Origin: Longimicrobium sp.
Lineage (GTDB): Bacteria > Gemmatimonadota > Gemmatimonadetes > Longimicrobiales > Longimicrobiaceae
Length of the DNA: 64,000 nucleotides
Assembly: GCA_036377595.1 (NCBI GenBank)
Contig: DASUYB010000108.1
Coordinates: 62,001 to 126,000, forward strand
Direction of reading: 5' to 3'
Shown here in pieces: positions 1 through 64,000 of the stretch (position 1 is its first letter; each line of letters begins with the position of its first letter). Below the pieces are notes generated by a model. That model was not told the DNA's origin. It worked only from the letters and a program-made list of their open reading frames with translations, and ran no database searches. Position numbers and translations under genes: made by a program.

Positions 1-3000
1 GAACTCCCATACCGACGCGTCGAACGAGAACGGCGTCTTCTGCAGCACGCGGTCGCCCGCGTCCAGCGGGAAGGCGTCCTGCATCCACGCCATGTGGTTG
101 GCCAGCGCGCGGTGCGGAACTCCCACCGCCTTGGGCGCGCCCGTCGACCCCGAGGTGAAGATCGCGTAGACGAGCGACTCGGGATGGATCTCCATCTCCA
201 GGTCGCTCGCGTCTTCCGCGCCCGCGTCTTCGGCGTCCACGTCCACCACGCGCGCGCCGGTCCCGGAGGCGAGATGCGCGGTGGCCGAGCCGGCCAGGAC
301 GACGGCGGCGCCCGCGCCGGCCAGCATCTGCGCCACACGCGCGGCGGGGTAGCCGGGGTCGACGGGAACGTAGGCGCCGCCCGCCTTCATCACCGCGTAC
401 AGCGCCGCCACCATGGCGGCCGAGCGCTCCATCAGCACCGCCACGCGCGACTCGGGCCCCACGCCCAGCGCGCGGAGGCGGCGGGCCAGGCGGTTGGCGC
501 GCGCGTTCAGCTCCGCGTACGTCCACCGCATCCCGTCGTGCGACACGACGGCGAGCGCGTCCGGCGTGGTGGCAGCCTGCGCCTCGAACCAGCGGTGGAC
601 TGGCCCGGCGGGGAGCTCGGCGTCCGTCCGGTTCCACGCCCCGGTGACGAGCGCGGCCTCGTCGGCATCGGCCGGCGCGGGGGCGGAGATGGCGGCGTCG
701 GGATCGGCCAGGAGCGCGCCGAGGATCCGCGCGTAGCCGTCGGCCAGGCGCGCGGCGGTGTCGTGGTCGAAGATCTCCGTGCTGTACGAAGCCGCGCCCA
801 CGATCCCCGACGCGGCTTCGGCCAGCTCGAAGGTCAGCTCGAACTCGGCCGCGTACGGCACCGGCTCGCCGGGAAGCACGGCCTCGCCATCCTCGCCCTC
901 CCTTTCCGCGGCGGCGGGGGCGCTCCCGTCGCCCTGCAGGAGGAAGGTGACGTTGAAGACGGGGGGATGGCTGAGCGTGCGCTCCACCCCCAGCGCGTCC
1001 ACCAGCCGCTGGAAGGGCACGTCCTGGTGCGCGTACGCGTCGAGCGAGGCGCGCCGCACCCGCGCCACCGCCTCGCGGAAGCTGGGGTCGCCGGAGAGGT
1101 CGGCGCGCAGCGCCAGGCCGTTGACGAAGATGCCGATCAGCCCCTCGGTCTCCTCGCGCGTGCGGCCGGCCACCTGCGTGCCCACCACCACGTCGTCCTG
1201 GCCCGACAGGCGCGCCATCAGCACGTCGAAGGCGGCCAGCAGCACCATGAACAGCGTGGCGCCCTCGCGCCGCGCCAGCTCGCGGGCGGACTCCACCACG
1301 CAGGCAGGGAGATGGAACCAGCGGCGGGCGCCGGCGTGGGTGCGCGCGGCGGGGCGTGGACGGTCGGCCGGGAGGTCGAGCACGGCGGGGGCGCCGTCCA
1401 GCGCGCGCCGCCAGAACTCCACCTGTGCGTCCAGCACGCCGCTCTCCAGCCAGCGCCGCTGCCACGCCGCGAAGTCGGCGTACTGCACCGGCAGCTCGGG
1501 AAGCGGCGACGGCTCGCCGCGCAGGAAGGCGCCGTACAGCGCGCGCAGCTCGCGCTCCAGCACGCGCGCCGACCACCCGTCGAAGGCGATGTGGTGCACC
1601 GTCACCAGCAGCACCGAGGCATCGCCCAGCCGCAGCAGGCGCGCGCGCAGCAGCGGCCCGCGCTCCAGGTCGAAGTGCCCGGCCGCCGCGCGCTGGGCCG
1701 CGTCGATCACGGCACGCGCCTGCTGGCCGGGAGAGCGATCGCGCAGCTCGTCCACGGCGAGATCGACCGCGAAGGGCGGCCGGACCTCCTGCACGGCGCC
1801 GTGCTCGCCCGCGCGGAAGACGGTGCGCAGCGCCTCGTGGCGGCGCACCACCTCGGCCAGCGCGCGCGCCAGCACCTCCGCGTCGGCATCCGCCTCGAAC
1901 GCCAGCGGGACGGCCACGCCGTACGCCAGCGCGCCGGGCGAGAGCGTCTCCATCAGCCAGAGCCGCTCCTGGCCGTAGGAGAGCGGGAGATCGGCGTCGC
2001 GCGGCGCGGGCTCCAGCGGCGGCGCGGCGGCGGCCGCGTCGCCGGCGAGGAGGAGGTCGACGCGCGCGGCCAGCTCGCGCAGGGTGGACGCCTCGAACAC
2101 GGCGCGCTGCGGCAGCTCCACGCCCAGCAGCGCCCGCACGCGCGCCACCATGCGCATGGCCAGCAGCGAGTGCCCGCCCAGCGTGAAGAAGGAATCGTCC
2201 GGCCCCACCCGCTTCACCCCCAGCACCTCGGCCCAGATCGCGCCCAGCACCTCCTCGGTGGGGGTGAGTGCCGCCGCCGCGGCCCCGGCCCCGGCCTCGG
2301 CGGCCGGCGCGGGGAGCGCGCGGCGGTCCACCTTGCCGTTGGAGGTGAGCGGGAGCGCGTCCAGGAAGACGAAGACGGAAGGCACCATGTACGAGGGGAG
2401 GCGGCCGCCGAGCAGCGCCTTCAGCTCCGCCGAGGTGACGCCCTCCGCCGCCACGATCCACGCCGTCAGCCGCCGGGCCTCGCCCGCGCCGCGCGCCTCC
2501 ACCACCGCGGCGCGCACCCCGGGGTGCGTGCACAGTGCCGCCTCGATCTCGCCCGGCTCGATGCGGAAGCCGCGCACCTTCACCTGCTGGTCGGCGCGGC
2601 CCAGCCACTCGAGTGCGAAAGTGCGAGGGTGCGAGGGTGCGAAAGTCGACTCAGCGCCGGGCGAGCTCTCCACCGGGTGGTTCAACTCTCGCACTTTCGC
2701 ACTTTCGCACTCTCGCACTTCCTTCCAGCGCGCGAGGTCGCCGGTGCGGTACAGTCGCGCGCCGGGGACGGGGGAGAAGGGGTCGGGGACGAAGGCCGCG
2801 GCGGTGACGCCGGGGCGGCCCAGGTAGCCGCGCGCCAGCAGGCCGCCCACGTACAGCTCGCCGCCCACGCCGGCGGGGACGAGCCGGAGCGCCGCGTCCA
2901 GCACGTACACGCTCCGCCCGGCGAACGCGCGCCCGATCGGCACCACGTCGGCCGCGAAGGCGTCGTCCACCTCGAAGGCGGTGCAGGTGATCACCGCCTC

Positions 3001-6000
3001 GGTGGGGCCGTAGCTGTTCAGCAGCCGCGCGCGTCCCGGCGCCGCCGCCCACGCGCGGGCCGCGTCGGCGCGCATGGCCTCGCCGCCGGGGACGACGATG
3101 CGCGCGGCGCTCTTCACCGCGTCGCGCGCGAGGGGATCGCCGACGAGCTGGTGCCAGTACTCCGTGGGGAGATTGAGGGTGGTGACGCGGTGCTCGCGGA
3201 CCAGCGCCGCCAGCTCGGCGGGCGAGGGGAGGTCGGCGCCGCGCACCACCATGCACGCTCCGGACGTCAGCGGCACCAGCACGTCCTCGAAGAGGACGTC
3301 GAAGCCCGGCGCGGCGAAGAAGAGCATCCGGTCGGCGGCGGTCAGGCCGTACGCCCGGGCCGCGGCCCGGCAGTGGCGCGCCAGCTCCGCGTGCTGCACG
3401 CCCACACCCTTGGGCCGCCCCGTGGAGCCGGAGGTGTAGACGACGTACGCCAGTGCCTCTCCCAGGATCTCCTCCGGGAGGGAGCCGGCCGGCTCGTCCC
3501 CGTCTCCGTCGCCCTCCACCGGGACGACGGGGAGCGCGAGCGAGGCGAGCGCCGGATGCACCTCGCCGTCCGTCACCAGCGCGGCGACGTCCGCGTCTTC
3601 CGCCATCCACCGCAGCCGCTCGCCGGGGACGGCGGGGTCCAGGGAGACGTAGACGCCGCCCGTCTTGAAAATGCCCAGCAGCGCCGCCGCCAGGGCGGGC
3701 GAGCGCTCGAGCGTCACCCCCACCCGCGTCGTGGGCCCCACGCCCAGCCCGCGCAGGCGGCGCGCGATGCGATCGGCCCGCGCGTCGAGCTCCGCGTACG
3801 TCCACCGCACGCCGCCGTCCGCGACCACGGCGAGCGCATCCGGCGCCGCCTTCACCCACGCCTCGAAGAGCCGGTGCGCCGCCACCTCGCCGTCGTCGTC
3901 CAGCGCGGGGCCGGCGCCGAGCGCCAGGAGCGCGCGCTCCTCGTCCGCCGCCAGCATGGGGAGCGCGCCCAGCGGAAGGTCGCCCGCGCGCGCCGCCATC
4001 GCCGCCAGAAGGGTGCGCAGGTGCCCGAGCATCCGCGCGGCCTCGTCGGCGGAGAAGCGGCCGGCGTCGTACGACAGCCGCAGCACCGGCGCCTCGCCGG
4101 GGAGCACCGCCAGGGAGAGGGGATAGTTGCCGCGCTCCACCACCTCGGCGGCCTCGCCGCCGCCCTCTTCGGCCGCCGTCTCCAGCGGGAAGTTCTCGAA
4201 GGCGTAGAGCGTCTCGAATAGCGGCCGGTCGGCGGGAAGGCCGCTCCAGCGCTGCACCTCGGCCAGCGGCGCGTGCTCGTGGGCCCGCGCCCCCGTCTGC
4301 CACGCCTGCAGCGCGCGCAGCCAGGGGACGATGGCATCGCCGGGCGAGACCTGGAGACGGACGGGGACGGTGTTGATGAACATCCCCACCATCTCCTCCA
4401 CCCCCTCCAGCTCGGCCGGGCGCCCGGAGACCACGCTGCCGAACACCACGTCGTCCGCGCCGGTGTAGCGCGAGAGGAGGACGCCCCACGCGCCCGCGAA
4501 GACGGTGTTCAGGGTGATTCCGCTCCGCCGCGCGAAGGCCTGCAGCGCGGCGGCCTCGTCGCGCTCCATCACCTGGTCCAGCTCGCCGAACGCGGTGATG
4601 GCGCGGCCGGACGGGCCGGAGCCCAGCGGCGCCGGCGGCTCGAAGCCGGCGAGCGCCGCGCGCCAGAACGCCTCGGCCGCGGCGGGGTCGCGCCCCTGCA
4701 GCCACGCCACGTAGTCGCGGAAGGGGCGGCGGCTGGGGAGGCGGGCCGGCGGGCCGCCGAGCGCCGCCTCGTACAGCGCGCCCACCTCGGCGTACACGCG
4801 GGGGAGCGACCACCCGTCCAGCAGCAGGTGGTGGAAGGTGAGGACGGTGCGCAGCTCGTCGGCGCCGGTGCGGATCAGCGCCAGGCGCAGGAGCGGCGCG
4901 CGCGCGGGGTCGAAGCCGCGCCGCAGGTCGTCCTCCGCGCGCGCGGCGAGCCGGGCGGCGCGCTCGGCCGCGGAGAGCGCGCTCCAGTCCAGCCGCTCGA
5001 CCGGCACGGCGGCCCGGCGCAGCACCACCTGCAGCGCCCGGCCGCCTTCCTCCACCACGAACGCGGTGCGCAGGATCTCGTGGCGGTCCACCACCGCCTG
5101 CCACGCCGCGGCGTACGCGTCGGCGTCGATGCCGCGCAGGGTGGCCGACACCTGCTCCACGTACATCCCCGACTCGGGCTCGGCGCGGGCGTGGAAGAGC
5201 ATCCCCTCCTGCAGCGGGGTGAGGGGATACACGTCCTCCACCTCGCGCGCCCCGCCGTACGCCGCCAGCAGCGCGTCCAGCCGCGCCTGGTCCAGCCCGG
5301 CGAGCGGGAAGTCGGCCGGCGTGGCCCGCGCGGCCGATGGCTGGTCCCCGCGCGAGGCGGCGACCAGCGCGCGCAGCGCGGCCAGGTACGCGTCCGCCAG
5401 CCGCTCGATCGTCGCGCGGTCGTGCACGGCGCGCGAGAAGGCCCAGCCGATGTGCAGCCGGCCGCCGCTGACCCAGGCGCTCACGTCCAGCAGGTGCGCG
5501 CGGCCGTTCCCCGGCGCGCGGTCGGGGCCGGGATTCTCCGCGGCGAAGGACCAGAACGCGTCGCCCTCGTTCCCCTCGCCCTGGTCGAATCTCCCGAGGT
5601 AGTTGAAGCTGATCCGGGGACGGGGAAGCGCCGCCAGTGACGCGCGCAGCTCCGGGTCGGGGCTCATCCAGCGCAGCACGCCGAAGCCGATCCCGCGGCC
5701 GGGGATGGCGCGCAGGGCGTCGCGCGCGGCGGCCAGCGCCGTCACCGCGCCGTCCGCGGCGGCGACCGGGAGGCGAACGGGGAAGAGGGTGGTGAACCAT
5801 CCCACCGTGCGGCTCAGGTCGACGCCCTCGAACAGCTCCTCGCGGCCGTGGCCCTCCATCTCCACCCACACCGCGCCGCGCCCTGTCCACGGCGCCAGCG
5901 CGCGGGCCAGCGCGGAGAGGAGCGCGTCGTTCACCTGCGTGCGGTGCGCGGCGGCCACGTCCTGCAGCAGCGCGCGCGTCTCCTCGGCGTCCAGCGTCAC

Positions 6001-9000
6001 GGCGAGCGTGTCGCGCTCGGCGGCGTTGTTGGCACCATCCGCCCGATCGACGGGGATCTCCTCCTCGCCCGGCGCGCCGGCGGCCTGCGCCAGCCACCAC
6101 GCGGCTTCGGCGCGCAGGGCATCGGAGGCGGCGTGGCGCTCCAGCTGCGCGGCCCACGCGCGGAACGAGGTCGTCTTCGGCGGCAGCCGCACCGGCCGGC
6201 CGGCGGCGAGCTGCGCGTACGCCGTCTCCAGGTCTTCCAGCAGCACGCGCCACGACACCACGTCCACCACCAGGTGGTGCGCGGCCAGCAGCACGCGGTC
6301 GGGCCCGTCGCCGCGCAGGAGCACGGCGCGCAGGAGCGGCCCCGACGCCAGGTCCAGGCCGCGCTCGGCGCGCACCTTGGCCTCCTCGCGCACGCTCGAT
6401 CGCTCGGATTCGGCGACGGCGGCGAGGTCCACCGTCTCCACCGGCACGGCCGCGTCCGGGGTGCCGGCCTGCGTCCATCCCTCGCCATCGCGGGTGAAGC
6501 GGAGGCGGAGCGCGTCGTGGTGCAGGGCCAGGCGGTGCAGCGCGCGCTCCAGCAGCACGGGGTCTACCGCGCCCGCGGCCTCCAGCACCATCGACAGGTT
6601 GAAGTGCGACGGGTCTTCGAGCGGATGGTCGAAGAACCAGCGCTGCACGGGCGTCAGCGGCGCCGGCCCGGTCACCGGCCCCTGCTCGGCGGCGGCCGCG
6701 GCGCCGCCCGCCACCGCCGCCAGTTCGGCCACGGTGGGGTGCTCGAACACCTGCCGCGGGGTGACGCGCACGCCCTCCCTGGCCGCGCGCGAGATCACCT
6801 GCAGCGACAGGATCGAGTCGCCGCCGAGCGCGAAGAAGTCGTCGTGCACGCCCACGCGCTCCACGCGCAGCACCGCCTCCCACACGAGCGCCAGCGTGGC
6901 CTCCACGGGCGTGCGCGGCGCCACGTACGCGTCGTCGGCGGCCGCGGCGGCGCCGGGCTCGGGAAGCGCGCGGCGGTCGACCTTGCCGTTGCGGGTGAGC
7001 GGCAGCGCGTCGAGGAACGCCCACGCCGCCGGCACCATGTAGTCGGGGAGATGCTCCAGCAGGTGCGCCCGCAGCTCCGCCGCGTCTACGCCGTGCGCCG
7101 CGACGATCCAGGCGACGAGGCGCTTTTCCTCCCCCTCGCCACGCGGGAGGACCACGGCCTCGCGGACGGCGGGATGGGCCAGGAGCGCGGACTCGATCTC
7201 CCCCAGCTCGATGCGGAAGCCGCGGATCTTCACCTGGTCGTCCGCGCGGCCCAGGAACTCGAGTGCGAGAGTGCGAGGGTGCGAAGGTGCGAAAGTGGTT
7301 TCGTCACGCGATGAGTCGCTTTCGCACTCTCGCACTCTCGCACTTTCGCACTCTCGCACCTCCACCCACCGCGCGAGATCGCCCGAGCGATACAGCCGCG
7401 CGCCGGGATTCGCGGAGAAGGGATCGGCGACGAAGCGCTGTGTCGTCAGCTCGGGACGGTGGAGATACCCCCGCGCCACGCCGGCACCGCCCACGTACAT
7501 CTCCCCGACGACTCCAGTGGGGACGATCTCCCCGTCCTCATCCAGGAGATGAACGGAGAGATCGGGGATGGGGATACCGATGGGAGACGACGATCCATCG
7601 ACCGTATCCTCCGCCCGGATCACGCGATAGGTGACGTGGACGGTGGTCTCGGTGATGCCGTACATGTTGACGAGCCGGGGCGATTCATCCCCCCGCCGCT
7701 CCACCCAGCCGCGCAGCGTGGCCGGATCGAGCGCCTCGCCCCCGAAGATCACGTACCGCAGCGCCAGGCCGGCAGACGCCGCGGGCGGGCTTTCGTCCGA
7801 CGTGCCGGCGGGCGTTTGGCCTCGATTATAGATCCTTCGGCCTGCCACCGACTGTGCGGACGCGGCTACGGTCTGGCCGGCCTCAGGATGACGTCGGGTG
7901 GGGAGCTCCGGTGGTTGAACCCCGAGGGCCGGCGTGGACTCGGGCTCGGCAGGACCAGTCGAGGCCCCAGTCCGCGAAGGCGGACTTTGTGTAGTTGTTG
8001 CAGCGAATTCATTCGCCCTCTCCTCGTCCGCGCGGATGAGCTGGCGGAAGGCGCTCGGCGTCTGGTTCAGCACCGTGACGCGCTCCGTCTCCAGCAGCGC
8101 GTGGAACTCCTCCGGGAGGCGCGAGACGTCGAAGGGGACGACGACCAGGCGCGCGCCGTACAGCAACGCGCCCCAGATCTCCCAGACCGAGAAGTCGAAC
8201 GCGTAGGAGTGGAAGAGTGTCCACACGTCGTCGGAGGTGAAACCGAACCACGCGTCCGTCGCGCTGAAGAGGCGCACGACGTTGGCGTGCGTGACCTGCA
8301 CTCCCTTCGGCTTCCCCGTAGATCCGGACGTGTAGATGACGTACGCCAGCGAGTCGGGGGAGATGGCGATCTCCGGCGCGTCGGCCGGCTCCGCGGCGAT
8401 CGCGTCGGCATCGCACTGCAGGCAGACGACGGTCGTTCCGGCGGGGAGATGGCTCCGCAGCTCGGAGGTCGTCACCACGATCTCCGTCCCCGAATCCTCC
8501 AGCATGTACGCCAGGCGGTCTTCGGGATACGCGGGATCGAGCGGGAGATAGCCCGCGCCGGCCTTGAGGATGGCCAGGATGCCGACGACGGTCTCGATGG
8601 ATCGCTCGACGGAGAGGCCGACGAGCGTGTCCGGCCGCGCGCCCAGCTTCACCAGCCGGTGGGCGATGCGGTTGGCGCGCGCGTCCAACTCCGCGTAGGT
8701 GACGGACTCGCCGCGGAACGTCAGCGCGACGGCGTCCGGCGTGCGCGCCGCCTGCTCCGCGAACAGCGCGGGGAGCGTCTTCGCGACGGGGAACGACGCC
8801 GTGGCCGAGCCGGCGGCGGTGAGCGCGGCGCGCTCGGCGGCGTCCAGCGGCGTCAGCGCGCGGGTGGCGGCGGCGTCGCCGGAGACGATCTGCTCCAGCA
8901 CGCGGAGGTAGCCGGCCAGCAGCGCGCGGACGCGCTCGGGATCCAGCCGGCGCGCGTCGTAGGTGGCGGTGGCGCGCATCCCGCCCGCCGCCGGAGCGAC

Positions 9001-10182
9001 GACGAGCGACAGCGGGTAGTTGGTGCGCTCCGCCGCGCGCGCGCCGGTGACGGTGAAGGGTGGCTCCGCGCCGTCGCCCCCGCCGCCGAGCGGGTAGTTC
9101 TCGTAGACGAAGATGGTCTCGAAGAGCGGCGCCTCGCCCGGCAGCCCGCTCCAGGCGCGCACCCGCGCCAGCGGCGACAGCTCGTGGTCGCGCGCGAGGG
9201 CCTGCTCGTCCTGCTGCACGCGCAGCCACTCGCCGATGGACGCGTCCGCGGGGACGGCGACGCGCACGGGGACGGTGTTGATGAACAGCCCCACCATCTC
9301 CTCCACCCCCGGCACCTCGGGCGGCCGCCCGGAGACGGTGGTGCCGAAGACGACCTCGCGGCGGCCGGTGTAGCGGGCCAGCACCGCCGCCCACGCCGCC
9401 TGCGCCAGCGTGCTGGCGGTGACGCGATGCCGGCGCGCCGCCGCGGCCAGCGCGGCGGCCAGGTCGGCGGAGATGGGGAGCGTCTCCTGGCCGTGCTCCT
9501 CGGCGGGGCGGCCGGCGCGCGCGGGGGCGCGGTCGAGCGGCAGCGGGGTGGGGCCGTCGAGCCCGCCCAGCCGCTCGCGCCAGAACGCCTCGGCCGCGGC
9601 CTCGTCGCGCTCCGTCACCCACGTCACGTAGTCGCGGAAGAGCGGGCGGCGCGGGAGCACGGCGTCGCGTCCCTCGCGCGCGGCCTGGTATGCGGCTGTG
9701 AAGTCGGCGAAGACCAGCGCCATCGACCACCCGTCCAGCAGCAGGTGGTGCGACGACATGAGGAACCGCCACTCGCGCGCGCCCACGCGGGCCAGCGCCA
9801 GGCGCACCAGCGGCGCGCGGCGCAGCTCCCATCCTTCGGCGCGGTCGTCGTCGAGCAGCCCGGCCCAGCGCGCGTCACGCTCGGCGGGCGGCAGGTCGCT
9901 CCAGTCTTCCACGCGCACCGGCACGGCGGCCTCGCGGAAGACGATCTGCATGGGCTGCTTCACCCCCTCCCACACGAAACCGGTGCGCAGGATGGGGTGG
10001 CGGTCCACCACCGCCTGCCACGCGCGCGCGAACGCGTCCGGGTGGACGTCGCCCTCCAGCGTGAGCACCACCTGCTCCGCGTACGCGTCCGCGTCCGCCG
10101 CGGGCGAGTGCAGGGCGTGGAAGAGCATCCCCTGCTGGAGGGGAGTGAGCGGATACAGGTCCTCTACGTTCTTGCGATTCAT
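1..10182 (-). CDS. Nonribosomal peptide synthetase, C-A(Thr)-PCP-E-C-A-PCP-C-A (3' part missing)
   Basis: The gene begins at ATG 10182 and stays open to the left edge (3394 codons), so its end lies outside the window. Domains in order: C1 (SHHLLLDGWS near residue 144), A1 (TSGSTG near 617), PCP1 (GGDSI near 1120), epimerization domain (HHLVVDVVSW near 1300, EGHGRE, TVGWFT), C2 (FHHLLLDGWS near 1783), A2 (near 2250), PCP2 (GGHSL near 2668), C3 (VHHIAFDGWS near 2863) and A3, cut just after core A4 (FSFDASVWEF). The A1 pocket code read by eye is DFWNIGMVH, the classical threonine code; with the E domain it should supply D-Thr. The A2 code is DVENVGSIT; Glu at position 239 suggests a basic residue (inference). 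A1 carries two in-frame insertions (residues about 724-805 and 940-973) and A2 one (2487-2523), all made of repeat DNA. It is the last gene of the run visible here, and no thioesterase is reached. Confidence 0.95.
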   Translation of the reverse strand, partial: MNRKNVEDLYPLTPLQQGMLFHALHSPAADADAYAEQVVLTLEGDVHPDAFARAWQAVVDRHPILRTGFVWEGVKQPMQIVFREAAVPVRVEDWSDLPPAERDARWAGLLDDDRAEGWELRRAPLVRLALARVGAREWRFLMSSHHLLLDGWSMALVFADFTAAYQAAREGRDAVLPRRPLFRDYVTWVTERDEAAAEAFWRERLGGLDGPTPLPLDRAPARAGRPAEEHGQETLPISADLAAALAAAARRHRVTASTLAQAAWAAVLARYTGRREVVFGTTVSGRPPEVPGVEEMVGLFINTVPVRVAVPADASIGEWLRVQQDEQALARDHELSPLARVRAWSGLPGEAPLFETIFVYENYPLGGGGDGAEPPFTVTGARAAERTNYPLSLVVAPAAGGMRATATYDARRLDPERVRALLAGYLRVLEQIVSGDAAATRALTPLDAAERAALTAAGSATASFPVAKTLPALFAEQAARTPDAVALTFRGESVTYAELDARANRIAHRLVKLGARPDTLVGLSVERSIETVVGILAILKAGAGYLPLDPAYPEDRLAYMLEDSGTEIVVTTSELRSHLPAGTTVVCLQCDADAIAAEPADAPEIAISPDSLAYVIYTSGSTGKPKGVQVTHANVVRLFSATDAWFGFTSDDVWTLFHSYAFDFSVWEIWGALLYGARLVVVPFDVSRLPEEFHALLETERVTVLNQTPSAFRQLIRADEERANEFAATTTQSPPSRTGASTGPAEPESTPALGVQPPELPTRRHPEAGQTVAASAQSVAGRRIYNRGQTPAGTSDESPPAASAGLALRYVIFGGEALDPATLRGWVERRGDESPRLVNMYGITETTVHVTYRVIRAEDTVDGSSSPIGIPIPDLSVHLLDEDGEIVPTGVVGEMYVGGAGVARGYLHRPELTTQRFVADPFSANPGARLYRSGDLARWVEVRECESARVRECESDSSRDETTFAPSHPRTLALEFLGRADDQVKIRGFRIELGEIESALLAHPAVREAVVLPRGEGEEKRLVAWIVAAHGVDAAELRAHLLEHLPDYMVPAAWAFLDALPLTRNGKVDRRALPEPGAAAAADDAYVAPRTPVEATLALVWEAVLRVERVGVHDDFFALGGDSILSLQVISRAAREGVRVTPRQVFEHPTVAELAAVAGGAAAAAEQGPVTGPAPLTPVQRWFFDHPLEDPSHFNLSMVLEAAGAVDPVLLERALHRLALHHDALRLRFTRDGEGWTQAGTPDAAVPVETVDLAAVAESERSSVREEAKVRAERGLDLASGPLLRAVLLRGDGPDRVLLAAHHLVVDVVSWRVLLEDLETAYAQLAAGRPVRLPPKTTSFRAWAAQLERHAASDALRAEAAWWLAQAAGAPGEEEIPVDRADGANNAAERDTLAVTLDAEETRALLQDVAAAHRTQVNDALLSALARALAPWTGRGAVWVEMEGHGREELFEGVDLSRTVGWFTTLFPVRLPVAAADGAVTALAAARDALRAIPGRGIGFGVLRWMSPDPELRASLAALPRPRISFNYLGRFDQGEGNEGDAFWSFAAENPGPDRAPGNGRAHLLDVSAWVSGGRLHIGWAFSRAVHDRATIERLADAYLAALRALVAASRGDQPSAARATPADFPLAGLDQARLDALLAAYGGAREVEDVYPLTPLQEGMLFHARAEPESGMYVEQVSATLRGIDADAYAAAWQAVVDRHEILRTAFVVEEGGRALQVVLRRAAVPVERLDWSALSAAERAARLAARAEDDLRRGFDPARAPLLRLALIRTGADELRTVLTFHHLLLDGWSLPRVYAEVGALYEAALGGPPARLPSRRPFRDYVAWLQGRDPAAAEAFWRAALAGFEPPAPLGSGPSGRAITAFGELDQVMERDEAAALQAFARRSGITLNTVFAGAWGVLLSRYTGADDVVFGSVVSGRPAELEGVEEMVGMFINTVPVRLQVSPGDAIVPWLRALQAWQTGARAHEHAPLAEVQRWSGLPADRPLFETLYAFENFPLETAAEEGGGEAAEVVERGNYPLSLAVLPGEAPVLRLSYDAGRFSADEAARMLGHLRTLLAAMAARAGDLPLGALPMLAADEERALLALGAGPALDDDGEVAAHRLFEAWVKAAPDALAVVADGGVRWTYAELDARADRIARRLRGLGVGPTTRVGVTLERSPALAAALLGIFKTGGVYVSLDPAVPGERLRWMAEDADVAALVTDGEVHPALASLALPVVPVEGDGDGDEPAGSLPEEILGEALAYVVYTSGSTGRPKGVGVQHAELARHCRAAARAYGLTAADRMLFFAAPGFDVLFEDVLVPLTSGACMVVRGADLPSPAELAALVREHRVTTLNLPTEYWHQLVGDPLARDAVKSAARIVVPGGEAMRADAARAWAAAPGRARLLNSYGPTEAVITCTAFEVDDAFAADVVPIGRAFAGRSVYVLDAALRLVPAGVGGELYVGGLLARGYLGRPGVTAAAFVPDPFSPVPGARLYRTGDLARWKEVRECESAKVRELNHPVESSPGAESTFAPSHPRTFALEWLGRADQQVKVRGFRIEPGEIEAALCTHPGVRAAVVEARGAGEARRLTAWIVAAEGVTSAELKALLGGRLPSYMVPSVFVFLDALPLTSNGKVDRRALPAPAAEAGAGAAAAALTPTEEVLGAIWAEVLGVKRVGPDDSFFTLGGHSLLAMRMVARVRALLGVELPQRAVFEASTLRELAARVDLLLAGDAAAAAPPLEPAPRDADLPLSYGQERLWLMETLSPGALAYGVAVPLAFEADADAEVLARALAEVVRRHEALRTVFRAGEHGAVQEVRPPFAVDLAVDELRDRSPGQQARAVIDAAQRAAAGHFDLERGPLLRARLLRLGDASVLLVTVHHIAFDGWSARVLERELRALYGAFLRGEPSPLPELPVQYADFAAWQRRWLESGVLDAQVEFWRRALDGAPAVLDLPADRPRPAARTHAGARRWFHLPACVVESARELARREGATLFMVLLAAFDVLMARLSGQDDVVVGTQVAGRTREETEGLIGIFVNGLALRADLSGDPSFREAVARVRRASLDAYAHQDVPFQRLVDALGVERTLSHPPVFNVTFLLQGDGSAPAAAEREGEDGEAVLPGEPVPYAAEFELTFELAEAASGIVGAASYSTEIFDHDTAARLADGYARILGALLADPDAAISAPAPADADEAALVTGAWNRTDAELPAGPVHRWFEAQAATTPDALAVVSHDGMRWTYAELNARANRLARRLRALGVGPESRVAVLMERSAAMVAALYAVMKAGGAYVPVDPGYPAARVAQMLAGAGAAVVLAGSATAHLASGTGARVVDVDAEDAGAEDASDLEMEIHPESLVYAIFTSGSTGAPKAVGVPHRALANHMAWMQDAFPLDAGDRVLQKTPFSFDASVWEF
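2614..2724 (-). repeat. Octamer-hairpin insert in A7-A8 loop, site 1
   Basis: These 111 bases (37 codons) sit exactly between the Trp codon ending YRTGDLARW and the Leu codon of LEWLGRADQQ. They consist of GTGCGAAA/GTGCGAGG-type octamers, a unique spacer (2647-2684) and inverted octamers. The stretch has no stop codon in the gene frame and replaces the usual five-residue turn (such as RADGN). Confidence 0.9.
7264..7365 (-). repeat. Octamer-hairpin insert in A7-A8 loop, site 2
   Basis: These 102 bases (34 codons) sit in the Thr-activating A domain between YRSGDLARW and LEFLGRADDQ. Left-arm octamers are separated by a spacer (GTTTCGTCACGCGATGAGTC) from inverted right-arm octamers. The encoded peptide contains the motif RECESARVRECES. 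Confidence 0.9.
7768..8013 (-). repeat. Intergenic-type repeat inserted in frame in the Thr A domain
   Basis: About 246 bases (about 82 codons) interrupt the A domain between the helix ending LIRADEERA and the strand LALRYVIFGGEA. That is between specificity positions 278 and 299, near residues 724-805. The encoded peptide is rich in Pro, Ser, Thr and Ala and has no A-domain character. The DNA looks like an intergenic element: bases 7968-8017 match 50032-50081 at 40 of 50 positions without gaps, and the left half holds an AGATCCTTCGG...CCTCAGGATGACG block of the kind common between genes in such genomes (recalled, not searched). Boundaries are approximate. Confidence 0.8.
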
Positions 10183-10339
10183 CGATCACGTGTACGGCGG
10201 CCCGGTAGGGGGCGCCGGATTTGAATCCAGGTAACTAGTCCTAAGTCCTGAGTCCTAAGTCCTAAGTGCTGAACGTCACGACAGATGGCACGGTGCCATT
10301 GACCACTTGGGACTTAGGACTTGGGACTTGGGACTTCTT
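10183..10339 (-). repeat. Heptamer hairpin in NRPS intergenic gap
   Basis: The 157-base gap between two NRPS genes is mostly an imperfect inverted repeat. The left arm, 10237-10273, has CCTAAGT/CCTGAGT units; the right arm, 10304-10336, has ACTTGGG/ACTTAGG units. A central palindrome ATGGCACGGTGCCAT lies between them. It could be a mobile palindrome, an attenuator or an mRNA-stabilising hairpin. No T-run follows. Confidence 0.75.
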
Positions 10340-13300
10340 TTACGATCCCAGCGCCGACAGGTCGCCGCCGAGCTCCTCGAGCAGCGCGGCCAGCGCCTCC
10401 TCGCGCAACTGGTCGATGCGGGTGGCGAGGTCGCGGAGGCGCGGCGTCTCGAACACGGCGCGCAGCGGCAGCTCCACGTCCAGCCGCTCCAGCACGCCGG
10501 TCGTCATCCGCATCGCCATCAGCGAGTGCGCGCCCAGGGCGAAGAACGAGTGCCCGGCACCCACGCCCCTGATCCCCAGCAGTTCCTCCCAGAGCGCCGC
10601 GAGCGTCTGCTCGGTGGGCGTCTCGGGCGCGAGGTACGCCTCCGCCTCGGCGGCCGCGTCCGGGTCGGGCTCGGGGAGCGCGCGGCGGTCCACCTTGCCG
10701 CTGGTGGTGAGCGGGAACGCGTCCAGCCCCACCACCACGGCGGGCACCATGTAATCTGGGAGCCGCTCCGCCGCGTGCGCCCGCAGCGCCGCCGCGTCGG
10801 CCGACGACGGCGTGACGTACGCCACCAGCCGCCGCGCGTCACCCTCGCCGCGCACCACGGCCACCGCGTCGGCGACGGCGGGGTGGCGGCGGAGCACGCT
10901 CTCCACCTCGCCCGGCTCGATGCGGAAGCCGCGCAGCTTCACCTGCGTGTCGAGGCGGCCGAGGTATTCGAGTGCGAAAGTGCGAGAGTGCGAGAGTGCG
11001 AAAGTGGTTTCGTCCTCGCGCGAATTTCCGTCACTTTCGCACTTTCGCACCTTCGCACTTTCGCACTTCCACCGAACCCGGTCGCCGGTGCGATACATCC
11101 GCGCGCCCGGCCGGCCCGCGAAGGGGTCGGTGATGAAGCGCTCGGCGGTGAGCGCCGGACGGTTCGCGTATCCCCGCGCCACGCCGGGGCCGCCCAGGTA
11201 CAGCTCACCGGGGATGCCCACTGGCGCCGGACGCAGCCGCGCGTCGAGCACGTAGGCCCGCATGTCGGCCACCGGGCGGCCGATGGGCGGGCGCGGGTCG
11301 CCGCGGCACACGTCCTCGCAGGTGGCGTAGACGGTAGCCTCGGTGGGGCCGTACAGGTTGCGGACGGTGCGCACCGTTCCCGTCGCTAGCAGCGCGTCCA
11401 CCAGGTCGCCGGGGAGCGCCTCGCCGCCCAGGTTCAGCGCGCGCAGCGTCGGCGGAAGCGCGCCGCGGCGCAGCAGCTCGGCCGCGGCGGCGGGCGCCAT
11501 GAACGCCGACCGCACCGCCTCGGCGTCCACCAACTCCAGCGCGTTCTCCACCAGCACCAGCGCGCCGCCGGCGCAGAGGGTGCCGAACACCTCGGCCACG
11601 GAGACGTCGAAGGAGAAGGAGGTCGAGCCCAGCACCGCCGCCCGCTCCTCGTCCGGCATCACCTCGTCTAGCCACGACAGCAGGGTGGAGAGGCCCTGGT
11701 GCTCCACCATTACCCCCTTCGGCGTGCCCGTCGATCCCGAGGTGTAGAGGACGTAGGCGAGCGACGCGGGGTCGATCTCCATCCCCAGATCCTCCGCCGA
11801 TTCTGCCTCGATCTCCGCCGCCTGCAGGTCGAGGGAGATCAGGGGGATGCCGGAGGGGATGACATCGGCCAGCGCGGAGACGGTCACCACCGCGGCCGCC
11901 CGGGCATCGCCCACGATCGCCGCCAGCCGCGCGGGGGGATACGCGGGGTCGAGGGGGACGTACGCCGCGCCAGCCTTCATCACCCCCAGCACCGCGGCGA
12001 CGAGGTCCGGCGTGCGCTCCAGGCACACGCCCACCGTCGCGCCCGGCCGTGCGCCGAGCGCCGCCAGCCGCCGGGCGATGCGGTTGGCGCGCGCGTTCAG
12101 CTCCCCGCGCGTCACCACCCGCCCGGCGAAGCGGATCGCCGGCGCGTCCCGGTCCGCCGCGACGCGCATCTCCCAGCGCGCGGGGAGGGAGACAAAGGGG
12201 TGGTCGCGCCGCGACTCGGCGTTCCACCCGTGCACCACGCGGCGCCGCTCCTCCGCGTCCATCAGCGGCAGGTCGGCGAGCGGGCGGTCGGGCGCGGCGG
12301 CGGCGGCTTCCAGCAGCGTGGCCAGCTGCCGGGCGAAGCGCTCCATCGTGGCCGCGTCGAAGAGGTCGGTGGCGTACTCCAGCACTCCGCTGACGCCACC
12401 GTCGTCCATCTCCAGCGTGGCCATCATCAGGTCCCACTTGGCCGCCCCGGTGTCGATGGCCGCCAGCGGGCTCTCCTCCGAGAGGGGCCGCGAGCCGAGC
12501 AGCTTCTCCATCCCCCCCGCCGTGCTCTCGTGCGCCGCCACCGTGGCGTGGTGGAAGTAGAGCGCCTGGAAGAGCGGGTGCCGGCTGGGGTCGCGCTCCA
12601 CGCCCAGCTCCTCCACCAGCTTCTCGAACGGCAGCTCCTGGTGCGCGTCGGCGTCGAGCACCGCCTGACGGGCCGTGCGGATCGCCTGGCGGAAGGTCGG
12701 CGCGCCCTCCAGCCGCAGCCGCAGCGCCGCGGTGTTGGCAAAGAACCCAAGCACCTGCTCCAGCTCCGCGCGGTTGCGGTTGGCCAGGATGGTGCCCACC
12801 ACCAGGTCGTTCTGCCCCGCCCACCGCGCCAGCAGCGCCGCGAAGCCGGCCAGGATCACCATGTTCAGCGATGCCGCCTCCGCCCGCCCCACGCGCCGCA
12901 ACGCCGCCGCCAGCGCGGGGGTGAGCGCGAAGCCGTGCAGCCGCCCGCGGAAGCTCTGCTGCGGCGGGCGCGGCCGGTCGGTCGGGAGATCGAGGACGGG
13001 CGCGTCCGCCAGCGCCCCGCGCCAGTAGGCCACCTGCCGCTCCAGCTCTGCGCCCGCGAGCCAGCCGCGCTGCCAGACGGCGTAGTCGGCGTAGCGGAGC
13101 GGGAGATCGGGGAGCGCCGGCTCGCGCCCGGCCGCGAAGTGGCCGTACAGCTCGTCGATCTCGCGCCCCAGCGCCTGGTAGCTCCACCCGTCGGCGGCGA
13201 TGTGGTGGACGGTGGTCACCAGCGCGCAGCGCTCGTCCGACACCCGCAGCAGCGCCACGCGCAGGAGCGGCCCCGCGGCCAGGTCGAACGGCCGCGCGGC

Positions 13301-13741
13301 CTCCTCGCGCACCACCGCCAGCATCCGGTCGACCAGCGGCACGCCGCCGGGCGCGGTGCGGTCGCGGACGTCGCGCGCGTCCACCCGCACGGGGAAGGGA
13401 TCGAGCACCACCTGGCGCAGCTCGCCGCCCTCCACGCGGAAGACGGTGCGCAGCGCCTCGTGGCGGCGGACGGCCAGCGTCAGCGCGCGCTCCAGCGCGG
13501 CGACGCCGGCCTCCGCGCGCACCAGCTCGGCCCCGGCCACGTTGTACATGGGGTTGCCGGGGTCGTACTGCGCCACGAACCACATCCGCTCCTGCGCGAA
13601 CGACGCCGGGAACGCGGGCCCCGCCCCCGCGCAGCGCGGGATGGGCTCCTGCGCGCGCGCGGCCGAGGCGTCGCCGCCCAGGCGCCGCCGCAGCAGCTCC
13701 AGCCGCCCGGGCGAGAGCCCGGCCCGCCGCGCGTCCGTCAT
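10340..13741 (-). CDS. Nonribosomal peptide synthetase, single C-A-PCP module
   Basis: This is a complete one-module NRPS of 1133 residues. The N-terminal helical segment (RRAGLSPGRLELLRRRL) resembles that of the upstream gene and may be a docking or linker element. The C domain has VHHIAADGWS near residue 178 and should accept the D-residue delivered by the upstream epimerase module (inference). The A domain has TSGSTG near 668 and pocket code DVAMNGLVY by eye, which I cannot assign. It is the same code as in the second module of the gene at 40395. The carrier protein has LGAHSLM with Ser1073; the usual GGHS is GAHS here, but the phosphopantetheine serine is kept. The gene starts 5 nt after the upstream stop, so translation is probably coupled. 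A 32-residue repeat-coded insert lies in the A7-A8 loop. Confidence 0.95.
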   Translation of the reverse strand: MTDARRAGLSPGRLELLRRRLGGDASAARAQEPIPRCAGAGPAFPASFAQERMWFVAQYDPGNPMYNVAGAELVRAEAGVAALERALTLAVRRHEALRTVFRVEGGELRQVVLDPFPVRVDARDVRDRTAPGGVPLVDRMLAVVREEAARPFDLAAGPLLRVALLRVSDERCALVTTVHHIAADGWSYQALGREIDELYGHFAAGREPALPDLPLRYADYAVWQRGWLAGAELERQVAYWRGALADAPVLDLPTDRPRPPQQSFRGRLHGFALTPALAAALRRVGRAEAASLNMVILAGFAALLARWAGQNDLVVGTILANRNRAELEQVLGFFANTAALRLRLEGAPTFRQAIRTARQAVLDADAHQELPFEKLVEELGVERDPSRHPLFQALYFHHATVAAHESTAGGMEKLLGSRPLSEESPLAAIDTGAAKWDLMMATLEMDDGGVSGVLEYATDLFDAATMERFARQLATLLEAAAAAPDRPLADLPLMDAEERRRVVHGWNAESRRDHPFVSLPARWEMRVAADRDAPAIRFAGRVVTRGELNARANRIARRLAALGARPGATVGVCLERTPDLVAAVLGVMKAGAAYVPLDPAYPPARLAAIVGDARAAAVVTVSALADVIPSGIPLISLDLQAAEIEAESAEDLGMEIDPASLAYVLYTSGSTGTPKGVMVEHQGLSTLLSWLDEVMPDEERAAVLGSTSFSFDVSVAEVFGTLCAGGALVLVENALELVDAEAVRSAFMAPAAAAELLRRGALPPTLRALNLGGEALPGDLVDALLATGTVRTVRNLYGPTEATVYATCEDVCRGDPRPPIGRPVADMRAYVLDARLRPAPVGIPGELYLGGPGVARGYANRPALTAERFITDPFAGRPGARMYRTGDRVRWKCESAKVRKCESDGNSREDETTFALSHSRTFALEYLGRLDTQVKLRGFRIEPGEVESVLRRHPAVADAVAVVRGEGDARRLVAYVTPSSADAAALRAHAAERLPDYMVPAVVVGLDAFPLTTSGKVDRRALPEPDPDAAAEAEAYLAPETPTEQTLAALWEELLGIRGVGAGHSFFALGAHSLMAMRMTTGVLERLDVELPLRAVFETPRLRDLATRIDQLREEALAALLEELGGDLSALGS
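10973..11068 (-). repeat. Octamer-hairpin insert in A7-A8 loop, site 3
   Basis: These 96 bases (32 codons) lie between YRTGDRVRW and LEYLGRLDTQ. GTGCGAAA/GTGCGAGA octamers on the left face CACTTTCG/CACCTTCG octamers on the right. The spacer is GTTTCGTCCTCGCGCGAATT. Confidence 0.9.
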
Positions 13742-13746
13742 CGCCG

Positions 13747-16700
13747 TCAGATCTCCTCGAGCTGCGCCAGGAGGTCGTCCAGCTCCTCCTGGTCCATCCG
13801 CGCCGCGGGGAAGTCGTCGACGGTGTAGCCCCCCTCCCGCGGCGCGCGGGCCCGCTCGACCAGCGCGCGCAGGGCGGCGCCGTAAGCCTCGGCGAGCCGC
13901 TCCATCGTCTCCGCGCGGAAGACGCGGGCGCCGTAGAAGATGCCCATCCGCAGCACGCCGTCGGCGACGGAGCCCTCCACGGAGATGCGGTGCGTGCGCG
14001 GCTGCGACGGGTCGCGCGTGGGGCCGATCGGCCCCGCGGCGGGGACGAGGAGCGCGCTGGAATCGGGTGCGGCGGCGCCGGCCTGGCCCATGTAGTTGAA
14101 GCTGACCTCCGCCGCGGGACGCGCCGCCAGCTCCGCCGCCGCGTCACCCGCGAGCCAGCGCAGCAGGCCGTGGCCCATGCCGCGCTCGGGGACCGCCCGC
14201 AGCGCCTCCTTCACCCCGTTCAGCGTCGCGGCGGCATCTCCCGTGGCCTGCAGGTGGATGGGGAAGACGGAGGTGAACCAGCCCACCGTACGCGAGACGT
14301 CCACGTCGTCGAACAGGTCCTCGCGCCCGTGCCCCTCGACGTCGACGAGGAGCGATTCGCGGCCGCTCCAGGCGCGGAAGGCCTCGGCCAGCGCGGCGAG
14401 GAGCGCGTCGTTCACCTGCGTGCCGAAGGCGGCGGGCACCTCCTCCAGCAGCGCGCGCGTCTCCGCCACCGTGAGCTCCGCGACGGCGACGGCGGTCCCC
14501 GCCTCGTCGTCCGGCGCGCCGGGGACGTCCGCGGGGAGGGGATCGGCGGCGGCGGGGAGGGCGCCCAGCCAGAACGGGAGCTGCGCCAGCGTCTCCGGGG
14601 CGCGGGCGCGCTCGTCCAGGCGGCGCGCCCACTCGCGGAACGCCGTCGTCTTCGGCGGCAGCCGCACCTCGCCGCCGCCGGCGAGCTGCCGGTACGCCGC
14701 CTCCAGGTCCTCCGCCAGCACCGGGAGCGAGACGGCATCCACCACCAGGTGGTGCGCCGCGACGAGGATCCGCTGCGGGCGATCGGGCCCGAGGTCGAAG
14801 AGCGCGACGCGGAAGAGCGGGCCCGCGGCCAGGTCCATCCCCGTCTGCACCGCCGCCGCGCGCGCCTCCATCTCCATCTCCAACTGCTCCTGGGGGATGG
14901 AGGATAGGTCGAAGCGGTCGAAGGCGGCCGGCTCCGGGACGGCGGTCGATGCCGTCCATCCCCCGTCCCCGCGGACGAAGCGAGTGCGCAGCGCGTCGTG
15001 GTGCGCGGCGACGGCGTCCGCGGCGCGCTGGAGGAGATGGGGATCGAGCCGCCCGCGCGCCTCCAGCGCCATCCCCATGTTCCAGTGCTCGGGACGGGGG
15101 ATGCCGCGCTCCAGGATCCAGCGCTGCGTGGGGGTGAGCGGCGCGTCGCCGGTGACGGGGCCTTGCTCGGCATCGATGGGCGTCGCCGTCTCGGCCGCGG
15201 CGGCCAGCTCGGCGATGGTCTGGTGCTGGAACACCTGCCGCAGGGCGATGCGCACGCCCTCGCGCGCCGCGCGCACGATCACCTGGATGGAGAGGATCGA
15301 ATCTCCCCCCAGCTCGAAGAAGTTGTCGTGCACGCCGACGGACTCACGCCCGAGCACCTGCGCCCAGACGCGCGCCAGCACCTCCTCGGCGCGGGTGCGC
15401 GGCGCCGTCTGGTCGCCCGCCGCCTCGGCGATCTCGGGCGCGGGGAGGGCGCGGCGGTCCAGCTTGCCGTTGGGCGTGCGCGGCAGGGCGGGGAGGAGCA
15501 CCAGCGCCGAGGGCACCATGTACTCCGGCATCCCGCTGCGCAGCGCCGCCCGCAGCCCATCCGCGGTGACGCCGTCGTCCGCCGCGACGTACGCGACCAG
15601 CCGCCGCGATCCCGGCGCGGGCTCGTGGACGATCGCCGCCGCCTCGCGCACGCCGGGGAGCGCGAGGAGGGCCGTCTCCACCTCGCCCAGCTCGATGCGG
15701 AAGCCGCGGATCTTCACCTGGCGGTCGGCGCGGCCGATGAACTCGAGTGCGAAAGTGCGAGAGTGCGAGAGTGCGAGAGTGGTTTCGCCTGGCTCCGCCT
15801 CACTTTCGCACTTTCGCACCTTCGCACTTTCGCACGTCCAGCGCGCCACGTCGCCCGTGCGGTACAGGCGCGCGCCGGGGACGCCGCCGAACGGGTCGGG
15901 GACGAACTTCTCGGCAGTGAGCGCCGGGCGGCCCAGGTAGCCGCGGGCGACGCCGATGCCGCCCACGCACACCTCGCCGGGAATGCCGGCGGGGAGCGGG
16001 CGCAGCGCGGGGTCGAGCACGTACGTCTGGAGACCGGGCCAGGGGCGGCCGATGGAGATGCGCCCCTCGGCGGCCGGATTGATCGACAGGGTCGCGCCGA
16101 CCGTGGTCTCCGTCGGCCCGTAGCCGTTCACGAAGCGGCGGCCGGTCCCCCAGCGGCGCACCACCTCCGGCCCCACCGCCTCGCCGGTGGAGACGACGGT
16201 GCGCAGGTCGGGGAGCCCGTCGGGCGGGAGCGTGGCCAGGACGGAGGGGCCCAGGGTGACGACGTTCACCCGCTCGCGCTCCAGGAACTCCGCCAGCAGC
16301 TCGCCGGCCGCCGCCTCGTCGCGCGGGGCGATGACCAGCGTGGCGCCGGAGAGGATGGTGAACACGTCCCACAGCGACGCGTCGAACGAGAACGAGGCGA
16401 ACTGGAGGACGCGCGCGCCAGGGTGCGCGCCCAGCACCTCGGCCTCCATCGCCGCCAGCGACGCGATCCCCCGGTGCGTCAGCACCACGCCCTTGGGCAG
16501 CCCGGTGGAGCCCGAGGTGTAGATCACGTACGCCGCGTTCTCCACCTCGTCCGCGCCCTCCAGGTTTCCGTCATCCCCCTCCATCACGTCGGGGTGGATC
16601 ACGGGGATGCCGGCGGGGATGGCGTCGTCGCCGCGCTCGGCGATCACCACGCGCGCGCCCGAATCCTCCAGCATGTACCGCCGCCGCTCGGGCGGATACG

Positions 16701-18483
16701 CGGGGTCGACGGGGAGGAAGGCGCCGCCCGCCTTCGACACGGCGAGCATCGACTGGATCACCCGCGGCGAGCGCTCCAGGCAGAGCGCGACCACCGTCTC
16801 CGGCCCCACGCCGGCCGCGCGCAGCCGCCGCGCGAGCCGGTTGGCGCGCGCGTTCAGCTCCGCGAAGGAGACCGCCTCGCCGGCGTGGCGCACCGCCTCG
16901 GCGTCGGGCGTGCGCGCGGCCTGCGCCTCCCACAGGCGGTGGAAGGGCGCCGGCTCCACCGCGGTCGCGGGGCCGCGGCTCCACCCCTCCAGCACCTCGC
17001 GGCGCTCGCCTGCGTCGAGGAGGGAGAGCTGCGAGAGCGGGCGCTCCGGCTCGGCGGCCGCGCGCGTGAGCAGGGTGCAGAAGTGGCGGCAGAAGCGGTC
17101 GACGGTCTCCGCGTCGAAGAGGTCGGTGGCGTACTCGACCACGCCGGACAGCTTCGGGCCGTCTTCCAGCGTGGCCATGGTCAGGTCGAGCTTCGACATC
17201 CCCGTGTCGACCAGCGCGGCGCGGTTGTCCTCGTACACGGGGCGCGCGTCCAGCCCGTCGTCGACCGCGCTGGTGTGCGCGGCGATGAAGGTGTGATGGA
17301 AGTACATCACCTGGAACAGCGGGTTGCGGCTGGGGTCGCGCTCCACGTGCAGGTGCTCCACCACCTTCTCGAAGGGCAGCTCCTGGTGCGCCTCGGCCTC
17401 CAGGATCAGCATGCGCGCCCGCCGCGACGCCGCGGCCAGGCCCGGATCGTCCGTCAGGTCGAGCCGGAGCGCGGCGGAGTTGACGAAGCACCCCACCACG
17501 TCGTGCAGCTCGGGGCGGTTGCGGTTGCCGAACAGCGCGCCCAGCACCACGTCGGCGTTCCCCGAGTAGCGCGCCAGCGTGGCCGCGAAGCCGGCGGTGA
17601 GCACCATGTTCAGCGTCACCTTCTCGCGCAGGCAGAGGGCGCGCAGCGCGGCGGTGGTGGCCTCGGGAACGACGAAGTGGTGGAAGGCGCCGCGATACGA
17701 CGGACGCGCCGGGCGCGGCCGGTCGCCCACCAGCTCGGTCTCGGGCGCGCCGGCCAGCAGGTTCCGCCAGTAGTCGACGTGGCGCTGGAGCGTGGCGCCG
17801 GTCAGGTGCTCGCGCTGCCAGACGGCGTAGTCGGCGTAGCGCAGCCCCGGCGCGGGGAGGTCGGCGCGCTCGCCGCGGCGGTCGGCGGCGTAGAGCGTCC
17901 ACAGCTCGTGCAGGAGAAGGGGATACGCCCACCCGTCGGTGACGATGTGGTGCACGGTGATGACGAGTGCGTACCGCTCGTCGTTCACGCGCAGGAGCGT
18001 CATGCGCACCAGCGGCCCGCGTTCCACGTCGAGGAGGCGCGCGCCTTCCTCGGTGACGAGCCGGCGCACGTCGCGCTCGAAGTCGTCGCCTACCCGGTCG
18101 CGGACGTCGCGCACCTCGGCCCGCACGGGGAAGGGGGGGAGGACGACCTGGCGCAGCTGTCCGTCGACCACGCGGAAGACGGTGCGCAGCCCCTCGTGGC
18201 GCCGCACCACCTCCGAGAAGGCGCGCTCCAGCGCGGGGATGTCGGCGTCGGCGCGCACCAGCACGGCCACGGGCACGTTGTAGACGGCGTGCTCGGGGTC
18301 GAGCTGGGTGACCAGCCACATCTGCTCCTGCATGAACGACGCGGGGTGCTCGGGCCCCGGGCCGGCGCAGCGGGTGATGGTCTCGAGCGCGGGCGCCGCG
18401 GCCTCGCCCCGGCCGGACAGCCGCTGCTGCAGCAGCGCGCGTCGCTCCGGCGACAGCCCCGCGCGGCGGGTAGTGATATCCAT
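13747..18483 (-). CDS. Nonribosomal peptide synthetase, C-A-PCP-E
   Basis: This 1578-residue module ends in an epimerization domain, so it should present a D-amino acid to the next module. C domain: VHHIVTDGWAY near residue 175. A domain: TSGSTG near 655, pocket code DAWTVTGVG by eye; the first four positions match the Phe code DAWTIAAIC, so an aromatic or bulky hydrophobic residue is possible but weakly supported. The PCP core is GGDSI near 1058, the form usual before E domains. The E domain shows AHHLVVDAVSL near 1242, VEGHGRE near 1380, TVGWFTSVFP and FNYMGQ near 1462. There is a 30-residue repeat-coded insert before LEFIGRADRQ. The gene lies between the PKS gene (87-base hairpin gap upstream) and the single-module NRPS (5-nt gap downstream). 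The C-terminal acidic helix (DLLAQLEEI) may be a docking tail. Confidence 0.95.
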   Translation of the reverse strand: MDITTRRAGLSPERRALLQQRLSGRGEAAAPALETITRCAGPGPEHPASFMQEQMWLVTQLDPEHAVYNVPVAVLVRADADIPALERAFSEVVRRHEGLRTVFRVVDGQLRQVVLPPFPVRAEVRDVRDRVGDDFERDVRRLVTEEGARLLDVERGPLVRMTLLRVNDERYALVITVHHIVTDGWAYPLLLHELWTLYAADRRGERADLPAPGLRYADYAVWQREHLTGATLQRHVDYWRNLLAGAPETELVGDRPRPARPSYRGAFHHFVVPEATTAALRALCLREKVTLNMVLTAGFAATLARYSGNADVVLGALFGNRNRPELHDVVGCFVNSAALRLDLTDDPGLAAASRRARMLILEAEAHQELPFEKVVEHLHVERDPSRNPLFQVMYFHHTFIAAHTSAVDDGLDARPVYEDNRAALVDTGMSKLDLTMATLEDGPKLSGVVEYATDLFDAETVDRFCRHFCTLLTRAAAEPERPLSQLSLLDAGERREVLEGWSRGPATAVEPAPFHRLWEAQAARTPDAEAVRHAGEAVSFAELNARANRLARRLRAAGVGPETVVALCLERSPRVIQSMLAVSKAGGAFLPVDPAYPPERRRYMLEDSGARVVIAERGDDAIPAGIPVIHPDVMEGDDGNLEGADEVENAAYVIYTSGSTGLPKGVVLTHRGIASLAAMEAEVLGAHPGARVLQFASFSFDASLWDVFTILSGATLVIAPRDEAAAGELLAEFLERERVNVVTLGPSVLATLPPDGLPDLRTVVSTGEAVGPEVVRRWGTGRRFVNGYGPTETTVGATLSINPAAEGRISIGRPWPGLQTYVLDPALRPLPAGIPGEVCVGGIGVARGYLGRPALTAEKFVPDPFGGVPGARLYRTGDVARWTCESAKVRKCESEAEPGETTLALSHSRTFALEFIGRADRQVKIRGFRIELGEVETALLALPGVREAAAIVHEPAPGSRRLVAYVAADDGVTADGLRAALRSGMPEYMVPSALVLLPALPRTPNGKLDRRALPAPEIAEAAGDQTAPRTRAEEVLARVWAQVLGRESVGVHDNFFELGGDSILSIQVIVRAAREGVRIALRQVFQHQTIAELAAAAETATPIDAEQGPVTGDAPLTPTQRWILERGIPRPEHWNMGMALEARGRLDPHLLQRAADAVAAHHDALRTRFVRGDGGWTASTAVPEPAAFDRFDLSSIPQEQLEMEMEARAAAVQTGMDLAAGPLFRVALFDLGPDRPQRILVAAHHLVVDAVSLPVLAEDLEAAYRQLAGGGEVRLPPKTTAFREWARRLDERARAPETLAQLPFWLGALPAAADPLPADVPGAPDDEAGTAVAVAELTVAETRALLEEVPAAFGTQVNDALLAALAEAFRAWSGRESLLVDVEGHGREDLFDDVDVSRTVGWFTSVFPIHLQATGDAAATLNGVKEALRAVPERGMGHGLLRWLAGDAAAELAARPAAEVSFNYMGQAGAAAPDSSALLVPAAGPIGPTRDPSQPRTHRISVEGSVADGVLRMGIFYGARVFRAETMERLAEAYGAALRALVERARAPREGGYTVDDFPAARMDQEELDDLLAQLEEI
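15748..15837 (-). repeat. Octamer-hairpin insert in A7-A8 loop, site 4
   Basis: These 90 bases (30 codons) lie between YRTGDVARW and LEFIGRADRQ. The spacer is GTTTCGCCTGGCTCCGCCTC, unlike those of the other sites, while the octamer arms are nearly the same. Confidence 0.9.
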
Positions 18484-18491
18484 TCGATCAG

Positions 18492-18569
18492 GTCCTTTAG
18501 TCCTGAGTCCTAAGTCCTAAGTCCTAAGTGCTGAGTGCTCACACACTTAGCACTGGGCACTGGGCACTT
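18492..18569 (-). repeat. Heptamer hairpin between PKS and NRPS genes
   Basis: The short gap between the PKS stop and the next NRPS start is almost wholly TCCTAAG-type heptamers followed by GCACTGG-type heptamers. An 11-bp stem, AGTGCTGAGTG with CACTTAGCACT (one G-T pair), surrounds a six-base loop. It lies within the operon, so it may modulate downstream expression rather than end it. Confidence 0.75.
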
Positions 18570-18570
18570 C

Positions 18571-21500
18571 CTACCTCGCTACCAGCGCCGCCACCTCTTC
18601 GTCGCTGAGCGCTTCGAGCTCGGCGATGATGGCGTCTTCGATCAGTTCGGACATCCGGGCCACCGTCGGGGCCTCGAAGATGGCGGCCAGGCGCAGGTCC
18701 ACGCGGAACATCACGCGCACCCGCGACACGATCTGCGTGGCCAGCAGCGAGTGCCCGCCCAGCCCGAAGAAGTCGTCGTGGATCCCCACCCGCTCGATCC
18801 CCAGCAGCTCCTGCCAGAGGGCGGCGAGCTTCTCTTCCACCTCGTTGGTCGGCGCGGCGTAGCTCCCGGCGTCCGCGGGCCGCGCGTACAGCGTCCCGGC
18901 GTCCGCGGCCGCGGCGGGCTGCGGCGCGGCGGCCGCGCGCACGCGCTCGTCCAGGTCGGCGGTGGAGACCAGCACCACCGGCTCGGACGCCAGCGCCAGC
19001 ACCCGCTCCAGCGCCGCGGCGATCTCAGATGCGCGGAGTCCGTCGTCGGCTGATTCCTCGTCCCCGATCCACCGATCCCACGCGACGCTGGTCCAGCCGC
19101 GGCGGCCTTTCTCCCGTCGATGCGTCGAGAAGGCGTCGGTCAGCGCGTTGGCGGCGGCGTGGCGCACCCGGCCGACGACGCCCAGCACTCCCGCCAGCGA
19201 CGACTCCACCAGGCAGAAGCCCGGCGTCCGCCTCGCCAGCGCCTCGTCGAGCGCGGCCAGTGTCTGCTCCACCTCCGCGACCTGCGCGGCCCACGTTGCC
19301 GGCTCAGCCTCGGAGACCAGCGCCAGGCCGGCGGCGTCGCCCAGCTCCGGCGAGTAGACCACGCCGTCGATGCGGCCGAACCGCGCCTCCGTCTCGGCCA
19401 CGGCCCGCGCCAGCGACTGCGCGTCGGCGGGATCGGTGGCGATTGCCAGCGTCACCGCTCCGGCGGCTTCCAGCGCGCGCGGGAGATCGGGGGGGATGGA
19501 CGGCGCGGCCAGGGCGATGCGCACGCCGGGCGTGGCGGCCATCACCTCGGCGATGCGCGCGTTGCGGCCCGCCGCGTCGCCGATCAGCAGGTAGGCGCCG
19601 CCTTCGCGGAGCGCGGCCGCGCGCGGGGCGGGGAAGGGCTTGAAGGTGCGCACCCAGCGGTGGCGTCCGCGGTACGCCGTCACGGGATCGTCCGACCCGC
19701 CCACCACGTCGGCCGCCAGCATCGCGGCCAGCTCGCCGCTCTCGGCCGCGGGACGGACGACGTCCACCACGCGGCACGACAGCGACGGGTACTCGCGCGG
19801 GAGCACGGCGCAGGCGCCGTGGATGGCGGCCGCGCGCGGATCGATCTCCTCATCGCCCACCACCTCGTGCGCCGCGGCGGTGACGACGACCAGCTTCGCC
19901 TCACCCAGCGCGTCGGCCAGGAGGAGGAGCGAGCCGAACGCCTCGCCCGGATCGCTGTCCACCGGGCGTGCGTCGACCACCACGTCCGGCTGCAGCTCGT
20001 CGGCGGCGAGCGAATCGACCAGCGCGCGATGGTCGCCGCGCTCGCGGGGGCGCAGGACGCGCAGGTGCCCGTCGCTGGCGAAGTGGTCGCCGGCGCGGGC
20101 GAGAATCAGCTCGTGCCCGGCCTCGCGCAGCGCCGACGCCACCCGCTCGCCGAACGGGCCGGCGGAGAGGACGAGCACGCGCTTCGGCTCCGGCGACGCG
20201 GGCGGCGGGGGCGTGCGCGTCCATGCGGGGACGTACGTCCACTCCGCCGGGTCGGCGCGCCGTCCGACGGAGACGGGCGTGGCGACGGCGTCCGCGGACG
20301 GCGCCTCGATCCAGTAGCGCTGCCGCTCCCACGGGTACGTCGGCAGGCGCACGCGCAGGCGCGATTCATCTCCCCGGAGCGCCGTCCAGTCGGGCGAGGC
20401 GCCGGAGGCCCAGAGCCGGCCCAGCGCCTCGAGCAGGAACGGCGCGTCGGGCTTGCGGTCGTACGCGTAGCGCAGCGAGGGGATCACTGCCGCGGGCGGC
20501 TCGGCGTCGCCCTGGCGCTGGCGGACGAAGGTGGAGAGCGTCTGCCCCGGGCCGACTTCGAGGAGGATGCGCCCCGGCTCCTTCAGCAGCTCGGAGATGC
20601 CGTCCGCGAAGCGCACCGTCCCCAGCATGTGGCGCGTCCAGTACGCCGGGTCGGTGGCCTCCGCGTCGGAGATCCACGTCCCCGTCACGTTCGACAGCAG
20701 GGGGATGGAGGGCGGGCGCAGGCGCGTCTGCGCGATCCGCGCGGCCAGCTGCTCCGCCGCGGGCGCCATCATCGGCGAGTGGAAGGCGTGCGTGGTGGCC
20801 AGCCGCCGCGCCACGATCCCCCTCTCTCCCAAGCGCCGTTCGAGGATGGAGACGCCCTCCTCCGGCCCGGCCGCCACGCACAGCCCCGGCGCGTTGATCG
20901 TCGCGATGGCGACGCCGGCGGGGAGGTGGGGACGGAGCTCGCCGGGCGCGGCGGAGACGGAGAGCATCACGCCGCCGGGGAGCGCCTGGATGATGCGGGC
21001 GCGGTCGGCCACCAGCGCCAGCGCGTCCTCCAGCGGCAGGATCCTGGCGATGCAGGCCGCCGCGTACTCGCCCAGCGAGTGGCCGATCACGGCGGCGGGG
21101 ACGATCCCCCAGCTCATCCACAGCTTCGCCAGCGCGTAGTCGATGACGAAGACGGCGGGCTGCGCGATCTCGGTGTGGTTCAGCCGCTCGGCCGCCGGGT
21201 CGACGGCGGTGTCGCGCCCCAGCATGCGCCGCATGTCGAAGCCGGCGGCGGGCACCGCGTCGGACGGCGCGTCGCCGGGGAACATCACCTCGCGGATGTC
21301 CATCCCCATCAGCGGGCGCAGGATCTCGGCGCAGCGGTCGACCTCGGCGCGGAAGACGGGCTCGGCCGCGTACAGCCCGTGCGCCATCCCCGGGTACTGG
21401 TCGCCCAGCCCGGGGAAGAGGAAGGCGACGGTGCGGCTCTCCCCCTCGACGACACCGCTGATCGTGCGGTCGGGCGCGGCCATGACCGTCGTCGGATCCT

Positions 21501-23040
21501 CGCCCTGGCGGAGGACGACGGCCCGGCGGTGGGCGAACGCCTTCCGCCCCTCGCGCAGCGTGAACGCGACGTCCGCCAGCGGGAGATCGGGATGTTCTCG
21601 GAGATGGTCCGCCAGCCGCGCGGCCGCCGCGTCCACCGCCTCGCGCGAGCGCGCGGAGAGCGTCAGCAGCTGCCACGGGCGCGACGGGCCGGACGGCGCG
21701 CGCGCGGGCGCCTCTTCCAGCACCACGTGCGCGTTCGTCCCGCCGATGCCGAACGAGCTCACCCCGGCGCGCCGCGGCGCCCCGTCCACCGTCTCCCATG
21801 CCCGCGCCTCGCCCGCGGCGACGAAGAAGGGCGAGCCGGCGAAGGCGATCGCCGGGTTGGGAGATTCGAAGTGCACGGTGGGCGGGATCTCCCGGTGCTC
21901 CAGCGCCAGCACGGTCTTGATGAAGCCCGCGATCCCCGCCGCCGTGTCGAGGTGGCCGACGTTGGTCTTCACCGCGCCCACCGCGCAGTAGCCGGCGCGG
22001 TCGGTGTGGGCGCGGAAGGCACGCGTCAGCGCGGCGATCTCCAGCGTGTCGCCCAGGTCGGTGCCGCTCCCGTGCGCCTCGACGTAGGTGACGGTGTCCG
22101 CGTCCACGTCCGCGGCGGCCAGCGCCTCGCCGATGACGGCGGCCTGGCCTTCGACGCCGGGCGCGGTATAGGCCACTTTCGCCGCGCCGTCGTTGTTCAC
22201 CGCGCTGCCGCGGATCACCGCGCGGATGGGGTCGCCGTCGCGCAGCGCGTCGGCCAGGCGCTTGAGGACGACGACGCCCACGCCGCTCCCCGAGAGCGTC
22301 CCCGCGGACCGGGCGTCGAAGGCGCGGCAGTGCCCGTCGGGCGAGGTGATGCTGCCGGGGGCGTGCAGGTAGCCGGTGTCCTGCGGCACCAGCACGGTGG
22401 CGCCGCCCGCCAGCGCCACCTCGCACTCGCCGGAGAGCAGGCTCTGCACGGCCAGGTGGACGGCGACAAGGGCGGTGGAGCAGGCCGTCTGCACGTTCAG
22501 ACTGGGGCCGCGCAGGTCGAGCTTGTACGAGGCGCGGGTGGCCAGGAAATCCTTGCCGCTGGCCAGGTGCGCCCCGAACGCGCCGACGGACGCCAGCAGC
22601 GCGGGGTTGCCCATCACGTGGCGCTCGGCGTAGCCGCTCTGGCCGGCGCCGGCGTACACGCCCACGCGCCCGCCGCTGCCGGGGACGTGGCCGGCGTCTT
22701 CGAGTGCCTCCCAGGCGCACTCCAGGAAGAGGCGGTGCCCCGGCTCCAGCATCTCGGCCTCGCGCGGGCTGTAGCCGAAGAAGCCGGCGTCGAAGTGCTG
22801 CACGTCGCGCAGGCGCCCGATGGAGCGCACGTAGCCGGGGTCGGCCAGCTCGCTCTCGGGGATGCCGGCCGCGCGCAGCTCGTCCGCGCTGAAGTGGGTG
22901 ATGGACTCCACTCCCTCGCGCAGGTTGCGCCAGAACGCCTCCAGGTCGCTCGCGCCCGGAAAGCGCCCCGCCATCCCGATCACGGCCACGTCGAAGTCGC
23001 GGCTGCGCTCGTGCTCCATCCCGTATTCCGCCTCGCTCAT
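18571..23040 (-). CDS. Type I polyketide synthase module, KS-AT-inactive KR-PCP
   Basis: Using ATG 23040 (an in-frame TTG at 23061 is the alternative) the protein has 1489 residues. The ketosynthase has TACSTA (Cys187), EAHGSGTDLGD (His323) and TNVGHL (His363). The acyltransferase has GHSLGE (Ser655) and HAFHS (751-755), the signature of malonyl-CoA selection. The ketoreductase region looks dead. The NADPH loop reads YLLIGDAAGRN instead of a TGGxGGxG motif, and the catalytic Tyr in the GxxxYAAAN block is His1294 (VRHAAAN). The C-terminal carrier has GGHSL (Ser1431) and is PCP-like, and the tail LSDEEVAALV resembles that of the loading NRPS. Predicted role: one malonate extension left as a beta-keto unit between NRPS modules. 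A 496-base gap rich in hairpin repeats separates it from the upstream NRPS gene. Confidence 0.92.
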   Translation of the reverse strand: MSEAEYGMEHERSRDFDVAVIGMAGRFPGASDLEAFWRNLREGVESITHFSADELRAAGIPESELADPGYVRSIGRLRDVQHFDAGFFGYSPREAEMLEPGHRLFLECAWEALEDAGHVPGSGGRVGVYAGAGQSGYAERHVMGNPALLASVGAFGAHLASGKDFLATRASYKLDLRGPSLNVQTACSTALVAVHLAVQSLLSGECEVALAGGATVLVPQDTGYLHAPGSITSPDGHCRAFDARSAGTLSGSGVGVVVLKRLADALRDGDPIRAVIRGSAVNNDGAAKVAYTAPGVEGQAAVIGEALAAADVDADTVTYVEAHGSGTDLGDTLEIAALTRAFRAHTDRAGYCAVGAVKTNVGHLDTAAGIAGFIKTVLALEHREIPPTVHFESPNPAIAFAGSPFFVAAGEARAWETVDGAPRRAGVSSFGIGGTNAHVVLEEAPARAPSGPSRPWQLLTLSARSREAVDAAAARLADHLREHPDLPLADVAFTLREGRKAFAHRRAVVLRQGEDPTTVMAAPDRTISGVVEGESRTVAFLFPGLGDQYPGMAHGLYAAEPVFRAEVDRCAEILRPLMGMDIREVMFPGDAPSDAVPAAGFDMRRMLGRDTAVDPAAERLNHTEIAQPAVFVIDYALAKLWMSWGIVPAAVIGHSLGEYAAACIARILPLEDALALVADRARIIQALPGGVMLSVSAAPGELRPHLPAGVAIATINAPGLCVAAGPEEGVSILERRLGERGIVARRLATTHAFHSPMMAPAAEQLAARIAQTRLRPPSIPLLSNVTGTWISDAEATDPAYWTRHMLGTVRFADGISELLKEPGRILLEVGPGQTLSTFVRQRQGDAEPPAAVIPSLRYAYDRKPDAPFLLEALGRLWASGASPDWTALRGDESRLRVRLPTYPWERQRYWIEAPSADAVATPVSVGRRADPAEWTYVPAWTRTPPPPASPEPKRVLVLSAGPFGERVASALREAGHELILARAGDHFASDGHLRVLRPRERGDHRALVDSLAADELQPDVVVDARPVDSDPGEAFGSLLLLADALGEAKLVVVTAAAHEVVGDEEIDPRAAAIHGACAVLPREYPSLSCRVVDVVRPAAESGELAAMLAADVVGGSDDPVTAYRGRHRWVRTFKPFPAPRAAALREGGAYLLIGDAAGRNARIAEVMAATPGVRIALAAPSIPPDLPRALEAAGAVTLAIATDPADAQSLARAVAETEARFGRIDGVVYSPELGDAAGLALVSEAEPATWAAQVAEVEQTLAALDEALARRTPGFCLVESSLAGVLGVVGRVRHAAANALTDAFSTHRREKGRRGWTSVAWDRWIGDEESADDGLRASEIAAALERVLALASEPVVLVSTADLDERVRAAAAPQPAAAADAGTLYARPADAGSYAAPTNEVEEKLAALWQELLGIERVGIHDDFFGLGGHSLLATQIVSRVRVMFRVDLRLAAIFEAPTVARMSELIEDAIIAELEALSDEEVAALVAR

Positions 23041-23536
23041 CGCGCTGTTCTCGTTATCCAAGAGTCAGTCGTGTCGTTCGGTGACTACCATCCCCGCGAG
23101 ACTCTCCCCCTCCGCTTGACCCTCCCCGGAGACCCTCCCCCCGCGGCTGGGGCCGCGTACCCCCTCCCGATAACGGGAGGGGGTAACTTCGAGCGCGCCG
23201 CCGCAGCCCACGGCACACTCAGAAAGTCCGGTGCGACGCGATCGTGGCGGCAGGTCCCGCTCTCCACGCCACCGCCACCGCCGCGCTGAGTTCTCCCCTC
23301 CCCTGCGCAGCGGGGGAGGGGCCGGGGGAGGGGGCCATCCCGCGGCCACACAAACCCACGCCACCAGCGCAGATGTCCTCCCCCCTACCTCTCCCGGGAC
23401 GGGAGAGGTGGCGAGCCTAAGCGAGCCGGAGAGGGCGCGATGCCGCGCCCTGCTCCACACTCAGCACTGGGCACTGGGCACTGGGCACTGGGCACTCAGC
23501 ACTGGGCACTCAGCACTGGGCACTGGGCCCTAGGCC
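23041..23536. other. Repeat-rich gap between NRPS and PKS genes
   Basis: I see no gene here. Bases 23100-23430 hold several GC-rich inverted repeats of CCCTCCCC/GGGGAGGG type, such as CCCCCTCCCGATAACGGGAG and CTCTCCCGGGACGGGAGAG. Bases 23455-23533 are an array of GCACTGG/GCACTCA heptamers that begins right after the upstream gene's TAG stop. I found no convincing promoter. Confidence 0.7.
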
Positions 23537-26500
23537 CTATCTCCGCCTCAACCTTCCCATCATCTCCCGCCGTCCCGACCCACGCTCGGCGCTCTCACCC
23601 GCCTTCGCCTCGGCCTTCGCGTCCGGCTTCGTCTCGCCCGCGGCCGTGGTCGCGGCGGCGGACGCGAGGTGCGCGGCGAGCGAGCGCACGGTGGGGTAGA
23701 GGAACAGCTCCACCGGCGTCACCTCCACGCCCAGTGCCGCCCGCAGCCGCTCGATCATCCGCCCCACCACCAGCGAGTGGCCGCCGATCTCGAAGAAGTT
23801 GTCGTCCATCCCCACGCCCGAGATCTCCAGCACCTCCTCCCACACCCGCGCGATGGCGCGCTCGGACACGGTCGCGGGCTCGGCGCGCTCCTCGCGCGCG
23901 GCCTCGGCGGGCTCGTGCTCGGCCAGGCTCAAGCGGTCCACCTTTCCGTTGGGCGAGAGCGGGAGCCGCTCCAGCGCGGTGAAGGCGGCGGGCACCATGT
24001 AGTCCGGCAGCCGCTCCTTCAGGAACGCGCGCAGCTCGGCCGCCCCCGGCGCCACCTCCCCGGCCGCGCTGACCACGAACGCCGCCAGCCGCACGTCCGC
24101 GCCCTCGCCGCGCACGACGACGGCGGCTTCCTGCAGCGCGGGGTGCTCGGCCAGCACGGCCTCGATCTCCCCCGTCTCCACGCGGTGGCCGCGGATCTTC
24201 ACCTGGTGGTCGAGGCGGCCGAGGTAGTCCAGGTTGCCGTCGGCGCGCCAGCGCACCCGGTCGCCCACGCGGTACATCCGCGATCCCGGCGGGCCGAAGG
24301 GGCAGGGGACGAAGCGCTCGGCCGTCAGCGCCGGACGCCGGTGGTAGCCGCGCGACAGCCCCTCGCCCGACAGGTACAGCTCGCCGGGGACGCCCACCGG
24401 CACCGTGCGCAGCGCCGCGTCCACCACCCACGCCCGCGTGTTGGCGACCGGCCGCCCGATCCACACCCGCTCGCCGTCGCGCTCGACGACGGAGTACGTC
24501 GAATACGTCGTGTCCTCCGTCGGTCCGTAGAGGTTGACCACGCGCTCGACCGTCCCCGTGTCGAGGAGCCCCTGCGCCAGCGCGTTGGGGAGCGCCTCGC
24601 CGCCCAGGTTGAGGACGCGCACGGAGGGGGGGATGGCGCCGGTGCGAAGCAGCTCGGCGGCGGCGCTGGGGGCCATGCTGGCCAGCACCGGCGCCTCGCC
24701 CGGCGGGATCCCGTCCACCGCCAGCGCGTTGCGGACGAGGATCAGGCGCCCGCCCCAGCACAGCGTGCCGAAGATCTCGGCGATGGAGACGTCGAAGGAG
24801 ACGGAGGTGGAGCCCAGCACCGCGCGCCGCTCCTCGTCCGACACGTGCTCCTTCAGCCAGTGCAGCAGGGTGACGGTGCTGCGGTGCTCGATCTGCACCC
24901 CCTTCGGCCGCCCCGTCGATCCGGAGGTGTAGATGGTGTACGCCGTGTTCTCGGGATGGACGGCGACGCGCGGCCGGTCGCCCGGCTCCGCGGATTCGAT
25001 CTCCGCCCAGTCCGCATCCACCCGGATCACTGTCCCGGAGATGGCGGGAAGGCGCTCCGCCAGGCGCGCGTGCGTGAGCAGCACGGGCGCCCCCGAGTCC
25101 TCCAGCATCCAGGCGATGCGCTCGGCCGGGTATGCGGGGTCGACGGGGACGTAGCCGCCGCCCGCCTTCAGCACGGCCAGCAGCGCGACGACCAGCTCCG
25201 GCGTGCGCTCCATGCAGACGGCGACGCGTGCTTCCGGCCCGATCCCCAGCCGCACCAGGCGGTGCGCCAGCCGGTTCGCGCGCTCGTCCAGCGCGCGGTA
25301 GGTGAGCGCCCCGTCCGCATGGGAGACGGCGATCGCATCCGGCGTCGCGTCTACGGCGCCTTCGAACAGGTGGGGGATGGTGATGCCGCGCGGGTAGTCG
25401 GCCTCCGTGCGGTTCCATGCGACGGTGACGAGCGCCTCTTCCTCCGGCGGCATCAGCGGCAGCTCGGAGATGCGCTGCTCGGGGTCGCCGGCGGCGGCGG
25501 CGAGCAGGATGCCGAAGTGCGCCGCCATCCGCTCGATCGAATCCGCGTCCCACAGGTCCGACGCGTACTGGAAGACGCCGTGCAGGCTCCCCTCGTGCTC
25601 GGCCACGGCGAGGACGAGATCGACCTTCGTCGTTCCCGTATCTCCCTCTCCCGCCTCCACCTGCAGCCCCGGCAGCACCGGTGCGCCGGACGACTGGGCG
25701 TGCATCGAGAAGATCACCTGGAAGAGCGGGTGCCGGGTGAGGCTGCGCTCGATCTTCAGCTCCTCCACCAGCCGCTCGAACGGCACCTCCTGGTGCGCGT
25801 AGGCGTCGAGCGTGGTCTCGCGCACGCGCCCCAGCATCTGCGCGAAGGTCGGGTCGCCGGACAGGTCGGCCCGCAGCGCCAGCGTGTTGAGGAAGACGCC
25901 GATCAGCGGTTCGGTCTGCTCGGGCGTGCGCCCGGCGACGGGCGAGCCGACGACGACGTCGTCCGTCCCCGACCAGCGGTGGAGGACGGCGTCGAAGGCC
26001 GCGAGCAGCACCATGAACGGCGTGGCGCCGCTCCGGCGCGCCAGCGCGGTGGCCGCCTCCCACGTCGCGCGCGGGAGGGAGAAGGCGTGCGTGGCGCCGC
26101 GGAAGCTCTGCACCGCCGGGTGCGGCCGGTCGGTCGGCAGCGCGAGCGTCGCCGCGCCGTCCAGCGCGCCGCGCCAGTACGCCATCTCCCGCTCCAGCGC
26201 CGGCCCGTCCAGCCGCTCGCGCTGCCAGACGGCGTAGTCGGCGTACTGCACGGGGAGCGGCGGTAGCCCCGCGTCGCGCCCCTCGATCTCCCCCGCGTAG
26301 AGCGCGGAGAGCTCGCGGTAGAGGACGCCGAGCGACCACGCATCGACCACGACGTGATGCAGGGTGAGCAGGAGCAGGTGCTCGTCGCCGGCCAGCCGCA
26401 GCAGCCGCGCGCGCAGGAGCGGCCCCGCCGCCAGGTCGAACGGCGCGCGCGACTCGTCGTCGGAGATGGCCTTCGCCCGCGCCTCGCGCTCCACCTCGTC

Positions 26501-29500
26501 GAACGAGGAGAGATCGACGACGGGGAGGGGGATGGAGAGCGCAGGGAGGATCTCCTGCACCGGCCCGCCGTCGCCCGTGGGGAAGACGGTGCGCAGCGCC
26601 TCGTGCCGCGCAACCACGCCGTCGAGCGCGCGGCGGAGCGCGTCCGCGTCCAGCTCGCCGCGCAGGCGCAGGACGACGGGGACGTTGTACGCGGCCGGCG
26701 CGGCGCCCAGCGTCTCCAGGAACCAGAAGCGCTGCTGCGCGAACGAGAGCGGGATGGTGCGCCCGCGGCCGGCGGGGACGAGCGGCGGCACGCGGTGCTC
26801 CTCGCCCGCGCGGGCGGCCACGGCGCGCTCCGCCAGCCCCGCGACGGTGGGCGCCTCGAACAGCGCGCGCAGCGGCAGGTCGATGCCGAACGCCTCGCGG
26901 ATGCGGGCGATGACCTGCGTGGCGCGCAGCGAGTGCCCGCCCAGCGCGAAGAAATCGTCGTGCACCCCGGCGTAGACGCCGAGCACGCGCTCCCACACCG
27001 CGGCGATGACCTCCTCGGCCGGGGTGCGCGGCGGCACCTTGCCGGCGGCCAGCGCGGCCGGATCGGGCTCGGGGAGCGAGCGGCGGTCCACCTTGCCGCT
27101 GGGCGTGAGCGGCATCCGCTCCAGCACCACCCACGCGGCCGGCACCATGTACTCGGGGAGATGCGCCGCCACGTGCGTCCGCAGCTCCGCGTGCGTCGGC
27201 GCCGCGCCGTCGACGGGGACCACGTAGCCGACCAGCCGCCGCTCGGCACCCTCGCCGCGCGCGGCCACGGCGGCCTGCTTGACGGACGAATGCGTACCGA
27301 GCACGGCCTCCACCTCGCCCGGCTCCACGCGGAAGCCGCGGATCTTCACCTGGAAGTCGGTGCGGCCGACGTACTCGAGTGCGAAAGTGCGAGAGTGCGA
27401 AGGTGCGAAAGTGGTTTCGTCGCGCGATGAGTCGCTTTCGCACTCTCGCACTCTCGCACTTTCGCACATCCATCTCACCCGGTCGCCCGTGCGGTACAGT
27501 CGCGCGCCGGGGAGAGCGGAGAACGGGTCGGGGACGAACTTCTCCGCGGTGAGCGCGGGGCGGCCGAGGTAGCCGCGCGCCAGGCAGTCGCCGCCCGCGA
27601 ACAGCTCGCCGGGGACGCCGAGCGGCACGGGCTCCATCCGCGCGTCCAGCACGTACAGCCGCGTATTGGCGATGGGCGCGCCGATCGGCGGCAGCGCGGG
27701 CCAATCTCCCGCATCCCCCGCCACCACGTGGGCGGAGACGACGTGCGTCTCCGACGGGCCGTACTGGTTCTCCAGCGCGGCCTGCGGGTTCGCGCGGAAG
27801 AAGGCGCGCAGCTGCGGCGTCGATCGCAGCGCCTCGCCCGCGGTGATCACCTCGCGCAGGTGGGGGAGATGTGCCGAATCTCCCGCCGTTTCCGCGAGAT
27901 TCTGGAGCGCCGCGAAGGGGAGGAAGAGCCGCTCGATCCGCTCGTCGCGGAGATGGGCGATGAGGCGCTCGGCGTCGCGCCGGGTCTCGTCATCGATCAG
28001 CACGAGCGTGCCGCCCGCCGCCCAGGTGCTGAAGATCTCCTGGAACGAGACGTCGAAGGAGAGGGACGCGAATTGCAGCGTGCGCGCGGGCGCGTCATCC
28101 CCCCACCGGTCGATCTGCCAGCGCACCATGTTCGCCAGCGCGCGGTGCGGCAGCGCGGCACCCTTCGGCTTCCCCGTCGACCCCGAGGTGTAGAGCACGT
28201 AGCCCAGCTGCCCGGGGTCGATGGAGATGGAGGGAGATGCGGACGATTCGCGGGAGATGGCGTCCGCCTCCGCGTCCAGCCGCACGACGGTCGTCCCCGC
28301 CACCGACGGCAGCCGCGCGGCCACGTCCGAGGTGGTGATGACGACGGAGGCGCGGCTGTCTTCCAGCATGTACGCCACGCGGTCGGCGGGATAGTTGGGA
28401 TCGACCGCGACGTACGCCCCGCCCGCCTTCAGCACCGCGAGGACGGCGATCGGCATCTCCAGCGACCGCTCCAGGCAGATCGCCACCCGCGCGTCCGCCC
28501 TCACGCCGAGGCCGATCAGCCGGTGCGCGAGGCGGTTCGCGCGCGACTCCGTCTCCGCGTACGTCAGCGTCTCTCCGCCGAACTCCAGCGCGGCGACGTC
28601 CGGCGCGCGCGCCGCCCGCGCCGCCACCATCTCCACCACGCTCGTGGAGATGAATTCCGGGCGGTCGGTGGCGTTGAAGGCGGAGACGACCTGCGCCCGC
28701 TCGTCCGCGGAGATGATCGGGAGCGCGGAGACGGGCGCGCCGGGAGACGTCGCCGCCGCGCGGAGGAGCGCGTCCAGGTGCCCGGCCAGCCGCGCGATCG
28801 TGTCTTCGTCCCACAGCGCCGTCGCGTACTCCGCCCATCCCCCGAAGCCGTCCTCCGTCTCCCACAGGCCGACGGTGAGGTCGAAGCGCGACGTCGCCAG
28901 GTCGGGCGCGGTCAGGCGCACCTCCGCGCCCGCCAGCTCGACGTCGCCCTCGGCGGCGTTCTGCAGCGTCAGCATCACCTGGAAGAGCGGCGAGTGGCTC
29001 AGCGAGCGCTCCACCCCCAGCGCGTCCACCAGCTTCTCGAACGGCACGTCCTGGTGGGCGAAGGCGTCCACCGTCGTCGCTCGCACCCGCGCCAGCAGCT
29101 CGCCGAACGGCGGGTCGCCCGCGAGGTCGGCGCGCAGGGGGAGCGTGTTGCCGAAGAAGCCGATCAGCTCCTCCAGCTCCGCGCGCCCGCGGCTGGCCAC
29201 CGGCGTGCCCACCACCACGTCGTCCTGCCCCGACCAGCGGTGCAGCACGGCGGCGAAGGCGGCCAGCAGCACCATGAACGGCGTCGCCCCCTCGCCCGCC
29301 CGCGCGGCGAGCGTCCGCACCGCATCGCCCGCCTCGGCGGAGAGCTCGAAGCGGTACGCGGCGCCGGCCAGGTCCTGCACGGCCGGGCGCGGGCGGTCGG
29401 TCGGGAGATCGAGCGTGGCCGGCGCGCCGCGCAGCCGCTCGCGCCAGAAGGCCAGCTGCCGCTCCAGCTCGTCGCCCACCAGCCATCCGCGCTGCCACGC

Positions 29501-32500
29501 CGAAAAGTCCGCGTACTGCAGGGGCGGCTCGGGGAGCGGAGACTCGCGCCCGTCGCGGAAGGCGGCGTAGAGCGCCGACAGCTCGCGCAGGAACACGCCC
29601 GCCGACCACGCGTCGCTCGCCGCGTGATGGAAGACGGTCAGCAGCGTGTGCGTCTCAGCCCCCAGCCGCAGGAGCGTCGCCCGAATCAGCGGCCCCGCCG
29701 CGAGATCGAACGGCCGCCGCGCCTCCTCGCCCATCCACCGCTCCGCATCTCCGGTGGGATCGGGAGATGAGGAGAGTTCGACGAAGCTGGCGCGGAAGGC
29801 GTCCGGCGGGAGGATGCGCTGCACCGGCCCGTCCGCGCCGGGGACGAACGCCGTGCGCAGCGCCTCGTGCCGGCGGACGATCTCGCCCAGGGCGCGCTCC
29901 AGCGCCGCGGCGTCGACGGGGCCGGAGATCTCCAGCGCCATTGGCACGTTGTAGTGCGACGAGCCGGGCTCCAGCTGATCGAGGAACCAGAGCCGCTCCT
30001 GCGCGAACGAGAGCGGGAGCGGCGCCGAGCGGTCGGCGCGCGGGATCGGCGCGGCGGCGGGGGATGCGGCATCCTCGCCGCGCGCGGCGTCGATGCGCGC
30101 CGCCAGCGCGGACAGCGTCGGCGCTTCGAAGATCACCCGCAGCGGCAGCTCCACCCCCAGCACGTCGCGGATGCGCGACACCAGGCGCACGGCCAGCAGC
30201 GAGTGCCCGCCCTGCGCGAAGAAGTCGTCGCCCGCGCCGGCGCGCTCCACGCCCAGCAGCGGCGCCCACAGCTCGGCGAGCACGCGCTCCGTCTCCGTCC
30301 GCGGCGCCACGAACTCGTCGCCGCGCTCCGCCGCGGGGTCGGGCAGGGCGCTTCGATCCACCTTGCCGTTCGCGGTCAGCGGCACCGCGTCGATGGCGAC
30401 GAAGGCGGCGGGGACGAGGTAGTGCGGCAGCACGCGCCGCAGTCCGTCGCGCAGCTCCTCGTCGTCCAGCGCGCCGTCGGCGGAGACGACCCACGCCACC
30501 AGCCGGTCCGCGCCGCCGGGGCCCGGCCGCGGTGCCACCACCGCGTCGGCCACGAAATCCAGCGCGCGCAGCGCCGCCTCCACCTCGCCGGGCTCGATGC
30601 GGAAGCCGCGCACCTTCACCTGCTGGTCGGCGCGGCCCAGGAAGTCCAGAACCAGAGTGCGGGAGTGCGGAAGTGCGGGAGTGCGTTGGCTCTCGCTCGA
30701 ATCCAGCGCACTTCCGCACTCACGCACTGCCGCACTTTCCGTCCAGCGCACACGGTCGCCCGTGCGGTACAGGCGCGCGCCGGGCTCGGGGGAGAACGGG
30801 TCGGGGACGAAGGCCGCCGCCGTCGCGCCGGGCCGCCCCGGGTAGCCGCGCGCCAGCACGCCGCCCACGCACAGCTCGCCGGGAATGCCGACGCCGCAGG
30901 GATTCAGCGCGGCGTCGAGGACGTACGCGCGGCGGCCGGGGATGGGCGTCCCCAGCGGCACGCGCGGCTCGTTCCCCGCCGCGAAGCCGGGGCCGACCTC
31001 GAACGCGGTGCAGCTGACCACCGCCTCGGTGGGGCCGTACATGTTCAGCAGCCGCGCGCCGCCGGGCGCGGCCGCCCAGGCGCGGGCCGCGTCGGCGCGC
31101 ATGGCCTCGCCGCCGGCCATCACCAGCCGCGCGGCGGCCTTCACCGCGTCGCGCGCGGGGGCGTCGTCGGCCAGCTGGTGCCAGTACGACGTGGGGGGAT
31201 TGACCACGGTGACGCCGCGCTCGCGCACCAGCGCCGCCAGCTCCGCGGTGGACGGCAGCTCGCCGCGCTGCACGATGCAGGCGCCGGCCGCCAGCGGCGC
31301 CAGCATCTGCTCGATCGACACGTCGAAGCCCGGCGCCATGAACTGCAGCAGCCGGTCGTCCGCGCTCAGCCCGAAGGCGAGCGCGGCGCCGCGGCAGTGC
31401 CGCGCCAGCTCGCCGTGCTGCACGGCGACGCCCTTCGGCCGCCCGGTGGAGCCGGAGGTGTAGATGACGTACGCCGCCGCCTCCGCCGGCACGTCGGGCA
31501 GGGAGAGGGAAGATTCGTCCGCATCCTCATCCCCATCGACGTCGATCGTGGGGATGCCGAGGGCCGCGAGCTCCGAGGCGAGCGCGCCGCCGGCGACCAG
31601 CGCGACGATCCCCGCATCCCCTGCCATCCACGCCAGCCGCTCGCCGGGGAGACCGGGATCGAGGGGGACGTAGACGCCGCCCGCCTTCAGCACGCCCAGC
31701 AGCGCCGCCACCAGCCCGGGCGAGCGCTCCATCGCCACACCCACCCGCGTCTCCATCCCCACCCCCAGCGCCCGCAGCCGCCGCGCGATGGCGGTGGCGC
31801 GCGCGTCCAGCTCCGCGTACGACACCGTCCCGCCGTCGTCGACCAGGGCCGGGGCGTCGGGAGTCGCCGCGACGTGCGCCTCGAACAGCCGGTGCGCCGC
31901 GGCTTCGGCCGGGGGGAGATCGGCGCCGCGCGTCCACGGGCCCAGCACCAGCGCGCGCTCCTCCGCGTCCATGACGTCGAGCTGCGGCAGGCGGCGGCCG
32001 GGGTCCTCGGCGCCGTGCTCCAGCAGCCGCAGGAAGTGCGCGGCGATGCGCTCGGCGGACGGGCGGTCGAGCAGGGCGGCGTCCCACTCCAGCTGCACCC
32101 ACAGCTCGTCGCCGTCCTGGACGACGGCCGCGGCCAGGTCGAAGCGGGCGGGGTGGAAGTCGACCGCCTCCCAGCGGCCGCGCGCCTCGCCCAGGCGCAG
32201 CGCCTCGGTGCCGCCGCCCTGGAAGTCGGCCATCCCCTGGTAGGTGATCATGGCCTGGAACACCGGGTTGCGCCCCGGGTCCGGCGAGAGCTTCAGCTCC
32301 TCCACCACCCGCTCGAAGGGGAGCGCCTGGTGCTCGAAGGCGTCGAGCAGGGTGTCGCGCTCGCGGCGGACGAGGGCGCGGAACTCGGGGTCGCCGCCCA
32401 GGTCCGTGCGCAGCGCCAGCGTGTTCGCGACGAAGCCGACCACGCCCGCCAGCTCGCGGCGCTCGCGCCCGGCGGCGGCGGTGCCCAGCACCACGTCGCC

Positions 32501-33424
32501 GTGCCCGGCGTGGCGCGCCAGCGCGAGCCGGAACGCCGCGATGAGGACGGCGAACGGCGTCGCGTCCTCGGCGGCGGCCACGGCGCGCACCCGTTCCGCC
32601 AGCGCGGGGGCGATGCGCCGCTCCAGCATCTCGCCGCGGCGGGCGTGGCCGGACGGGGCGGGATGGTATTCGGGGAGCTCGAGGACGGGCGGAGCGCCCT
32701 CCAGCACGCGCCGCCAGAACGCCAGGTGGCGCTGGACGGTGGCGGCGTCGAGGTGCTCGTGCTGCCACGCCGCGAAGTCGGCGAACTGCAGGGCGGGGGG
32801 ATCGAGGGGATCGGGCCGCCCCTGCGCGAACGCGTCGTACAGCCGCTCCATCTCGCGCGTCAGCACGCCCAGGCTCCACGCGTCGCCGATGGCGTGATGG
32901 AGGGTGAGGAGGAGGAGATGCTCCTCATCCCCCAGCCGCACCACCCGCGCGCGGAAGAGCGGCCCGCGCGCCAGGTTGAAGCCCGCGTGCGCGTCGTCGC
33001 TGGCGATCCGCCGCGCCTCGGCCTCGCGCGCGTCCGCCGGCAGCTGCGACAGGTCGTCGACGGCGAGCGCGGCGGGGGCGAAGGGGTGGATCACCTGCAC
33101 CGGCTCGCCGTCGCGCTCGGCGAAGGTGGTGCGCAGCGCCTCGTGCCGCGCGCGCAGCGCGTTCAGCGCGCGCTCGAGCGCGCGGACGTCCAGCGGCCCG
33201 CGCAGGCGGATGGGCGCGGGGAGGTTGTAGTCCGCCGTGCCGGGGTTCAGGCGCTCGAGGAACCAGAGCCGCCGCTGCGAGAAGGAGAGGGGGATGGGCT
33301 GGCCGGTGCGCGCGCGCGGGCCGAGCGCCCGCGCCTTGCGCGCCTGCGCCTCCTTCAACCGCAATTCCAGCAGCCTCCGCTGTTCCGGCGGAAGCTCGGC
33401 CAGCCTCGTCATCACGTCCGACAT
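23537..33424 (-). CDS. Nonribosomal peptide synthetase, three C-A-PCP modules (second Pro-like)
   Basis: The protein has 3295 residues. Module 1: C near 176, A near 655, code DVENMGMVS, PCP near 1072. Module 2: C near 1265, A near 1745, code DVQFIAQVV, PCP near 2162. Module 3: C near 2357, A near 2835, code DVAMNGLTY, PCP Ser3217. The module 2 code differs at one position from the known proline code DVQFIAHVV, so Pro or a close cyclic imino acid is expected. The module 1 code shares DVEN with the second A domain of the last gene; Glu239 hints at a basic side chain (inference). All three C domains read HHxxxDA instead of HHxxxDG. Modules 1 and 2 carry repeat-coded inserts before A8; module 3 keeps the normal RADGN turn. 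The tail after the last PCP is low-complexity (Lys/Ala/Glu) and ends in MMGRLRRR, directly against the heptamer array. Confidence 0.95.
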   Translation of the reverse strand: MSDVMTRLAELPPEQRRLLELRLKEAQARKARALGPRARTGQPIPLSFSQRRLWFLERLNPGTADYNLPAPIRLRGPLDVRALERALNALRARHEALRTTFAERDGEPVQVIHPFAPAALAVDDLSQLPADAREAEARRIASDDAHAGFNLARGPLFRARVVRLGDEEHLLLLTLHHAIGDAWSLGVLTREMERLYDAFAQGRPDPLDPPALQFADFAAWQHEHLDAATVQRHLAFWRRVLEGAPPVLELPEYHPAPSGHARRGEMLERRIAPALAERVRAVAAAEDATPFAVLIAAFRLALARHAGHGDVVLGTAAAGRERRELAGVVGFVANTLALRTDLGGDPEFRALVRRERDTLLDAFEHQALPFERVVEELKLSPDPGRNPVFQAMITYQGMADFQGGGTEALRLGEARGRWEAVDFHPARFDLAAAVVQDGDELWVQLEWDAALLDRPSAERIAAHFLRLLEHGAEDPGRRLPQLDVMDAEERALVLGPWTRGADLPPAEAAAHRLFEAHVAATPDAPALVDDGGTVSYAELDARATAIARRLRALGVGMETRVGVAMERSPGLVAALLGVLKAGGVYVPLDPGLPGERLAWMAGDAGIVALVAGGALASELAALGIPTIDVDGDEDADESSLSLPDVPAEAAAYVIYTSGSTGRPKGVAVQHGELARHCRGAALAFGLSADDRLLQFMAPGFDVSIEQMLAPLAAGACIVQRGELPSTAELAALVRERGVTVVNPPTSYWHQLADDAPARDAVKAAARLVMAGGEAMRADAARAWAAAPGGARLLNMYGPTEAVVSCTAFEVGPGFAAGNEPRVPLGTPIPGRRAYVLDAALNPCGVGIPGELCVGGVLARGYPGRPGATAAAFVPDPFSPEPGARLYRTGDRVRWTESAAVRECGSALDSSESQRTPALPHSRTLVLDFLGRADQQVKVRGFRIEPGEVEAALRALDFVADAVVAPRPGPGGADRLVAWVVSADGALDDEELRDGLRRVLPHYLVPAAFVAIDAVPLTANGKVDRSALPDPAAERGDEFVAPRTETERVLAELWAPLLGVERAGAGDDFFAQGGHSLLAVRLVSRIRDVLGVELPLRVIFEAPTLSALAARIDAARGEDAASPAAAPIPRADRSAPLPLSFAQERLWFLDQLEPGSSHYNVPMALEISGPVDAAALERALGEIVRRHEALRTAFVPGADGPVQRILPPDAFRASFVELSSSPDPTGDAERWMGEEARRPFDLAAGPLIRATLLRLGAETHTLLTVFHHAASDAWSAGVFLRELSALYAAFRDGRESPLPEPPLQYADFSAWQRGWLVGDELERQLAFWRERLRGAPATLDLPTDRPRPAVQDLAGAAYRFELSAEAGDAVRTLAARAGEGATPFMVLLAAFAAVLHRWSGQDDVVVGTPVASRGRAELEELIGFFGNTLPLRADLAGDPPFGELLARVRATTVDAFAHQDVPFEKLVDALGVERSLSHSPLFQVMLTLQNAAEGDVELAGAEVRLTAPDLATSRFDLTVGLWETEDGFGGWAEYATALWDEDTIARLAGHLDALLRAAATSPGAPVSALPIISADERAQVVSAFNATDRPEFISTSVVEMVAARAARAPDVAALEFGGETLTYAETESRANRLAHRLIGLGVRADARVAICLERSLEMPIAVLAVLKAGGAYVAVDPNYPADRVAYMLEDSRASVVITTSDVAARLPSVAGTTVVRLDAEADAISRESSASPSISIDPGQLGYVLYTSGSTGKPKGAALPHRALANMVRWQIDRWGDDAPARTLQFASLSFDVSFQEIFSTWAAGGTLVLIDDETRRDAERLIAHLRDERIERLFLPFAALQNLAETAGDSAHLPHLREVITAGEALRSTPQLRAFFRANPQAALENQYGPSETHVVSAHVVAGDAGDWPALPPIGAPIANTRLYVLDARMEPVPLGVPGELFAGGDCLARGYLGRPALTAEKFVPDPFSALPGARLYRTGDRVRWMCESARVRECESDSSRDETTFAPSHSRTFALEYVGRTDFQVKIRGFRVEPGEVEAVLGTHSSVKQAAVAARGEGAERRLVGYVVPVDGAAPTHAELRTHVAAHLPEYMVPAAWVVLERMPLTPSGKVDRRSLPEPDPAALAAGKVPPRTPAEEVIAAVWERVLGVYAGVHDDFFALGGHSLRATQVIARIREAFGIDLPLRALFEAPTVAGLAERAVAARAGEEHRVPPLVPAGRGRTIPLSFAQQRFWFLETLGAAPAAYNVPVVLRLRGELDADALRRALDGVVARHEALRTVFPTGDGGPVQEILPALSIPLPVVDLSSFDEVEREARAKAISDDESRAPFDLAAGPLLRARLLRLAGDEHLLLLTLHHVVVDAWSLGVLYRELSALYAGEIEGRDAGLPPLPVQYADYAVWQRERLDGPALEREMAYWRGALDGAATLALPTDRPHPAVQSFRGATHAFSLPRATWEAATALARRSGATPFMVLLAAFDAVLHRWSGTDDVVVGSPVAGRTPEQTEPLIGVFLNTLALRADLSGDPTFAQMLGRVRETTLDAYAHQEVPFERLVEELKIERSLTRHPLFQVIFSMHAQSSGAPVLPGLQVEAGEGDTGTTKVDLVLAVAEHEGSLHGVFQYASDLWDADSIERMAAHFGILLAAAAGDPEQRISELPLMPPEEEALVTVAWNRTEADYPRGITIPHLFEGAVDATPDAIAVSHADGALTYRALDERANRLAHRLVRLGIGPEARVAVCMERTPELVVALLAVLKAGGGYVPVDPAYPAERIAWMLEDSGAPVLLTHARLAERLPAISGTVIRVDADWAEIESAEPGDRPRVAVHPENTAYTIYTSGSTGRPKGVQIEHRSTVTLLHWLKEHVSDEERRAVLGSTSVSFDVSIAEIFGTLCWGGRLILVRNALAVDGIPPGEAPVLASMAPSAAAELLRTGAIPPSVRVLNLGGEALPNALAQGLLDTGTVERVVNLYGPTEDTTYSTYSVVERDGERVWIGRPVANTRAWVVDAALRTVPVGVPGELYLSGEGLSRGYHRRPALTAERFVPCPFGPPGSRMYRVGDRVRWRADGNLDYLGRLDHQVKIRGHRVETGEIEAVLAEHPALQEAAVVVRGEGADVRLAAFVVSAAGEVAPGAAELRAFLKERLPDYMVPAAFTALERLPLSPNGKVDRLSLAEHEPAEAAREERAEPATVSERAIARVWEEVLEISGVGMDDNFFEIGGHSLVVGRMIERLRAALGVEVTPVELFLYPTVRSLAAHLASAAATTAAGETKPDAKAEAKAGESAERGSGRREMMGRLRRR
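27380..27469 (-). repeat. Octamer-hairpin insert in A7-A8 loop, site 5
   Basis: These 90 bases (30 codons) lie in the Pro-like A domain. This is the cleanest hairpin: arms 27379-27411 and 27435-27467 (33 bases each) pair at 31 of 33 positions around a 23-base loop. Confidence 0.92.
30650..30742 (-). repeat. Octamer-hairpin insert in A7-A8 loop, site 6
   Basis: These 93 bases (31 codons) use a variant octamer, GTGCGGGA/GTGCGGAA, with matching inverted units CGCACTTC/CGCACTCA on the right arm. So the arm sequence has changed while the paired design is kept. Confidence 0.88.
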
Positions 33425-33723
33425 GTGGATGTTCCCCGGCGTCGGTGAGAACGCTTGGGACCTTGTTGGTGAGTGCTGGTGCTCAGTGCCGGGTGCGACC
33501 GGCTCCGCGTCGCGCGCACTGGCGTGTCGTCCTGCACCTGCGTGCCGGGCTTTCAGTCCCGGTTCCTGAATGGGCTGCCCGAGCCCTGGCGTTCGGGTCC
33601 AGCGGGATCTCTCACGCTCTTCGTGCAGAGATCCGGTGCATCACGGCCACAAACCGGCGGCTGACGCCGCAGCAACAACCACGGGAAGCCCCGCAAACCG
33701 CGCGAGGCTGTTCGGCTCGGTCG
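33425..33723. other. Intergenic gap with repeat remnants
   Basis: No gene is visible between the two multi-module NRPS genes. Bases 33470-33500 hold degenerate GTGCTCAGTGCC heptamer-like units. Bases 33595-33640 hold an imperfect inverted repeat (GGGATCTCTCACGCTCTTCG with TGCAGAGATCC). The remainder (ACAAACCGGCGGCTGACGCC and onward) I cannot assign. Confidence 0.5.
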
Positions 33724-36700
33724 TCAATCACCGCTCGCGCAGGCGGACGTCCATTCATCCTCCGTGGACGCATGATGCCCAGCGTGCTCGGCACTCGGCA
33801 CTTCCGCGTCCGACAGCCGCCCGTTCAGCGCCGCCCTCGCCTCCTCCTCCGACATCCCCAATCCCTCCAGCAGCGCGTCGAGCGAGCGGGCGCGGAGGCG
33901 ATCCACGCGGGCGGCCAGGTCGGCCAGCCGCGGGAAGTCGAAGACGTCGCGCAGGGGGAGCGTCACGTCGAGCCGGTCTTGCATCGCCGCAACCAACCGC
34001 ATCCCGGCGAGGGAGTGGCCGCCCAGCGCGAAGAACGAGTCGCCGGGGGACACGTGCGGCACGTCCAGCAGCTCGCGCCACACCGCCGCCAGCGCCCGCT
34101 CGGTGTCCGTCCACGGGCGCGCGGCGCCGGCGGCCGCGGCGGGGGCGGGAAGCGCGCGGCGGTCCACCTTGCCGCTGCCGGTGAGCGGGAAGGCGTCCAG
34201 CGCCACGAACGCGCCGGGCACCATGTAGTCCGGCAGCCGCTCGCGCAGGTGCGCGCGCAGCTCCGCCGGCTCCGGCGCCGCGCCGCCCGCCGCGGCGACG
34301 ACGTAGGCCACCAGCCGCGCGTCGCCGCCGTCGTGGCGCACGATGGCAACGGCCTCGGCCACGCCGGGATGCGCCAGCAGCGCGCTCTCCACCTCGCCCG
34401 GCTCGATGCGGAAGCCGCGCAGCTTCACCTGCTGGTCGAGGCGGCCGAGGTACTCGAGAACCCCGGTGCGCGAGTGCGTGAGTGCACGAGTGCGCTGGTC
34501 CCGCGCGGATGCGGATGCCGCGCCGGCATCACGCACTTCCGCACTCCTGCACTCACGCACTTCGGTTTCCCTCCACCGCGCACGATCACCGGTGCGGTAC
34601 ATCCGCGCGCCCGGCTCCACCGAGAACGGGTCGGGTGCGAAGCGCTCGGCCGTCAGCGCCGGACGGTTCGCGTATCCCCGCGCCACGCCCGCGCCGCCCA
34701 GGTACAGCTCGCCGGGAAGGCCCGCCGGCACCGGGCGCATCCACTCGTCCAGCACGTAGGCGCGCGTGTCGGCCACCGGCCGCCCGATCGCCGGACGCGC
34801 ATCTCCCTGCTCCACCTCGGCCCAGGCGGCGTAGACGGTGACCTCGGTGGGGCCGTACAGGTTGCGGACGGTGCGCACCGTTTCCGTCGCCAGCAGCTGG
34901 TCCACCAGCGCGCCGGGGAGCGCCTCGCCGCCCAGGTTCAGCGTCGTCAGCCCGGCGGGGAGCGCGCCCAGGCGCAGCAGCTCGGCCGCGGCGGTGGGCA
35001 CCATGTACGCCGACCGCACCTCGTCTCCCGCCACGTCCAGCGCGTTCTCCACCAGCACCAGCGTGCCGCCGCGGCAGAGGGTGCCGAACACCTCGGCCAC
35101 GGAGACGTCGAAGGAGAACGAGGTGGAGGCCAGCACCGCCGCCCGCTCCTCGCCCGCCAGCGTCGCGTGCGTCCACTCCAGCAGGTGGGCCACGGCGCCG
35201 TGCTCCACCATCACCCCCTTCGGCGTGCCCGTGGAGCCGGAGGTGAAGAGGACGTAGGCCAGGGACGAGGGGTCGATGGAGACGTTGGGATCTTCCGCCG
35301 TCCCGGCATCCGTCTCCTCATCCAGCACCAGCGCGGGGAGATGGTCGGGAAGGCGCCCCGCGATCTCGCCGGTGGTGATGACCGCCACCGCGTCCGCATC
35401 GGCGAGCACGGTCGCGAGCCGCGCGGACGGGTACGCCGGGTCGAGGGGGATGTACGCCGCGCCCCCCTTCATCACCCCCAGCATCGCGGCGATCGCGTCC
35501 GGCGTGCGGGGGAGGCAGACGCCCACCCGCGCGTCGGGGCCCGCGCCCAGCGCCCGCAGCCTCCGCGCGATGCCGTTCGCCCGCGCGTCCAACGCGCCGT
35601 AGGTGATGGTCTCGCCACGGAAGCGGATGGCCGGCGCGTCCGGCTGCGCCGCCGCGCGCGCCGCGAAGGCGCGGGGGAGGGGGACGAAGCCGCCGGCGTG
35701 CGCCGGGCCGCGGCTCCACGCCTCCAGCCGCTCGCGGTCCGCGTCGGTCAGCAGGTCCACGCGCAGCGGGTGCGCATCCGGGTCCGCGCAGACCACGTCG
35801 AGCAGGTGGCGGAAGTGCGCGGCCAGCCGCTCCACCGTGGCCGCGTCGAAGAGGTCCGCGTCGTACTCGATCGCCCCGGCGACCCGGCCGTCCGCCTCGC
35901 GCAGCTCGAAGGAGAGGTCGAACTTGGCGGCGCGTGGGCTCACCTCCATCTCCTCCGCGCGCACCCCGTCGAGCCGCAGCGCCGCGGGCGGCAGGTTCTG
36001 CAGCCCGAACAGCACCTGGAACACCGGGCCGTGGCTCAGGCTGCGCTCCACCCGCAGCTCCTCCACCATCCGCTCGAACGGCAGGTCCTGGTGCGCGTAC
36101 GCGTCCAGCGTCGCGCCTCGCACCCGCGCCAGCAGCGCGCGGAACGAAGGATCGTCCTCCAGCCGCGCGCGCAGCGGGAGCGTGTTGACGAAGAAGCCGG
36201 CGATCTCCTCCGCCTCGCCGTGGTGGCGCCCGGCGATGGGCGAGCCGACCACCACGTCGCGCTGCCCCGACCACCGCGCCAGCACCGCCTGGAAGGCCGC
36301 CAGCAGCGTCATGAACAGGGTGGCGCCCTCGTGCGCGGCCAGCGCGTGCACCCGGCGCGTGAGCCCCGGCGTCAGCGAGAAGGGGAGGAGCGCGCCGCGG
36401 TTGGCGGGGAGCGCGGGGCGCGGCCGGTCCGTCGGCAGCTCCAGCAGCGCGGGGGCGCCCTCCAGCGCGGCGCGCCAGTACGCCAGCTGCGACTCGAGCC
36501 GGTCCCCCGCCAGCCATCCCCGCTGCCACGCCGCGAAGTCCGCGTACTGCAGCTCCAGCGGCGGGAGATGGGGATCGTCCCCGCGCAGGGCGGCCGCGTA
36601 GGCGTCGGACAGGTCGCGCAGGAGCAGCCCCCAGCTCCACCCGTCGCCCACGCTGTGGTGGACGTTCAGCGCGAGCACGTGCTCGCGCTCGCCGCGGCGC

Positions 36701-39700
36701 AGGAGGGCGGCGCGCAGCAGCGGCCCGCGCTCCAGGTCGAACGGGCGGAACGCCTCCGCCGCCAGCCACGCCTCCTCGTCGTCGTCACCGGCGACGGGGA
36801 CCACGGGGAGATCGATCTCCCACGGCGCGGCGATCTCCTGCACCGGCGCGCCGTCCGCCTCGCGGTAGCGCGCCCGCAGCGCCTCGTGCCGCGCGACCAC
36901 GGCGGTGAGCGCGCGGCGGAGCGCATCGGCGTCGACCGTCCCCTCCAGACGATGGCGCACGGGCATGTTGTACAGGCCGCGGCCGGGGAGGAGGCGCTCC
37001 AGGAACCAGAGCCGCTCCTGCGCGAAGGAGAGCGGCAGCGCCCCGCCGCGCGCGATCGGCTCCATCGGCGGCAGCGGCTCGGGCGCGCCGGCGGCGGCCG
37101 CCTCGACGTGGGCGGCAAGGGCGCGCGGGGTGCCCGCCTCGAACACCGCCCACAGCGGCAGGTCCACGCCGAACGCCCGGCGGATGCGCGACGCCATCTG
37201 CGTGGCCAGCAGCGAGTGCCCGCCCAGGCGGAAGAAATCGTCCTCGGCGCCCACCCGCTCCACGCCCAGCAGCGCGGCGAAGATCCCCGCCAGCATCTCC
37301 TCCGCCGGGGTGCGCGGGGGAACGTAGGCGTCGGCCTCGGCCTCGGGCGCGGGAAGCGCGCGGCGGTCGGGCTTGCCGTTGGGCGTCAGGGGGATCGCGT
37401 CCAGCACCACGTACGCCGAGGGGACGAGGTGCGCGGGAAGCCGCGCCGCCAGCAGCGTCCGCAGCTCGGCCGCGCCCGGCGCCGAGCCGTTGCGGGGGAC
37501 GACGTAGGCCACCAGCCGCTTGTCCGCGCCGCCGTCCGCGCGCGCGATCACCAGCGCGTCGCCCACGGCGGGGTGCTGCTTCAGCGCGGCCTCGATCTCC
37601 CCCGGCTCCACCCGGAAGCCGCGCACCTTCACCTGCTGGTCGATGCGCCCCAGGAACTCCAGCGTCCCGTCCTCGCGCCGCCGCACCCGGTCGCCCGTGC
37701 GGTACAGGCGCGCGCCGGGGCGGTCGGAGAAGGGATCGGGGACGAAGCGCTCCGCCGTCAGCCCCGGCCGCCCCAGGTAGCCGCGCGCCACCCCGTCGCC
37801 GCCTGCGTACAGCTCGCCGGGGACGCCGAGCGGGCAAGGACGGCCGTGGCGATCCAGCACGTAGGCGGTGGAGTTGGCGATCGGACGGCCGATGGGGATG
37901 GAGACACGCGACCGCGCCACCGGCCGCCCCGTGTCGACCGACGGTCCCGCGGTGTCGTCGGGGACGACGGTGTGGCAGCAGGAGTAGGTGGTGTTCTCCG
38001 TGGGCCCGTAGCCGTTGATCACCCGCAGCCGGGGGTGTGCCTCCAGCACCCGCTCCACGTGCGCCACGGAGAGCACGTCGCCGCCGGCCAGGAGCTGGCG
38101 GAGATGCCCGAGCGACTCGATCTCCTCGTCGACCATGCGGTGGAAGAGGCCGGAGGTCAGCCAGAGCGTGGTGACGCCCTTCTCCTCGATCAGCGCGCCG
38201 ATCTCCCGCAAGCTGGGCTGCCGCGGCGGGGCGACGACGAGCCGCCCGCCGTTCACCAGCGGCGCCCAGATCTCCATCAGCGACGGGTCGAACGCCAGCG
38301 CGGCCAGCAGCAGGAAGGTCTCGCCCGCGCCCAACTCGGCGTAGTCCGTCCCCCGCACCAGGCGCACGACCCCGCGGTGCGGCACCATCACCGCCTTGGG
38401 CGTTCCCGTCGATCCCGAGGTGTAGGTGACGTAGGCCAGGTCCTCGGGCCCGACGTCGAAGGTGGGGACGGCGACCGTATCTCCATCCCCATCCTGAAGA
38501 TCGGGAGATTCGACGCCCGCGCCGGCGCGGACCACGGCGCCGGAGTATCCCGCCAGCGCCGACGGCACCTCGTCCCCCACCACCAGCACGGAGATGCCGG
38601 AATCGGCCACCATGAAGGCCAGCCGCTCGGGCGGGTACTCCACGTCGAGCGGCACGTACGCCGCGCCCGCCTTGAACACGGCCAGCAGCGCCACGACCAA
38701 CTCCGCCGAGCGCTCCATCGCCACCCCGACCCGCGCCTCCGGCCCCGCGCCCGCGGCGGCGAGGCGGCGGGCCAGGCGTCCGGCGCGCGCGTCCAGCTCC
38801 GCGAAGGTCAGGCGCACGTCGCCCGACTCGACCGCGATCGCATCCGGCGTGCGCGCCGCCTGGCGTGCGACCAGGGCGTGGACGGTGGTGTCGCGCTCGT
38901 AGTCCGTGCGCGTGCGGTTGCACGCCTCGACGACGAACGCCCGCTCCACCGCGTCCGCCATCTCCAGCCGCGAGCGCGGCGTGTCTGGCGCCGCGGCGGC
39001 GTTCTCCAGCAGCCCCAGGTAGTGGCGGACGATGCGGCGGACGGTGGTCGCGTCGAAGAGGTCGGTGGCCCAGCTCACCTCCAGCCGCAGCCCGCCGTCC
39101 GCCTCCTCGTAGGTGTCGAAGGTCAGGTCGAACTGCGCCGTCTCGATCCGCGCGTCCAGCGCCTCCACCGCGCACCCGGGGAAGTCCGGAAGCTCCATCC
39201 GCGCGTTCTGCAGCGTCATCACCGCCTGGAACACGGGGTTGCGCCCGGGGTCGCGCGGCAGCCGCAGCTCCTCCACCAGCCGGTCGAACGGCAGCTCCTG
39301 GTGGCCGAACGCCGCCAGCGCCGCGTCGCGCTCCGCCGCCACCAGCGCGCGGAACGCCGGGTCTCCGGGGACGGCGGTCAGCAGGGGGAGGAGGTTGACG
39401 AAGAAGCCGACCAGCGGCTCCACCTCGGTGCGCCCGCGGTTGGCGAACGGGGTGCCGATCACCACCTCGTCCTGCCCCGCGTGGCGGGACAGCACCAGCC
39501 GCAGCGCCGCCAGCAGCACGTGGAAGAGCGTGCCGCCCTCCGCCCGCCCCACCTCGCGCAGCTGCTCCGCCAGCGCGGCGGGGACGGCCCAGCGCGCCCG
39601 CTCGCCGCGGTGGCTTTCCACGGCGGGGCGGGGGCGGTCGGTGGGGAGCTCCAGCGCGGGCGGCGCGCCCTCCAGCGCGCGGCGCCAGAAGGCCAGGTGC

Positions 39701-40395
39701 CGCTCCAGCCGCTCGCCGCGCAGCCACTCGTCCTGCCAGAGCGCGTAGTCCGCGTACTGCAGGGCGAGGGGGACCAGGGGATCGGGCCGCCCCTCCGCGA
39801 ACGCGGCGTACAGCTCGCCCAGCTCGCGCTGCATCACCCCCGTGCTCCACCCGTCGGTGGCCACGTGGTGCATGGCGAGGAGGAGCACGTGCTCGTCCTC
39901 CGCCAGCCGCAGCAGCCGCGCGCGGAAGACAGGCCCGCTCTCCAGGTCGAACCCCGTGTTCGCGTCCGCGTCCACCCGGCGCCGCGCCTCGGCCTCGCGC
40001 GCGTCTTCGCCGAGGGCGGAGAGGTCTTCGACGGGAAGGGGGATGGAGATGGGGGGATGGACGACCTGTACCGGCCCACCCTCGCGCTCGGCGAAGGTGG
40101 TGCGCAGCGTCTCGTGCCGCGCCCGCAGCGCGCCGAGCGCCCGCTCCAGCGCGGCCACGTCCAGCGGCCCGCGGATGCGCAGCGCCCGCGCGACGGCGTA
40201 GGCCGCGCCGCCGGGGTGCATCCGCTCGATCACCCACAGCTGGCGCTGCGCGTGCGAGAGCGGCGCGGCGGCGCCGGGGCGGGGCCGCGCGCGCAGGGCG
40301 GGGACGTCGGCACGGGGCGCGGCGCCGCGCAGCCGCTCCAGCAGCTTGCGCCGCTCGGGCGAGAGCCCTTCGAGCCGCGTCTGCAGCTCCGTCAT
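33724..40395 (-). CDS. Nonribosomal peptide synthetase, two C-A-PCP modules
   Basis: ATG 40395 follows GAGG by 9 nt and lies 13 nt after the loading gene's stop, giving 2223 residues. Module 1: C (MHHVATDGWS near 175), A (near 658), PCP (GGHSL near 1058), pocket code DPMLLGGTY by eye. Module 2: C (VHHSVGDGWSWG near 1246), A (near 1717), PCP Ser2128, code DVAMNGLVY. I cannot assign either code; the second recurs twice elsewhere in the cluster. Module 1 keeps a normal REDGT turn before LEFLGRIDQQ, while module 2 has a 38-residue repeat-coded insert. The last 26 or so residues (from LSDAEVPSAEHAG) are encoded by GCACTCGGCACTT-type repeat DNA, suggesting that repeat invasion extended the C terminus. 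Confidence 0.95.
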   Translation of the reverse strand: MTELQTRLEGLSPERRKLLERLRGAAPRADVPALRARPRPGAAAPLSHAQRQLWVIERMHPGGAAYAVARALRIRGPLDVAALERALGALRARHETLRTTFAEREGGPVQVVHPPISIPLPVEDLSALGEDAREAEARRRVDADANTGFDLESGPVFRARLLRLAEDEHVLLLAMHHVATDGWSTGVMQRELGELYAAFAEGRPDPLVPLALQYADYALWQDEWLRGERLERHLAFWRRALEGAPPALELPTDRPRPAVESHRGERARWAVPAALAEQLREVGRAEGGTLFHVLLAALRLVLSRHAGQDEVVIGTPFANRGRTEVEPLVGFFVNLLPLLTAVPGDPAFRALVAAERDAALAAFGHQELPFDRLVEELRLPRDPGRNPVFQAVMTLQNARMELPDFPGCAVEALDARIETAQFDLTFDTYEEADGGLRLEVSWATDLFDATTVRRIVRHYLGLLENAAAAPDTPRSRLEMADAVERAFVVEACNRTRTDYERDTTVHALVARQAARTPDAIAVESGDVRLTFAELDARAGRLARRLAAAGAGPEARVGVAMERSAELVVALLAVFKAGAAYVPLDVEYPPERLAFMVADSGISVLVVGDEVPSALAGYSGAVVRAGAGVESPDLQDGDGDTVAVPTFDVGPEDLAYVTYTSGSTGTPKAVMVPHRGVVRLVRGTDYAELGAGETFLLLAALAFDPSLMEIWAPLVNGGRLVVAPPRQPSLREIGALIEEKGVTTLWLTSGLFHRMVDEEIESLGHLRQLLAGGDVLSVAHVERVLEAHPRLRVINGYGPTENTTYSCCHTVVPDDTAGPSVDTGRPVARSRVSIPIGRPIANSTAYVLDRHGRPCPLGVPGELYAGGDGVARGYLGRPGLTAERFVPDPFSDRPGARLYRTGDRVRRREDGTLEFLGRIDQQVKVRGFRVEPGEIEAALKQHPAVGDALVIARADGGADKRLVAYVVPRNGSAPGAAELRTLLAARLPAHLVPSAYVVLDAIPLTPNGKPDRRALPAPEAEADAYVPPRTPAEEMLAGIFAALLGVERVGAEDDFFRLGGHSLLATQMASRIRRAFGVDLPLWAVFEAGTPRALAAHVEAAAAGAPEPLPPMEPIARGGALPLSFAQERLWFLERLLPGRGLYNMPVRHRLEGTVDADALRRALTAVVARHEALRARYREADGAPVQEIAAPWEIDLPVVPVAGDDDEEAWLAAEAFRPFDLERGPLLRAALLRRGEREHVLALNVHHSVGDGWSWGLLLRDLSDAYAAALRGDDPHLPPLELQYADFAAWQRGWLAGDRLESQLAYWRAALEGAPALLELPTDRPRPALPANRGALLPFSLTPGLTRRVHALAAHEGATLFMTLLAAFQAVLARWSGQRDVVVGSPIAGRHHGEAEEIAGFFVNTLPLRARLEDDPSFRALLARVRGATLDAYAHQDLPFERMVEELRVERSLSHGPVFQVLFGLQNLPPAALRLDGVRAEEMEVSPRAAKFDLSFELREADGRVAGAIEYDADLFDAATVERLAAHFRHLLDVVCADPDAHPLRVDLLTDADRERLEAWSRGPAHAGGFVPLPRAFAARAAAQPDAPAIRFRGETITYGALDARANGIARRLRALGAGPDARVGVCLPRTPDAIAAMLGVMKGGAAYIPLDPAYPSARLATVLADADAVAVITTGEIAGRLPDHLPALVLDEETDAGTAEDPNVSIDPSSLAYVLFTSGSTGTPKGVMVEHGAVAHLLEWTHATLAGEERAAVLASTSFSFDVSVAEVFGTLCRGGTLVLVENALDVAGDEVRSAYMVPTAAAELLRLGALPAGLTTLNLGGEALPGALVDQLLATETVRTVRNLYGPTEVTVYAAWAEVEQGDARPAIGRPVADTRAYVLDEWMRPVPAGLPGELYLGGAGVARGYANRPALTAERFAPDPFSVEPGARMYRTGDRARWRETEVRECRSAEVRDAGAASASARDQRTRALTHSRTGVLEYLGRLDQQVKLRGFRIEPGEVESALLAHPGVAEAVAIVRHDGGDARLVAYVVAAAGGAAPEPAELRAHLRERLPDYMVPGAFVALDAFPLTGSGKVDRRALPAPAAAAGAARPWTDTERALAAVWRELLDVPHVSPGDSFFALGGHSLAGMRLVAAMQDRLDVTLPLRDVFDFPRLADLAARVDRLRARSLDALLEGLGMSEEEARAALNGRLSDAEVPSAEHAGHHASTEDEWTSACASGD
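34459..34572 (-). repeat. Octamer-hairpin insert in A7-A8 loop, site 7
   Basis: This is the longest copy: 114 bases (38 codons) between YRTGDRARW and LEYLGRLDQQ. The octamers are of GTGCGCGA/GTGCGTGA/GTGCACGA type, more degenerate than at sites 1-5, with a spacer around 34500-34530. Confidence 0.85.
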
Positions 40396-40408
40396 TCGCG
40401 CGACCTCG

Positions 40409-42424
40409 TCACGGCTCCGGGAACCCCGCCGCCGGCTCGGACAGCAGCGCCGCCACCTCCTCGTCGGAGAGCCCGTCCACGTGCTCCAGCAGGCGCAGGA
40501 GCTCGGCGTCGTGCTCCGCCTGCAGCGCCGCGTCGACGGCGGCGGCCAGGGAGGCCAGCGTGGGCGCGTCGAACACCTGCCGCAGCGACAGCTCCACGCC
40601 CAGCCGGTCGCGCACCCGCGCCGCCACCTGCGCGGCCAGCAGCGAGTGCCCGCCCAGGTCGTAGAAGTCGTCGTCGGCGTACACGTGCTCCACCCGCAGC
40701 ACCTCGGCCCAGACGGCGGCCAGCTCCACCTCCGTCTCCGTCCGCGGCGCCGTCCCTCCCGCGCGCCCGGCGGCGGGCGGGGGAAGCGCGGCACGGTCCA
40801 CCTTGCCATTCGGTGTCAGGGGGAAGACGGGGAGCGTCACCACGGCCGAGGGCACCAGGTACTCCGGCAGCCGCTCGCCCACCCACTCCCGCAGCGCCGC
40901 GCCCGCCCCCGCGCCGAACGACGCGCCGGGGAAGGGAACGGCGTACCCCACCAGCCGGCGGTGCCCCGGCTCGTCCTCGCGCACCAGCACCACCGCGTCG
41001 GCCACGTCGGGGTGGCCGCGCAGCGCCGTCTCGATCTCGCCCGGCTCCACCCGCCAGCCGCGCAGCTTGATCTGCCCGTCCAGCCGGCCGACGAACTCCA
41101 GGACCGAAGTGCGTGAGTGCGCGAGTGCGCGAGTGCGTTCGGGCTCGCGAGTCTCCGGCGCACTTCCGCACTCGCGCCCGTCCGCACCGTCCGTCCACCG
41201 CACCCGGTCGCCCGTGCGGTAGAGGCGCGCGCCGGGCTCGGCGGAGAAGGGGTCGGGGATGAAGCGCTCGGCGGTGAGCGCGGGGCGGCCCACGTAGCCG
41301 TGCGCCAGGCCGTCGCCGCCCACGTACAGCTCGCCGTCGCCGGCGGGATCCATCGCCGCGTCCAGCACGTGGGCGCTGGTCTGCGCCACCGCGCGGCCGA
41401 TCGGCACCGTGTCGGCGCCGGCGGGCACCTCGCGCACCCGGTGCCAGGTGGCGAAGGTGGTGCACTCGGCGGGGCCGTACATGTGCAGCAGGCGCCGGGG
41501 CGCGCCCGCGGCCAGCACCCGCCGCACCGCCTCGGGGTCCGCCGCCTCGCCGCCGAACAACAGGTTCGTCACCGGCGCGAAGGCCGCGGGCTCCGCGCGC
41601 GCCACCGCGTTGAACAGCGCGGTGGTCAGGAACACCGTGGTCAGCCCCCGCTCGCGCACCGCCGCGGCCAGCGCCGCGGGGTGCAGCGCCACCTCGCGCG
41701 GCAGCCAGACCAGGGTGGCGCCGCTCAGCAGCGTGCTCCAGATCTCGAAGGTGGCCGCGTCGAAGGAGGTGTTGGAGAGCTGCGACACGCGGTCGCCCGG
41801 GCCCAGGCGCAGGTAGTCGGCCCCGCGCGCCAGCCGCGCCACCCCGCGGTGGGTGATCGCGATCCCCTTGGGCGTGCCGGTGGAGCCCGAGGTGTACACC
41901 ACGTACGCCTCGCTCTCGCCGAACGCCGCCGCGCCGGCCTCGCCGCGATCGCGCGTGGCGGCGTCGCCCTCGTCCAGCGCCACGATGGCCACCCGCTCGC
42001 CCGGCTCCAGCCCCGCGTCGGCCGCGCGCTCGACGACGAGCGCCGCCAGCCGCGAATCGCGCCGCATGAAGGCGCGCCGCTCGGCGGGATAGGCCAGGTC
42101 GAGGGGAACGTACGACGCGCCGGCCTTGAGCACCGCCAGCATCGCAGTCACCAGCGCGGGCGAGCGCTCCAGCGACACCCCCACCCGGCCGCCGGGGCGC
42201 ACCCCCACGGCCTGGAGCCGGCGCGCGAGCCGGTTGGCGCGCGCGTCGAGCTCGCCGTACGACACCGTGTCGTCTCCCCACTCCAGCGCCGGCAGGTGGG
42301 GATGCGCGCCCGCCACCTCGCCGAAGAGGGCGGGGAGCGACGCTTCGCGCGCGTACGGGGCCGCGTGGGGCAGGATGTCCTCGCGGTGGCGCTGTAGGAG
42401 CGGTACGGCGGACGCAGTGTGCAT
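40409..42424 (-). CDS. NRPS loading module, A-PCP
   Basis: The protein has 671 residues and no N-terminal condensation domain, so it looks like the initiation module. The A domain shows YTSGSTGTPKG near residue 175, FDAATFE (core A4), MYGPAEC (A5) and YRTGDRVRW (A7). The pocket code read by eye is DAFLLGMTF: Asp235 is present, so an ordinary alpha-amino acid with a hydrophobic side chain is likely, but I cannot name it. The carrier shows LGGHSLL with Ser594. The C-terminal LSDEEVAALLSE motif resembles the PKS tail and may be a docking element. It is the first gene of the visible minus-strand run and faces the ABC exporter. A 31-residue repeat-coded insert lies in the A7-A8 loop. Confidence 0.94.
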   Translation of the reverse strand: MHTASAVPLLQRHREDILPHAAPYAREASLPALFGEVAGAHPHLPALEWGDDTVSYGELDARANRLARRLQAVGVRPGGRVGVSLERSPALVTAMLAVLKAGASYVPLDLAYPAERRAFMRRDSRLAALVVERAADAGLEPGERVAIVALDEGDAATRDRGEAGAAAFGESEAYVVYTSGSTGTPKGIAITHRGVARLARGADYLRLGPGDRVSQLSNTSFDAATFEIWSTLLSGATLVWLPREVALHPAALAAAVRERGLTTVFLTTALFNAVARAEPAAFAPVTNLLFGGEAADPEAVRRVLAAGAPRRLLHMYGPAECTTFATWHRVREVPAGADTVPIGRAVAQTSAHVLDAAMDPAGDGELYVGGDGLAHGYVGRPALTAERFIPDPFSAEPGARLYRTGDRVRWTDGADGRECGSAPETREPERTRALAHSRTSVLEFVGRLDGQIKLRGWRVEPGEIETALRGHPDVADAVVLVREDEPGHRRLVGYAVPFPGASFGAGAGAALREWVGERLPEYLVPSAVVTLPVFPLTPNGKVDRAALPPPAAGRAGGTAPRTETEVELAAVWAEVLRVEHVYADDDFYDLGGHSLLAAQVAARVRDRLGVELSLRQVFDAPTLASLAAAVDAALQAEHDAELLRLLEHVDGLSDEEVAALLSEPAAGFPEP
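41102..41194 (-). repeat. Octamer-hairpin insert in A7-A8 loop, site 8
   Basis: These 93 bases (31 codons) have left-arm octamers GTGCGTGA/GTGCGCGA and a right arm containing CGCACTTCCGCACTCGCGC. The arms are the most degenerate of the eight copies, but the position is identical. Confidence 0.85.
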
Positions 42425-43043
42425 CAGCGGGTCGTCTCGCGGGAACAGAGGAGCGCGCTATACCGGCCACGCCGTCCCAGTGCATGCCTGTGCTCGGGGT
42501 GGCGGTTCGGTGCGGTGCGGGAATGTGGGATCACCACGTGCGCCGGGTTGCTGGGAACACGCCGGGCCACGGCCCGGAGGATGGCGGAGGGGTGCAAAAG
42601 CACACGCGGAGCACGATTTCCGGGGAAAACACGTCCGGGACGGGAGCCCCTTTGGTCCGGGCTCCCGCCTCCATGCCGGTATTTCGCGGTCGTATCCGCC
42701 GGGGGCGAATCTAACAGGTTATCGGCATGTTTTGTAGTAGTTCTTTGTGTACAACCGACTCTGCTCCATCCCCCGCACCCCCCGGAGGGTGCGCCCAAAG
42801 CCATGTGCCGTTATCTTTTCCCCCGCCGCAAGCTGGCCGAAAACGGAACGTGTTTCCGATGCTCGAATCGGACTCGCGGGCAGCCGCGGCGAGCCCGGGG
42901 GGACTGCGTTCCCCCTCCGGGCCTCGTTCGCCGGTCGGCCGGCGCCCCCCCCGCCCGCGGAGACCGCGCGTGGGGCGGCGGCCGTCGTTCCCGAACCGAA
43001 CTCTCGCAGGGGCCCTCGCGCGGGCCCTCACGTCCACGAATCG
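42425..43043. promoter_or_regulatory. Divergent intergenic region, NRPS operon / ABC exporter
   Basis: This gap of about 620 bases must hold the promoters of both the NRPS run (minus) and the exporter (plus). The only AT-richer stretch is about 42700-42765, with TGTACAA at 42748-42754 (TTGTACA on the minus strand). That heptamer also occurs in front of the MerR-B12 regulator at 49726-49732. I could not fix reliable -35/-10 boxes. Confidence 0.45.
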
Positions 43044-44852
43044 ATGCCGCCCAAGCCCCCCACAGAGACGCCGGCGCTCCGCGACGCCTTCCGGCAGTTC
43101 GGGCGGCTGCTGCGGCTCACCCGCCGCTACTGGGGCGCGCTGGGGAAGGGGCTGGCGCTGTCGATGGTGCTGAGCGCGCTGGGGCTGGCCGTGCCCTACC
43201 TCGGCAAGCTGCTGATCGACGAGGTGTATCCCAGCGGCAACCTGTCGCTGATGCGGCTGCTGGTGCTGGGGATCCTGGGGGTGAGCGCGGGGTCGGCGGT
43301 GCTGGCCGCCATCCGCTTCTACTTCACCACCTACGTCACCGCGCACCTGGCCAACGCCACCTCGCTCCTCTTCTTCAACCACCTGCAGCACCTGCGCGTG
43401 CGCTTCTTCGACGAGCACCGCGTGGGCGAGATCGCCAGCCGCTTCGGCGACGTGCGCGGGCTGCTGAACATGGTGGCCAGGTCGTTCGAGACGGTGTTCG
43501 TGAACGGCGCCTACCTGCTGCTGGTGCCCCCGTTCATGTTCCTGCTGCAGTGGAAGCTGGCGGTGGTCAGCCTGATCAGCATCCCGGTGACCGTGGCCGT
43601 CACCGCGGCCAGCGGGCGGCTGCTGCGCAAGTACTGGAAGAAGAGCGCGGAGGCGTACGCCGACCTCTCGGCGCTGCAGGTGGAGGCGCTCAGCCACATC
43701 CGCACGATCAAGACGCTGGCGGCCGAGCACCACGTCTACACCCGGGCCAGCGGCGCCATCCAGGGCGCCCTGCAGGTGCAGCTCCGGGCCGCGGGCTACT
43801 CGCAGCTCTTCGGCTCGCTGAACGCCGTGGTGGCCGCGCTGGGCACGGCGGTGTTCACGGGGTTCGCGTGGATGCTCATCCTGCGGCAGGAGATGACGCT
43901 GGGCGACTACGTGGCCTTCGCGGCCTACGTGGGGTACCTGACCACGCCCCTCACCCAGATCACCAGCCTGTTCAGCGACTTCCAGCAGAGCGCGGTGAGC
44001 CTGGGGCGCATGTTCGAGTACCTGGACATGGCGCCCGAGCAGGACCCCGCGCAGGCGTACGCGCCTCCGCCGCCGGTGCGGACGGCGGTCGCCGGCGACA
44101 TCCGCATGCGCGGCGTGTCCTTCGGCTACGCGCCGGGGAAGGAGGTGCTGCACGGGGTGGACGTGCGCTTCCCACGCGGGATGGTCACCTCCATCGTGGG
44201 CCCCAGCGGCGCGGGAAAGAGCTCGCTGCTGCGGCTGATCATGCGGCTGGAGGAGCCCGACGCGGGCGAGGTGGAGATGGACGGCGCGCCGATCTCCGCC
44301 CTGACCCTGGCCGACCTGCGCCGCCAGGTGGCGGCGGTGTGGCAGGAGGTCACGCTGCTGCAGGGCACGCTCTGGGACAACCTGACGCTGGGCGTGGGCG
44401 ATCCCTCGCGCACGCGGGTGGACGAGGCCGTGCGGCTGTGCCGGCTGGACGCGCTGGTGCGCGACCTTCCCCGCGGCTACGACACGAACGTGGCCGAGTG
44501 GGGCGCCACCCTGTCGGGCGGACAGCGGCAGCGGGTGGCGCTGGCGCGCGCGATCGTCCGCGACACCCCGGTGCTGCTGCTCGACGAGGCCACCTCGAAC
44601 GTCGACATGCAGACCGAGACCGAGATCCTGCGCGACCTGTTCGCGCGGATGGAGGGGAAGACGGTGGTGTTCGTGACCCACCGCGTGTCGACGGCCGCGC
44701 TGGCCGACCAGATCGTGGTGGTGGAGGCGGGGCGCGTGGCGGCGGTGGGCCCGCACACGGAGCTGATCGACGCGAGCGAGACGTACCGCCGGCTGCACGG
44801 CGCCGGGGGAGAGGACGTGCGCCGCCTGCGCGCCGTCCCGCAACCGACGTGA
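43044..44852 (+). CDS. ABC exporter, fused membrane and ATPase domains
   Basis: From ATG 43044 the protein has 602 residues. The frame is open further upstream, but that part is Pro/Arg/Ala-rich and not transporter-like, so I prefer this start, although no clear ribosome site precedes it. The N-terminal half is a type IV (B-type) exporter membrane domain with several hydrophobic helices. The C-terminal half is the ATPase, with Walker A GPSGAGKSS near residue 386, signature LSGGQRQR near 491, Walker B VLLLDEATSN and the switch His in FVTHR. No N-terminal C39 peptidase domain is present. It should act as a homodimer in the inner membrane. Lying head to head with the NRPS loading gene, it probably exports the peptide or gives self-resistance (inference). 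Confidence 0.9.
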   Translation: MPPKPPTETPALRDAFRQFGRLLRLTRRYWGALGKGLALSMVLSALGLAVPYLGKLLIDEVYPSGNLSLMRLLVLGILGVSAGSAVLAAIRFYFTTYVTAHLANATSLLFFNHLQHLRVRFFDEHRVGEIASRFGDVRGLLNMVARSFETVFVNGAYLLLVPPFMFLLQWKLAVVSLISIPVTVAVTAASGRLLRKYWKKSAEAYADLSALQVEALSHIRTIKTLAAEHHVYTRASGAIQGALQVQLRAAGYSQLFGSLNAVVAALGTAVFTGFAWMLILRQEMTLGDYVAFAAYVGYLTTPLTQITSLFSDFQQSAVSLGRMFEYLDMAPEQDPAQAYAPPPPVRTAVAGDIRMRGVSFGYAPGKEVLHGVDVRFPRGMVTSIVGPSGAGKSSLLRLIMRLEEPDAGEVEMDGAPISALTLADLRRQVAAVWQEVTLLQGTLWDNLTLGVGDPSRTRVDEAVRLCRLDALVRDLPRGYDTNVAEWGATLSGGQRQRVALARAIVRDTPVLLLDEATSNVDMQTETEILRDLFARMEGKTVVFVTHRVSTAALADQIVVVEAGRVAAVGPHTELIDASETYRRLHGAGGEDVRRLRAVPQPT

Positions 44853-44997
44853 TGGTGCAGGACGAGTCAGCCGCCGCTTGCGGAACGCGTCGATATGTAC
44901 ACGACGGTGCGAGACGAGATGCGGGAAGCTATGGAAGAAGCAACATCTCATGAGGCCGTTCGTCGGTTGCACCGGTTCTGTTTCTCTCCCTGTTCAC

Positions 44998-45282
44998 CTA
45001 CTCGGTGGATCGCATCGCTGAACAGAGCGCCATTGCTTTCGCGAGGAAGATCCGTGTCTCGCGGTTCAGCTTCGGGAAATCGTCCATGGCCGTGCTGATC
45101 CATTCCGAGGGCCACGTGTCCAGTGGAAAGCGATGTTTCATGTCGTGGCACGACGTGCAGCAGGGCACGGTTTCCGTCCCTCCGTGCCGGCGCGGAACCG
45201 GGAAGTGTTCTCCGGCTCCCCTCCCGCTCACCAGTGCACCGCAGTAAAAACATGGATCCGGCTCTCGTTGCCTGCGGGCCAT
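44998..45282 (-). CDS. Small HNH-like zinc-motif protein
   Basis: I chose ATG 45282 because GGAGG lies 4 nt upstream; an earlier in-frame ATG at 45366 exists. The 94-residue protein has CFYCG near residue 11, followed by GEHFPVPRRHGGTETVP and CCTSCHDMK. That is the layout of a small HNH domain: two CxxC knuckles with an HxxPxxxxGG core. The C-terminal half (FPKLNRETRIFLAKAM) is helical. A DNA-cleaving role is not proven, because many small HNH-like proteins are uncharacterised. It stands alone, convergent with the ABC exporter gene. Confidence 0.65.
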   Translation of the reverse strand: MARRQREPDPCFYCGALVSGRGAGEHFPVPRRHGGTETVPCCTSCHDMKHRFPLDTWPSEWISTAMDDFPKLNRETRIFLAKAMALCSAMRSTE

Positions 45283-45399
45283 CGGACCTCCTGGCACAGG
45301 CCAAATGCCGAGCATGTCCGATCTGGATCCAGCTTCGTAGTTTCCATCCATTCTCGGCCATAGCAAACCTGTGACCTGGAGTCAGGTCCACCATCCACG

Positions 45400-45432
45400 A
45401 CGGCCGCAGCACGGATTTCGTGCTGCGGCCGT
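45400..45432 (+). terminator. Strong hairpin with T-rich tail
   Basis: A perfect 14-bp stem (ACGGCCGCAGCACG with its complement) encloses the 5-base loop GATTT, followed by TCTGTTTGCC on the plus strand. It looks like a rho-independent terminator reading rightward. The nearest plus-strand gene upstream is the ABC exporter, about 550 nt away. Confidence 0.7.
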
Positions 45433-45496
45433 TCTGTTTGCCTTGGACTTTCCCAGGTCCTTCCTATCGCTCCTTACGTGACCCCGTAGAAGCGTG

Positions 45497-45525
45497 TTGA
45501 CATGATCTGAAGTTACGTCTACTTT
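45497..45525 (+). promoter_or_regulatory. Sigma-70-like promoter
   Basis: TTGACA (45497-45502), a 17-base spacer, then TACTTT (45520-45525). It would drive the metalloprotease lipoprotein gene from about 190 nt upstream. The rest of the gap between 45283 and 45721 shows only the preceding terminator. Confidence 0.55.
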
Positions 45526-45721
45526 AGCCACTCACCGCGCACATGAAGACGGTTAGTGGCGCGCTGCTCATGACTCTGTATCACCGGAATCCCCTTCTGA
45601 TGCCGCTGTTTCCCCGCGGTAAAGTGAGGGTGAACAGCCAACGACGTAACAGACAGCATCTCGCCGGGTGCGGACCTTCTTTCTGCACCTATGGATCTTT
45701 CTGCCCCTACCAGGATACATT

Positions 45722-46504
45722 ATGAGCCATCTAAAGCTCAGGCGTTGCGCGAGCGGCGTTTCGGTTGCGGTCCAGGCGGTATCGATCTTCGGTTTCGCGG
45801 TGCTGTCCGCCTGCTCGGACGGCGGCGCGGGAGGCGGGGGGCTGCTCCCGACGGGCCCGGACTACCTGGATTCGTTCCAGCTGGAGACGCTGGAGGTGAC
45901 GAGCTGCCAGTACGGGGGCACGTATCCGAACTGCCAGTCCGCGCCTTCGTCGGGGGGCACCACCACGGCGCAGCCCAACGGCGGCGCGCCGGGCGGCGGC
46001 AGCGGCGGAACCACCGGCAGCACCACGGGCTCGGAGCCCACGCCGACCTGCGACCCCAGCACCGATCCCAAGTGCGAGCTGCCGCTGACGAAGACGGATT
46101 CGGCGACGATCCAGAAGTCGCTGCACGATTACCTGCGGCCCGAGAGCGAGATCGCGGACACGACCGCGCGGCGGCGCTGCGGCGAGATGCGCAGGCAGTT
46201 CGAGACGTCGTTCGCCAACGGCACGGTGTTCCGCGGCGCGAGCGATTCGCAGGACTCGACCGCGCACTACGGGATGACCTACGTCAGCCGGATCCACATG
46301 GATCCGTGGCTGCTGAACGGCGCGGCGAGCGGCAACACCGCGTTCCTGCGCGACGTGGCCAACACCGCGCTGCACGAGGCGGCGCACGTGCTCGGATTCA
46401 GCCATCCCAACGGGTTCACGCTCGACAGCGCGGGCCACGACCTCTACACCGATCCCTACTTCAACCTGCTCAGTCCGGGGCCGAATTCATGTATCAAGTA
46501 CTGA
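45722..46504 (+). CDS. Metzincin-like zinc metalloprotease lipoprotein
   Basis: The 260-residue protein starts MSHLKLRRCA and has a lipoprotein signal whose lipobox is LSAC; the mature protein would begin at Cys-Ser-Asp. A linker of about 100 residues rich in Gly, Ser, Thr and Pro precedes the catalytic part. Near residue 219 it has HEAAHVLGFSH, the HExxHxxGxxH zinc motif of metzincins. A downstream Met-turn is not obvious in the short remainder. It is probably anchored to a cell-envelope membrane and cleaves protein outside the cytoplasm (inference). Its last 16 bases overlap the next gene, so the two are translationally coupled. The next gene is a small secreted protein that could be a substrate, partner or inhibitor, but nothing in the sequence decides this. 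Confidence 0.75.
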   Translation: MSHLKLRRCASGVSVAVQAVSIFGFAVLSACSDGGAGGGGLLPTGPDYLDSFQLETLEVTSCQYGGTYPNCQSAPSSGGTTTAQPNGGAPGGGSGGTTGSTTGSEPTPTCDPSTDPKCELPLTKTDSATIQKSLHDYLRPESEIADTTARRRCGEMRRQFETSFANGTVFRGASDSQDSTAHYGMTYVSRIHMDPWLLNGAASGNTAFLRDVANTALHEAAHVLGFSHPNGFTLDSAGHDLYTDPYFNLLSPGPNSCIKY

Positions 46505-47001
46505 CGCGCGCACTGCTCGCCGCCGCAGCCGCGACCGTTCTCGCGGCGTCCACCCTTCCGGCGCAGGCTGCGTCCGCGACGCCGCAGGTGGCGGCGCTCA
46601 ACACGGTGATGGACTTCCGGCTGAACTGGGTGGGTGATTCGACGAAGTTCGACGCGTGCAGCGTCTATCGGAGCGTGCGCAGGCCCGCGAGCTTTCCCGA
46701 GGGGCTCCTTCCCGCGTTCCGCGTGGCCCTGGACCGTACCGGGCAGCCCTGCGTCGAGAACGCGTCGGCGGCGGATCCCCGCAACACGGTGCGGGTCCGC
46801 GTGGATTCGGTTTCCGTGGGCGAAACCGCCGCGACGGTCAACCTGACCGTCCGCAAGGGCGAGCTGACGTACGTGGAAGAGTACCACCTGGTGAGCACGA
46901 CCGGCGGAACGAGCTGGGGATTGAACGACGTGAAGGTTCACCGCGCCACCCGTACGTACTTCGTGCGCCCGGGGATGGGACCCGGCAGGCCGCGGCCGTA
47001 A
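46489..47001 (+). CDS. Secreted protein of unknown function, paralog 1
   Basis: The 170-residue protein has a clear Sec signal peptide (LLAAAAATVLAASTLPAQA). The mature part begins with an NTVMDFRLNW segment, then DSTKFDACSVYRS, a short Cys-containing middle, and a C-terminal beta-rich half (VRVRVDSVSVGETAATVNLT) ending in YFVRPGMGPGRPRP. It has no catalytic motif I recognise. It is clearly homologous to the protein at 47653-48201, which shares DFRLNWV-DSTKFDACSVYRS and the PGMGPGRPRP tail, and more distantly to 47165-47656. It overlaps the metalloprotease gene by 16 bases and ends before a strong hairpin. Confidence 0.7.
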   Translation: MYQVLTRALLAAAAATVLAASTLPAQAASATPQVAALNTVMDFRLNWVGDSTKFDACSVYRSVRRPASFPEGLLPAFRVALDRTGQPCVENASAADPRNTVRVRVDSVSVGETAATVNLTVRKGELTYVEEYHLVSTTGGTSWGLNDVKVHRATRTYFVRPGMGPGRPRP

Positions 47002-47025
47002 GCCGATTCCTACATCTCCAATGAC

Positions 47026-47059
47026 AACGCCCGCCGGCGGAGTGACCCCGGCGGGCGTT
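47026..47059 (+). terminator. Terminator after protease/paralog 1 pair
   Basis: A perfect 12-bp stem, AACGCCCGCCGG with CCGGCGGGCGTT, around a 10-base loop, 25 bases after the stop. The T-run after it is weak. Confidence 0.65.
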
Positions 47060-47164
47060 CGTCTGGTGTATCGCTCTCCCGATGTCCCGCGTTCTCACGG
47101 TTGATTTGGCGAAGTCGGGGACCAGAAGGTCCCGCCGCTCACTCTTCAGATCCCGAGGCAATTC

Positions 47165-47656
47165 ATGCCTGAACTGGAAATGAGGCGAACCGTCGCGCTG
47201 TGCTTTCTCGGGATTGCCCTGGCGGGCGCGGGCGTGAGCGTCGCGGCGCAGCGGCGCGCCCCCGTTCCCGCGCGCGCGGTCGACGCGGTGATCCGCTACC
47301 GGAGGGCGTGGATGGCGGACACCACCCGCTTCGATGCCTGCAGCGTGGCCGAGTGGACGAGCATCGCGCAGGGGGTGCAGAACCCCGATCGGGTGCTGCT
47401 CGGAGCCGCCGGTGAGGGATGCGTGAGAGGCCGTCTCTCGCCCGTGGCCCAGAGTGCGCGGCACCTCGTGGTCGTGGACTCGGCCGTGGCGTCGGACTCG
47501 GCGGCGCAGGTGGTGGTGGTGGTTCGCCGCGGCGAGTACACGCATCGCGAAACGTTCAACCTGGTGTATCACCGGGTGCCGGGCACCTGGGCGATTCGCG
47601 AAGTCCGGCTCTGGGGTTCGATGCAGTCCTCACCCGCCGCTAGGGATCCGCGATGA
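47165..47656 (+). CDS. Secreted protein of unknown function, paralog 2
   Basis: The 163-residue protein has a signal peptide (VALCFLGIALAGAGVSVAAQ); a start at the internal Met 47180 is also possible. The mature part has RYRRAWMADTTRFDACSVAEW, the same place-pattern as the DFRLNW-DSTKFDACSVYR segment of the neighbouring paralogs. A beta-rich C-terminal half follows (RHLVVVDSAVASDSAAQVVV, then RETFNLVYHR). It lacks the PGMGPGRPRP tail. Its stop overlaps the start of paralog 3 (ATGA), so these two form a coupled pair separate from paralog 1. Function unknown. Confidence 0.65.
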   Translation: MPELEMRRTVALCFLGIALAGAGVSVAAQRRAPVPARAVDAVIRYRRAWMADTTRFDACSVAEWTSIAQGVQNPDRVLLGAAGEGCVRGRLSPVAQSARHLVVVDSAVASDSAAQVVVVVRRGEYTHRETFNLVYHRVPGTWAIREVRLWGSMQSSPAARDPR

Positions 47657-48201
47657 CTGTATCCCGCCCAGCAGCGGGAACCGTCCGACTCACCTGTCGA
47701 CAATTGACTTACACGGTCGCGGGCGTCGTCCTCGCGATGCTCGCGGCCGCGCCGCTGAAGGCGCAGCGAGCGCCCGCCACGCCCGAGATGGGAGCGGTCA
47801 ACACCGTCATCGACTTCCGCCTGAACTGGGTGAGTGATTCCACGAAGTTCGACGCGTGCAGCGTGTATCGCAGTATTGGCAGGCCCGCAAACTTTCCGTC
47901 CGGGCTCAGGGATGCTTTCCACGTGGCGCTGAACCGGACGACCGATCCCTGCGCGGCTGCCGCATCGGCGGTCGATCGCAACCGCGAGGTCCGGGTGCTT
48001 GTGGATTCGGTCACCGTCGGTGATTCGGCCGCAATGGTATACCTGACCGTGCGTAAAGACGAGGAGACGTACAGGGAGGACTACCATCTGGTGAACCCTT
48101 CGCCGGGTGGGAATTGGGGATTCGACCGTGTGGTGGTGCACGGCGCGACCCGCACGTATTGGGTTCGACCGGGGATGGGACCCGGCAGGCCGCGGCCGTA
48201 A
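47653..48201 (+). CDS. Secreted protein of unknown function, paralog 3
   Basis: The 182-residue protein has a signal segment (VAGVVLAMLAAAPLKAQ) after an N-terminal stretch of about 20 residues that may be an over-extended start. It closely resembles paralog 1 over its whole mature length (NTVIDFRLNWV, DSTKFDACSVYRS, YWVRPGMGPGRPRP). The last 30 or so bases through the stop are identical in DNA to those of paralog 1, which points to recent duplication or gene conversion. It overlaps paralog 2 by 4 bases. The role is unknown; conserved single Cys residues in the middle could form a disulfide. Confidence 0.68.
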   Translation: MTVSRPAAGTVRLTCRQLTYTVAGVVLAMLAAAPLKAQRAPATPEMGAVNTVIDFRLNWVSDSTKFDACSVYRSIGRPANFPSGLRDAFHVALNRTTDPCAAAASAVDRNREVRVLVDSVTVGDSAAMVYLTVRKDEETYREDYHLVNPSPGGNWGFDRVVVHGATRTYWVRPGMGPGRPRP

Positions 48202-48229
48202 GCCGATCGGATGATCTACACGCGACAGG

Positions 48230-48260
48230 CGCCCGCCGGTGATGCAATCACCGGCGGGTG
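48230..48260 (+). terminator. Terminator after paralog 3
   Basis: A 14-bp stem, CGCCCGCCGGTGAT with ATCACCGGCGGGTG (one G-T pair), around a 3-base loop, then TTCGTGTTTG. It sits between convergent genes and may serve both strands. Confidence 0.7.
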
Positions 48261-48291
48261 TTCGTGTTTGGCTTCAACCGCTTCTCCGGAT

Positions 48292-48657
48292 TCAACTCGA
48301 CGGGACCAGACGGGCGACAAGGTTGACCGTCTGCACGCCACAGGTCCCATCCTTTGCCTGCACGCCGGCCTTCACCCAGTTCCGGTAGCCGGACTTGCGG
48401 ACGGTGACCTCATAGGTGCCCACACGGCCGCTGCCGAGGCCGATCGTCTCGACCGGCGGCGGCACCGTGAGCGAATCGGCGTAGGCGCCGTCGCGGATGA
48501 CGACGGTGGCGCCCGGGGTGATGACGGCGCCGGAGAGCGAGTCCTGCACCGTCACCTGCACGGCTGGCGGAATCCAGTCCGGGCAGACGGTGTCGAGGAG
48601 CGGCGAGGTGCAGGCGGCGAGCGGGAGCAGCGCGGCGGCGAGCAGGAGGCGTTTCAT
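48292..48657 (-). CDS. Small lipoprotein with regulatory beta-sandwich-like domain
   Basis: The 121-residue protein has a typical lipoprotein signal (MKRLLLAAALLPLAAC; lipobox LAAC). The mature part reads like a carboxypeptidase-regulatory/PEGA-type beta-sandwich: VTVQDSLSGAVITPGATVVI, then GTYEVTVRKSGYRNW and VNLVARLVPS. Such domains are usually structural and not catalytic. A pair of Cys residues (DTVCPDW and GTCGVQ) could form a disulfide. It is a monocistronic minus-strand gene between a convergent terminator and the MerR-B12 regulator. Confidence 0.7.
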   Translation of the reverse strand: MKRLLLAAALLPLAACTSPLLDTVCPDWIPPAVQVTVQDSLSGAVITPGATVVIRDGAYADSLTVPPPVETIGLGSGRVGTYEVTVRKSGYRNWVKAGVQAKDGTCGVQTVNLVARLVPSS

Positions 48658-48752
48658 CGTGGCGGCATCGTGCGGGGAGGGTGGGCCAGATTCCGCACGG
48701 AGAACGCGTCATTCCGCCGCGCCGTGACGCAAAAGATCCTCGCTCGCAGCGC

Positions 48753-49706
48753 CTACGAGCCGTCTCGCTCCATCGCCGCGAGCACACGGCGAAACTGCGC
48801 GAAGTCGGGGAGAAAGCGGATCTCGTCGCCGAAGATGTCCGCGATCTCCCGCGTCCCCTCGCCGCCGGCGACGATCGCTACGTGCGGCGGCAGCGTGCGG
48901 CGGAGGCGGCGCAGCTCCGCGGCGTCGGCGCGCGGGTCGGCGGGGGAGACGAGGCTGAGCGCCACCACCCGCGCGCCGGTGTCGCGTGCCGCGCGGGCGA
49001 CGTCGTCCGTGGGGAGGTCGGCGCCGAGATAGACCACGCGCCATCCCGCCGACATCGCCGATGCTGCGGCCAGCATCGCCCCCAGCTCGTGCACCTGGCC
49101 GGCGGGCGTGGCCACGACCACCGTGTGCTCTGCGCCCGCGGCCGGCCCCGCATCGGCCACGATCCCCAGCACGCGCCGCAGCACCGCCGACGCCAGGTGC
49201 TCGTGCGCCACGCTCAGCGTTCCCGCCGCCCACCCGTCGCCCACCGCGCGCAGGAAGGGCGACGCCACGTCGTCGACGAACGCGTCGGCGCCCAGCATCA
49301 CCACCGCCCGGCGCAGCGCGGCCTCGAGCGCCGGCGCATCGAGCGCGTCGGTGGCCGCAAGTGCGTGGCGCACGTGCGCGGACGCGGCGTTCCCATCGCG
49401 CCGCGGCACGGACGCGGCGGTGCGCTGCGCCTCGTCCTCACGCACCAGCCGCTCCAGCTCCGCGTCGGCGAGCGCCGCCACCTGGCCGATGCTTCGCCCA
49501 GCCGCGGTGGCGCGCCGAAGGAGCCGAAGGCGCGCGACGTCGGCGTCGGAGTACAGCCGCTGCCCGCCGCCCCCCTCGCGCCGAGGCGGAGCCACCGCGC
49601 CGTAGCGCTTTTCCCACGCGCGCAGCACGTCGGGGCTCAGGCCGGTGCGCTCGCTCACCACACGGATGGGGTGCCGCGGCTCGCGGCTGGTCTCCTCGCT
49701 CGGCAT
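48753..49706 (-). CDS. MerR-family regulator with B12-binding domain (CarH/LitR-like)
   Basis: The 317-residue protein starts at ATG 49706. The N-terminal MerR helix-turn-helix covers about residues 14-80 (IRVVSERTGLSPDVLRAWEK, then a GGQRLYSDADVARL wing). A helical segment contains W-x9-EH (WAAGTLSVAHEH), the hallmark of the light-sensing B12-binding region of CarH-type proteins. A Rossmann-like B12 domain follows with GQVHELG, where His would ligate cobalt, and GWRVVYLGADLP. In that family adenosylcobalamin promotes DNA binding in the dark and light releases it; targets are usually carotenoid or photoprotection genes. No such genes are visible here, so the targets are unknown. A TTGACA-AAGA-TTGTACA sequence directly upstream may be its own operator-promoter. 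Confidence 0.88.
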   Translation of the reverse strand: MPSEETSREPRHPIRVVSERTGLSPDVLRAWEKRYGAVAPPRREGGGGQRLYSDADVARLRLLRRATAAGRSIGQVAALADAELERLVREDEAQRTAASVPRRDGNAASAHVRHALAATDALDAPALEAALRRAVVMLGADAFVDDVASPFLRAVGDGWAAGTLSVAHEHLASAVLRRVLGIVADAGPAAGAEHTVVVATPAGQVHELGAMLAAASAMSAGWRVVYLGADLPTDDVARAARDTGARVVALSLVSPADPRADAAELRRLRRTLPPHVAIVAGGEGTREIADIFGDEIRFLPDFAQFRRVLAAMERDGS

Positions 49707-49725
49707 GCGGCGAAAGATCCCTGCG

Positions 49726-49742
49726 TGTACAATCTTTGTCAA
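49726..49742 (-). promoter_or_regulatory. Likely promoter/operator of MerR-B12 regulator
   Basis: On the minus strand this reads TTGACAAAGATTGTACA, 20 bases before the ATG. TTGACA could be the -35 box, and the TTGACA/TTGTACA near-repeat a MerR-type operator. The rest of the gap (49743-50186) contains one hairpin repeat and no gene I can support. Confidence 0.5.
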
Positions 49743-50031
49743 TGCTTCTGCCGGACCGCGGATGGACAGGCCCGCAACCTGCGGGGGGCGATGCGTCACC
49801 GGAGACGGGCACTGGAACCGGAGGTTGGCAGATGCACTGCGCCAAGGGTGGGATGATCCTGGTGTCGGGCGGCTGACGGACGGACCGGCAGGCATGCGAA
49901 GGGCGGGGGAGGCGTCATGCCGCTCCCGCCCTTCGCGCGCCCGGGATCGTCTCGGGCCAGCGTGCGAACGGATCGTGACGGCGCGCGAGAGCCCGTTGCG
50001 AGCACCGTCCTCTCGTTCGCACCGATGCCGG

Positions 50032-50081
50032 CAGTCCACGCAGGTGGACTTCGTGTCGTTGTTGCCGCGGCTTCACCCGCC
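50032..50081 (+). repeat. Dispersed hairpin repeat, intergenic copy
   Basis: These 50 bases align without gaps to 7968-8017 (inside the Thr A domain), 40 of 50 identical. The first part is a hairpin: AGTCCAC-GCAG-GTGGACT here and AGTCCGC-GAAG-GCGGACT there, so one stem pair changed on both sides. The shared block GTGT-GTTGTTGC follows. Confidence 0.8.
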
Positions 50082-50186
50082 TCTCGGCGCCGATGCGCCA
50101 CGGTGGGTGCGGGGATGTGCGCATCCGCTCCGCACGCTAATCTGTCGTCCTCCTCACTGCCGATGTCCACACGAATGGAGATGCCG

Positions 50187-51437
50187 ATGCGCGCACTTGC
50201 GGCCCGCCGCGCCGCCGCCGTCCTCGTCCTGCTGGCCGCCGTCCAACCCGCCGCCGCGCAGCGCTCGCGCGCGGGCGCGTACGTCCCCGGCGCGGGCGAC
50301 GACTGGCAGCGCCGCTCGCCCGCGCAGGTGGGGATGGATTCCGCGCGGCTGCAGGCGGCCCTCGCCTTCCACCGCGAGCACGAGTCGAAGGCGCCGCGCG
50401 ACCTGCTGCAGGCGCACTTCCAGACCTTCGGCCGCGAGCCGCTCGGCGACCCCGTCGGCCCCTTCCGGCCGCGGGGAGACCCGTCGGGCGTCGTCCTCCG
50501 CCACGGCTACCTCGTGGCCGAGTGGGGTGATCCGCGGCGGGTGGACATGACCTTCAGCGTCACCAAGTCCTTTCTCTCCACCGTCGTGGGGCTGGCGTAC
50601 GACCGGCGGATGATCCGCAGCCTGGACGACCCCGTGGCCGCGTACATGGCGCCGGTGGTGCCGCTCGATCCCGGCGCGGCGGCACGCCCCGCGTCGGATC
50701 GCCTCGGCCGCGCGGACGTGCTGGAGCCGTTCGAGACGCCGCACAACCGGCGTCTCACCTGGGACCACATGCTGCGCCAGGTGAGCGATTGGGAGGGGAC
50801 GCTCTGGGGGAAGCCGGAGTGGGCCGACCGCCCCAGCGGCGACCCCGCGACCTGGGCCACGCGCGCGCGGCGCGACCCCGGGAGCGCGTACGAGTACAAC
50901 GACGTGCGGGTGAACGCGCTGGCGCTGGCGGCGCTCCAGGTCTGGCGCCGCCCGCTCCCGCAGGTGCTGCGCGAGTACGTGATGGACCCGATCGGGGCGA
51001 GCAACACCTGGCGCTGGATCGGCTACGAGACGAGCTGGGTGGAGATCGACGGGCAGGCCGTGCAGTCGGTGAGCGGCGGCGGCCACTGGGGCGGGGGGAT
51101 GTTCATCAGCGCGCGCGACATGGCGCGATTTGGCCTGCTCACGCTCCGCCGCGGCCGCTGGGGCGAGCGTCAGATCCTGAGCGAGGAGTGGGTGCGGCGC
51201 GCGCTGACGCCCACCCCCGCGCAGACGGACTACGGGTTCATGAACTGGTTCCTGAACACCGGTCGCAAACGCCTGCCCAGCGCCCCCGAGAGCGCGTTCG
51301 TGCACCTGGGGAACGGCACCAACGCCATCTACGTCGACCCCGAGCACGACCTGGTGGTGGTGGTGCGCTGGATCGAGAACGACCAGCTCGACGGCTTCGT
51401 GCAGCGCGTGCTGGCGTCACTCACCGACGCGCGCTGA
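50187..51437 (+). CDS. Exported serine hydrolase, beta-lactamase/esterase family
   Basis: From ATG 50187 (GGAG 6 nt upstream; in-frame ATGs at 50163 and 50175 are alternatives) the protein has 416 residues with a Sec signal peptide ending AVQPAAAQ. The nucleophile motif SxxK is FSVTKSF. The second motif region is YEYNDVRVN. A Gly-rich SGGGHWGGGMF stretch and a late HLGNGTNAIYVD segment correspond to the class C-like fold. Members of this family act as beta-lactamases, D-aminopeptidases or esterases, and the sequence does not tell which. It is probably periplasmic. It is transcribed alone on the plus strand and convergent with the CoA transferase gene. Confidence 0.85.
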   Translation: MRALAARRAAAVLVLLAAVQPAAAQRSRAGAYVPGAGDDWQRRSPAQVGMDSARLQAALAFHREHESKAPRDLLQAHFQTFGREPLGDPVGPFRPRGDPSGVVLRHGYLVAEWGDPRRVDMTFSVTKSFLSTVVGLAYDRRMIRSLDDPVAAYMAPVVPLDPGAAARPASDRLGRADVLEPFETPHNRRLTWDHMLRQVSDWEGTLWGKPEWADRPSGDPATWATRARRDPGSAYEYNDVRVNALALAALQVWRRPLPQVLREYVMDPIGASNTWRWIGYETSWVEIDGQAVQSVSGGGHWGGGMFISARDMARFGLLTLRRGRWGERQILSEEWVRRALTPTPAQTDYGFMNWFLNTGRKRLPSAPESAFVHLGNGTNAIYVDPEHDLVVVVRWIENDQLDGFVQRVLASLTDAR

Positions 51438-51512
51438 CGGCGCCACCGGATGCGCGGTTTGCGTCGGCGGACGCTCCCCCGCGCGCTTGGGGACGACACC
51501 GGGTGGGCTGGG

Positions 51513-52367
51513 TCACCCGTGCATCATCGCGACAGCTGCGATCGGCAGGTCGTGCTCGCGGGCCCACGTCTCCCACTCGGCGGCCGTGCGGCGCGCGAAC
51601 GCGGCTTCGAGCGACGGGCGGTCGAGCGCGACGTACAGCTCCGCCGCCAGCCGCTGCGCGAATCGCGGCTCCAATGCCGCCACGGCGATCCAACCCTCCT
51701 TCGCGCGGTACAGGCCGTACAGCGGTGATCCGCCGCCCAGCGCGCCGTCCGAGACGGTGAGCCCGTGCCGCAGCGGCGCGGCGAACTCCTCCGCGACATC
51801 GGCGAGGGCGACGCTTGCATGCCGCCCGACATCGTCGCGGGCGCGCGCGAGCAGGAGCGCCAGCGCGGCGCTGTCGGCGCGCTCCGCCGCGGCCAGGTCG
51901 GCCAGCAGCGTGCGCGGCAGGTCCGGCGGTGTGACGAGCCCGGCGGCGGCCACGTAGGTCAGGTCGTGCCCGGGCCGGTCCTCGTCCGGCCGCGCGTAGC
52001 CGGTGATGGCGAGGTGGCACAGCCGCGGGTGCCGCGCGTGCAGCTCCGTCCAGCCGAGCCCGAGCCGCTCCAATGCGGCCGGCCGCGTCGCGGTCACCAG
52101 CAGGTCGGCATCGGCCAGCCGCGTCTCCAACGCATCGCGTCCGGCGCGCTCCTTCAGGTCGTGTGTGACGATTTGCTGGCCGGCGGACAGCTCGTCGTAC
52201 CACTCCGGCGCCACGGCCGCGAGCGGATCTCCGGACGGCGGCTCCACCTTCATCACCGCTGCCCCAAGGGCGTGGAGGCGCGCGCAAGCCAGCGGGCCGG
52301 GGAGGTTCACCGCCAGCGTCACCACGCGCACGCCCTCCAGTGGCCGCAACTGCTCGTCGCTCGTCAT
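51513..52367 (-). CDS. CaiB/BaiF-type (class III) CoA transferase, short form
   Basis: The 284-residue protein begins at ATG 52367. The N-terminal LEGVRVVTLAVNLPGPLACARL with GAAVMKVEPPSGDPL is typical of class III CoA transferases, and the block RPGHDLTYVAAAGL contains the Asp that forms the glutamyl/aspartyl-CoA intermediate in this family. The family enzymes are usually about 380-430 residues, so this is a shortened member, as in some alpha-methylacyl-CoA racemase-like proteins. The substrate is unknown. No partner acyl-CoA enzyme is adjacent: the upstream neighbour is a CARDB protein behind a terminator, and the downstream neighbour is a convergent serine hydrolase. Confidence 0.82.
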   Translation of the reverse strand: MTSDEQLRPLEGVRVVTLAVNLPGPLACARLHALGAAVMKVEPPSGDPLAAVAPEWYDELSAGQQIVTHDLKERAGRDALETRLADADLLVTATRPAALERLGLGWTELHARHPRLCHLAITGYARPDEDRPGHDLTYVAAAGLVTPPDLPRTLLADLAAAERADSAALALLLARARDDVGRHASVALADVAEEFAAPLRHGLTVSDGALGGGSPLYGLYRAKEGWIAVAALEPRFAQRLAAELYVALDRPSLEAAFARRTAAEWETWAREHDLPIAAVAMMHG

Positions 52368-52431
52368 CGATCCCGCGGGCTCGTGATGGATCGCCAATCT
52401 CCCGACCGGCCGTGAATCTAATCGAACGAAA

Positions 52432-52461
52432 GCGCCGCACGGGCGATCACCCGTGCGGCGC
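52432..52461 (-). terminator. Terminator after CARDB gene
   Basis: A perfect 12-bp stem, GCGCCGCACGGG with its complement, around a 6-base loop, 19 bases past the CARDB stop, followed on the minus strand by TTTCGTTCGATT. Confidence 0.7.
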
Positions 52462-52480
52462 GTTGCGTCGGCGGTGGCGA

Positions 52481-52840
52481 TCAGGTGCCGGTCGCGCTGC
52501 CGATGTTGTTGTTCTCGTTCGTCTCGGCGATGATCCCCGTGCCATCCACGCGCACCATGATCGACACGCCCGCCAGCGGCTTGCCGATGGGGATGATCAC
52601 CGAGTTCATCTGGCCGGGCGCCAGCGCCGGCTCGGGGACGTTCTTGGCGAGGTTGATCGGCGCGCCGACGAGGACACGCACGAACCCGGCGGGCGCGGGG
52701 CCGGCGCCCTGGTTGCGCACACGAACGGTCACCTGCGTGCCCGAACCGACCACCGCGGCCGGGACGAGGTCGGGAAGCGCGTACCGGTCCGCGGCGGCCA
52801 GGAACGGCAGCGCGGCAAGGATCGCGAGGCGGGCTTTCAT
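52481..52840 (-). CDS. Small secreted CARDB-domain protein
   Basis: The 119-residue protein starts at ATG 52840, with GGAG 9 nt upstream, and has a short signal segment (MKARLAILAALPFLAAA). The rest is a single CARDB-like Ig fold: ALPDLVPAAVVGSGTQVTVR, VRNQGAGPAPAGFVRVLV, then LAPGQMNSVIIPI and the typical ending AETNENNNIGSA. CARDB domains mediate cell-surface adhesion or protein contacts. No catalytic residues are seen. It has its own transcription unit ended by a strong hairpin, and the upstream gap of about 270 bases shows no other gene. Confidence 0.8.
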   Translation of the reverse strand: MKARLAILAALPFLAAADRYALPDLVPAAVVGSGTQVTVRVRNQGAGPAPAGFVRVLVGAPINLAKNVPEPALAPGQMNSVIIPIGKPLAGVSIMVRVDGTGIIAETNENNNIGSATGT

Positions 52841-53107
52841 GATTCGGATCTCCAGGAAAGATCGGTTCCGGCGGGAGTCTTCTGCGCTCGCGGGGCATGG
52901 CAACGGCCGGACCATCTTCATCTTCCGTGGTAAGCCGTTGCATGCCAGGATGTTGGCGGAGATCGGCACCACGAGCCGTGGACGGACTGGGGCGTCCGCG
53001 CCCCGCCGGCCGGGGCAGCGCCGTCCCGATGCGGCCGCTGGCGCGCGGGTTCGCGGCGGCGGAAGATTGGGCCATCGCATGGACGACACGGGAGATCGGG
53101 GACACGG

Positions 53108-54169
53108 GTGCGCGACTTCGACGTGGTGGTGATCGGGGGAGGGCAGGCGGGGCTGGCGATGGGATACTACCTGCGCCGGACCTCGCTGCGCTGGACGATC
53201 CTGGACGCGCAGGAGGCGCCCGGCGGCGCGTGGCTGCACACCTGGCGCTCGCTGCGGCTCTTCTCGCCCGCGCGCTACAGCTCGCTGCCGGGGTGGATGT
53301 TCCCCGGCGGCGACGCGTACCCGACACGCGACGAGGCGATCGAGTATCTCATGCAGTACGAGCAGCGGTACGCGCTCCCCGTGCAGCGCCCGGTTCGCGT
53401 CACCGCCGTCACGCGCGAAAGGGACGGCTTCCGTGTCGCGACGGACGCGGGCAGCTTCACCGCGCGGGCGGTGGTGAGCGCGACGGGAACGTGGGACGCG
53501 CCGTTTATCCCCGTCTACCCCGGCCGTGAGCTCTTCCGCGGGATGCAGGTCCATTCCGCGGACTACGAATCTCCCGAGCCGTTTGCGGGGAGACGAGTGC
53601 TGGTGGTGGGCGGCGGCAACTCGGGCGCGCAGATCCTGGCGGAGCTGTCGCAGGTGGCGGATACGACATGGGTTGCGCTGTATCCGCCGACGTTCCTGGC
53701 CGATGAGGTCGACGGGCGCTACCTGTTCGAGCAGGAGACGGCGATCTACCGCGCGAAGCAGCAGGGCCGCACGCCGCCTCCCGCCGACCTGGGCGACATC
53801 GTGATGGTGGCCCCGGTGCTGGAGGCGCGCGAGCGCGGCGTGCTGACGGCGGTGCCGCCGTTCTCGCGCTTCACCGGGACGGGCGTGGTGTGGCCGGATG
53901 GGGTGGAGGAGCGGATCGATGCGGTCGTCTGGTGCACGGGATTTCGTCCCTCACTGGAGCACCTGCGCCCGCTCGGGGTGATCGGGCCGGACGGGCGCAT
54001 TCGGACGCACGGGACGCGCTCTGCCGCCGAGCCGGGGCTGTGGCTGGTGGGCTACGGCAACTGGACCGGCTTCGCCAGCGCGACGATGATCGGCGTGGGC
54101 CGCACCGCACGCGACACCGTGCGGCAGATCGAGGCCGCGCTCGCGCCCGCGCGGGAGGTGACGACGTGA
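53108..54169 (+). CDS. Flavin-containing monooxygenase-like NAD(P)/FAD oxidoreductase
   Basis: The 353-residue protein starts at GTG 53108. An FAD-binding GxGxxG motif is at the N terminus ([18 protein letters not shown]). A second dinucleotide motif ([13 protein letters not shown], near residue 165) is for NADPH. The ATGTW and CTGF motifs typical of class B flavoproteins are present ([11 protein letters not shown] and [11 protein letters not shown]). Similar proteins occur near arsenic genes or in single-gene contexts; no arsenic genes are seen here. It overlaps the following thioredoxin-like gene by 4 bases (GTGA), so the two are very likely co-translated and may work as a redox pair (inference). 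Confidence 0.85.
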
Positions 54170-54630
54170 CGCAAACGAAGCTCGCCCCCGGCGGCCGTCT
54201 CCCGGACCTGGCGCTACCGTCCGCGCAAGGCGAAAGCACGGTGCCGCTCAGACCCGGCGGGCGCCTGAACCCGGTCGTCGTCGCGCTGCACGGCGGCGGA
54301 TGCGAGCCGTGCCGTGCGTATCTCCATGACCTGGCTACGGTTGCGTCCGACCTTCGAGAGTGGGATGCGCACGTGATCGTCGTCGCCCGAGACGCGGCAG
54401 GTTTCGATCGCGATCTCCCGTTCCCCGTCGTCGTTGATGCGCAGAGAGCCTTCGCGGCGCGGACGGGGGTCGCGGGCGCTGCCGTCGTCGTCATCGCCGA
54501 CCAGTGGGGCGAGGTCGCGCACGTGGCGGAGGCGGGCGAGGGCCATGATCTCCCCGACGCCAGGGAAATCGTGGAGTGGGTGAAGTACCTCGCCATCCAG
54601 TGCCCCGAATGTCAGGGCGAGGCGCTGTAG
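54166..54630 (+). CDS. Thioredoxin-fold (peroxiredoxin-like) protein
   Basis: The 154-residue protein starts at GTG 54166, overlapping the monooxygenase stop. The N terminus, [18 protein letters not shown], is the usual opening of AhpC/TSA-type redoxins. The active-site region is [13 protein letters not shown], a CxxC motif at the end of the first beta strand. Later strands ([28 protein letters not shown]) fit the fold. A second CxxC near the C terminus ([11 protein letters not shown]) is unusual and could bind metal or be a second redox pair. There is no signal peptide, so it is cytoplasmic. It ends just before a long hairpin facing aceK. Confidence 0.75.
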
Positions 54631-54650
54631 GAGAATCCCCTAAAAGAAAG

Positions 54651-54722
54651 TCTCACGCAGAGTTAGCAGAGTCAGCAGAGAACTGCAGTTTTACTGCTGA
54701 CTCTGCTAACTCTGCGTGAGGC
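54651..54722. terminator. Long inverted repeat between convergent genes
   Basis: The arms CTCACGCAGAGTTAGCAGAG...CTCTGCTAACTCTGCGTGAG (about 27 bp, nearly perfect) surround a short A/T-rich loop, with an A-rich left flank and T-rich right flank. It should terminate transcription from both sides. The internal GCAGAGTT/AGCAGAGTC near-repeat resembles the period of the other hairpin families. Confidence 0.8.
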
Positions 54723-54740
54723 CATCTTTTGCTTTTTCGA

Positions 54741-56477
54741 TCACCTGAGGCCGAGCCTTCGCGCCGCAGGATAGGGGTAGAAGTCGGGGACCTCGCCGGC
54801 CTTCTGGCGCTCCTGCATCTCCTGCCAGAAGCTCGGGGTGAACAGGTCTCCGTGCGCGTCCATGAACACGTCGCGCAACGGGCCGGCGGGGACGAGGAAG
54901 GGGACGAACTCCTCGGGGAACACGTCGCCCTCGCTCACCGAGAACCAGGGCTCGGCCGCCATCTCGTCGTCCTCGTGGCGCGCCGTGGGGAGCGCGCGGA
55001 AGCGGACGGCGGTGAGCAGCGAAAGCTCGTCGTAGTCGTAGAAGATCACCCGGCCGTGGCGCGACACGCCGAAGTTCTTCATCAGCAGGTCGCCGGGGAA
55101 GATGTTGGCGCACGCCAGGTCCTTGATCGCGTTCCCGTAGTCCACGATCGCCGCCGCGGCCACGTCCGGCTCGGACTCGCGGCAGAACAGGTCCAGCGGG
55201 CGCAGCTTGCGCTCGGTGTAGAGGTGGCGCACGACGACGTGGCGTCCGTTGTCGCGGATGGCGCCGGCCGCATCGGCGCGCAACTCTTCGAGCACCGCGG
55301 GGGCGAAACGGTCGCGCGGGAAGGTGAGGTCCTCGAACTCCTGCGCGTCCACCAGCCGGCCGACGCGGTCCATCCGGAACACCAGCCGATACTTTTCCCG
55401 CACCGAGTCGTGCGTCACCGTCTTGCTGGCGCCGAACTCGTCGCGGATGACCTTGAAGACGACGTTGTGCTCGGGGAGGGTGAACACGCACATCACCAGC
55501 CCGCGGATCCCCTCGGCGGGCTCGAAGCGCACGTCGCCGCGCGAGAGCTGGCGCACCAGCTCGCGGTAGAGCTCCGTCTTGCCGTGCTTGTTGTGGCCGA
55601 GCGAGGTGTAGAGCTCGTGCAGCGGCTTGGCCGGCATCAGCGAGCGCAGGAACTCGATCGCGGCGGCGGGGCGGTCGGTGTCGGCGTGGAAGTACGAGCG
55701 GGCGAAGGAGAAGACGACGTGCACCTCGTCGGGCGTGGTGAGCACCGCGTCGGGGCGTACGCCGCCCTCGCCGTTCAGCAGGGGGACGACCAGCGGCCGC
55801 ACCTCGCCGCCATGCAGCCGCAGCCGCGCGACGAGGTACGCCGCCTTGTTGCGGTAGAAGAGGAACGGCAGCGCGTCCGCGCCCGCGACGCGCTCCGCGT
55901 CTGCCCCCAGCTGCTCGCGCGCCGCCCGCGCGCACGCCGCCGCGTCGCCCGCCAGGTCGGCGAAGCGGTCCGCCACCTCCGTCGCGCGGAAGAGTTCCGC
56001 GAACGTCTCGGCGGACAGGTCGATCGCGCCACACGCGCGATGCGCCGGCTCCGTTTCGGCCACGTGCGGCGCGCCGTCGGCCGCGGCGGTGAACTCGGCT
56101 GCCGGGTCCACGCCGGCGATGGGGAGGACGCGGCGCATCACCGAGCTGTAGAAGGTCTCCGCGATCTCCGCGTCTCCGCGCCCGCCCGTCATCGCCGCGA
56201 AACGGTCGCGCGCCCTCTCGCCATCGATGCGCGCGCCGCGCAGCCGCTCGACGACGTCTGCAACGGCGGTGGGATAGAGGTCCAGCCGCTCGGCCGCGTC
56301 CTCCTGCCATCCCCGCCACTCGCGGTTCAGGAAGCGCGGCCGCGACCGCCGCGTGACCCCGCGGAAGCGCTCGAGCCAGCGCTCGTAGGCCTCGAGCACC
56401 ATCTCAGCGGCGCCGGCGGAGGAATCATCGTTCGCGAGACGAGTCGCGTGGGGCGATGGGGCCGTTTGCGACGGCAT
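54741..56477 (-). CDS. aceK: Isocitrate dehydrogenase kinase/phosphatase
   Basis: The 578-residue protein matches the usual AceK length. AceK phosphorylates isocitrate dehydrogenase to switch carbon into the glyoxylate bypass and also removes the phosphate. Recognisable blocks include FYRNKAAYLVAR, VVFSFARSYFHAD, TSLGHNKHGKTELYR, VVFKVIRDEFGASK (ATP-lysine region), CANIFPGDLLMKNFGVSRHG with its catalytic Asp, and VIFYDYDELSLL. No aceA or aceB is adjacent, so it is not in an ace operon here. It is cytoplasmic. The gene is convergent with the redoxin gene and divergent from mprF, with a repeat-filled gap of 420 bases upstream. Confidence 0.96.
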   Translation of the reverse strand: MPSQTAPSPHATRLANDDSSAGAAEMVLEAYERWLERFRGVTRRSRPRFLNREWRGWQEDAAERLDLYPTAVADVVERLRGARIDGERARDRFAAMTGGRGDAEIAETFYSSVMRRVLPIAGVDPAAEFTAAADGAPHVAETEPAHRACGAIDLSAETFAELFRATEVADRFADLAGDAAACARAAREQLGADAERVAGADALPFLFYRNKAAYLVARLRLHGGEVRPLVVPLLNGEGGVRPDAVLTTPDEVHVVFSFARSYFHADTDRPAAAIEFLRSLMPAKPLHELYTSLGHNKHGKTELYRELVRQLSRGDVRFEPAEGIRGLVMCVFTLPEHNVVFKVIRDEFGASKTVTHDSVREKYRLVFRMDRVGRLVDAQEFEDLTFPRDRFAPAVLEELRADAAGAIRDNGRHVVVRHLYTERKLRPLDLFCRESEPDVAAAAIVDYGNAIKDLACANIFPGDLLMKNFGVSRHGRVIFYDYDELSLLTAVRFRALPTARHEDDEMAAEPWFSVSEGDVFPEEFVPFLVPAGPLRDVFMDAHGDLFTPSFWQEMQERQKAGEVPDFYPYPAARRLGLR

Positions 56478-56546
56478 CCAGTCTCCTGATCGTCGTTCAT
56501 CATCTTCTGAGCGACGATCTTCAATGCAGGGGGCGTGCGAGGACGC

Positions 56547-56790
56547 CCTCTCCCTGCCGCTACGCGGCTGTCCCTCCCCCGAACAGCACGGGGGAGGGAC
56601 CTGGGCTCGCTGCGCTCGCTGCTGCTTCGTGCGCGGGGAGCTCGCGCGCGTGTCACCGGCATTCCTGCATCAGGAGCCTGCGATCGCGGCGGCAGTCTCC
56701 CCCACGTCGCGAGCGAAGCGAGCCTTCGTCCCTCCCCCAGTCGGTTTTGGGGGAGGGACCGCCGCGCAGCGGCAGGGAGAGGGCGCTCCG
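56547..56790. repeat. Palindromic element of about 240 bp upstream of mprF
   Basis: The left end GCCCTCTCCCTGCCGC...GTCCCTCCCCC and the right end GGGGGAGGGACC...GCGGCAGGGAGAGGGC are inverted copies of about 36 bases. Each end has its own small CCTCCCCC/GGGGGAGG hairpin. The centre (56610-56735) shows no gene. The structure resembles a MITE-like palindrome. It fills most of the gap between aceK and mprF. Confidence 0.75.
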
Positions 56791-56897
56791 CGCCGGGACG
56801 CGGTTCCCGGGTTCCGAGACGCTGACCGCTGGCGCTACGTCGTTCCGGCGCGGATTTTTCCTCGCTCCCGCACTGGACCTTTACCGGCGGACCCGAC

Positions 56898-59492
56898 CTG
56901 AGCAGAAACCAGCCGAAATCCGGCCTGCACCGCCTGCACGCGCTGACCCCGCTGTTCGGGATCGCGCTGTTCGCGTTCGCGCTGTGGCTGCTGCACCGCG
57001 AGCTGCGCAACTACCACTACGCCGACCTGGCGCGCGAGCTCCGCAACATCCCGCGCGCGCGGCTGTTCTGGGGGGTGGCGCTCACGCTCGTGTCCTACGC
57101 GGTGATGACGCTGTACGACGCGCTCGGCGTGCGCTACGTGCGGCGCCGGCTGTCGTACGGGCGCATCGCCATGGCGTCGCTGGTGGGCTACGGGATCAGC
57201 ATGACGCTGGGCTTCCCGCTCCTCACCGGCGCGCCGCTGCGCTACCGGATGTACTCGCGCTGGGGGCTGTCCGCGGGCGAGATCGCGCGCATCATCGGCT
57301 TCTACAGCACCACCTTCTGGCTCGGCGTGCTGTCCGTCGGCGGGCTGTCGTTCCTCCTCGATCCCCCGCGCCTCCCGCCCGACTTCCCCGTCGACCACGC
57401 GTGGCTGCGGCCCATCGGCGCGCTGCTGCTGGTGGCGCTGGTGGCCTACCTCGCGCTGTCGGCGCTGGGCGCGCGCATCACCGTCCGCGGCTACCGCATC
57501 GAGCTGCCGTCGCTGTGGATGGCCATCGCCCAGGTGCTCTCGTCGTCGCTCGACTGGGTGCTGGCCGCGGCGGTGCTGTACGTCCTCCTCCCGTCGTCGG
57601 CGCCGTCGTTCCCGGCGTTCTTCGGGATCTTCCTGGCCGGGCAGATCCTCGGCCACGCCAGCCACGTTCCCGGCGGGCTGGGCGTGTTCGAGTCGGTGAT
57701 GCTCTTCTTCCTCACCCCGCGCGTCCCCGCGCCGGTCGTGGTCGGCGCGCTGCTGGCGTGGCGCGCGATCTACTACCTCCTCCCGCTGGCGCTGGCGGTG
57801 GTGACGCTCGCGGGGCACGAGCTGCGCCGGCTGCACACGCGGATGCGCGGCCCCGAGCCGATGGCGGCGTCGTTCTCGGCCATGGCGCCGCAGCTGCTGG
57901 CGGTGACGACCTTCTTCGGCGGGACGATCCTCCTCTTCTCCGGGGCGACGCCCATCGAGCGCTCGCGGCTGGGCGCGCTCCACGCCGTCATCCCCCTGCC
58001 GGTGAGCGAGCTGGCGCACCTGCTGGCCAGTGTGGCCGGGGTGATGCTGCTCCTGCTCGCGCGCGGGGTGCAGATGCGCCTCCACCGCGCCTGGCGCTGG
58101 GCCGCGCTCCTGCTGGCGGCGGGGATCCTCCTCTCCCTGGCGAAGGGGCTCGACTACGAGGAGGCAGGGGTGCTGACCGCCCTCCTCGTTCCCCACCTGG
58201 CCAGCCGCAGCCGCTTCCACCGCCGCGCGCCGGTGCTCGACGAGCCGTTCACCGCGGCGTGGCTGGCGGCCATCGGCGTGGTGCTTACGGCCACGGCGTG
58301 GCTCGGCTTCTTCGCCTACAAGCACGTCCGCTACGGCGCGGAGCTCTGGCTGCGCTTCGCGCCGGACGCCGACGCGTCGCGCTTCCTCCGCTCCTGCGCG
58401 GCCATCGCCGTCGTGCTCGCGGCCTTCTTCGCCGCGCACCTCCTCCTGCGCCGCCGCCACGCCCCGCCGCATCTCCCGACGGGGGACGAGCTGGCGCGGG
58501 CGCGGGCGGTCATCGCCGCGTCGCCGCGGGCGGAAGCGCACCTGGCGCTGCTGGGCGACAAGCCGCTGATCTTCAGCCCGTCGCAGCGCTCGTTCGTGAT
58601 GTACGGCACCACCGCGCGTAGCTGGGTGGCGCTGGGCGATCCCGTGGGGCCGCCGGAGGAGCGCGAGGAGCTGGCCTGGCGCTTCCGCGAGGAGGCCGAT
58701 CGCCGCGCCGCGTCGCCCGTCTTCTACCAGGTCGATCCCGAGTGCCTCCCGATCTATACCGACATGGGATTGACGGTGATGAAGGTGGGGGAGGAGGCCG
58801 TCGTGAAGCTCGACGAGTTCACGCTCGAGGGCGACGAGCGGCGCGCGCTCCGGCGCACCTGGAAGTCCGTTCGGCGCCACGGGGTGACGTTCGAGCTGGT
58901 GCCGGCGGAGGACGTCCCCGCGCTGCTGCCGGAGCTGCGCGCCGTCTCCGACGAGTGGCTGGCGCGCAAGCGGACGCGGGAGAAGGGGTTCTCGATGGGG
59001 CGCTTCGATCCCGCGTACCTCGCGCACTTCCCGCACGCGGTGGCGCGGCTGCACGGGCGGGTGATCGCGTTCGCCACCGTCTGGCTGGCGGCGGAGGGGA
59101 CGGAGATGACGGTGGACCTGGTGCGCTGGTCGCGCTTGGCGCCGCCCAGCGTGATGGAGTTCCTGTTCGTGGAGTTGATGCGGTGGGGATGCGAGCGCGG
59201 CTGGCGCGAGTTCAACCTGGGGATGGCGCCCCTTCCCGGGCTGCAGAAGCGCGAGCTGGCCGCGGTCCTCTTCCGCCACGGCGAGCACTTCCGCGACCTG
59301 CACGGCCTGCGGCGCTACAAGGAGAAGTTCGGCGCCGAGTGGAGACTCAAGTACCTCGCCGCGCCCGGCGGCCTCGCGCTCCCCCGCATCCTCGCCGACG
59401 TGGCCGAGCTGATCGCGGGGAACGATGGGGATGGCGACAAGGTGCGGCGAAGCAGGCGGCGCGAGCGGGAGAAGGCGGCGCGGGAGACGTGA
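56898..59492 (+). CDS. mprF: MprF: phosphatidylglycerol lysyltransferase/flippase
   Basis: The N-terminal two-thirds is a multi-helix membrane domain (GFPLLTGAPLRYRMYSRWG, HVPGGLGVFESVMLFFL) that flips aminoacyl-phosphatidylglycerol. The C-terminal third is the cytoplasmic aminoacyl transferase (VALGDPVGPPEER, KEKFGAEWRLKYLAAPGG). The product is a positively charged lipid that protects against cationic peptides. The start is odd: homologous-looking sequence (LFGIALFAFALWLLHREL) continues upstream of the first GTG at 57075. But between the in-frame TGA at 56823 and that GTG there is no ATG, GTG or TTG, only CTG codons such as 56898. From CTG 56898 the protein has 864 residues, a normal MprF length; from 57075 it has 805 and loses the first helix. 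Either CTG is used or the start was lost. Confidence 0.9.
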   Translation: MSRNQPKSGLHRLHALTPLFGIALFAFALWLLHRELRNYHYADLARELRNIPRARLFWGVALTLVSYAVMTLYDALGVRYVRRRLSYGRIAMASLVGYGISMTLGFPLLTGAPLRYRMYSRWGLSAGEIARIIGFYSTTFWLGVLSVGGLSFLLDPPRLPPDFPVDHAWLRPIGALLLVALVAYLALSALGARITVRGYRIELPSLWMAIAQVLSSSLDWVLAAAVLYVLLPSSAPSFPAFFGIFLAGQILGHASHVPGGLGVFESVMLFFLTPRVPAPVVVGALLAWRAIYYLLPLALAVVTLAGHELRRLHTRMRGPEPMAASFSAMAPQLLAVTTFFGGTILLFSGATPIERSRLGALHAVIPLPVSELAHLLASVAGVMLLLLARGVQMRLHRAWRWAALLLAAGILLSLAKGLDYEEAGVLTALLVPHLASRSRFHRRAPVLDEPFTAAWLAAIGVVLTATAWLGFFAYKHVRYGAELWLRFAPDADASRFLRSCAAIAVVLAAFFAAHLLLRRRHAPPHLPTGDELARARAVIAASPRAEAHLALLGDKPLIFSPSQRSFVMYGTTARSWVALGDPVGPPEEREELAWRFREEADRRAASPVFYQVDPECLPIYTDMGLTVMKVGEEAVVKLDEFTLEGDERRALRRTWKSVRRHGVTFELVPAEDVPALLPELRAVSDEWLARKRTREKGFSMGRFDPAYLAHFPHAVARLHGRVIAFATVWLAAEGTEMTVDLVRWSRLAPPSVMEFLFVELMRWGCERGWREFNLGMAPLPGLQKRELAAVLFRHGEHFRDLHGLRRYKEKFGAEWRLKYLAAPGGLALPRILADVAELIAGNDGDGDKVRRSRRREREKAARET

Positions 59493-59652
59493 GCGTTCCG
59501 GGTGATGAAGCGCTGGTCCTCACATCGCAACCAGGTGAACGCGTGCGTCTATTCGTCGCTTGACGTCCGGGTGATCCCGCCGCTATCTCGATACGGGTGG
59601 ATTCGGCGATGCACGGCCTTGTGCTGGCTACCACACACACCCTCTCGCATCC

Positions 59653-60033
59653 ATGCCGCAGCTCGTCAACTCCCGCCATGTGCTGGCCGTGCGCGACCTC
59701 GCCGCGTCGACGCGGTTCTACACGGACGTCCTGGGGCTCACGCGAGATTTCGGCGATGGCTCCGACGGCTGGAGCTTTCTGTCCCGCGGTGCCTTCCGCG
59801 TGATGCTGGGTGAGTGCCCCGCCACGACCCCCGCCGGGGAGCTGGGCGACCACTCGTGGTACGCGTATGTGACTGTCGAGGGCGTCGACGCGTTCCACGC
59901 CGAGGTGGCGGCGCGTGGCGCCGAGATCCTGTCGCCGCTGGCCACGAAACCGTGGGGGCTGCGCGAGTTCAGCCTGCGCACGCCGGACGGCCACCGGCTC
60001 ACCTTCGGCGAGCCGACGCCCGCCACCAGCTAA
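59653..60033 (+). CDS. VOC (glyoxalase/bleomycin-resistance fold) protein
   Basis: The 126-residue protein is one VOC domain made of two beta-alpha-beta-beta-beta units: NSRHVLAVRDLAASTRFYTD at the start and WYAYVTVEGVDAFHAEVAAR in the second half. His, Glu and related metal-ligand positions (SRHVLAV, DGHRLTFGEP) are partly present. Proteins of this size act as lactoylglutathione-lyase-like enzymes, dioxygenases or antibiotic-binding proteins; the substrate is unknown. The stop TAA lies only a few bases before the first attC-like element, as in integron cassettes. The leader segment ATACGGGTGGATTCGGCGAT at 59590 reappears with one change at 60137, in front of the next cassette gene. Confidence 0.8.
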   Translation: MPQLVNSRHVLAVRDLAASTRFYTDVLGLTRDFGDGSDGWSFLSRGAFRVMLGECPATTPAGELGDHSWYAYVTVEGVDAFHAEVAARGAEILSPLATKPWGLREFSLRTPDGHRLTFGEPTPATS

Positions 60034-60034
60034 C

Positions 60035-60131
60035 GCCGCCTGACAACCGGCAGCAGGGGATGCGGGGCCGTCCATGATTCGCGGATGAGAGTCTTGCGCG
60101 CCGGCCCCGGACCCCTGACCCTTGGGGCGTT
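60035..60131 (+). other. attC-like element 1
   Basis: It starts GCCGCCTGACAACC. It has a stem GGGGATGCGGGGCCG with CGGCCCCGGACCCC (one extra-helical A, one mismatch) and ends CTTGGGGCGTTTCC. The right core is diverged (GTTTCCT instead of GTTRRRY). It directly follows the VOC stop. Confidence 0.6.
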
Positions 60132-60232
60132 TCCTTATACGGGCGGATTCGGCGATTCGTGCGGCAGGATCGGTACGGCAACGTGTTCTCCTGCCCCGGA
60201 AAGCGCAGCAGGCGGTTTGCGTGTTGGTCGGA

Positions 60233-61318
60233 ATGCCGTCCAGTGAACAACAAGTTAGGTGGCGCCCTCACCTATCAAGGAAAGGTACCCTTACGTCTAC
60301 TCTCTCCAGGTTCATTCGAACCACTTGGCTTCTCTCTGCACCTGAGCGTCTCGAACTGCCGAACCAACGCGTGTCAATCCGAATGGTGTCGGCCAGCGAA
60401 AGTGCGCAGATGACTGAACTTGCGCGCAAGCGAAACGTTTTCGCCCGCCACTCGTGGGAGAATTCTTTCTACATAGAGCGTATCGGGCAACTGAACGGTG
60501 CGACCGTTGTTGAAGTGTTCGTGGAGGGAAATCTTGACGACGTGCTCCCCAAGGCGCGGCGGACCGCAGAGATTCTCGAGCGACTTGCTATCGTGTCCTC
60601 GACACTTGGTCTGCGCCGCCTGAGGACTCATCAACTGCTAGCTATCAGCGCGCATCGCCGGTATGGGTTTGATCTCGCGATCTCTCCAGGTTTTGAATAT
60701 TTGCGCTCGTCGTCGCGACGTGATGCTCAACCGAGGGGCATACCCGTCACTACGAGCTTTGTCCGCCGATTTGTCCGTTGCGGCTTTCCATCGCTTCTCG
60801 CTGTGTTGAGAACCGACGGTGAACTGGCGAAGCGCCTCTGGCAGGGAGTTACCTAGCTGTTCGAATCCCGATTGGAGCCATCCGCAACCGCGGCGGTGGT
60901 CAAATCCGCAATTGCATTGGAGTCGCTTCTCATTGCGAACGACTCCGAGAGTCTTCGAGGTCCTCTGTCTGAACGTGCTGCCTTTCTCCTCTCAGACTCG
61001 GCGATTACGCGGCGACGGATAAGCAAGGGCGTGAAAGCGTTCTACGACCTACGCAGTGCAGTCGTACATGGTGGACGTCGTCGATCGGCGCTCTCGCCCA
61101 CAGAAGTGATTGAGGGTGTTGATCGTATCATTGTTCTTCTGATGCTCACTCTCGCGGCAAATTCGAGTGCGTGGCCCAAGTTCGACAGTGCGGTCGAAGC
61201 GGTTGAGGACTTGAAGTGGGGAGCTTCGTCTGCGAAGATCGCCCGGCCATTTCCTAGCTCACATCTCACAAGGGCAGTGCAGTTACTAGAGAGTCCCTCG
61301 CGCCGAAGCTCCACCTAA
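60233..61318 (+). pseudogene. Apea/HEPN-like gene interrupted by an in-frame TAG
   Basis: One continuous reading frame is broken only by TAG at 60854-60856 (ACC TAG CTG TTC GAA). The first part has about 207 residues from ATG 60233 (start uncertain). The second, if restarted at TTG 60872, has 148. The second part has the pattern of Apea-like HEPN domains: AAVVKSAIALESLL, then FYDLRSAVVHGG, where Arg and His fit the R-x(4-6)-H motif, and a later VDRIIVLLMLTL helix. Such domains are common in defence or RNA-cutting proteins. Codons are visibly less GC-rich than in the neighbours. The final TAA lies inside the next attC-like core (CACCTAAC). It could be a decayed gene, a stop read through, or two separate chains. 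Confidence 0.6.
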
Positions 61319-61408
61319 CAATCGGCTGCAGGGATGCGGGGCCGTCCATGCTTCTCAGCCGACCAAAGTCTTGCGCGCCGGTCCCGCACCCCTAACCGTT
61401 GGGGCGTT
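61311..61408 (+). other. attC-like element 2
   Basis: The left core ACCTAAC (61313-61319) fits RYYYAAC and contains the upstream gene's stop codon. The stem GGGATGCGGGGCCG pairs with CGGTCCCGCACCCC. The right end is GGGGCGTTCGGC, one base off GTTRRRY. Confidence 0.65.
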
Positions 61409-61480
61409 CGGCCGCTGGGCAAGCATCGCGGCAGCCGCAGGTGACCCTCCCCGCGGCTGCCGTGTGTTTCACCCCCAGCC

Positions 61481-61690
61481 GGTTCGGCGGCGAGGCCTCT
61501 CGCGCGCCCTTCCCATAGACGGTGAGGCACACCAGCTCATCGTCGGGATCGCGGACCTCCCACCAGCGGCTCTTCGTCCGCTTGACGACGGTGTAGCCGG
61601 GCTTCGCGGCACCACCCCCATGCAGGTGTATCGGCCTACCATCCGCTGCGAGTGAGATCCTGACCTCTCCCCCGCGTGGCCACTCACCTC
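61481..61690 (-). pseudogene. Remnant of a small unknown protein
   Basis: On the minus strand a stretch reads GGEVRISLAADGRPIHLHGG, then KPGYTVVKRTKSRWWEVRDP and DDELVCLTVYGKGARE, which looks like genuine protein sequence. No good start codon precedes it, and after GARE the frame turns to low-complexity sequence, suggesting a frameshift. Both ends are therefore broken. It points against the other genes of the array. The rest of 61409-62025 shows nothing I can support. Confidence 0.35.
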
Positions 61691-62025
61691 CCTGCGTGTC
61701 TGGCCGTGACCTGGTTCGACGGTCGTCTGGCGCTCTGCCCGAAGCCGTGGACGGGCGAGCGCCCGATGTTGTCGGACCTGATAAACCGGCCCTCGTGGTC
61801 GCGGTCTGCCCTCGACGCTGATCACCGCGTCCAGGGCAAACCACATCGCGGAGAGACGCACTACGTCAGCCGCCGCGCTCGACGCCGCCTCGCGCGGAAC
61901 CCCATGATGTCGCGCAGACGCAGCCCAGCGGCTGCGACGTGTAGTACTTGTCGTGCCTGACGCGTTCATGGAGTGGAACCACGGCGAAACCGATTGACCA
62001 CGATCGCACCACAAGGCGAAACCGC

Positions 62026-63357
62026 ATGATCTCACGTCGTGAATGGCTTGGCCTGTCCCGCGGCGCCGGGGCTATCGCTTGTCTCGCCGTTCTCCTTTCA
62101 TGCGGCGGAGAGCCGACTACGCCGCCGGCCTCTCTTCCGGTTACGCCTCCTGCGCAGCAGGAGATGCCGATCACCGGTGCCGCGGTGCCGGGAATGACGT
62201 CGTACGATCAGGTCATTCCCGATTTCATGCGGAAGTACAACATTCCCGGTGGCGCGGTTGCCGTGATGCGCGACGGCAGGCTGATCTACGCGCGCGGCTT
62301 CGGTTACGCGGACGTCGAGAACAAGACGCCGGTGCAGCCGGACGCGCTGTTCCGGATCGCCAGCGTGTCCAAGACGCTCACCAGCGCCGCCATCATGAAG
62401 CTCGTCGAGGAGGGCAAGCTCAAGCTCGACGATCGCGTGGCGCCACTCATTGCGCACCTCACCCCTGCGCCGGGGGCGACCGTCGATTCGCGGTGGGAGC
62501 AGATCACCATTCGGCACCTGCTCAACCACACGGGGGGCTGGGACCGTAACAAGCCGAATGGTGGATTCGACCCGATCGATCGGCCGGCGATCGCTGCGGC
62601 CGCGGTCAACGCGCCCGCGCCGGCGTCGAGTGAAACGTTGATCCGCTACATGAAGGGAATGCCGCTCGACTTCAATCCGGGCGAAAAGTTCGCCTACTCG
62701 AATTTTGGTTATATCATCCTCGGCCGCGTGATCGAGCGTCTGAGCGGCATGCCGTACGAGCAGTACGTGCGCAGCCGCGTGCTGCAGCCCGTGGGCGCCA
62801 ATCGCACGCAGCAGGGCAAGTCGCGCATGGCCGACGCGCTCGCGGACGAGGTGAAGTACTATTTCCCCGGCTTCGGCGCGAACGCGCCGCTGGTGCCTTC
62901 CGTTTTTCCGGGCGAAGGCCTCGTGCCGCTCAACTATGGCGGCTTCTACCTCGAAGCGGGTGATGCAAGCGGCGCCTGGGTATCGTCGACCGTCGATCTC
63001 CTGCGATTCCTGGGCGGCGTCGATGGCCGCGCCGATCGTCCGGACATCCTCAGGGCTGACCTGGTCGCGGAGATGACCGGCAGCGGCCCTGACCAATGTG
63101 CCGGTGGGGCGTGCTATTACGCATTTGGATGGTGGGTTCGCCCAACCCAGGGCGACGCGACCTGGTGGCACACGGGAACGTTGCCCGGCACGACGAGCAT
63201 ACTCGTGCGCACGTATGACAACTTCTCGTGGGTCGGTCTGTTCAACACTCGCTCCCTGACAGCCAATCTCGAAGTCGAAGTCGATGCCGCGCTCCGGAAT
63301 GCGTTTGCGGGCGTCACCTCATTTCCAACGCACGACCTGTTTTCGACCTTCCAATGA
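62026..63357 (+). CDS. Tat-type lipoprotein, beta-lactamase-family serine hydrolase
   Basis: From ATG 62026 the protein has 443 residues. The N terminus MISRREWLGLSRGAGAIACL carries a twin-arginine-like motif (SRREWL), followed by a hydrophobic stretch and the lipobox LLSC, so a Tat-exported lipoprotein is likely. An open frame upstream to 61948 exists, but its extra residues are not signal-like. Catalytic motifs: SxxK in FRIASVSKTLTSA, YxN in KFAYSNFGYII, and a late WHTGTLPGTTS matching the HxG box. These define the class C beta-lactamase/D-alanyl peptidase/esterase family; actual lactamase activity is not shown. It lies between two attC-like elements, with a leader of more than 600 bases, longer than usual for a cassette, so it may carry its own promoter. 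Confidence 0.85.
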   Translation: MISRREWLGLSRGAGAIACLAVLLSCGGEPTTPPASLPVTPPAQQEMPITGAAVPGMTSYDQVIPDFMRKYNIPGGAVAVMRDGRLIYARGFGYADVENKTPVQPDALFRIASVSKTLTSAAIMKLVEEGKLKLDDRVAPLIAHLTPAPGATVDSRWEQITIRHLLNHTGGWDRNKPNGGFDPIDRPAIAAAAVNAPAPASSETLIRYMKGMPLDFNPGEKFAYSNFGYIILGRVIERLSGMPYEQYVRSRVLQPVGANRTQQGKSRMADALADEVKYYFPGFGANAPLVPSVFPGEGLVPLNYGGFYLEAGDASGAWVSSTVDLLRFLGGVDGRADRPDILRADLVAEMTGSGPDQCAGGACYYAFGWWVRPTQGDATWWHTGTLPGTTSILVRTYDNFSWVGLFNTRSLTANLEVEVDAALRNAFAGVTSFPTHDLFSTFQ

Positions 63358-63460
63358 CATGAGCCGCAGAGCGTCTGAGAGCGCGGCGTAGGGGTGCGAC
63401 AACCGTAAGACCTATCCGTCTCGCGGAACTCGCGTAGGCACGGCAAACTCGTACCCCGGC

Positions 63461-63565
63461 CGCCCCCTGACAATCGGCTGCAGGGGATGCGGGGCCGTCC
63501 ATGATTTGGGCTGGCCGAAAGTCTTGCGCGCCGGCCCCGCACCCCTGACCCTTGGGGCGTTAGGC
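63461..63565 (+). other. attC-like element 3 (best preserved)
   Basis: The left end is CCCCCTGACAATCGGCTGC. The stem GGGGATGCGGGGCCG pairs with CGGCCCCGCACCCC, perfect apart from one bulged A. The right core GTTAGGC (63559-63565) is a perfect GTTRRRY. The left CCTGAC can pair with GTTAGG. Confidence 0.7.
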
Positions 63566-63632
63566 GGCACAGCCGGCTCGGCAGTGCCGTCGTGCGTGTT
63601 TGGTGTCTCGAAACCGGCGAATGGAGAACAGG

Positions 63633-64000
63633 ATGCCAGACGTGATTCCGTTCGTGACCTATGAGGACGGCATTGCCGCCCTGGAATGGTTGGCCGAGGT
63701 GTTCGGATTCACGGAGACAGCTCGCTTCACGTCTTCCGATGGGAGGCTGTCTCACGGAGAAATGTCGGTTGGGGATGGACTGATCATGTTGGCCAGTCCG
63801 TCGCCGGAGTATGAAGGCCCCAAGCGACATCGCGACCACTGCGAGATTGCCGCCTCATGGTCCGCTCTGCCATGGATCATTGATGGTGTTCTCGTCTATG
63901 TTGACGACGTCGATGAGCACTATGCTCGGGCCAAGGCCGCGGGAGCGGTTATCTTGTCTGAACCGGAAGATGGGCCGCCAGCGCGACGATATCGGGTTGA
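63633..64000 (+). CDS. VOC/PhnB-like glyoxalase-fold protein (3' end missing)
   Basis: ATG 63633 follows GGAG with 6 nt spacing, and the frame is open to the right edge (122 codons). It opens MPDVIPFVTYEDGIAALEWL with VFGFTETARFTSSDGR, then HGEMSVGDGLIMLASPSPEY, and in the second half GVLVYVDDVDEHYARAKAAG. This is the PhnB-like branch of the VOC superfamily, usually about 130-160 residues, so only a short C-terminal piece is missing. Substrate unknown. It starts about 67 bases after the perfect attC core, in the cassette orientation, and its codon use is less GC-rich than that of chromosomal neighbours. Confidence 0.8.
   Translation, partial: MPDVIPFVTYEDGIAALEWLAEVFGFTETARFTSSDGRLSHGEMSVGDGLIMLASPSPEYEGPKRHRDHCEIAASWSALPWIIDGVLVYVDDVDEHYARAKAAGAVILSEPEDGPPARRYRV

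Follow-up and report, generated by a model that had tools for sequence, protein, structure and literature searches.

A nonribosomal peptide synthetase (NRPS) gene at the left end of the window, i.e., the whole 64,000-nucleotide stretch of Longimicrobium sp. DNA analyzed here, encodes a threonine adenylation (A) domain in which an insert of 84 residues lies between specificity positions 278 and 299. This raises the question of where such DNA came from and how it came to be read as protein near the substrate-binding pocket of an apparently intact enzyme. The features considered are as follows:

Positions 1 to 10182, minus strand: NRPS open reading frame, running off the left end of the window with no stop (9042 codons in the contig).
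Positions 7462 to 8763, minus strand: AMP-binding core of the insert-carrying threonine A domain.
Positions 7768 to 8019, minus strand: in-frame insert of 84 residues, flanked by ..LIRADEE and LALRYVIFGGEAL.. of the threonine A domain.
Positions 7819 to 7904, plus strand: element A, an interspersed repeat distinct from element B (about 200 copies; core ATAGATCCTTCGGCCTGC...GGCCTCAGGATGACGTC; minus-strand reading RRHPEAGQTVAASAQSVAGRRIYN).
Positions 7966 to 8019, plus strand: element B, a double-hairpin REP-like repeat (minus-strand reading RANEFAATTTQSPPSRTG).
Positions 7969 to 7986, plus strand: hairpin 1 of element B (AGTCCGC-GAAG-GCGGACT).
Positions 7997 to 8000, plus strand: GTTG foot of element B, two bases 5' of hairpin 2.
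Positions 8003 to 8016, plus strand: hairpin 2 of element B (GCGAA-TTCA-TTCGC).
Positions 50030 to 50083, plus strand: the other copy of element B found in the window, described as intergenic in the first-pass annotation, with none of its frames showing a clear coding signal.

The insert, earlier placed at 7768-8017 and estimated at about 82 residues, was measured to run from 8019 to 7768, such that 84 residues separate RADEE from LALRY. The minus-strand NRPS frame is open throughout the insert. In the nearest paralog with an empty site (C108:56907), the same loop comprises 9 residues, corresponding to a net gain of 75 residues near the pocket. As had been claimed, the threonine code is intact, with residues D, F, W and then N found before the insert and I, G, M, V, and H after it; DFWNIGMVH is a threonine code, with the specificity positions numbered by the GrsA convention. 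The domain matched PF00501 with a score of 328.5 bits over profile positions 1-384, while its fold matches include the solved structures of the 4-Cl-Thr domain THR1 (5n9x) and of ObiF1 (6n8e). In an AlphaFold model of the A domain built with a 26-row alignment, most of the domain was predicted with pLDDT values above 90, with insert residues 274-339 falling below 50, as did residues 481-505 (VRECES...), which correspond to a third repeat described below. Judging from this model, the effect of the insert is most likely an extra disordered surface loop on an enzyme that still works. Production and activity of the NRPS have probably been retained, with the insert forming a floppy addition to its surface. 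Some 120 AMP-binding domain matches, mostly from NRPSs, were counted in this 7.2-Mb genome, with a similar number being found in a relative, G003.

Genome-wide searches (7.2 Mb in 208 contigs) revealed the insert to contain two unrelated repeat families, each dispersed through the genome. The first-pass annotation had assigned the AGATCCTTCGG...CCTCAGGATGACG block and a 50-base motif to one and the same second repeat family; instead, the former corresponds to element A and the latter to element B. The genome-wide motif search that it had called for returned at least 150 copies of B and about 200 copies of A. The ungapped match of 40/50 bases that it reported between positions 7968-8017 and 50032-50081 is exact, and a chance origin was rejected, given that the best of 60 first-order Markov simulations of the window reached 30/50.

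Element B consists of two hairpins linked by a short single-stranded stretch. When 135 distinct copies were compared, 99.6% of the stem cells were paired, with both stems presenting strong covariation, namely 105 double-change cells versus 24 in shuffled data and 0-1 when the partners were slid. The paired change noted earlier between the two copies in the window (GTCCGC/GCGGAC versus GTCCAC/GTGGAC) is real. The covariation belongs, however, to the B family as a whole, such that the further proposal of selection acting in this particular copy on structure instead of protein could not be sustained; with so few coding copies of B, and these so alike, it cannot be told what constraint they are under. 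A foot reading GTAG (72/150) or GTTG (67/150, including the window copy) was found two bases 5' of hairpin 2 in 139 of the 150 aligned copies. Close pairs of B were in the divergent '-+' order in 17/17 cases, with 16 of the 17 being spaced by 39-104 bp, mostly 85-104 bp, and one by 250 bp. Being a high-copy pairing palindrome that presents a GTAG-like foot, is mostly extragenic and forms inverted doublets of fixed order, B has the hallmarks of REPs and REPINs and, as such, resembles a REP or REP-like repeat of this Gemmatimonadota lineage. A partial match to B, comprising the second hairpin only (23 bits), lies at positions 33657-33682 of the window, between two NRPS frames.

A likely mobilizer of element B was found beside it. 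Inverted copies of B flank both Y1_Tnp genes of this genome on both sides, an arrangement seen at 23 of 27 loci in the family versus 0 of 3 loci in other families of the order. The Y1 protein retains the HUH pair (HxH) and the Tyr-x3-Gln motif, and its nearest solved relatives are IS200/IS605 transposases. The Y1 proteins scored here pass the NCBIfam IS200/IS605 model NF033573 (55.8-68.9, cut-off 55). With the REP_Tyr_transpos model NF047646 (cut-off 80), the proteins from loci L031 and L104 scored 21.9 and 22.4 bits, respectively, and that from L032 gave no reported match, such that the term RAYT does not apply in its strict sense. The family-wide stem covariation is what would be expected of hairpin DNA recognized by an IS200-like Y1 transposase. 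Moreover, the number of B copies, at least 126 in 10/10 members of the genus, 9-141 across five further genera belonging to the family and 0-2 in the remaining ones, roughly tracks the presence of Y1 genes. The exceptions are two genomes in which no Y1 gene was found, one that holds 31 copies and is 72% complete and another, a genus member, that is 86% complete. In AVDCRST_MAG68 (Gemmatimonadetes), the Y1 flanks are identical to those of a genus member. Weaker B-like double hairpins also flank related Y1 genes in Chloroflexi and other Gemmatimonadetes contigs (L250, L251, L297, and L301), and the pairing of repeat and transposase may thus be widespread.

To define where B is read as protein, the flanks of 195 B sites in this genome were scored with a codon model trained on the long frames of the same genome. 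Clear coding on both sides was detected at four of these (the window copy, C108:49413, C65:48795, and C65:19266), with two more lying near gene starts. All four correspond to NRPS A domains, are found in the same strand and frame, and translate as ANEFA(A/V)TTT.S.PS.T; because most copies of B contain no stop in four of the six frames, this common frame is suggestive only. For the window copy, the coding score was good to one side but close to zero to the other, where element A and its surroundings lie, with the NRPS frame resuming beyond. The earlier description of the insert DNA as not NRPS-like holds for the codon signal next to element A but not for GC content, which at 68% is no different from the values with which it was compared (66-68%). 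B occupies the same codon position of the same loop in three threonine A domains, whereas at C65:19266, it is found in a different A domain, ahead of core motif A4. This loop is short in four other threonine A domains of this genome and in the threonine A domains of genus relatives. In relative G003, an inverted pair of B copies lies in frame within an NRPS condensation (C) domain, upstream of an intact HHLISDGW motif. B is, then, found inside a gene with the frame kept and is missing from homologs, as befits an in-frame intragenic repeat. The conclusion of the first-pass annotation that a mostly intergenic repeat has become coding sequence within a catalytic domain stands, with the code and core motifs being intact and the other threonine loops short. 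The two sites at what look like gene starts are L195 and L178. At L195:1502-1551, it is in frame directly after a signal peptide-like N terminus of a DUF1800 protein, and at L178:1540-1600, it is placed at the beginning of an OpuAC-type transporter gene, where, read in frame from a putative start codon, it would supply much of the signal peptide (VVREGGLRVVVAAISIALLALTAPLSAQ). Sites L230 and L232, where some coding signal was detected, were rejected upon reading, as no convincing gene was found.

The explanation favored here, and held to be likely, is that the insert is REP-like mobile-element DNA that has become a protein loop in a threonine A domain. From the gene arrangement, the Y1 transposase would most likely cut and join B as single-stranded hairpin DNA, thereby copying or moving it. 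One or more copies of B would have entered the threonine A domain loop between the helix following position 278 and the strand carrying residue 299, and would have survived there by being free of stops in four of six frames and keeping the frame. In so doing, B would have added a hydrophilic, disordered stretch to a loop already variable in length. Element A, the second family, probably landed beside B later and in this one domain.

Element A was sought across the genome using its 18-base core with up to 2 mismatches, yielding 105 forward and 95 reverse matches, versus 0 for a reversed-pattern control. Its fold is no better than that of shuffled DNA, and the notion of A as a stable hairpin was rejected on this basis; in these searches, no mobilizer of A was found. 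A single mobile composite of A and B is not favored, as a top-scoring copy of B was found within 400 bp at 5 of the 100 A sites listed, 3 of which share the order and strand seen in the window, and as the other two filled threonine domains contain B without A. At only 2 of the 52 A sites sampled was a readable frame accompanied by non-negative coding signal on both sides; the two belong to NRPS A domains and score weakly. The second readable copy lies in the A domain at C65:51919-51987, where the coding score is weak on one side. Thirteen of the 100 listed copies of A fall within 300 bases of the start of a contig, as if A were part of a longer repeat whose near-identical copies interrupt the assembly.

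It is conceivable, with odds just short of even, that B entered one threonine A domain a single time and then reached its paralogs as modules were duplicated or genes converted, a usual course among NRPS modules, with only the founding event involving transposition. The identical codon position, strand, and frame in the three filled threonine A domains, two of which lie in one NRPS gene of contig C108, speak for such copying. On the other hand, B is 95-98% identical across the three filled domains, while the DNA immediately outside falls to 62-73%, and of the closest threonine paralogs, T49068 and T56907, which are mostly 87-97% identical across the domain, only T49068 contains B. The combination of high identity within B and low identity outside fits either repeated entry or conversion confined to B. 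Regardless of which occurred, the appearance of B at a second A domain position (C65:19266) and in the C domain of another species calls for more than one entry; the three different positions occupied (the present loop, the loop ahead of A4, and the C domain in G003) require a minimum of three separate entries. The three filled threonine domains could still owe their shared B to conversion or to the copying of modules, without each having received it by insertion. The first-pass annotation had considered that a homologous insert in other threonine A domains would argue against a repeat origin. Such inserts do exist within this genome, three domains being filled, yet since those of the sister domains carry the same mobile repeat, they support a repeat origin instead.

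The A domain loops of this genome hold not two but three repeat families, with the third being distributed in the window as follows:

Positions 2611-2720, 7262-7362, 10961-11067, 15745-15835, 27368-27467, and 30709-30739: third repeat (GTGCGAAAGTGCGAGAG), an inverted pair around a short spacer.

This repeat is coding within many A domains, in the loop ahead of EFLGRADxQVKxRGF (EVRECESAKVRE...TFAPSHPRTFALE), and 30 of 42 sampled sites were in clear NRPS coding sequence. The presence of three families in such loops, the intact stems of the coding B copies, and the location of the insert between two specificity positions could be taken to mean that the hairpin is useful to the host, be it as RNA, through ribosome pausing or mRNA protection, or as DNA, through recombination between A domains. 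This is deemed unlikely, given that no position-specific conservation beyond the family consensus was seen in B, that sister threonine domains without B have intact motifs, and that B is mostly extragenic. Only a slim chance is likewise given to the broader idea that several repeat families, when landing in coding sequence, favor the NRPSs of this lineage, and that identical hairpins lying between A domain specificity positions would seed recombination that swaps substrate-binding subdomains and so alters the peptides made.

That the insertion has inactivated the A domain, leaving the gene to decay, might be suspected from the net addition of 75 residues near the pocket. This is, however, quite improbable, considering the intact core motifs and threonine code, the open 9042-codon frame, the several independent in-frame cases, and a fold predicted with high confidence. 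Misjoining of a repeat into the gene during assembly, as might be imagined for a draft genome of 208 contigs in which listed copies of A lie near contig starts (13/100), can be practically dismissed, as the frame is kept both here, within a 230-kb contig, and at three further loci distributed over two contigs, and the inserts differ from one another in flanks and in length.

The proposed origin of the insert from a REP-like element has precedents. Short palindromic high-copy REPs of the GTAG and CGTC families have been described in frame inside known genes (PMC3733652), with REP copies also being found inside tnpA_REP genes (PMC6006769). Loops or linkers are considered the places where such intragenic REPs are tolerated, and repeat clusters encoding 43-82 residues were reported (PMC3733652). 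The present case is alike in that a palindromic high-copy repeat lies within a gene with the frame kept, and differs in the lineage and the repeat involved, in that NRPS A and C domains are the targets, and in that the same A domain loop is filled in three paralogs. Rickettsia palindromic elements (RPEs) are similarly interspersed palindromes inserted in frame in genes likely to encode functional proteins (PMC10969869; PMC3733652); by contrast, most copies of B are extragenic, with 4/195 showing clear two-sided coding. Moreover, B is linked with a Y1 transposase, while for the CGTC repeats, including RPE-4 and RPE-6, the lack of a dedicated one was reported (PMC3733652). As for the transposase loci, REPtrons and TIRtrons are Y1 genes flanked by REPs or double palindromic TIRs, and double inverted repeats joining a degenerate GTAG unit to another stem-loop have been described (PMC3733652), while class 3 TnpA_Y1 is IS-like yet REPtron-like, with a CnGA foot (PMC6006769). 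In all of these, as at the present loci, inverted hairpins surround an HUH-Y1 gene and belong to a repeat that is present in high copy and forms doublets. The foot of B is, however, GTAG or GTTG rather than the CnGA of class 3, a group compared here by its description.

REPINs are defined by inverted REP doublets acting as the repeated unit. The inverted doublet is the trait shared with REPINs (PMC3116915), with B differing in its spacer of 39-104 bp in 16/17 pairs (250 bp in one) and in having two hairpins per unit. In-frame insertion of REPs or RPEs in loops is thus already known, and the case in the window is such an insertion in an unusual and recurrent target. The literature searched gave no account of in-frame REP-like insertion in NRPS domains, and one may exist elsewhere. 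What is new is the lineage, the NRPS target, the fact that paralogous modules are hit repeatedly, and the association of a double-hairpin repeat with a Y1 gene in Gemmatimonadota, such that in-frame REP insertion is extended to this phylum and, within modular peptide synthetases, to the catalytic core. With many paralogous modules in one genome supplying natural filled and empty sites, it becomes testable how much added loop can be tolerated by an A or C domain and whether REP-like elements help in A domain reshuffling. Finally, a separate inverted repeat was noted at positions 54642-54730 of the window, with 37-nt arms that are 92% complementary and separated by 15 nt.

Follow-up and report, generated by a model that had tools for sequence, protein, structure and literature searches.

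Do the three similar elements near the right end of the 64-kb stretch of DNA analyzed here (hereafter, the window) form an integron cassette array, and if so, what became of the integrase? In integrons, the integrase IntI cuts the folded bottom strand of an attC site at G/TT of the right core, excising or inserting a gene together with its attC, while the attI site takes up new cassettes behind a promoter. A CALIN has been defined as at least two attC sites without an integron integrase, the threshold being set at two (PMC9024848), and the loss of a recognizable intI is one published route to such a structure (PMC8618304, PMC9024848). The reading that we prefer, with a probability of about 0.93, is that a chromosomal integron has decayed here and that the region corresponds to its leader end, that is, to a CALIN that still has an attI-like site and a cassette-promoter-like sequence.

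Identification and structure of the attC sites

The three elements proved to be integron recombination sites (attC) that are homologous to one another. We searched for them with a covariance model, R1, derived from 45 aligned elements, all of them from other genomes in order to avoid circularity. We started from the 46 copies with the highest scores (95 bits or more), none from the genome of the window, and one copy (L094:11569-11674) was left out of the alignment because of an insertion. The structure of the model was set by hand after the attC plan, as RNAalifold gave a different and weak structure with seven pairs and a covariation term of 0. In a scan of the whole window with the filters off, the three elements were top-ranked, all on the plus strand: attC1 at ca. 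60038-60136 (87.8 bits, E = 2.3e-28), attC2 at 61313-61413 (88.9 bits, E = 1e-28), and attC3 at 63465-63566 (116.2 bits, E = 1.9e-38). The matches of the model themselves span 60039-60136, 61314-61413, and 63466-63566. No reverse-strand shadow of the elements scored above 21.8 bits, and unrelated places in the window reached no more than 14.9 bits. Thus the model accepts all three attC-like elements of the preliminary description, which had been placed at 60035-60131, 61311-61408, and 63461-63565, a few bases off. Moreover, the continuation of the contig to the right carries a further same-strand copy, attC4, at a distance of 2.6 kb from the third (G000:C108:128105-128202, 77.5 bits), bringing the locus to four attC on one strand within ∼6.2 kb.

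The model leans on the attC plan, though the elements align without that plan too. BLAST identity to element 3 is 88% for element 1 and 87% for element 2, and the 19-base core common to all three, GGATGCGGGGCCGTCCATG, occurs three times in the window with at most three mismatches, compared to 0.12 occurrences expected, a count reached in none of 100 shuffles. The lengths of the elements (98, 100, and 101 nt, respectively) are inside the range of 57-142 nt published for attC (PMC2727003). Rfam at gathering thresholds yielded no match in the window, and no tRNA was found there.

The common plan comprises ∼100 nt, with outer R boxes CCTRAC/GTTAGG enclosing an unpaired spacer, a 2-bp L helix, and a 16-bp stem. 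The extra-helical base of the stem, already noticed in the preliminary description, is an A on the top strand, that is, a T on the bottom strand, and it is real, being A in 45/45 aligned copies from other genomes. The published plan has an extra-helical T on the bottom strand and, additionally, an extra-helical G in L'' 6 to 8 nt from this T (PMC2727003). The landmarks here match it except for the second base: a bottom-strand G lies ∼9 nt from the T, inside a 3-nt/1-nt internal loop, and the agreement is only approximate. In the 45 relatives, the proposed pairs are formed in 90.6% of cells (82% in the R helix, 93% in the stem), as opposed to 33-52% with the partners slid. Stem covariation in these relatives did not rise above that of shuffles, as the copies are too alike, and so the case for pairing is one of consistency and not of compensatory change.

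The core boxes are more variable. The R'' box is GCCTGAC at 60038 in attC1, ACCTAAC at 61313-61319 in attC2, and CCCTGAC in attC3; it forms Watson-Crick pairs with R' at only two of seven positions in attC1, at five of seven in attC2, and at five of seven, plus one G-T pair, in attC3. A GTT core had been ascribed to all three elements. The right core of the third, GTTAGGC at 63559, indeed fits GTTRRRY; GTTCGGC of attC2 (at 61406) has a C at the first R, and the non-canonical GTTTCCT of attC1 (GTT at 60129) does not fit, because leader sequence and not a cassette comes next. Among the 45 relatives, GTT is present in 39, a C precedes GTT in 39, and the full GTTRRRY is found in 25. The left core carries a stop codon triplet in 34 of them. 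As had been claimed for the second element, the stop codon TAA (61316-61318) of the upstream gene sits inside its left core.

Arrays and gene orientation

To see how the sites are arranged, we counted R1 matches at E ≤ 1e-4 in 51 fetched stretches (792,601 bases). After two reverse shadows had been dropped from the 138 matches, 136 remained, distributed over 42 stretches. Two or more matches are present in 32 of these, and each of the 32 has its matches on one strand only, with a median spacing of 1128 bp; the stretches were mostly picked for holding matches, yet this selection does not bias the strand result. Between neighboring attC, the best-coding frame, as judged by a simple measure of GC by codon position, shares the strand of the attC in 75 of 84 intervals, is on the opposite strand in six, and is unclear in three, and in the 75 same-strand intervals the median distance from the stop codon to the attC is 76 nt. 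This agrees with the statement that each element follows a gene in the same orientation.

The attC family occurs in 9/10 genomes of the genus. In the genome of the window, there are 13 R1 matches at E ≤ 0.01, one of which is the reverse shadow of element 3, and every contig with more than one match has all of them on one strand. An element found between genes in both orientations throughout the genome, which the preliminary description had named as contrary to its reading, is not what we observe, as the remaining matches are confined to 12 positions on six contigs. In G013, a genome from another genus, the matches are weaker and scattered, and contig G013:C21 has one plus-strand and one minus-strand match 8 kb apart.

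Lineage-specific attC, chromosomal arrays, and loss in some branches have also been described for the sedentary chromosomal integrons of Vibrio, Xanthomonas, and Treponema (PMC3607928, PMC8352920). Unlike those, the arrays here are short and dispersed (four sites at the locus, 12 positions in the genome), and no intact integrase was found in the genus.

Integrase genes and their remnants

None of the ten genomes of the genus, including that of the window, has a match passing the TIGR02249 cut-off; overall, 10/61 searched genomes do. Two further genera of the family have an intI over the cut-off, one at G018:C347 and one at G011:C522 (the latter match covering positions 1-282 of 315), each accompanied by R1-positive attC on the other strand, pointing away from it, and this divergent layout is the canonical layout of integrons. 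In G010, intI is present, but the examined contig stretch has no attC match.

Remnants of intI were found in five of the ten genomes of the genus (G008:C97; G001:C70, C115, and C139; G007:C68; G005:C201; G003:C46), a count that covers the genus only. Fragments also lie by the arrays of G014 and G015, which represent two other genera with the same attC family. In G008:C97, the broken intI beside the array consists of two pieces in different frames, with the N-terminus unmatched. The fragments in the genus are partly frameshifted or stop-bearing, and they break at different points, so the loss looks repeated. Pseudogenes made up almost a third of the intI genes in a 2008 survey (PMC2426708); here, by contrast, 0/10 congeneric genomes show an intact copy, and the debris is not the same from one array to the next.

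The window itself contains no intI debris, and within 2 kb upstream of its attI-like site (see below) there is no IntI-like frame at E < 0.01. The absence of an integrase from the window, noted earlier, is thus borne out, and the search of the genome gave no match over the cut-off either. Two tyrosine recombinases were found in this genome, and neither was accepted as an integron integrase: the frame at C145 is XerD-like, and that at C108:12 kb has only partial and weak matches to the integron model. With four attC on one strand and no intI over the cut-off in the genome, the locus is a CALIN as defined above.

Leader, attI-like site, and promoter-like sequence

Upstream of the first cassette gene, at 59560-59589 on the plus strand, we found a promoter-like sequence, TTGACG-N18-TATCTC. 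Judging from its sequence, it is the probable cassette promoter (Pc) of the leader; a TTGAC/TATCT-type pair occupies the same place in most aligned leaders of relatives. It is followed by the first copy of a 20-bp leader repeat (ATACGGGYGGATTCGGCGAT, 59591-59610, plus strand), to which the second copy (60137-60156, plus strand; repeat family D8) is 95% identical. An attI-like site ending in GTCCAGTGAACAACAAGTTAGGT lies at 60221-60260 on the plus strand and is 87% identical over 39 bp to the leader of G008:C97. The latter stands between the broken intI and the attC array and combines a promoter-like TTGACG, 17 bases, and TATCTG with an attI-like end of the GTCCACTGAACAACAAGTTAGGC type. The attI-like site in the window also resembles the published attI1 core AAACAAAGTTRRRY (PMC12901181).

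The attI-like pattern occurs 12 times in 7/61 genomes, while the reversed control pattern does not occur at all, and all 12 sites belong to the three genera whose attC matches are strongest. In 11 cases, there is an attC on the same strand within ∼2.4 kb downstream, the twelfth site being near a contig end, and intI debris is found upstream in four.

In the window, the VOC cassette with attC1 stands between the promoter-like part and the attI-like site and is flanked by the 20-bp leader repeat. This layout may have arisen from two leaders or platforms lying side by side, after deletion of intI and of parts of one leader. Tandem platforms are also suggested by G007:C68, which has a fragment of intI within an array. 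In the Delta-attI cassettes of class 1 and class 2 integrons, an attI-type sequence is likewise found downstream of a cassette gene (PMC12901181), whereas in the window the attI-like site is preceded by a complete attC, an arrangement that might result from such a junction of two leaders or platforms.

As the window keeps a promoter-like and attI-like leader, it should represent the near end of the array. Hence, of the two options offered initially, a CALIN or the far end of an array, the former stands and the latter does not: the attI-like site is between elements 1 and 2, and the promoter-like sequence is upstream of the first gene. The locus is like published CALINs in having at least two attC-bearing cassettes without a nearby intI; it differs in retaining the leader, and in its relatives the same arrays stand next to intI at several stages of decay. 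On this reading, the attC elements at the locus would have served as IntI substrates and the leader promoter would drive the first cassette genes; the array would by now be static or almost static, given that intI is gone from the locus and that the search of the genome yielded no intact copy.

Cassette genes and their sharing between species

The chromosomal flank of the array is mprF (57075-59492, plus strand), which encodes lysylphosphatidylglycerol flippase/synthetase (NCBIfam NF033480, 831 bits, cut-off 600). The cassette gene of attC1 belongs to the VOC/glyoxalase family (59653-60033, plus strand; PF00903, E = 1.1e-15). Next comes an open frame at 60122-61318 on the plus strand, ending inside attC2, that is cut by an in-frame TAG at 60854-60856 (and hence listed as 60122-60856 and 60872-61318). 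Even with read-through, neither Pfam nor PADLOC gave a family for it at E ≤ 1, and the label of an Apea/HEPN-like gene given to it earlier is unsupported. At 61406-61610, we found a cassette head (GCTGGGCAAGCATCGCGGCAGCCG...) with 70-80% identity to G014:C218, G015:C95, G015:C213, and contig C16 of the same genome; its motif occurs at 12 places, the head being common to cassettes of other arrays. The following gene (62026-63357, plus strand) belongs to the serine beta-lactamase/esterase family (PF00144, E = 2.3e-71), and a second VOC/glyoxalase-family gene (63633-64000, plus strand; PF00903) runs off the window, which includes only its start. Of the other cargo described initially, the two VOC proteins were found as such, and the hydrolase is a protein of the PF00144 family. 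Beyond the window, the VOC gene is followed by amidohydrolase and DinB genes and attC4, and an APH-type phosphotransferase and a further VOC protein are also encoded there. At ∼2.1 and ∼2.6 kb, respectively, the third and fourth cassettes are long, and the longer one holds three genes.

The segment with the PF00144 gene (61887-63392) has 95% DNA identity to G003:C46, and parts of it have 82-86% identity to loci in G001:C70, G002:C327, and G009:C1. In these genomes, the shared gene has different neighbors and belongs to different arrays. The syntenic mprF flank is only 80-87% identical to that of G003; the divergence was judged on this flank alone, as positions 1-12000 and 30001-42000 of the window match many repeated places and are unusable. 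At the ortholog in G003 (G003:C95), mprF is followed by an unrelated gene, and no array was found at that locus. Since the shared identity ends inside the cassette, before the attC and not at the attC core, it demonstrates gene traffic, but not IntI as the cause. Cassette genes are thus common to several species, although no intact integrase was found in the ten genomes of the genus.

Alternative explanations

Could the elements instead belong to a family of dispersed palindromic repeats, REP/BIME-like or other, with no more than a resemblance to attC? The copies are palindromic and unusually alike (∼80-90%), and single-sequence folding, in itself weak and indecisive evidence, does not single out the bottom strand: the DNA folding z-scores for the top and bottom strands are -3.4 and -2.0 for element 1, -0.25 and -0.58 for element 2, whose energies are not significant, and -1.8 and -2.5 for element 3. 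Still, there are few copies per genome, they cluster on a single strand behind same-strand genes, and they lie beside intI and attI-like sites. The evidence of strand and intI already refutes this explanation in the main, and we consider it extremely improbable. The homology, structure, and orientation of the elements, their association with gene ends and with intact or broken intI, and the leader are direct observations; together, the covariance model, the single-strand arrays, and the intI and attI-like links support the original interpretation as an integron cassette array or CALIN. Another possibility is that the integron still works, with its integrase encoded in the few percent of the genome that the assembly lacks or supplied in trans by another replicon. 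The assembly is in 208 contigs and 96% complete, several arrays of relatives end near contig ends, and the one cassette gene 95% identical to that of G003 exceeds the identity of the syntenic mprF region. We nevertheless regard a working integron as quite unlikely, given that no genome of the genus passes the integrase cut-off, that half of them carry fragments, partly frameshifted or stop-bearing, and that no IntI-like frame at E < 0.01 was seen within 2 kb upstream of the attI-like site.

After the loss of intI, cassette genes could move mainly by homologous recombination between near-identical attC or cassette heads, which supply stretches of homology. The sharing of genes between different arrays and neighbors, with breakpoints inside cassettes, agrees with this, but decay, deletions, or older IntI action could yield the same breakpoints, and in G003 the shared gene adjoins intI debris, so that IntI may have been active until recently. 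We therefore hold this mode of transfer to be possible and rather doubtful. A broader scenario, with repeated integrase loss across the genus and cassette genes still crossing species, either by such recombination or through integrases acting in trans from neighbors, seems to us somewhat less probable still; if true, it would mean that an integron system can persist after losing the enzyme that belongs to it.

Integrons in the phylum

Gemmatimonadota are listed among the integron-carrying phyla (PMC8618304), and Gemmatirosa kalamazoonesis is reported to have an element with more than ten attC in a 1.1-Mb replicon (PMC9024848). Integrons in this phylum, CALINs, and intI pseudogenes are already established and taxon-specific attC families are usual, and the locus is another case of these. 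What it adds is a well-supported attC family and leader, neither of which we found described in the open-access literature searched, for a phylum where integrons are listed but little described. In addition, there is a natural series beside recognizable arrays, from intI over the cut-off in other genera to frameshifted or fragmented intI and to none, which allows one to ask what becomes of captured genes after the death of the enzyme and whether cassettes are able to spread without it. The attC pattern, searched as an exact match, is absent from the viral collection, and in the genome collection it matches two named species, the MAG Gemmatimonadetes isolates RYN_364 and 0707_bin15.

In the window, the VOC cassette (a VOC/glyoxalase-family gene at 59653-60033 with its recombination site attC1 at 60038-60136, plus strand) is bracketed by two direct copies of a 20-bp repeat of leader sequence, at 59591-59610 and 60137-60156. 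This arrangement places attC1 upstream of the attI-like site (60221-60260). Further on, a frame of ∼400 codons is interrupted by an in-frame TAG (60854-60856), and the end of its downstream part falls within the second site, attC2 (61313-61413, plus strand); the TAG may mean that the gene is broken, that two separate genes lie here, or that the draft assembly contains an error.

Different cassettes open with the same hairpin-like head, TTAGGCCGCTGGRCAAGCATCGCGGCAGCCG..., located directly 3' of attI-like or attC sites. It occurs at 12 places in all, including the window (61406-61460) and the fetched stretches L130 (7139), L098 (13453 and 14513), L134 (10820), and L087 (4691).

Fragments of the integrase gene intI were observed in arrays of related genomes. 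In G003:C46, two adjoining fragments, one N-terminal and one C-terminal (L092, 17387-17585), represent an internal deletion and abut the start of the hydrolase cassette common to this contig and the window. In G007:C68, a C-terminal fragment (L098, 9695-9984) adjoins an attC within the array, an arrangement resembling a tandem pair of integron platforms.

Elsewhere in the window, positions 1-12000 and 30001-42000 each have dozens of matches in a given related genome, with 65-78% identity at the DNA level, a pattern like that of long repetitive multi-module genes.
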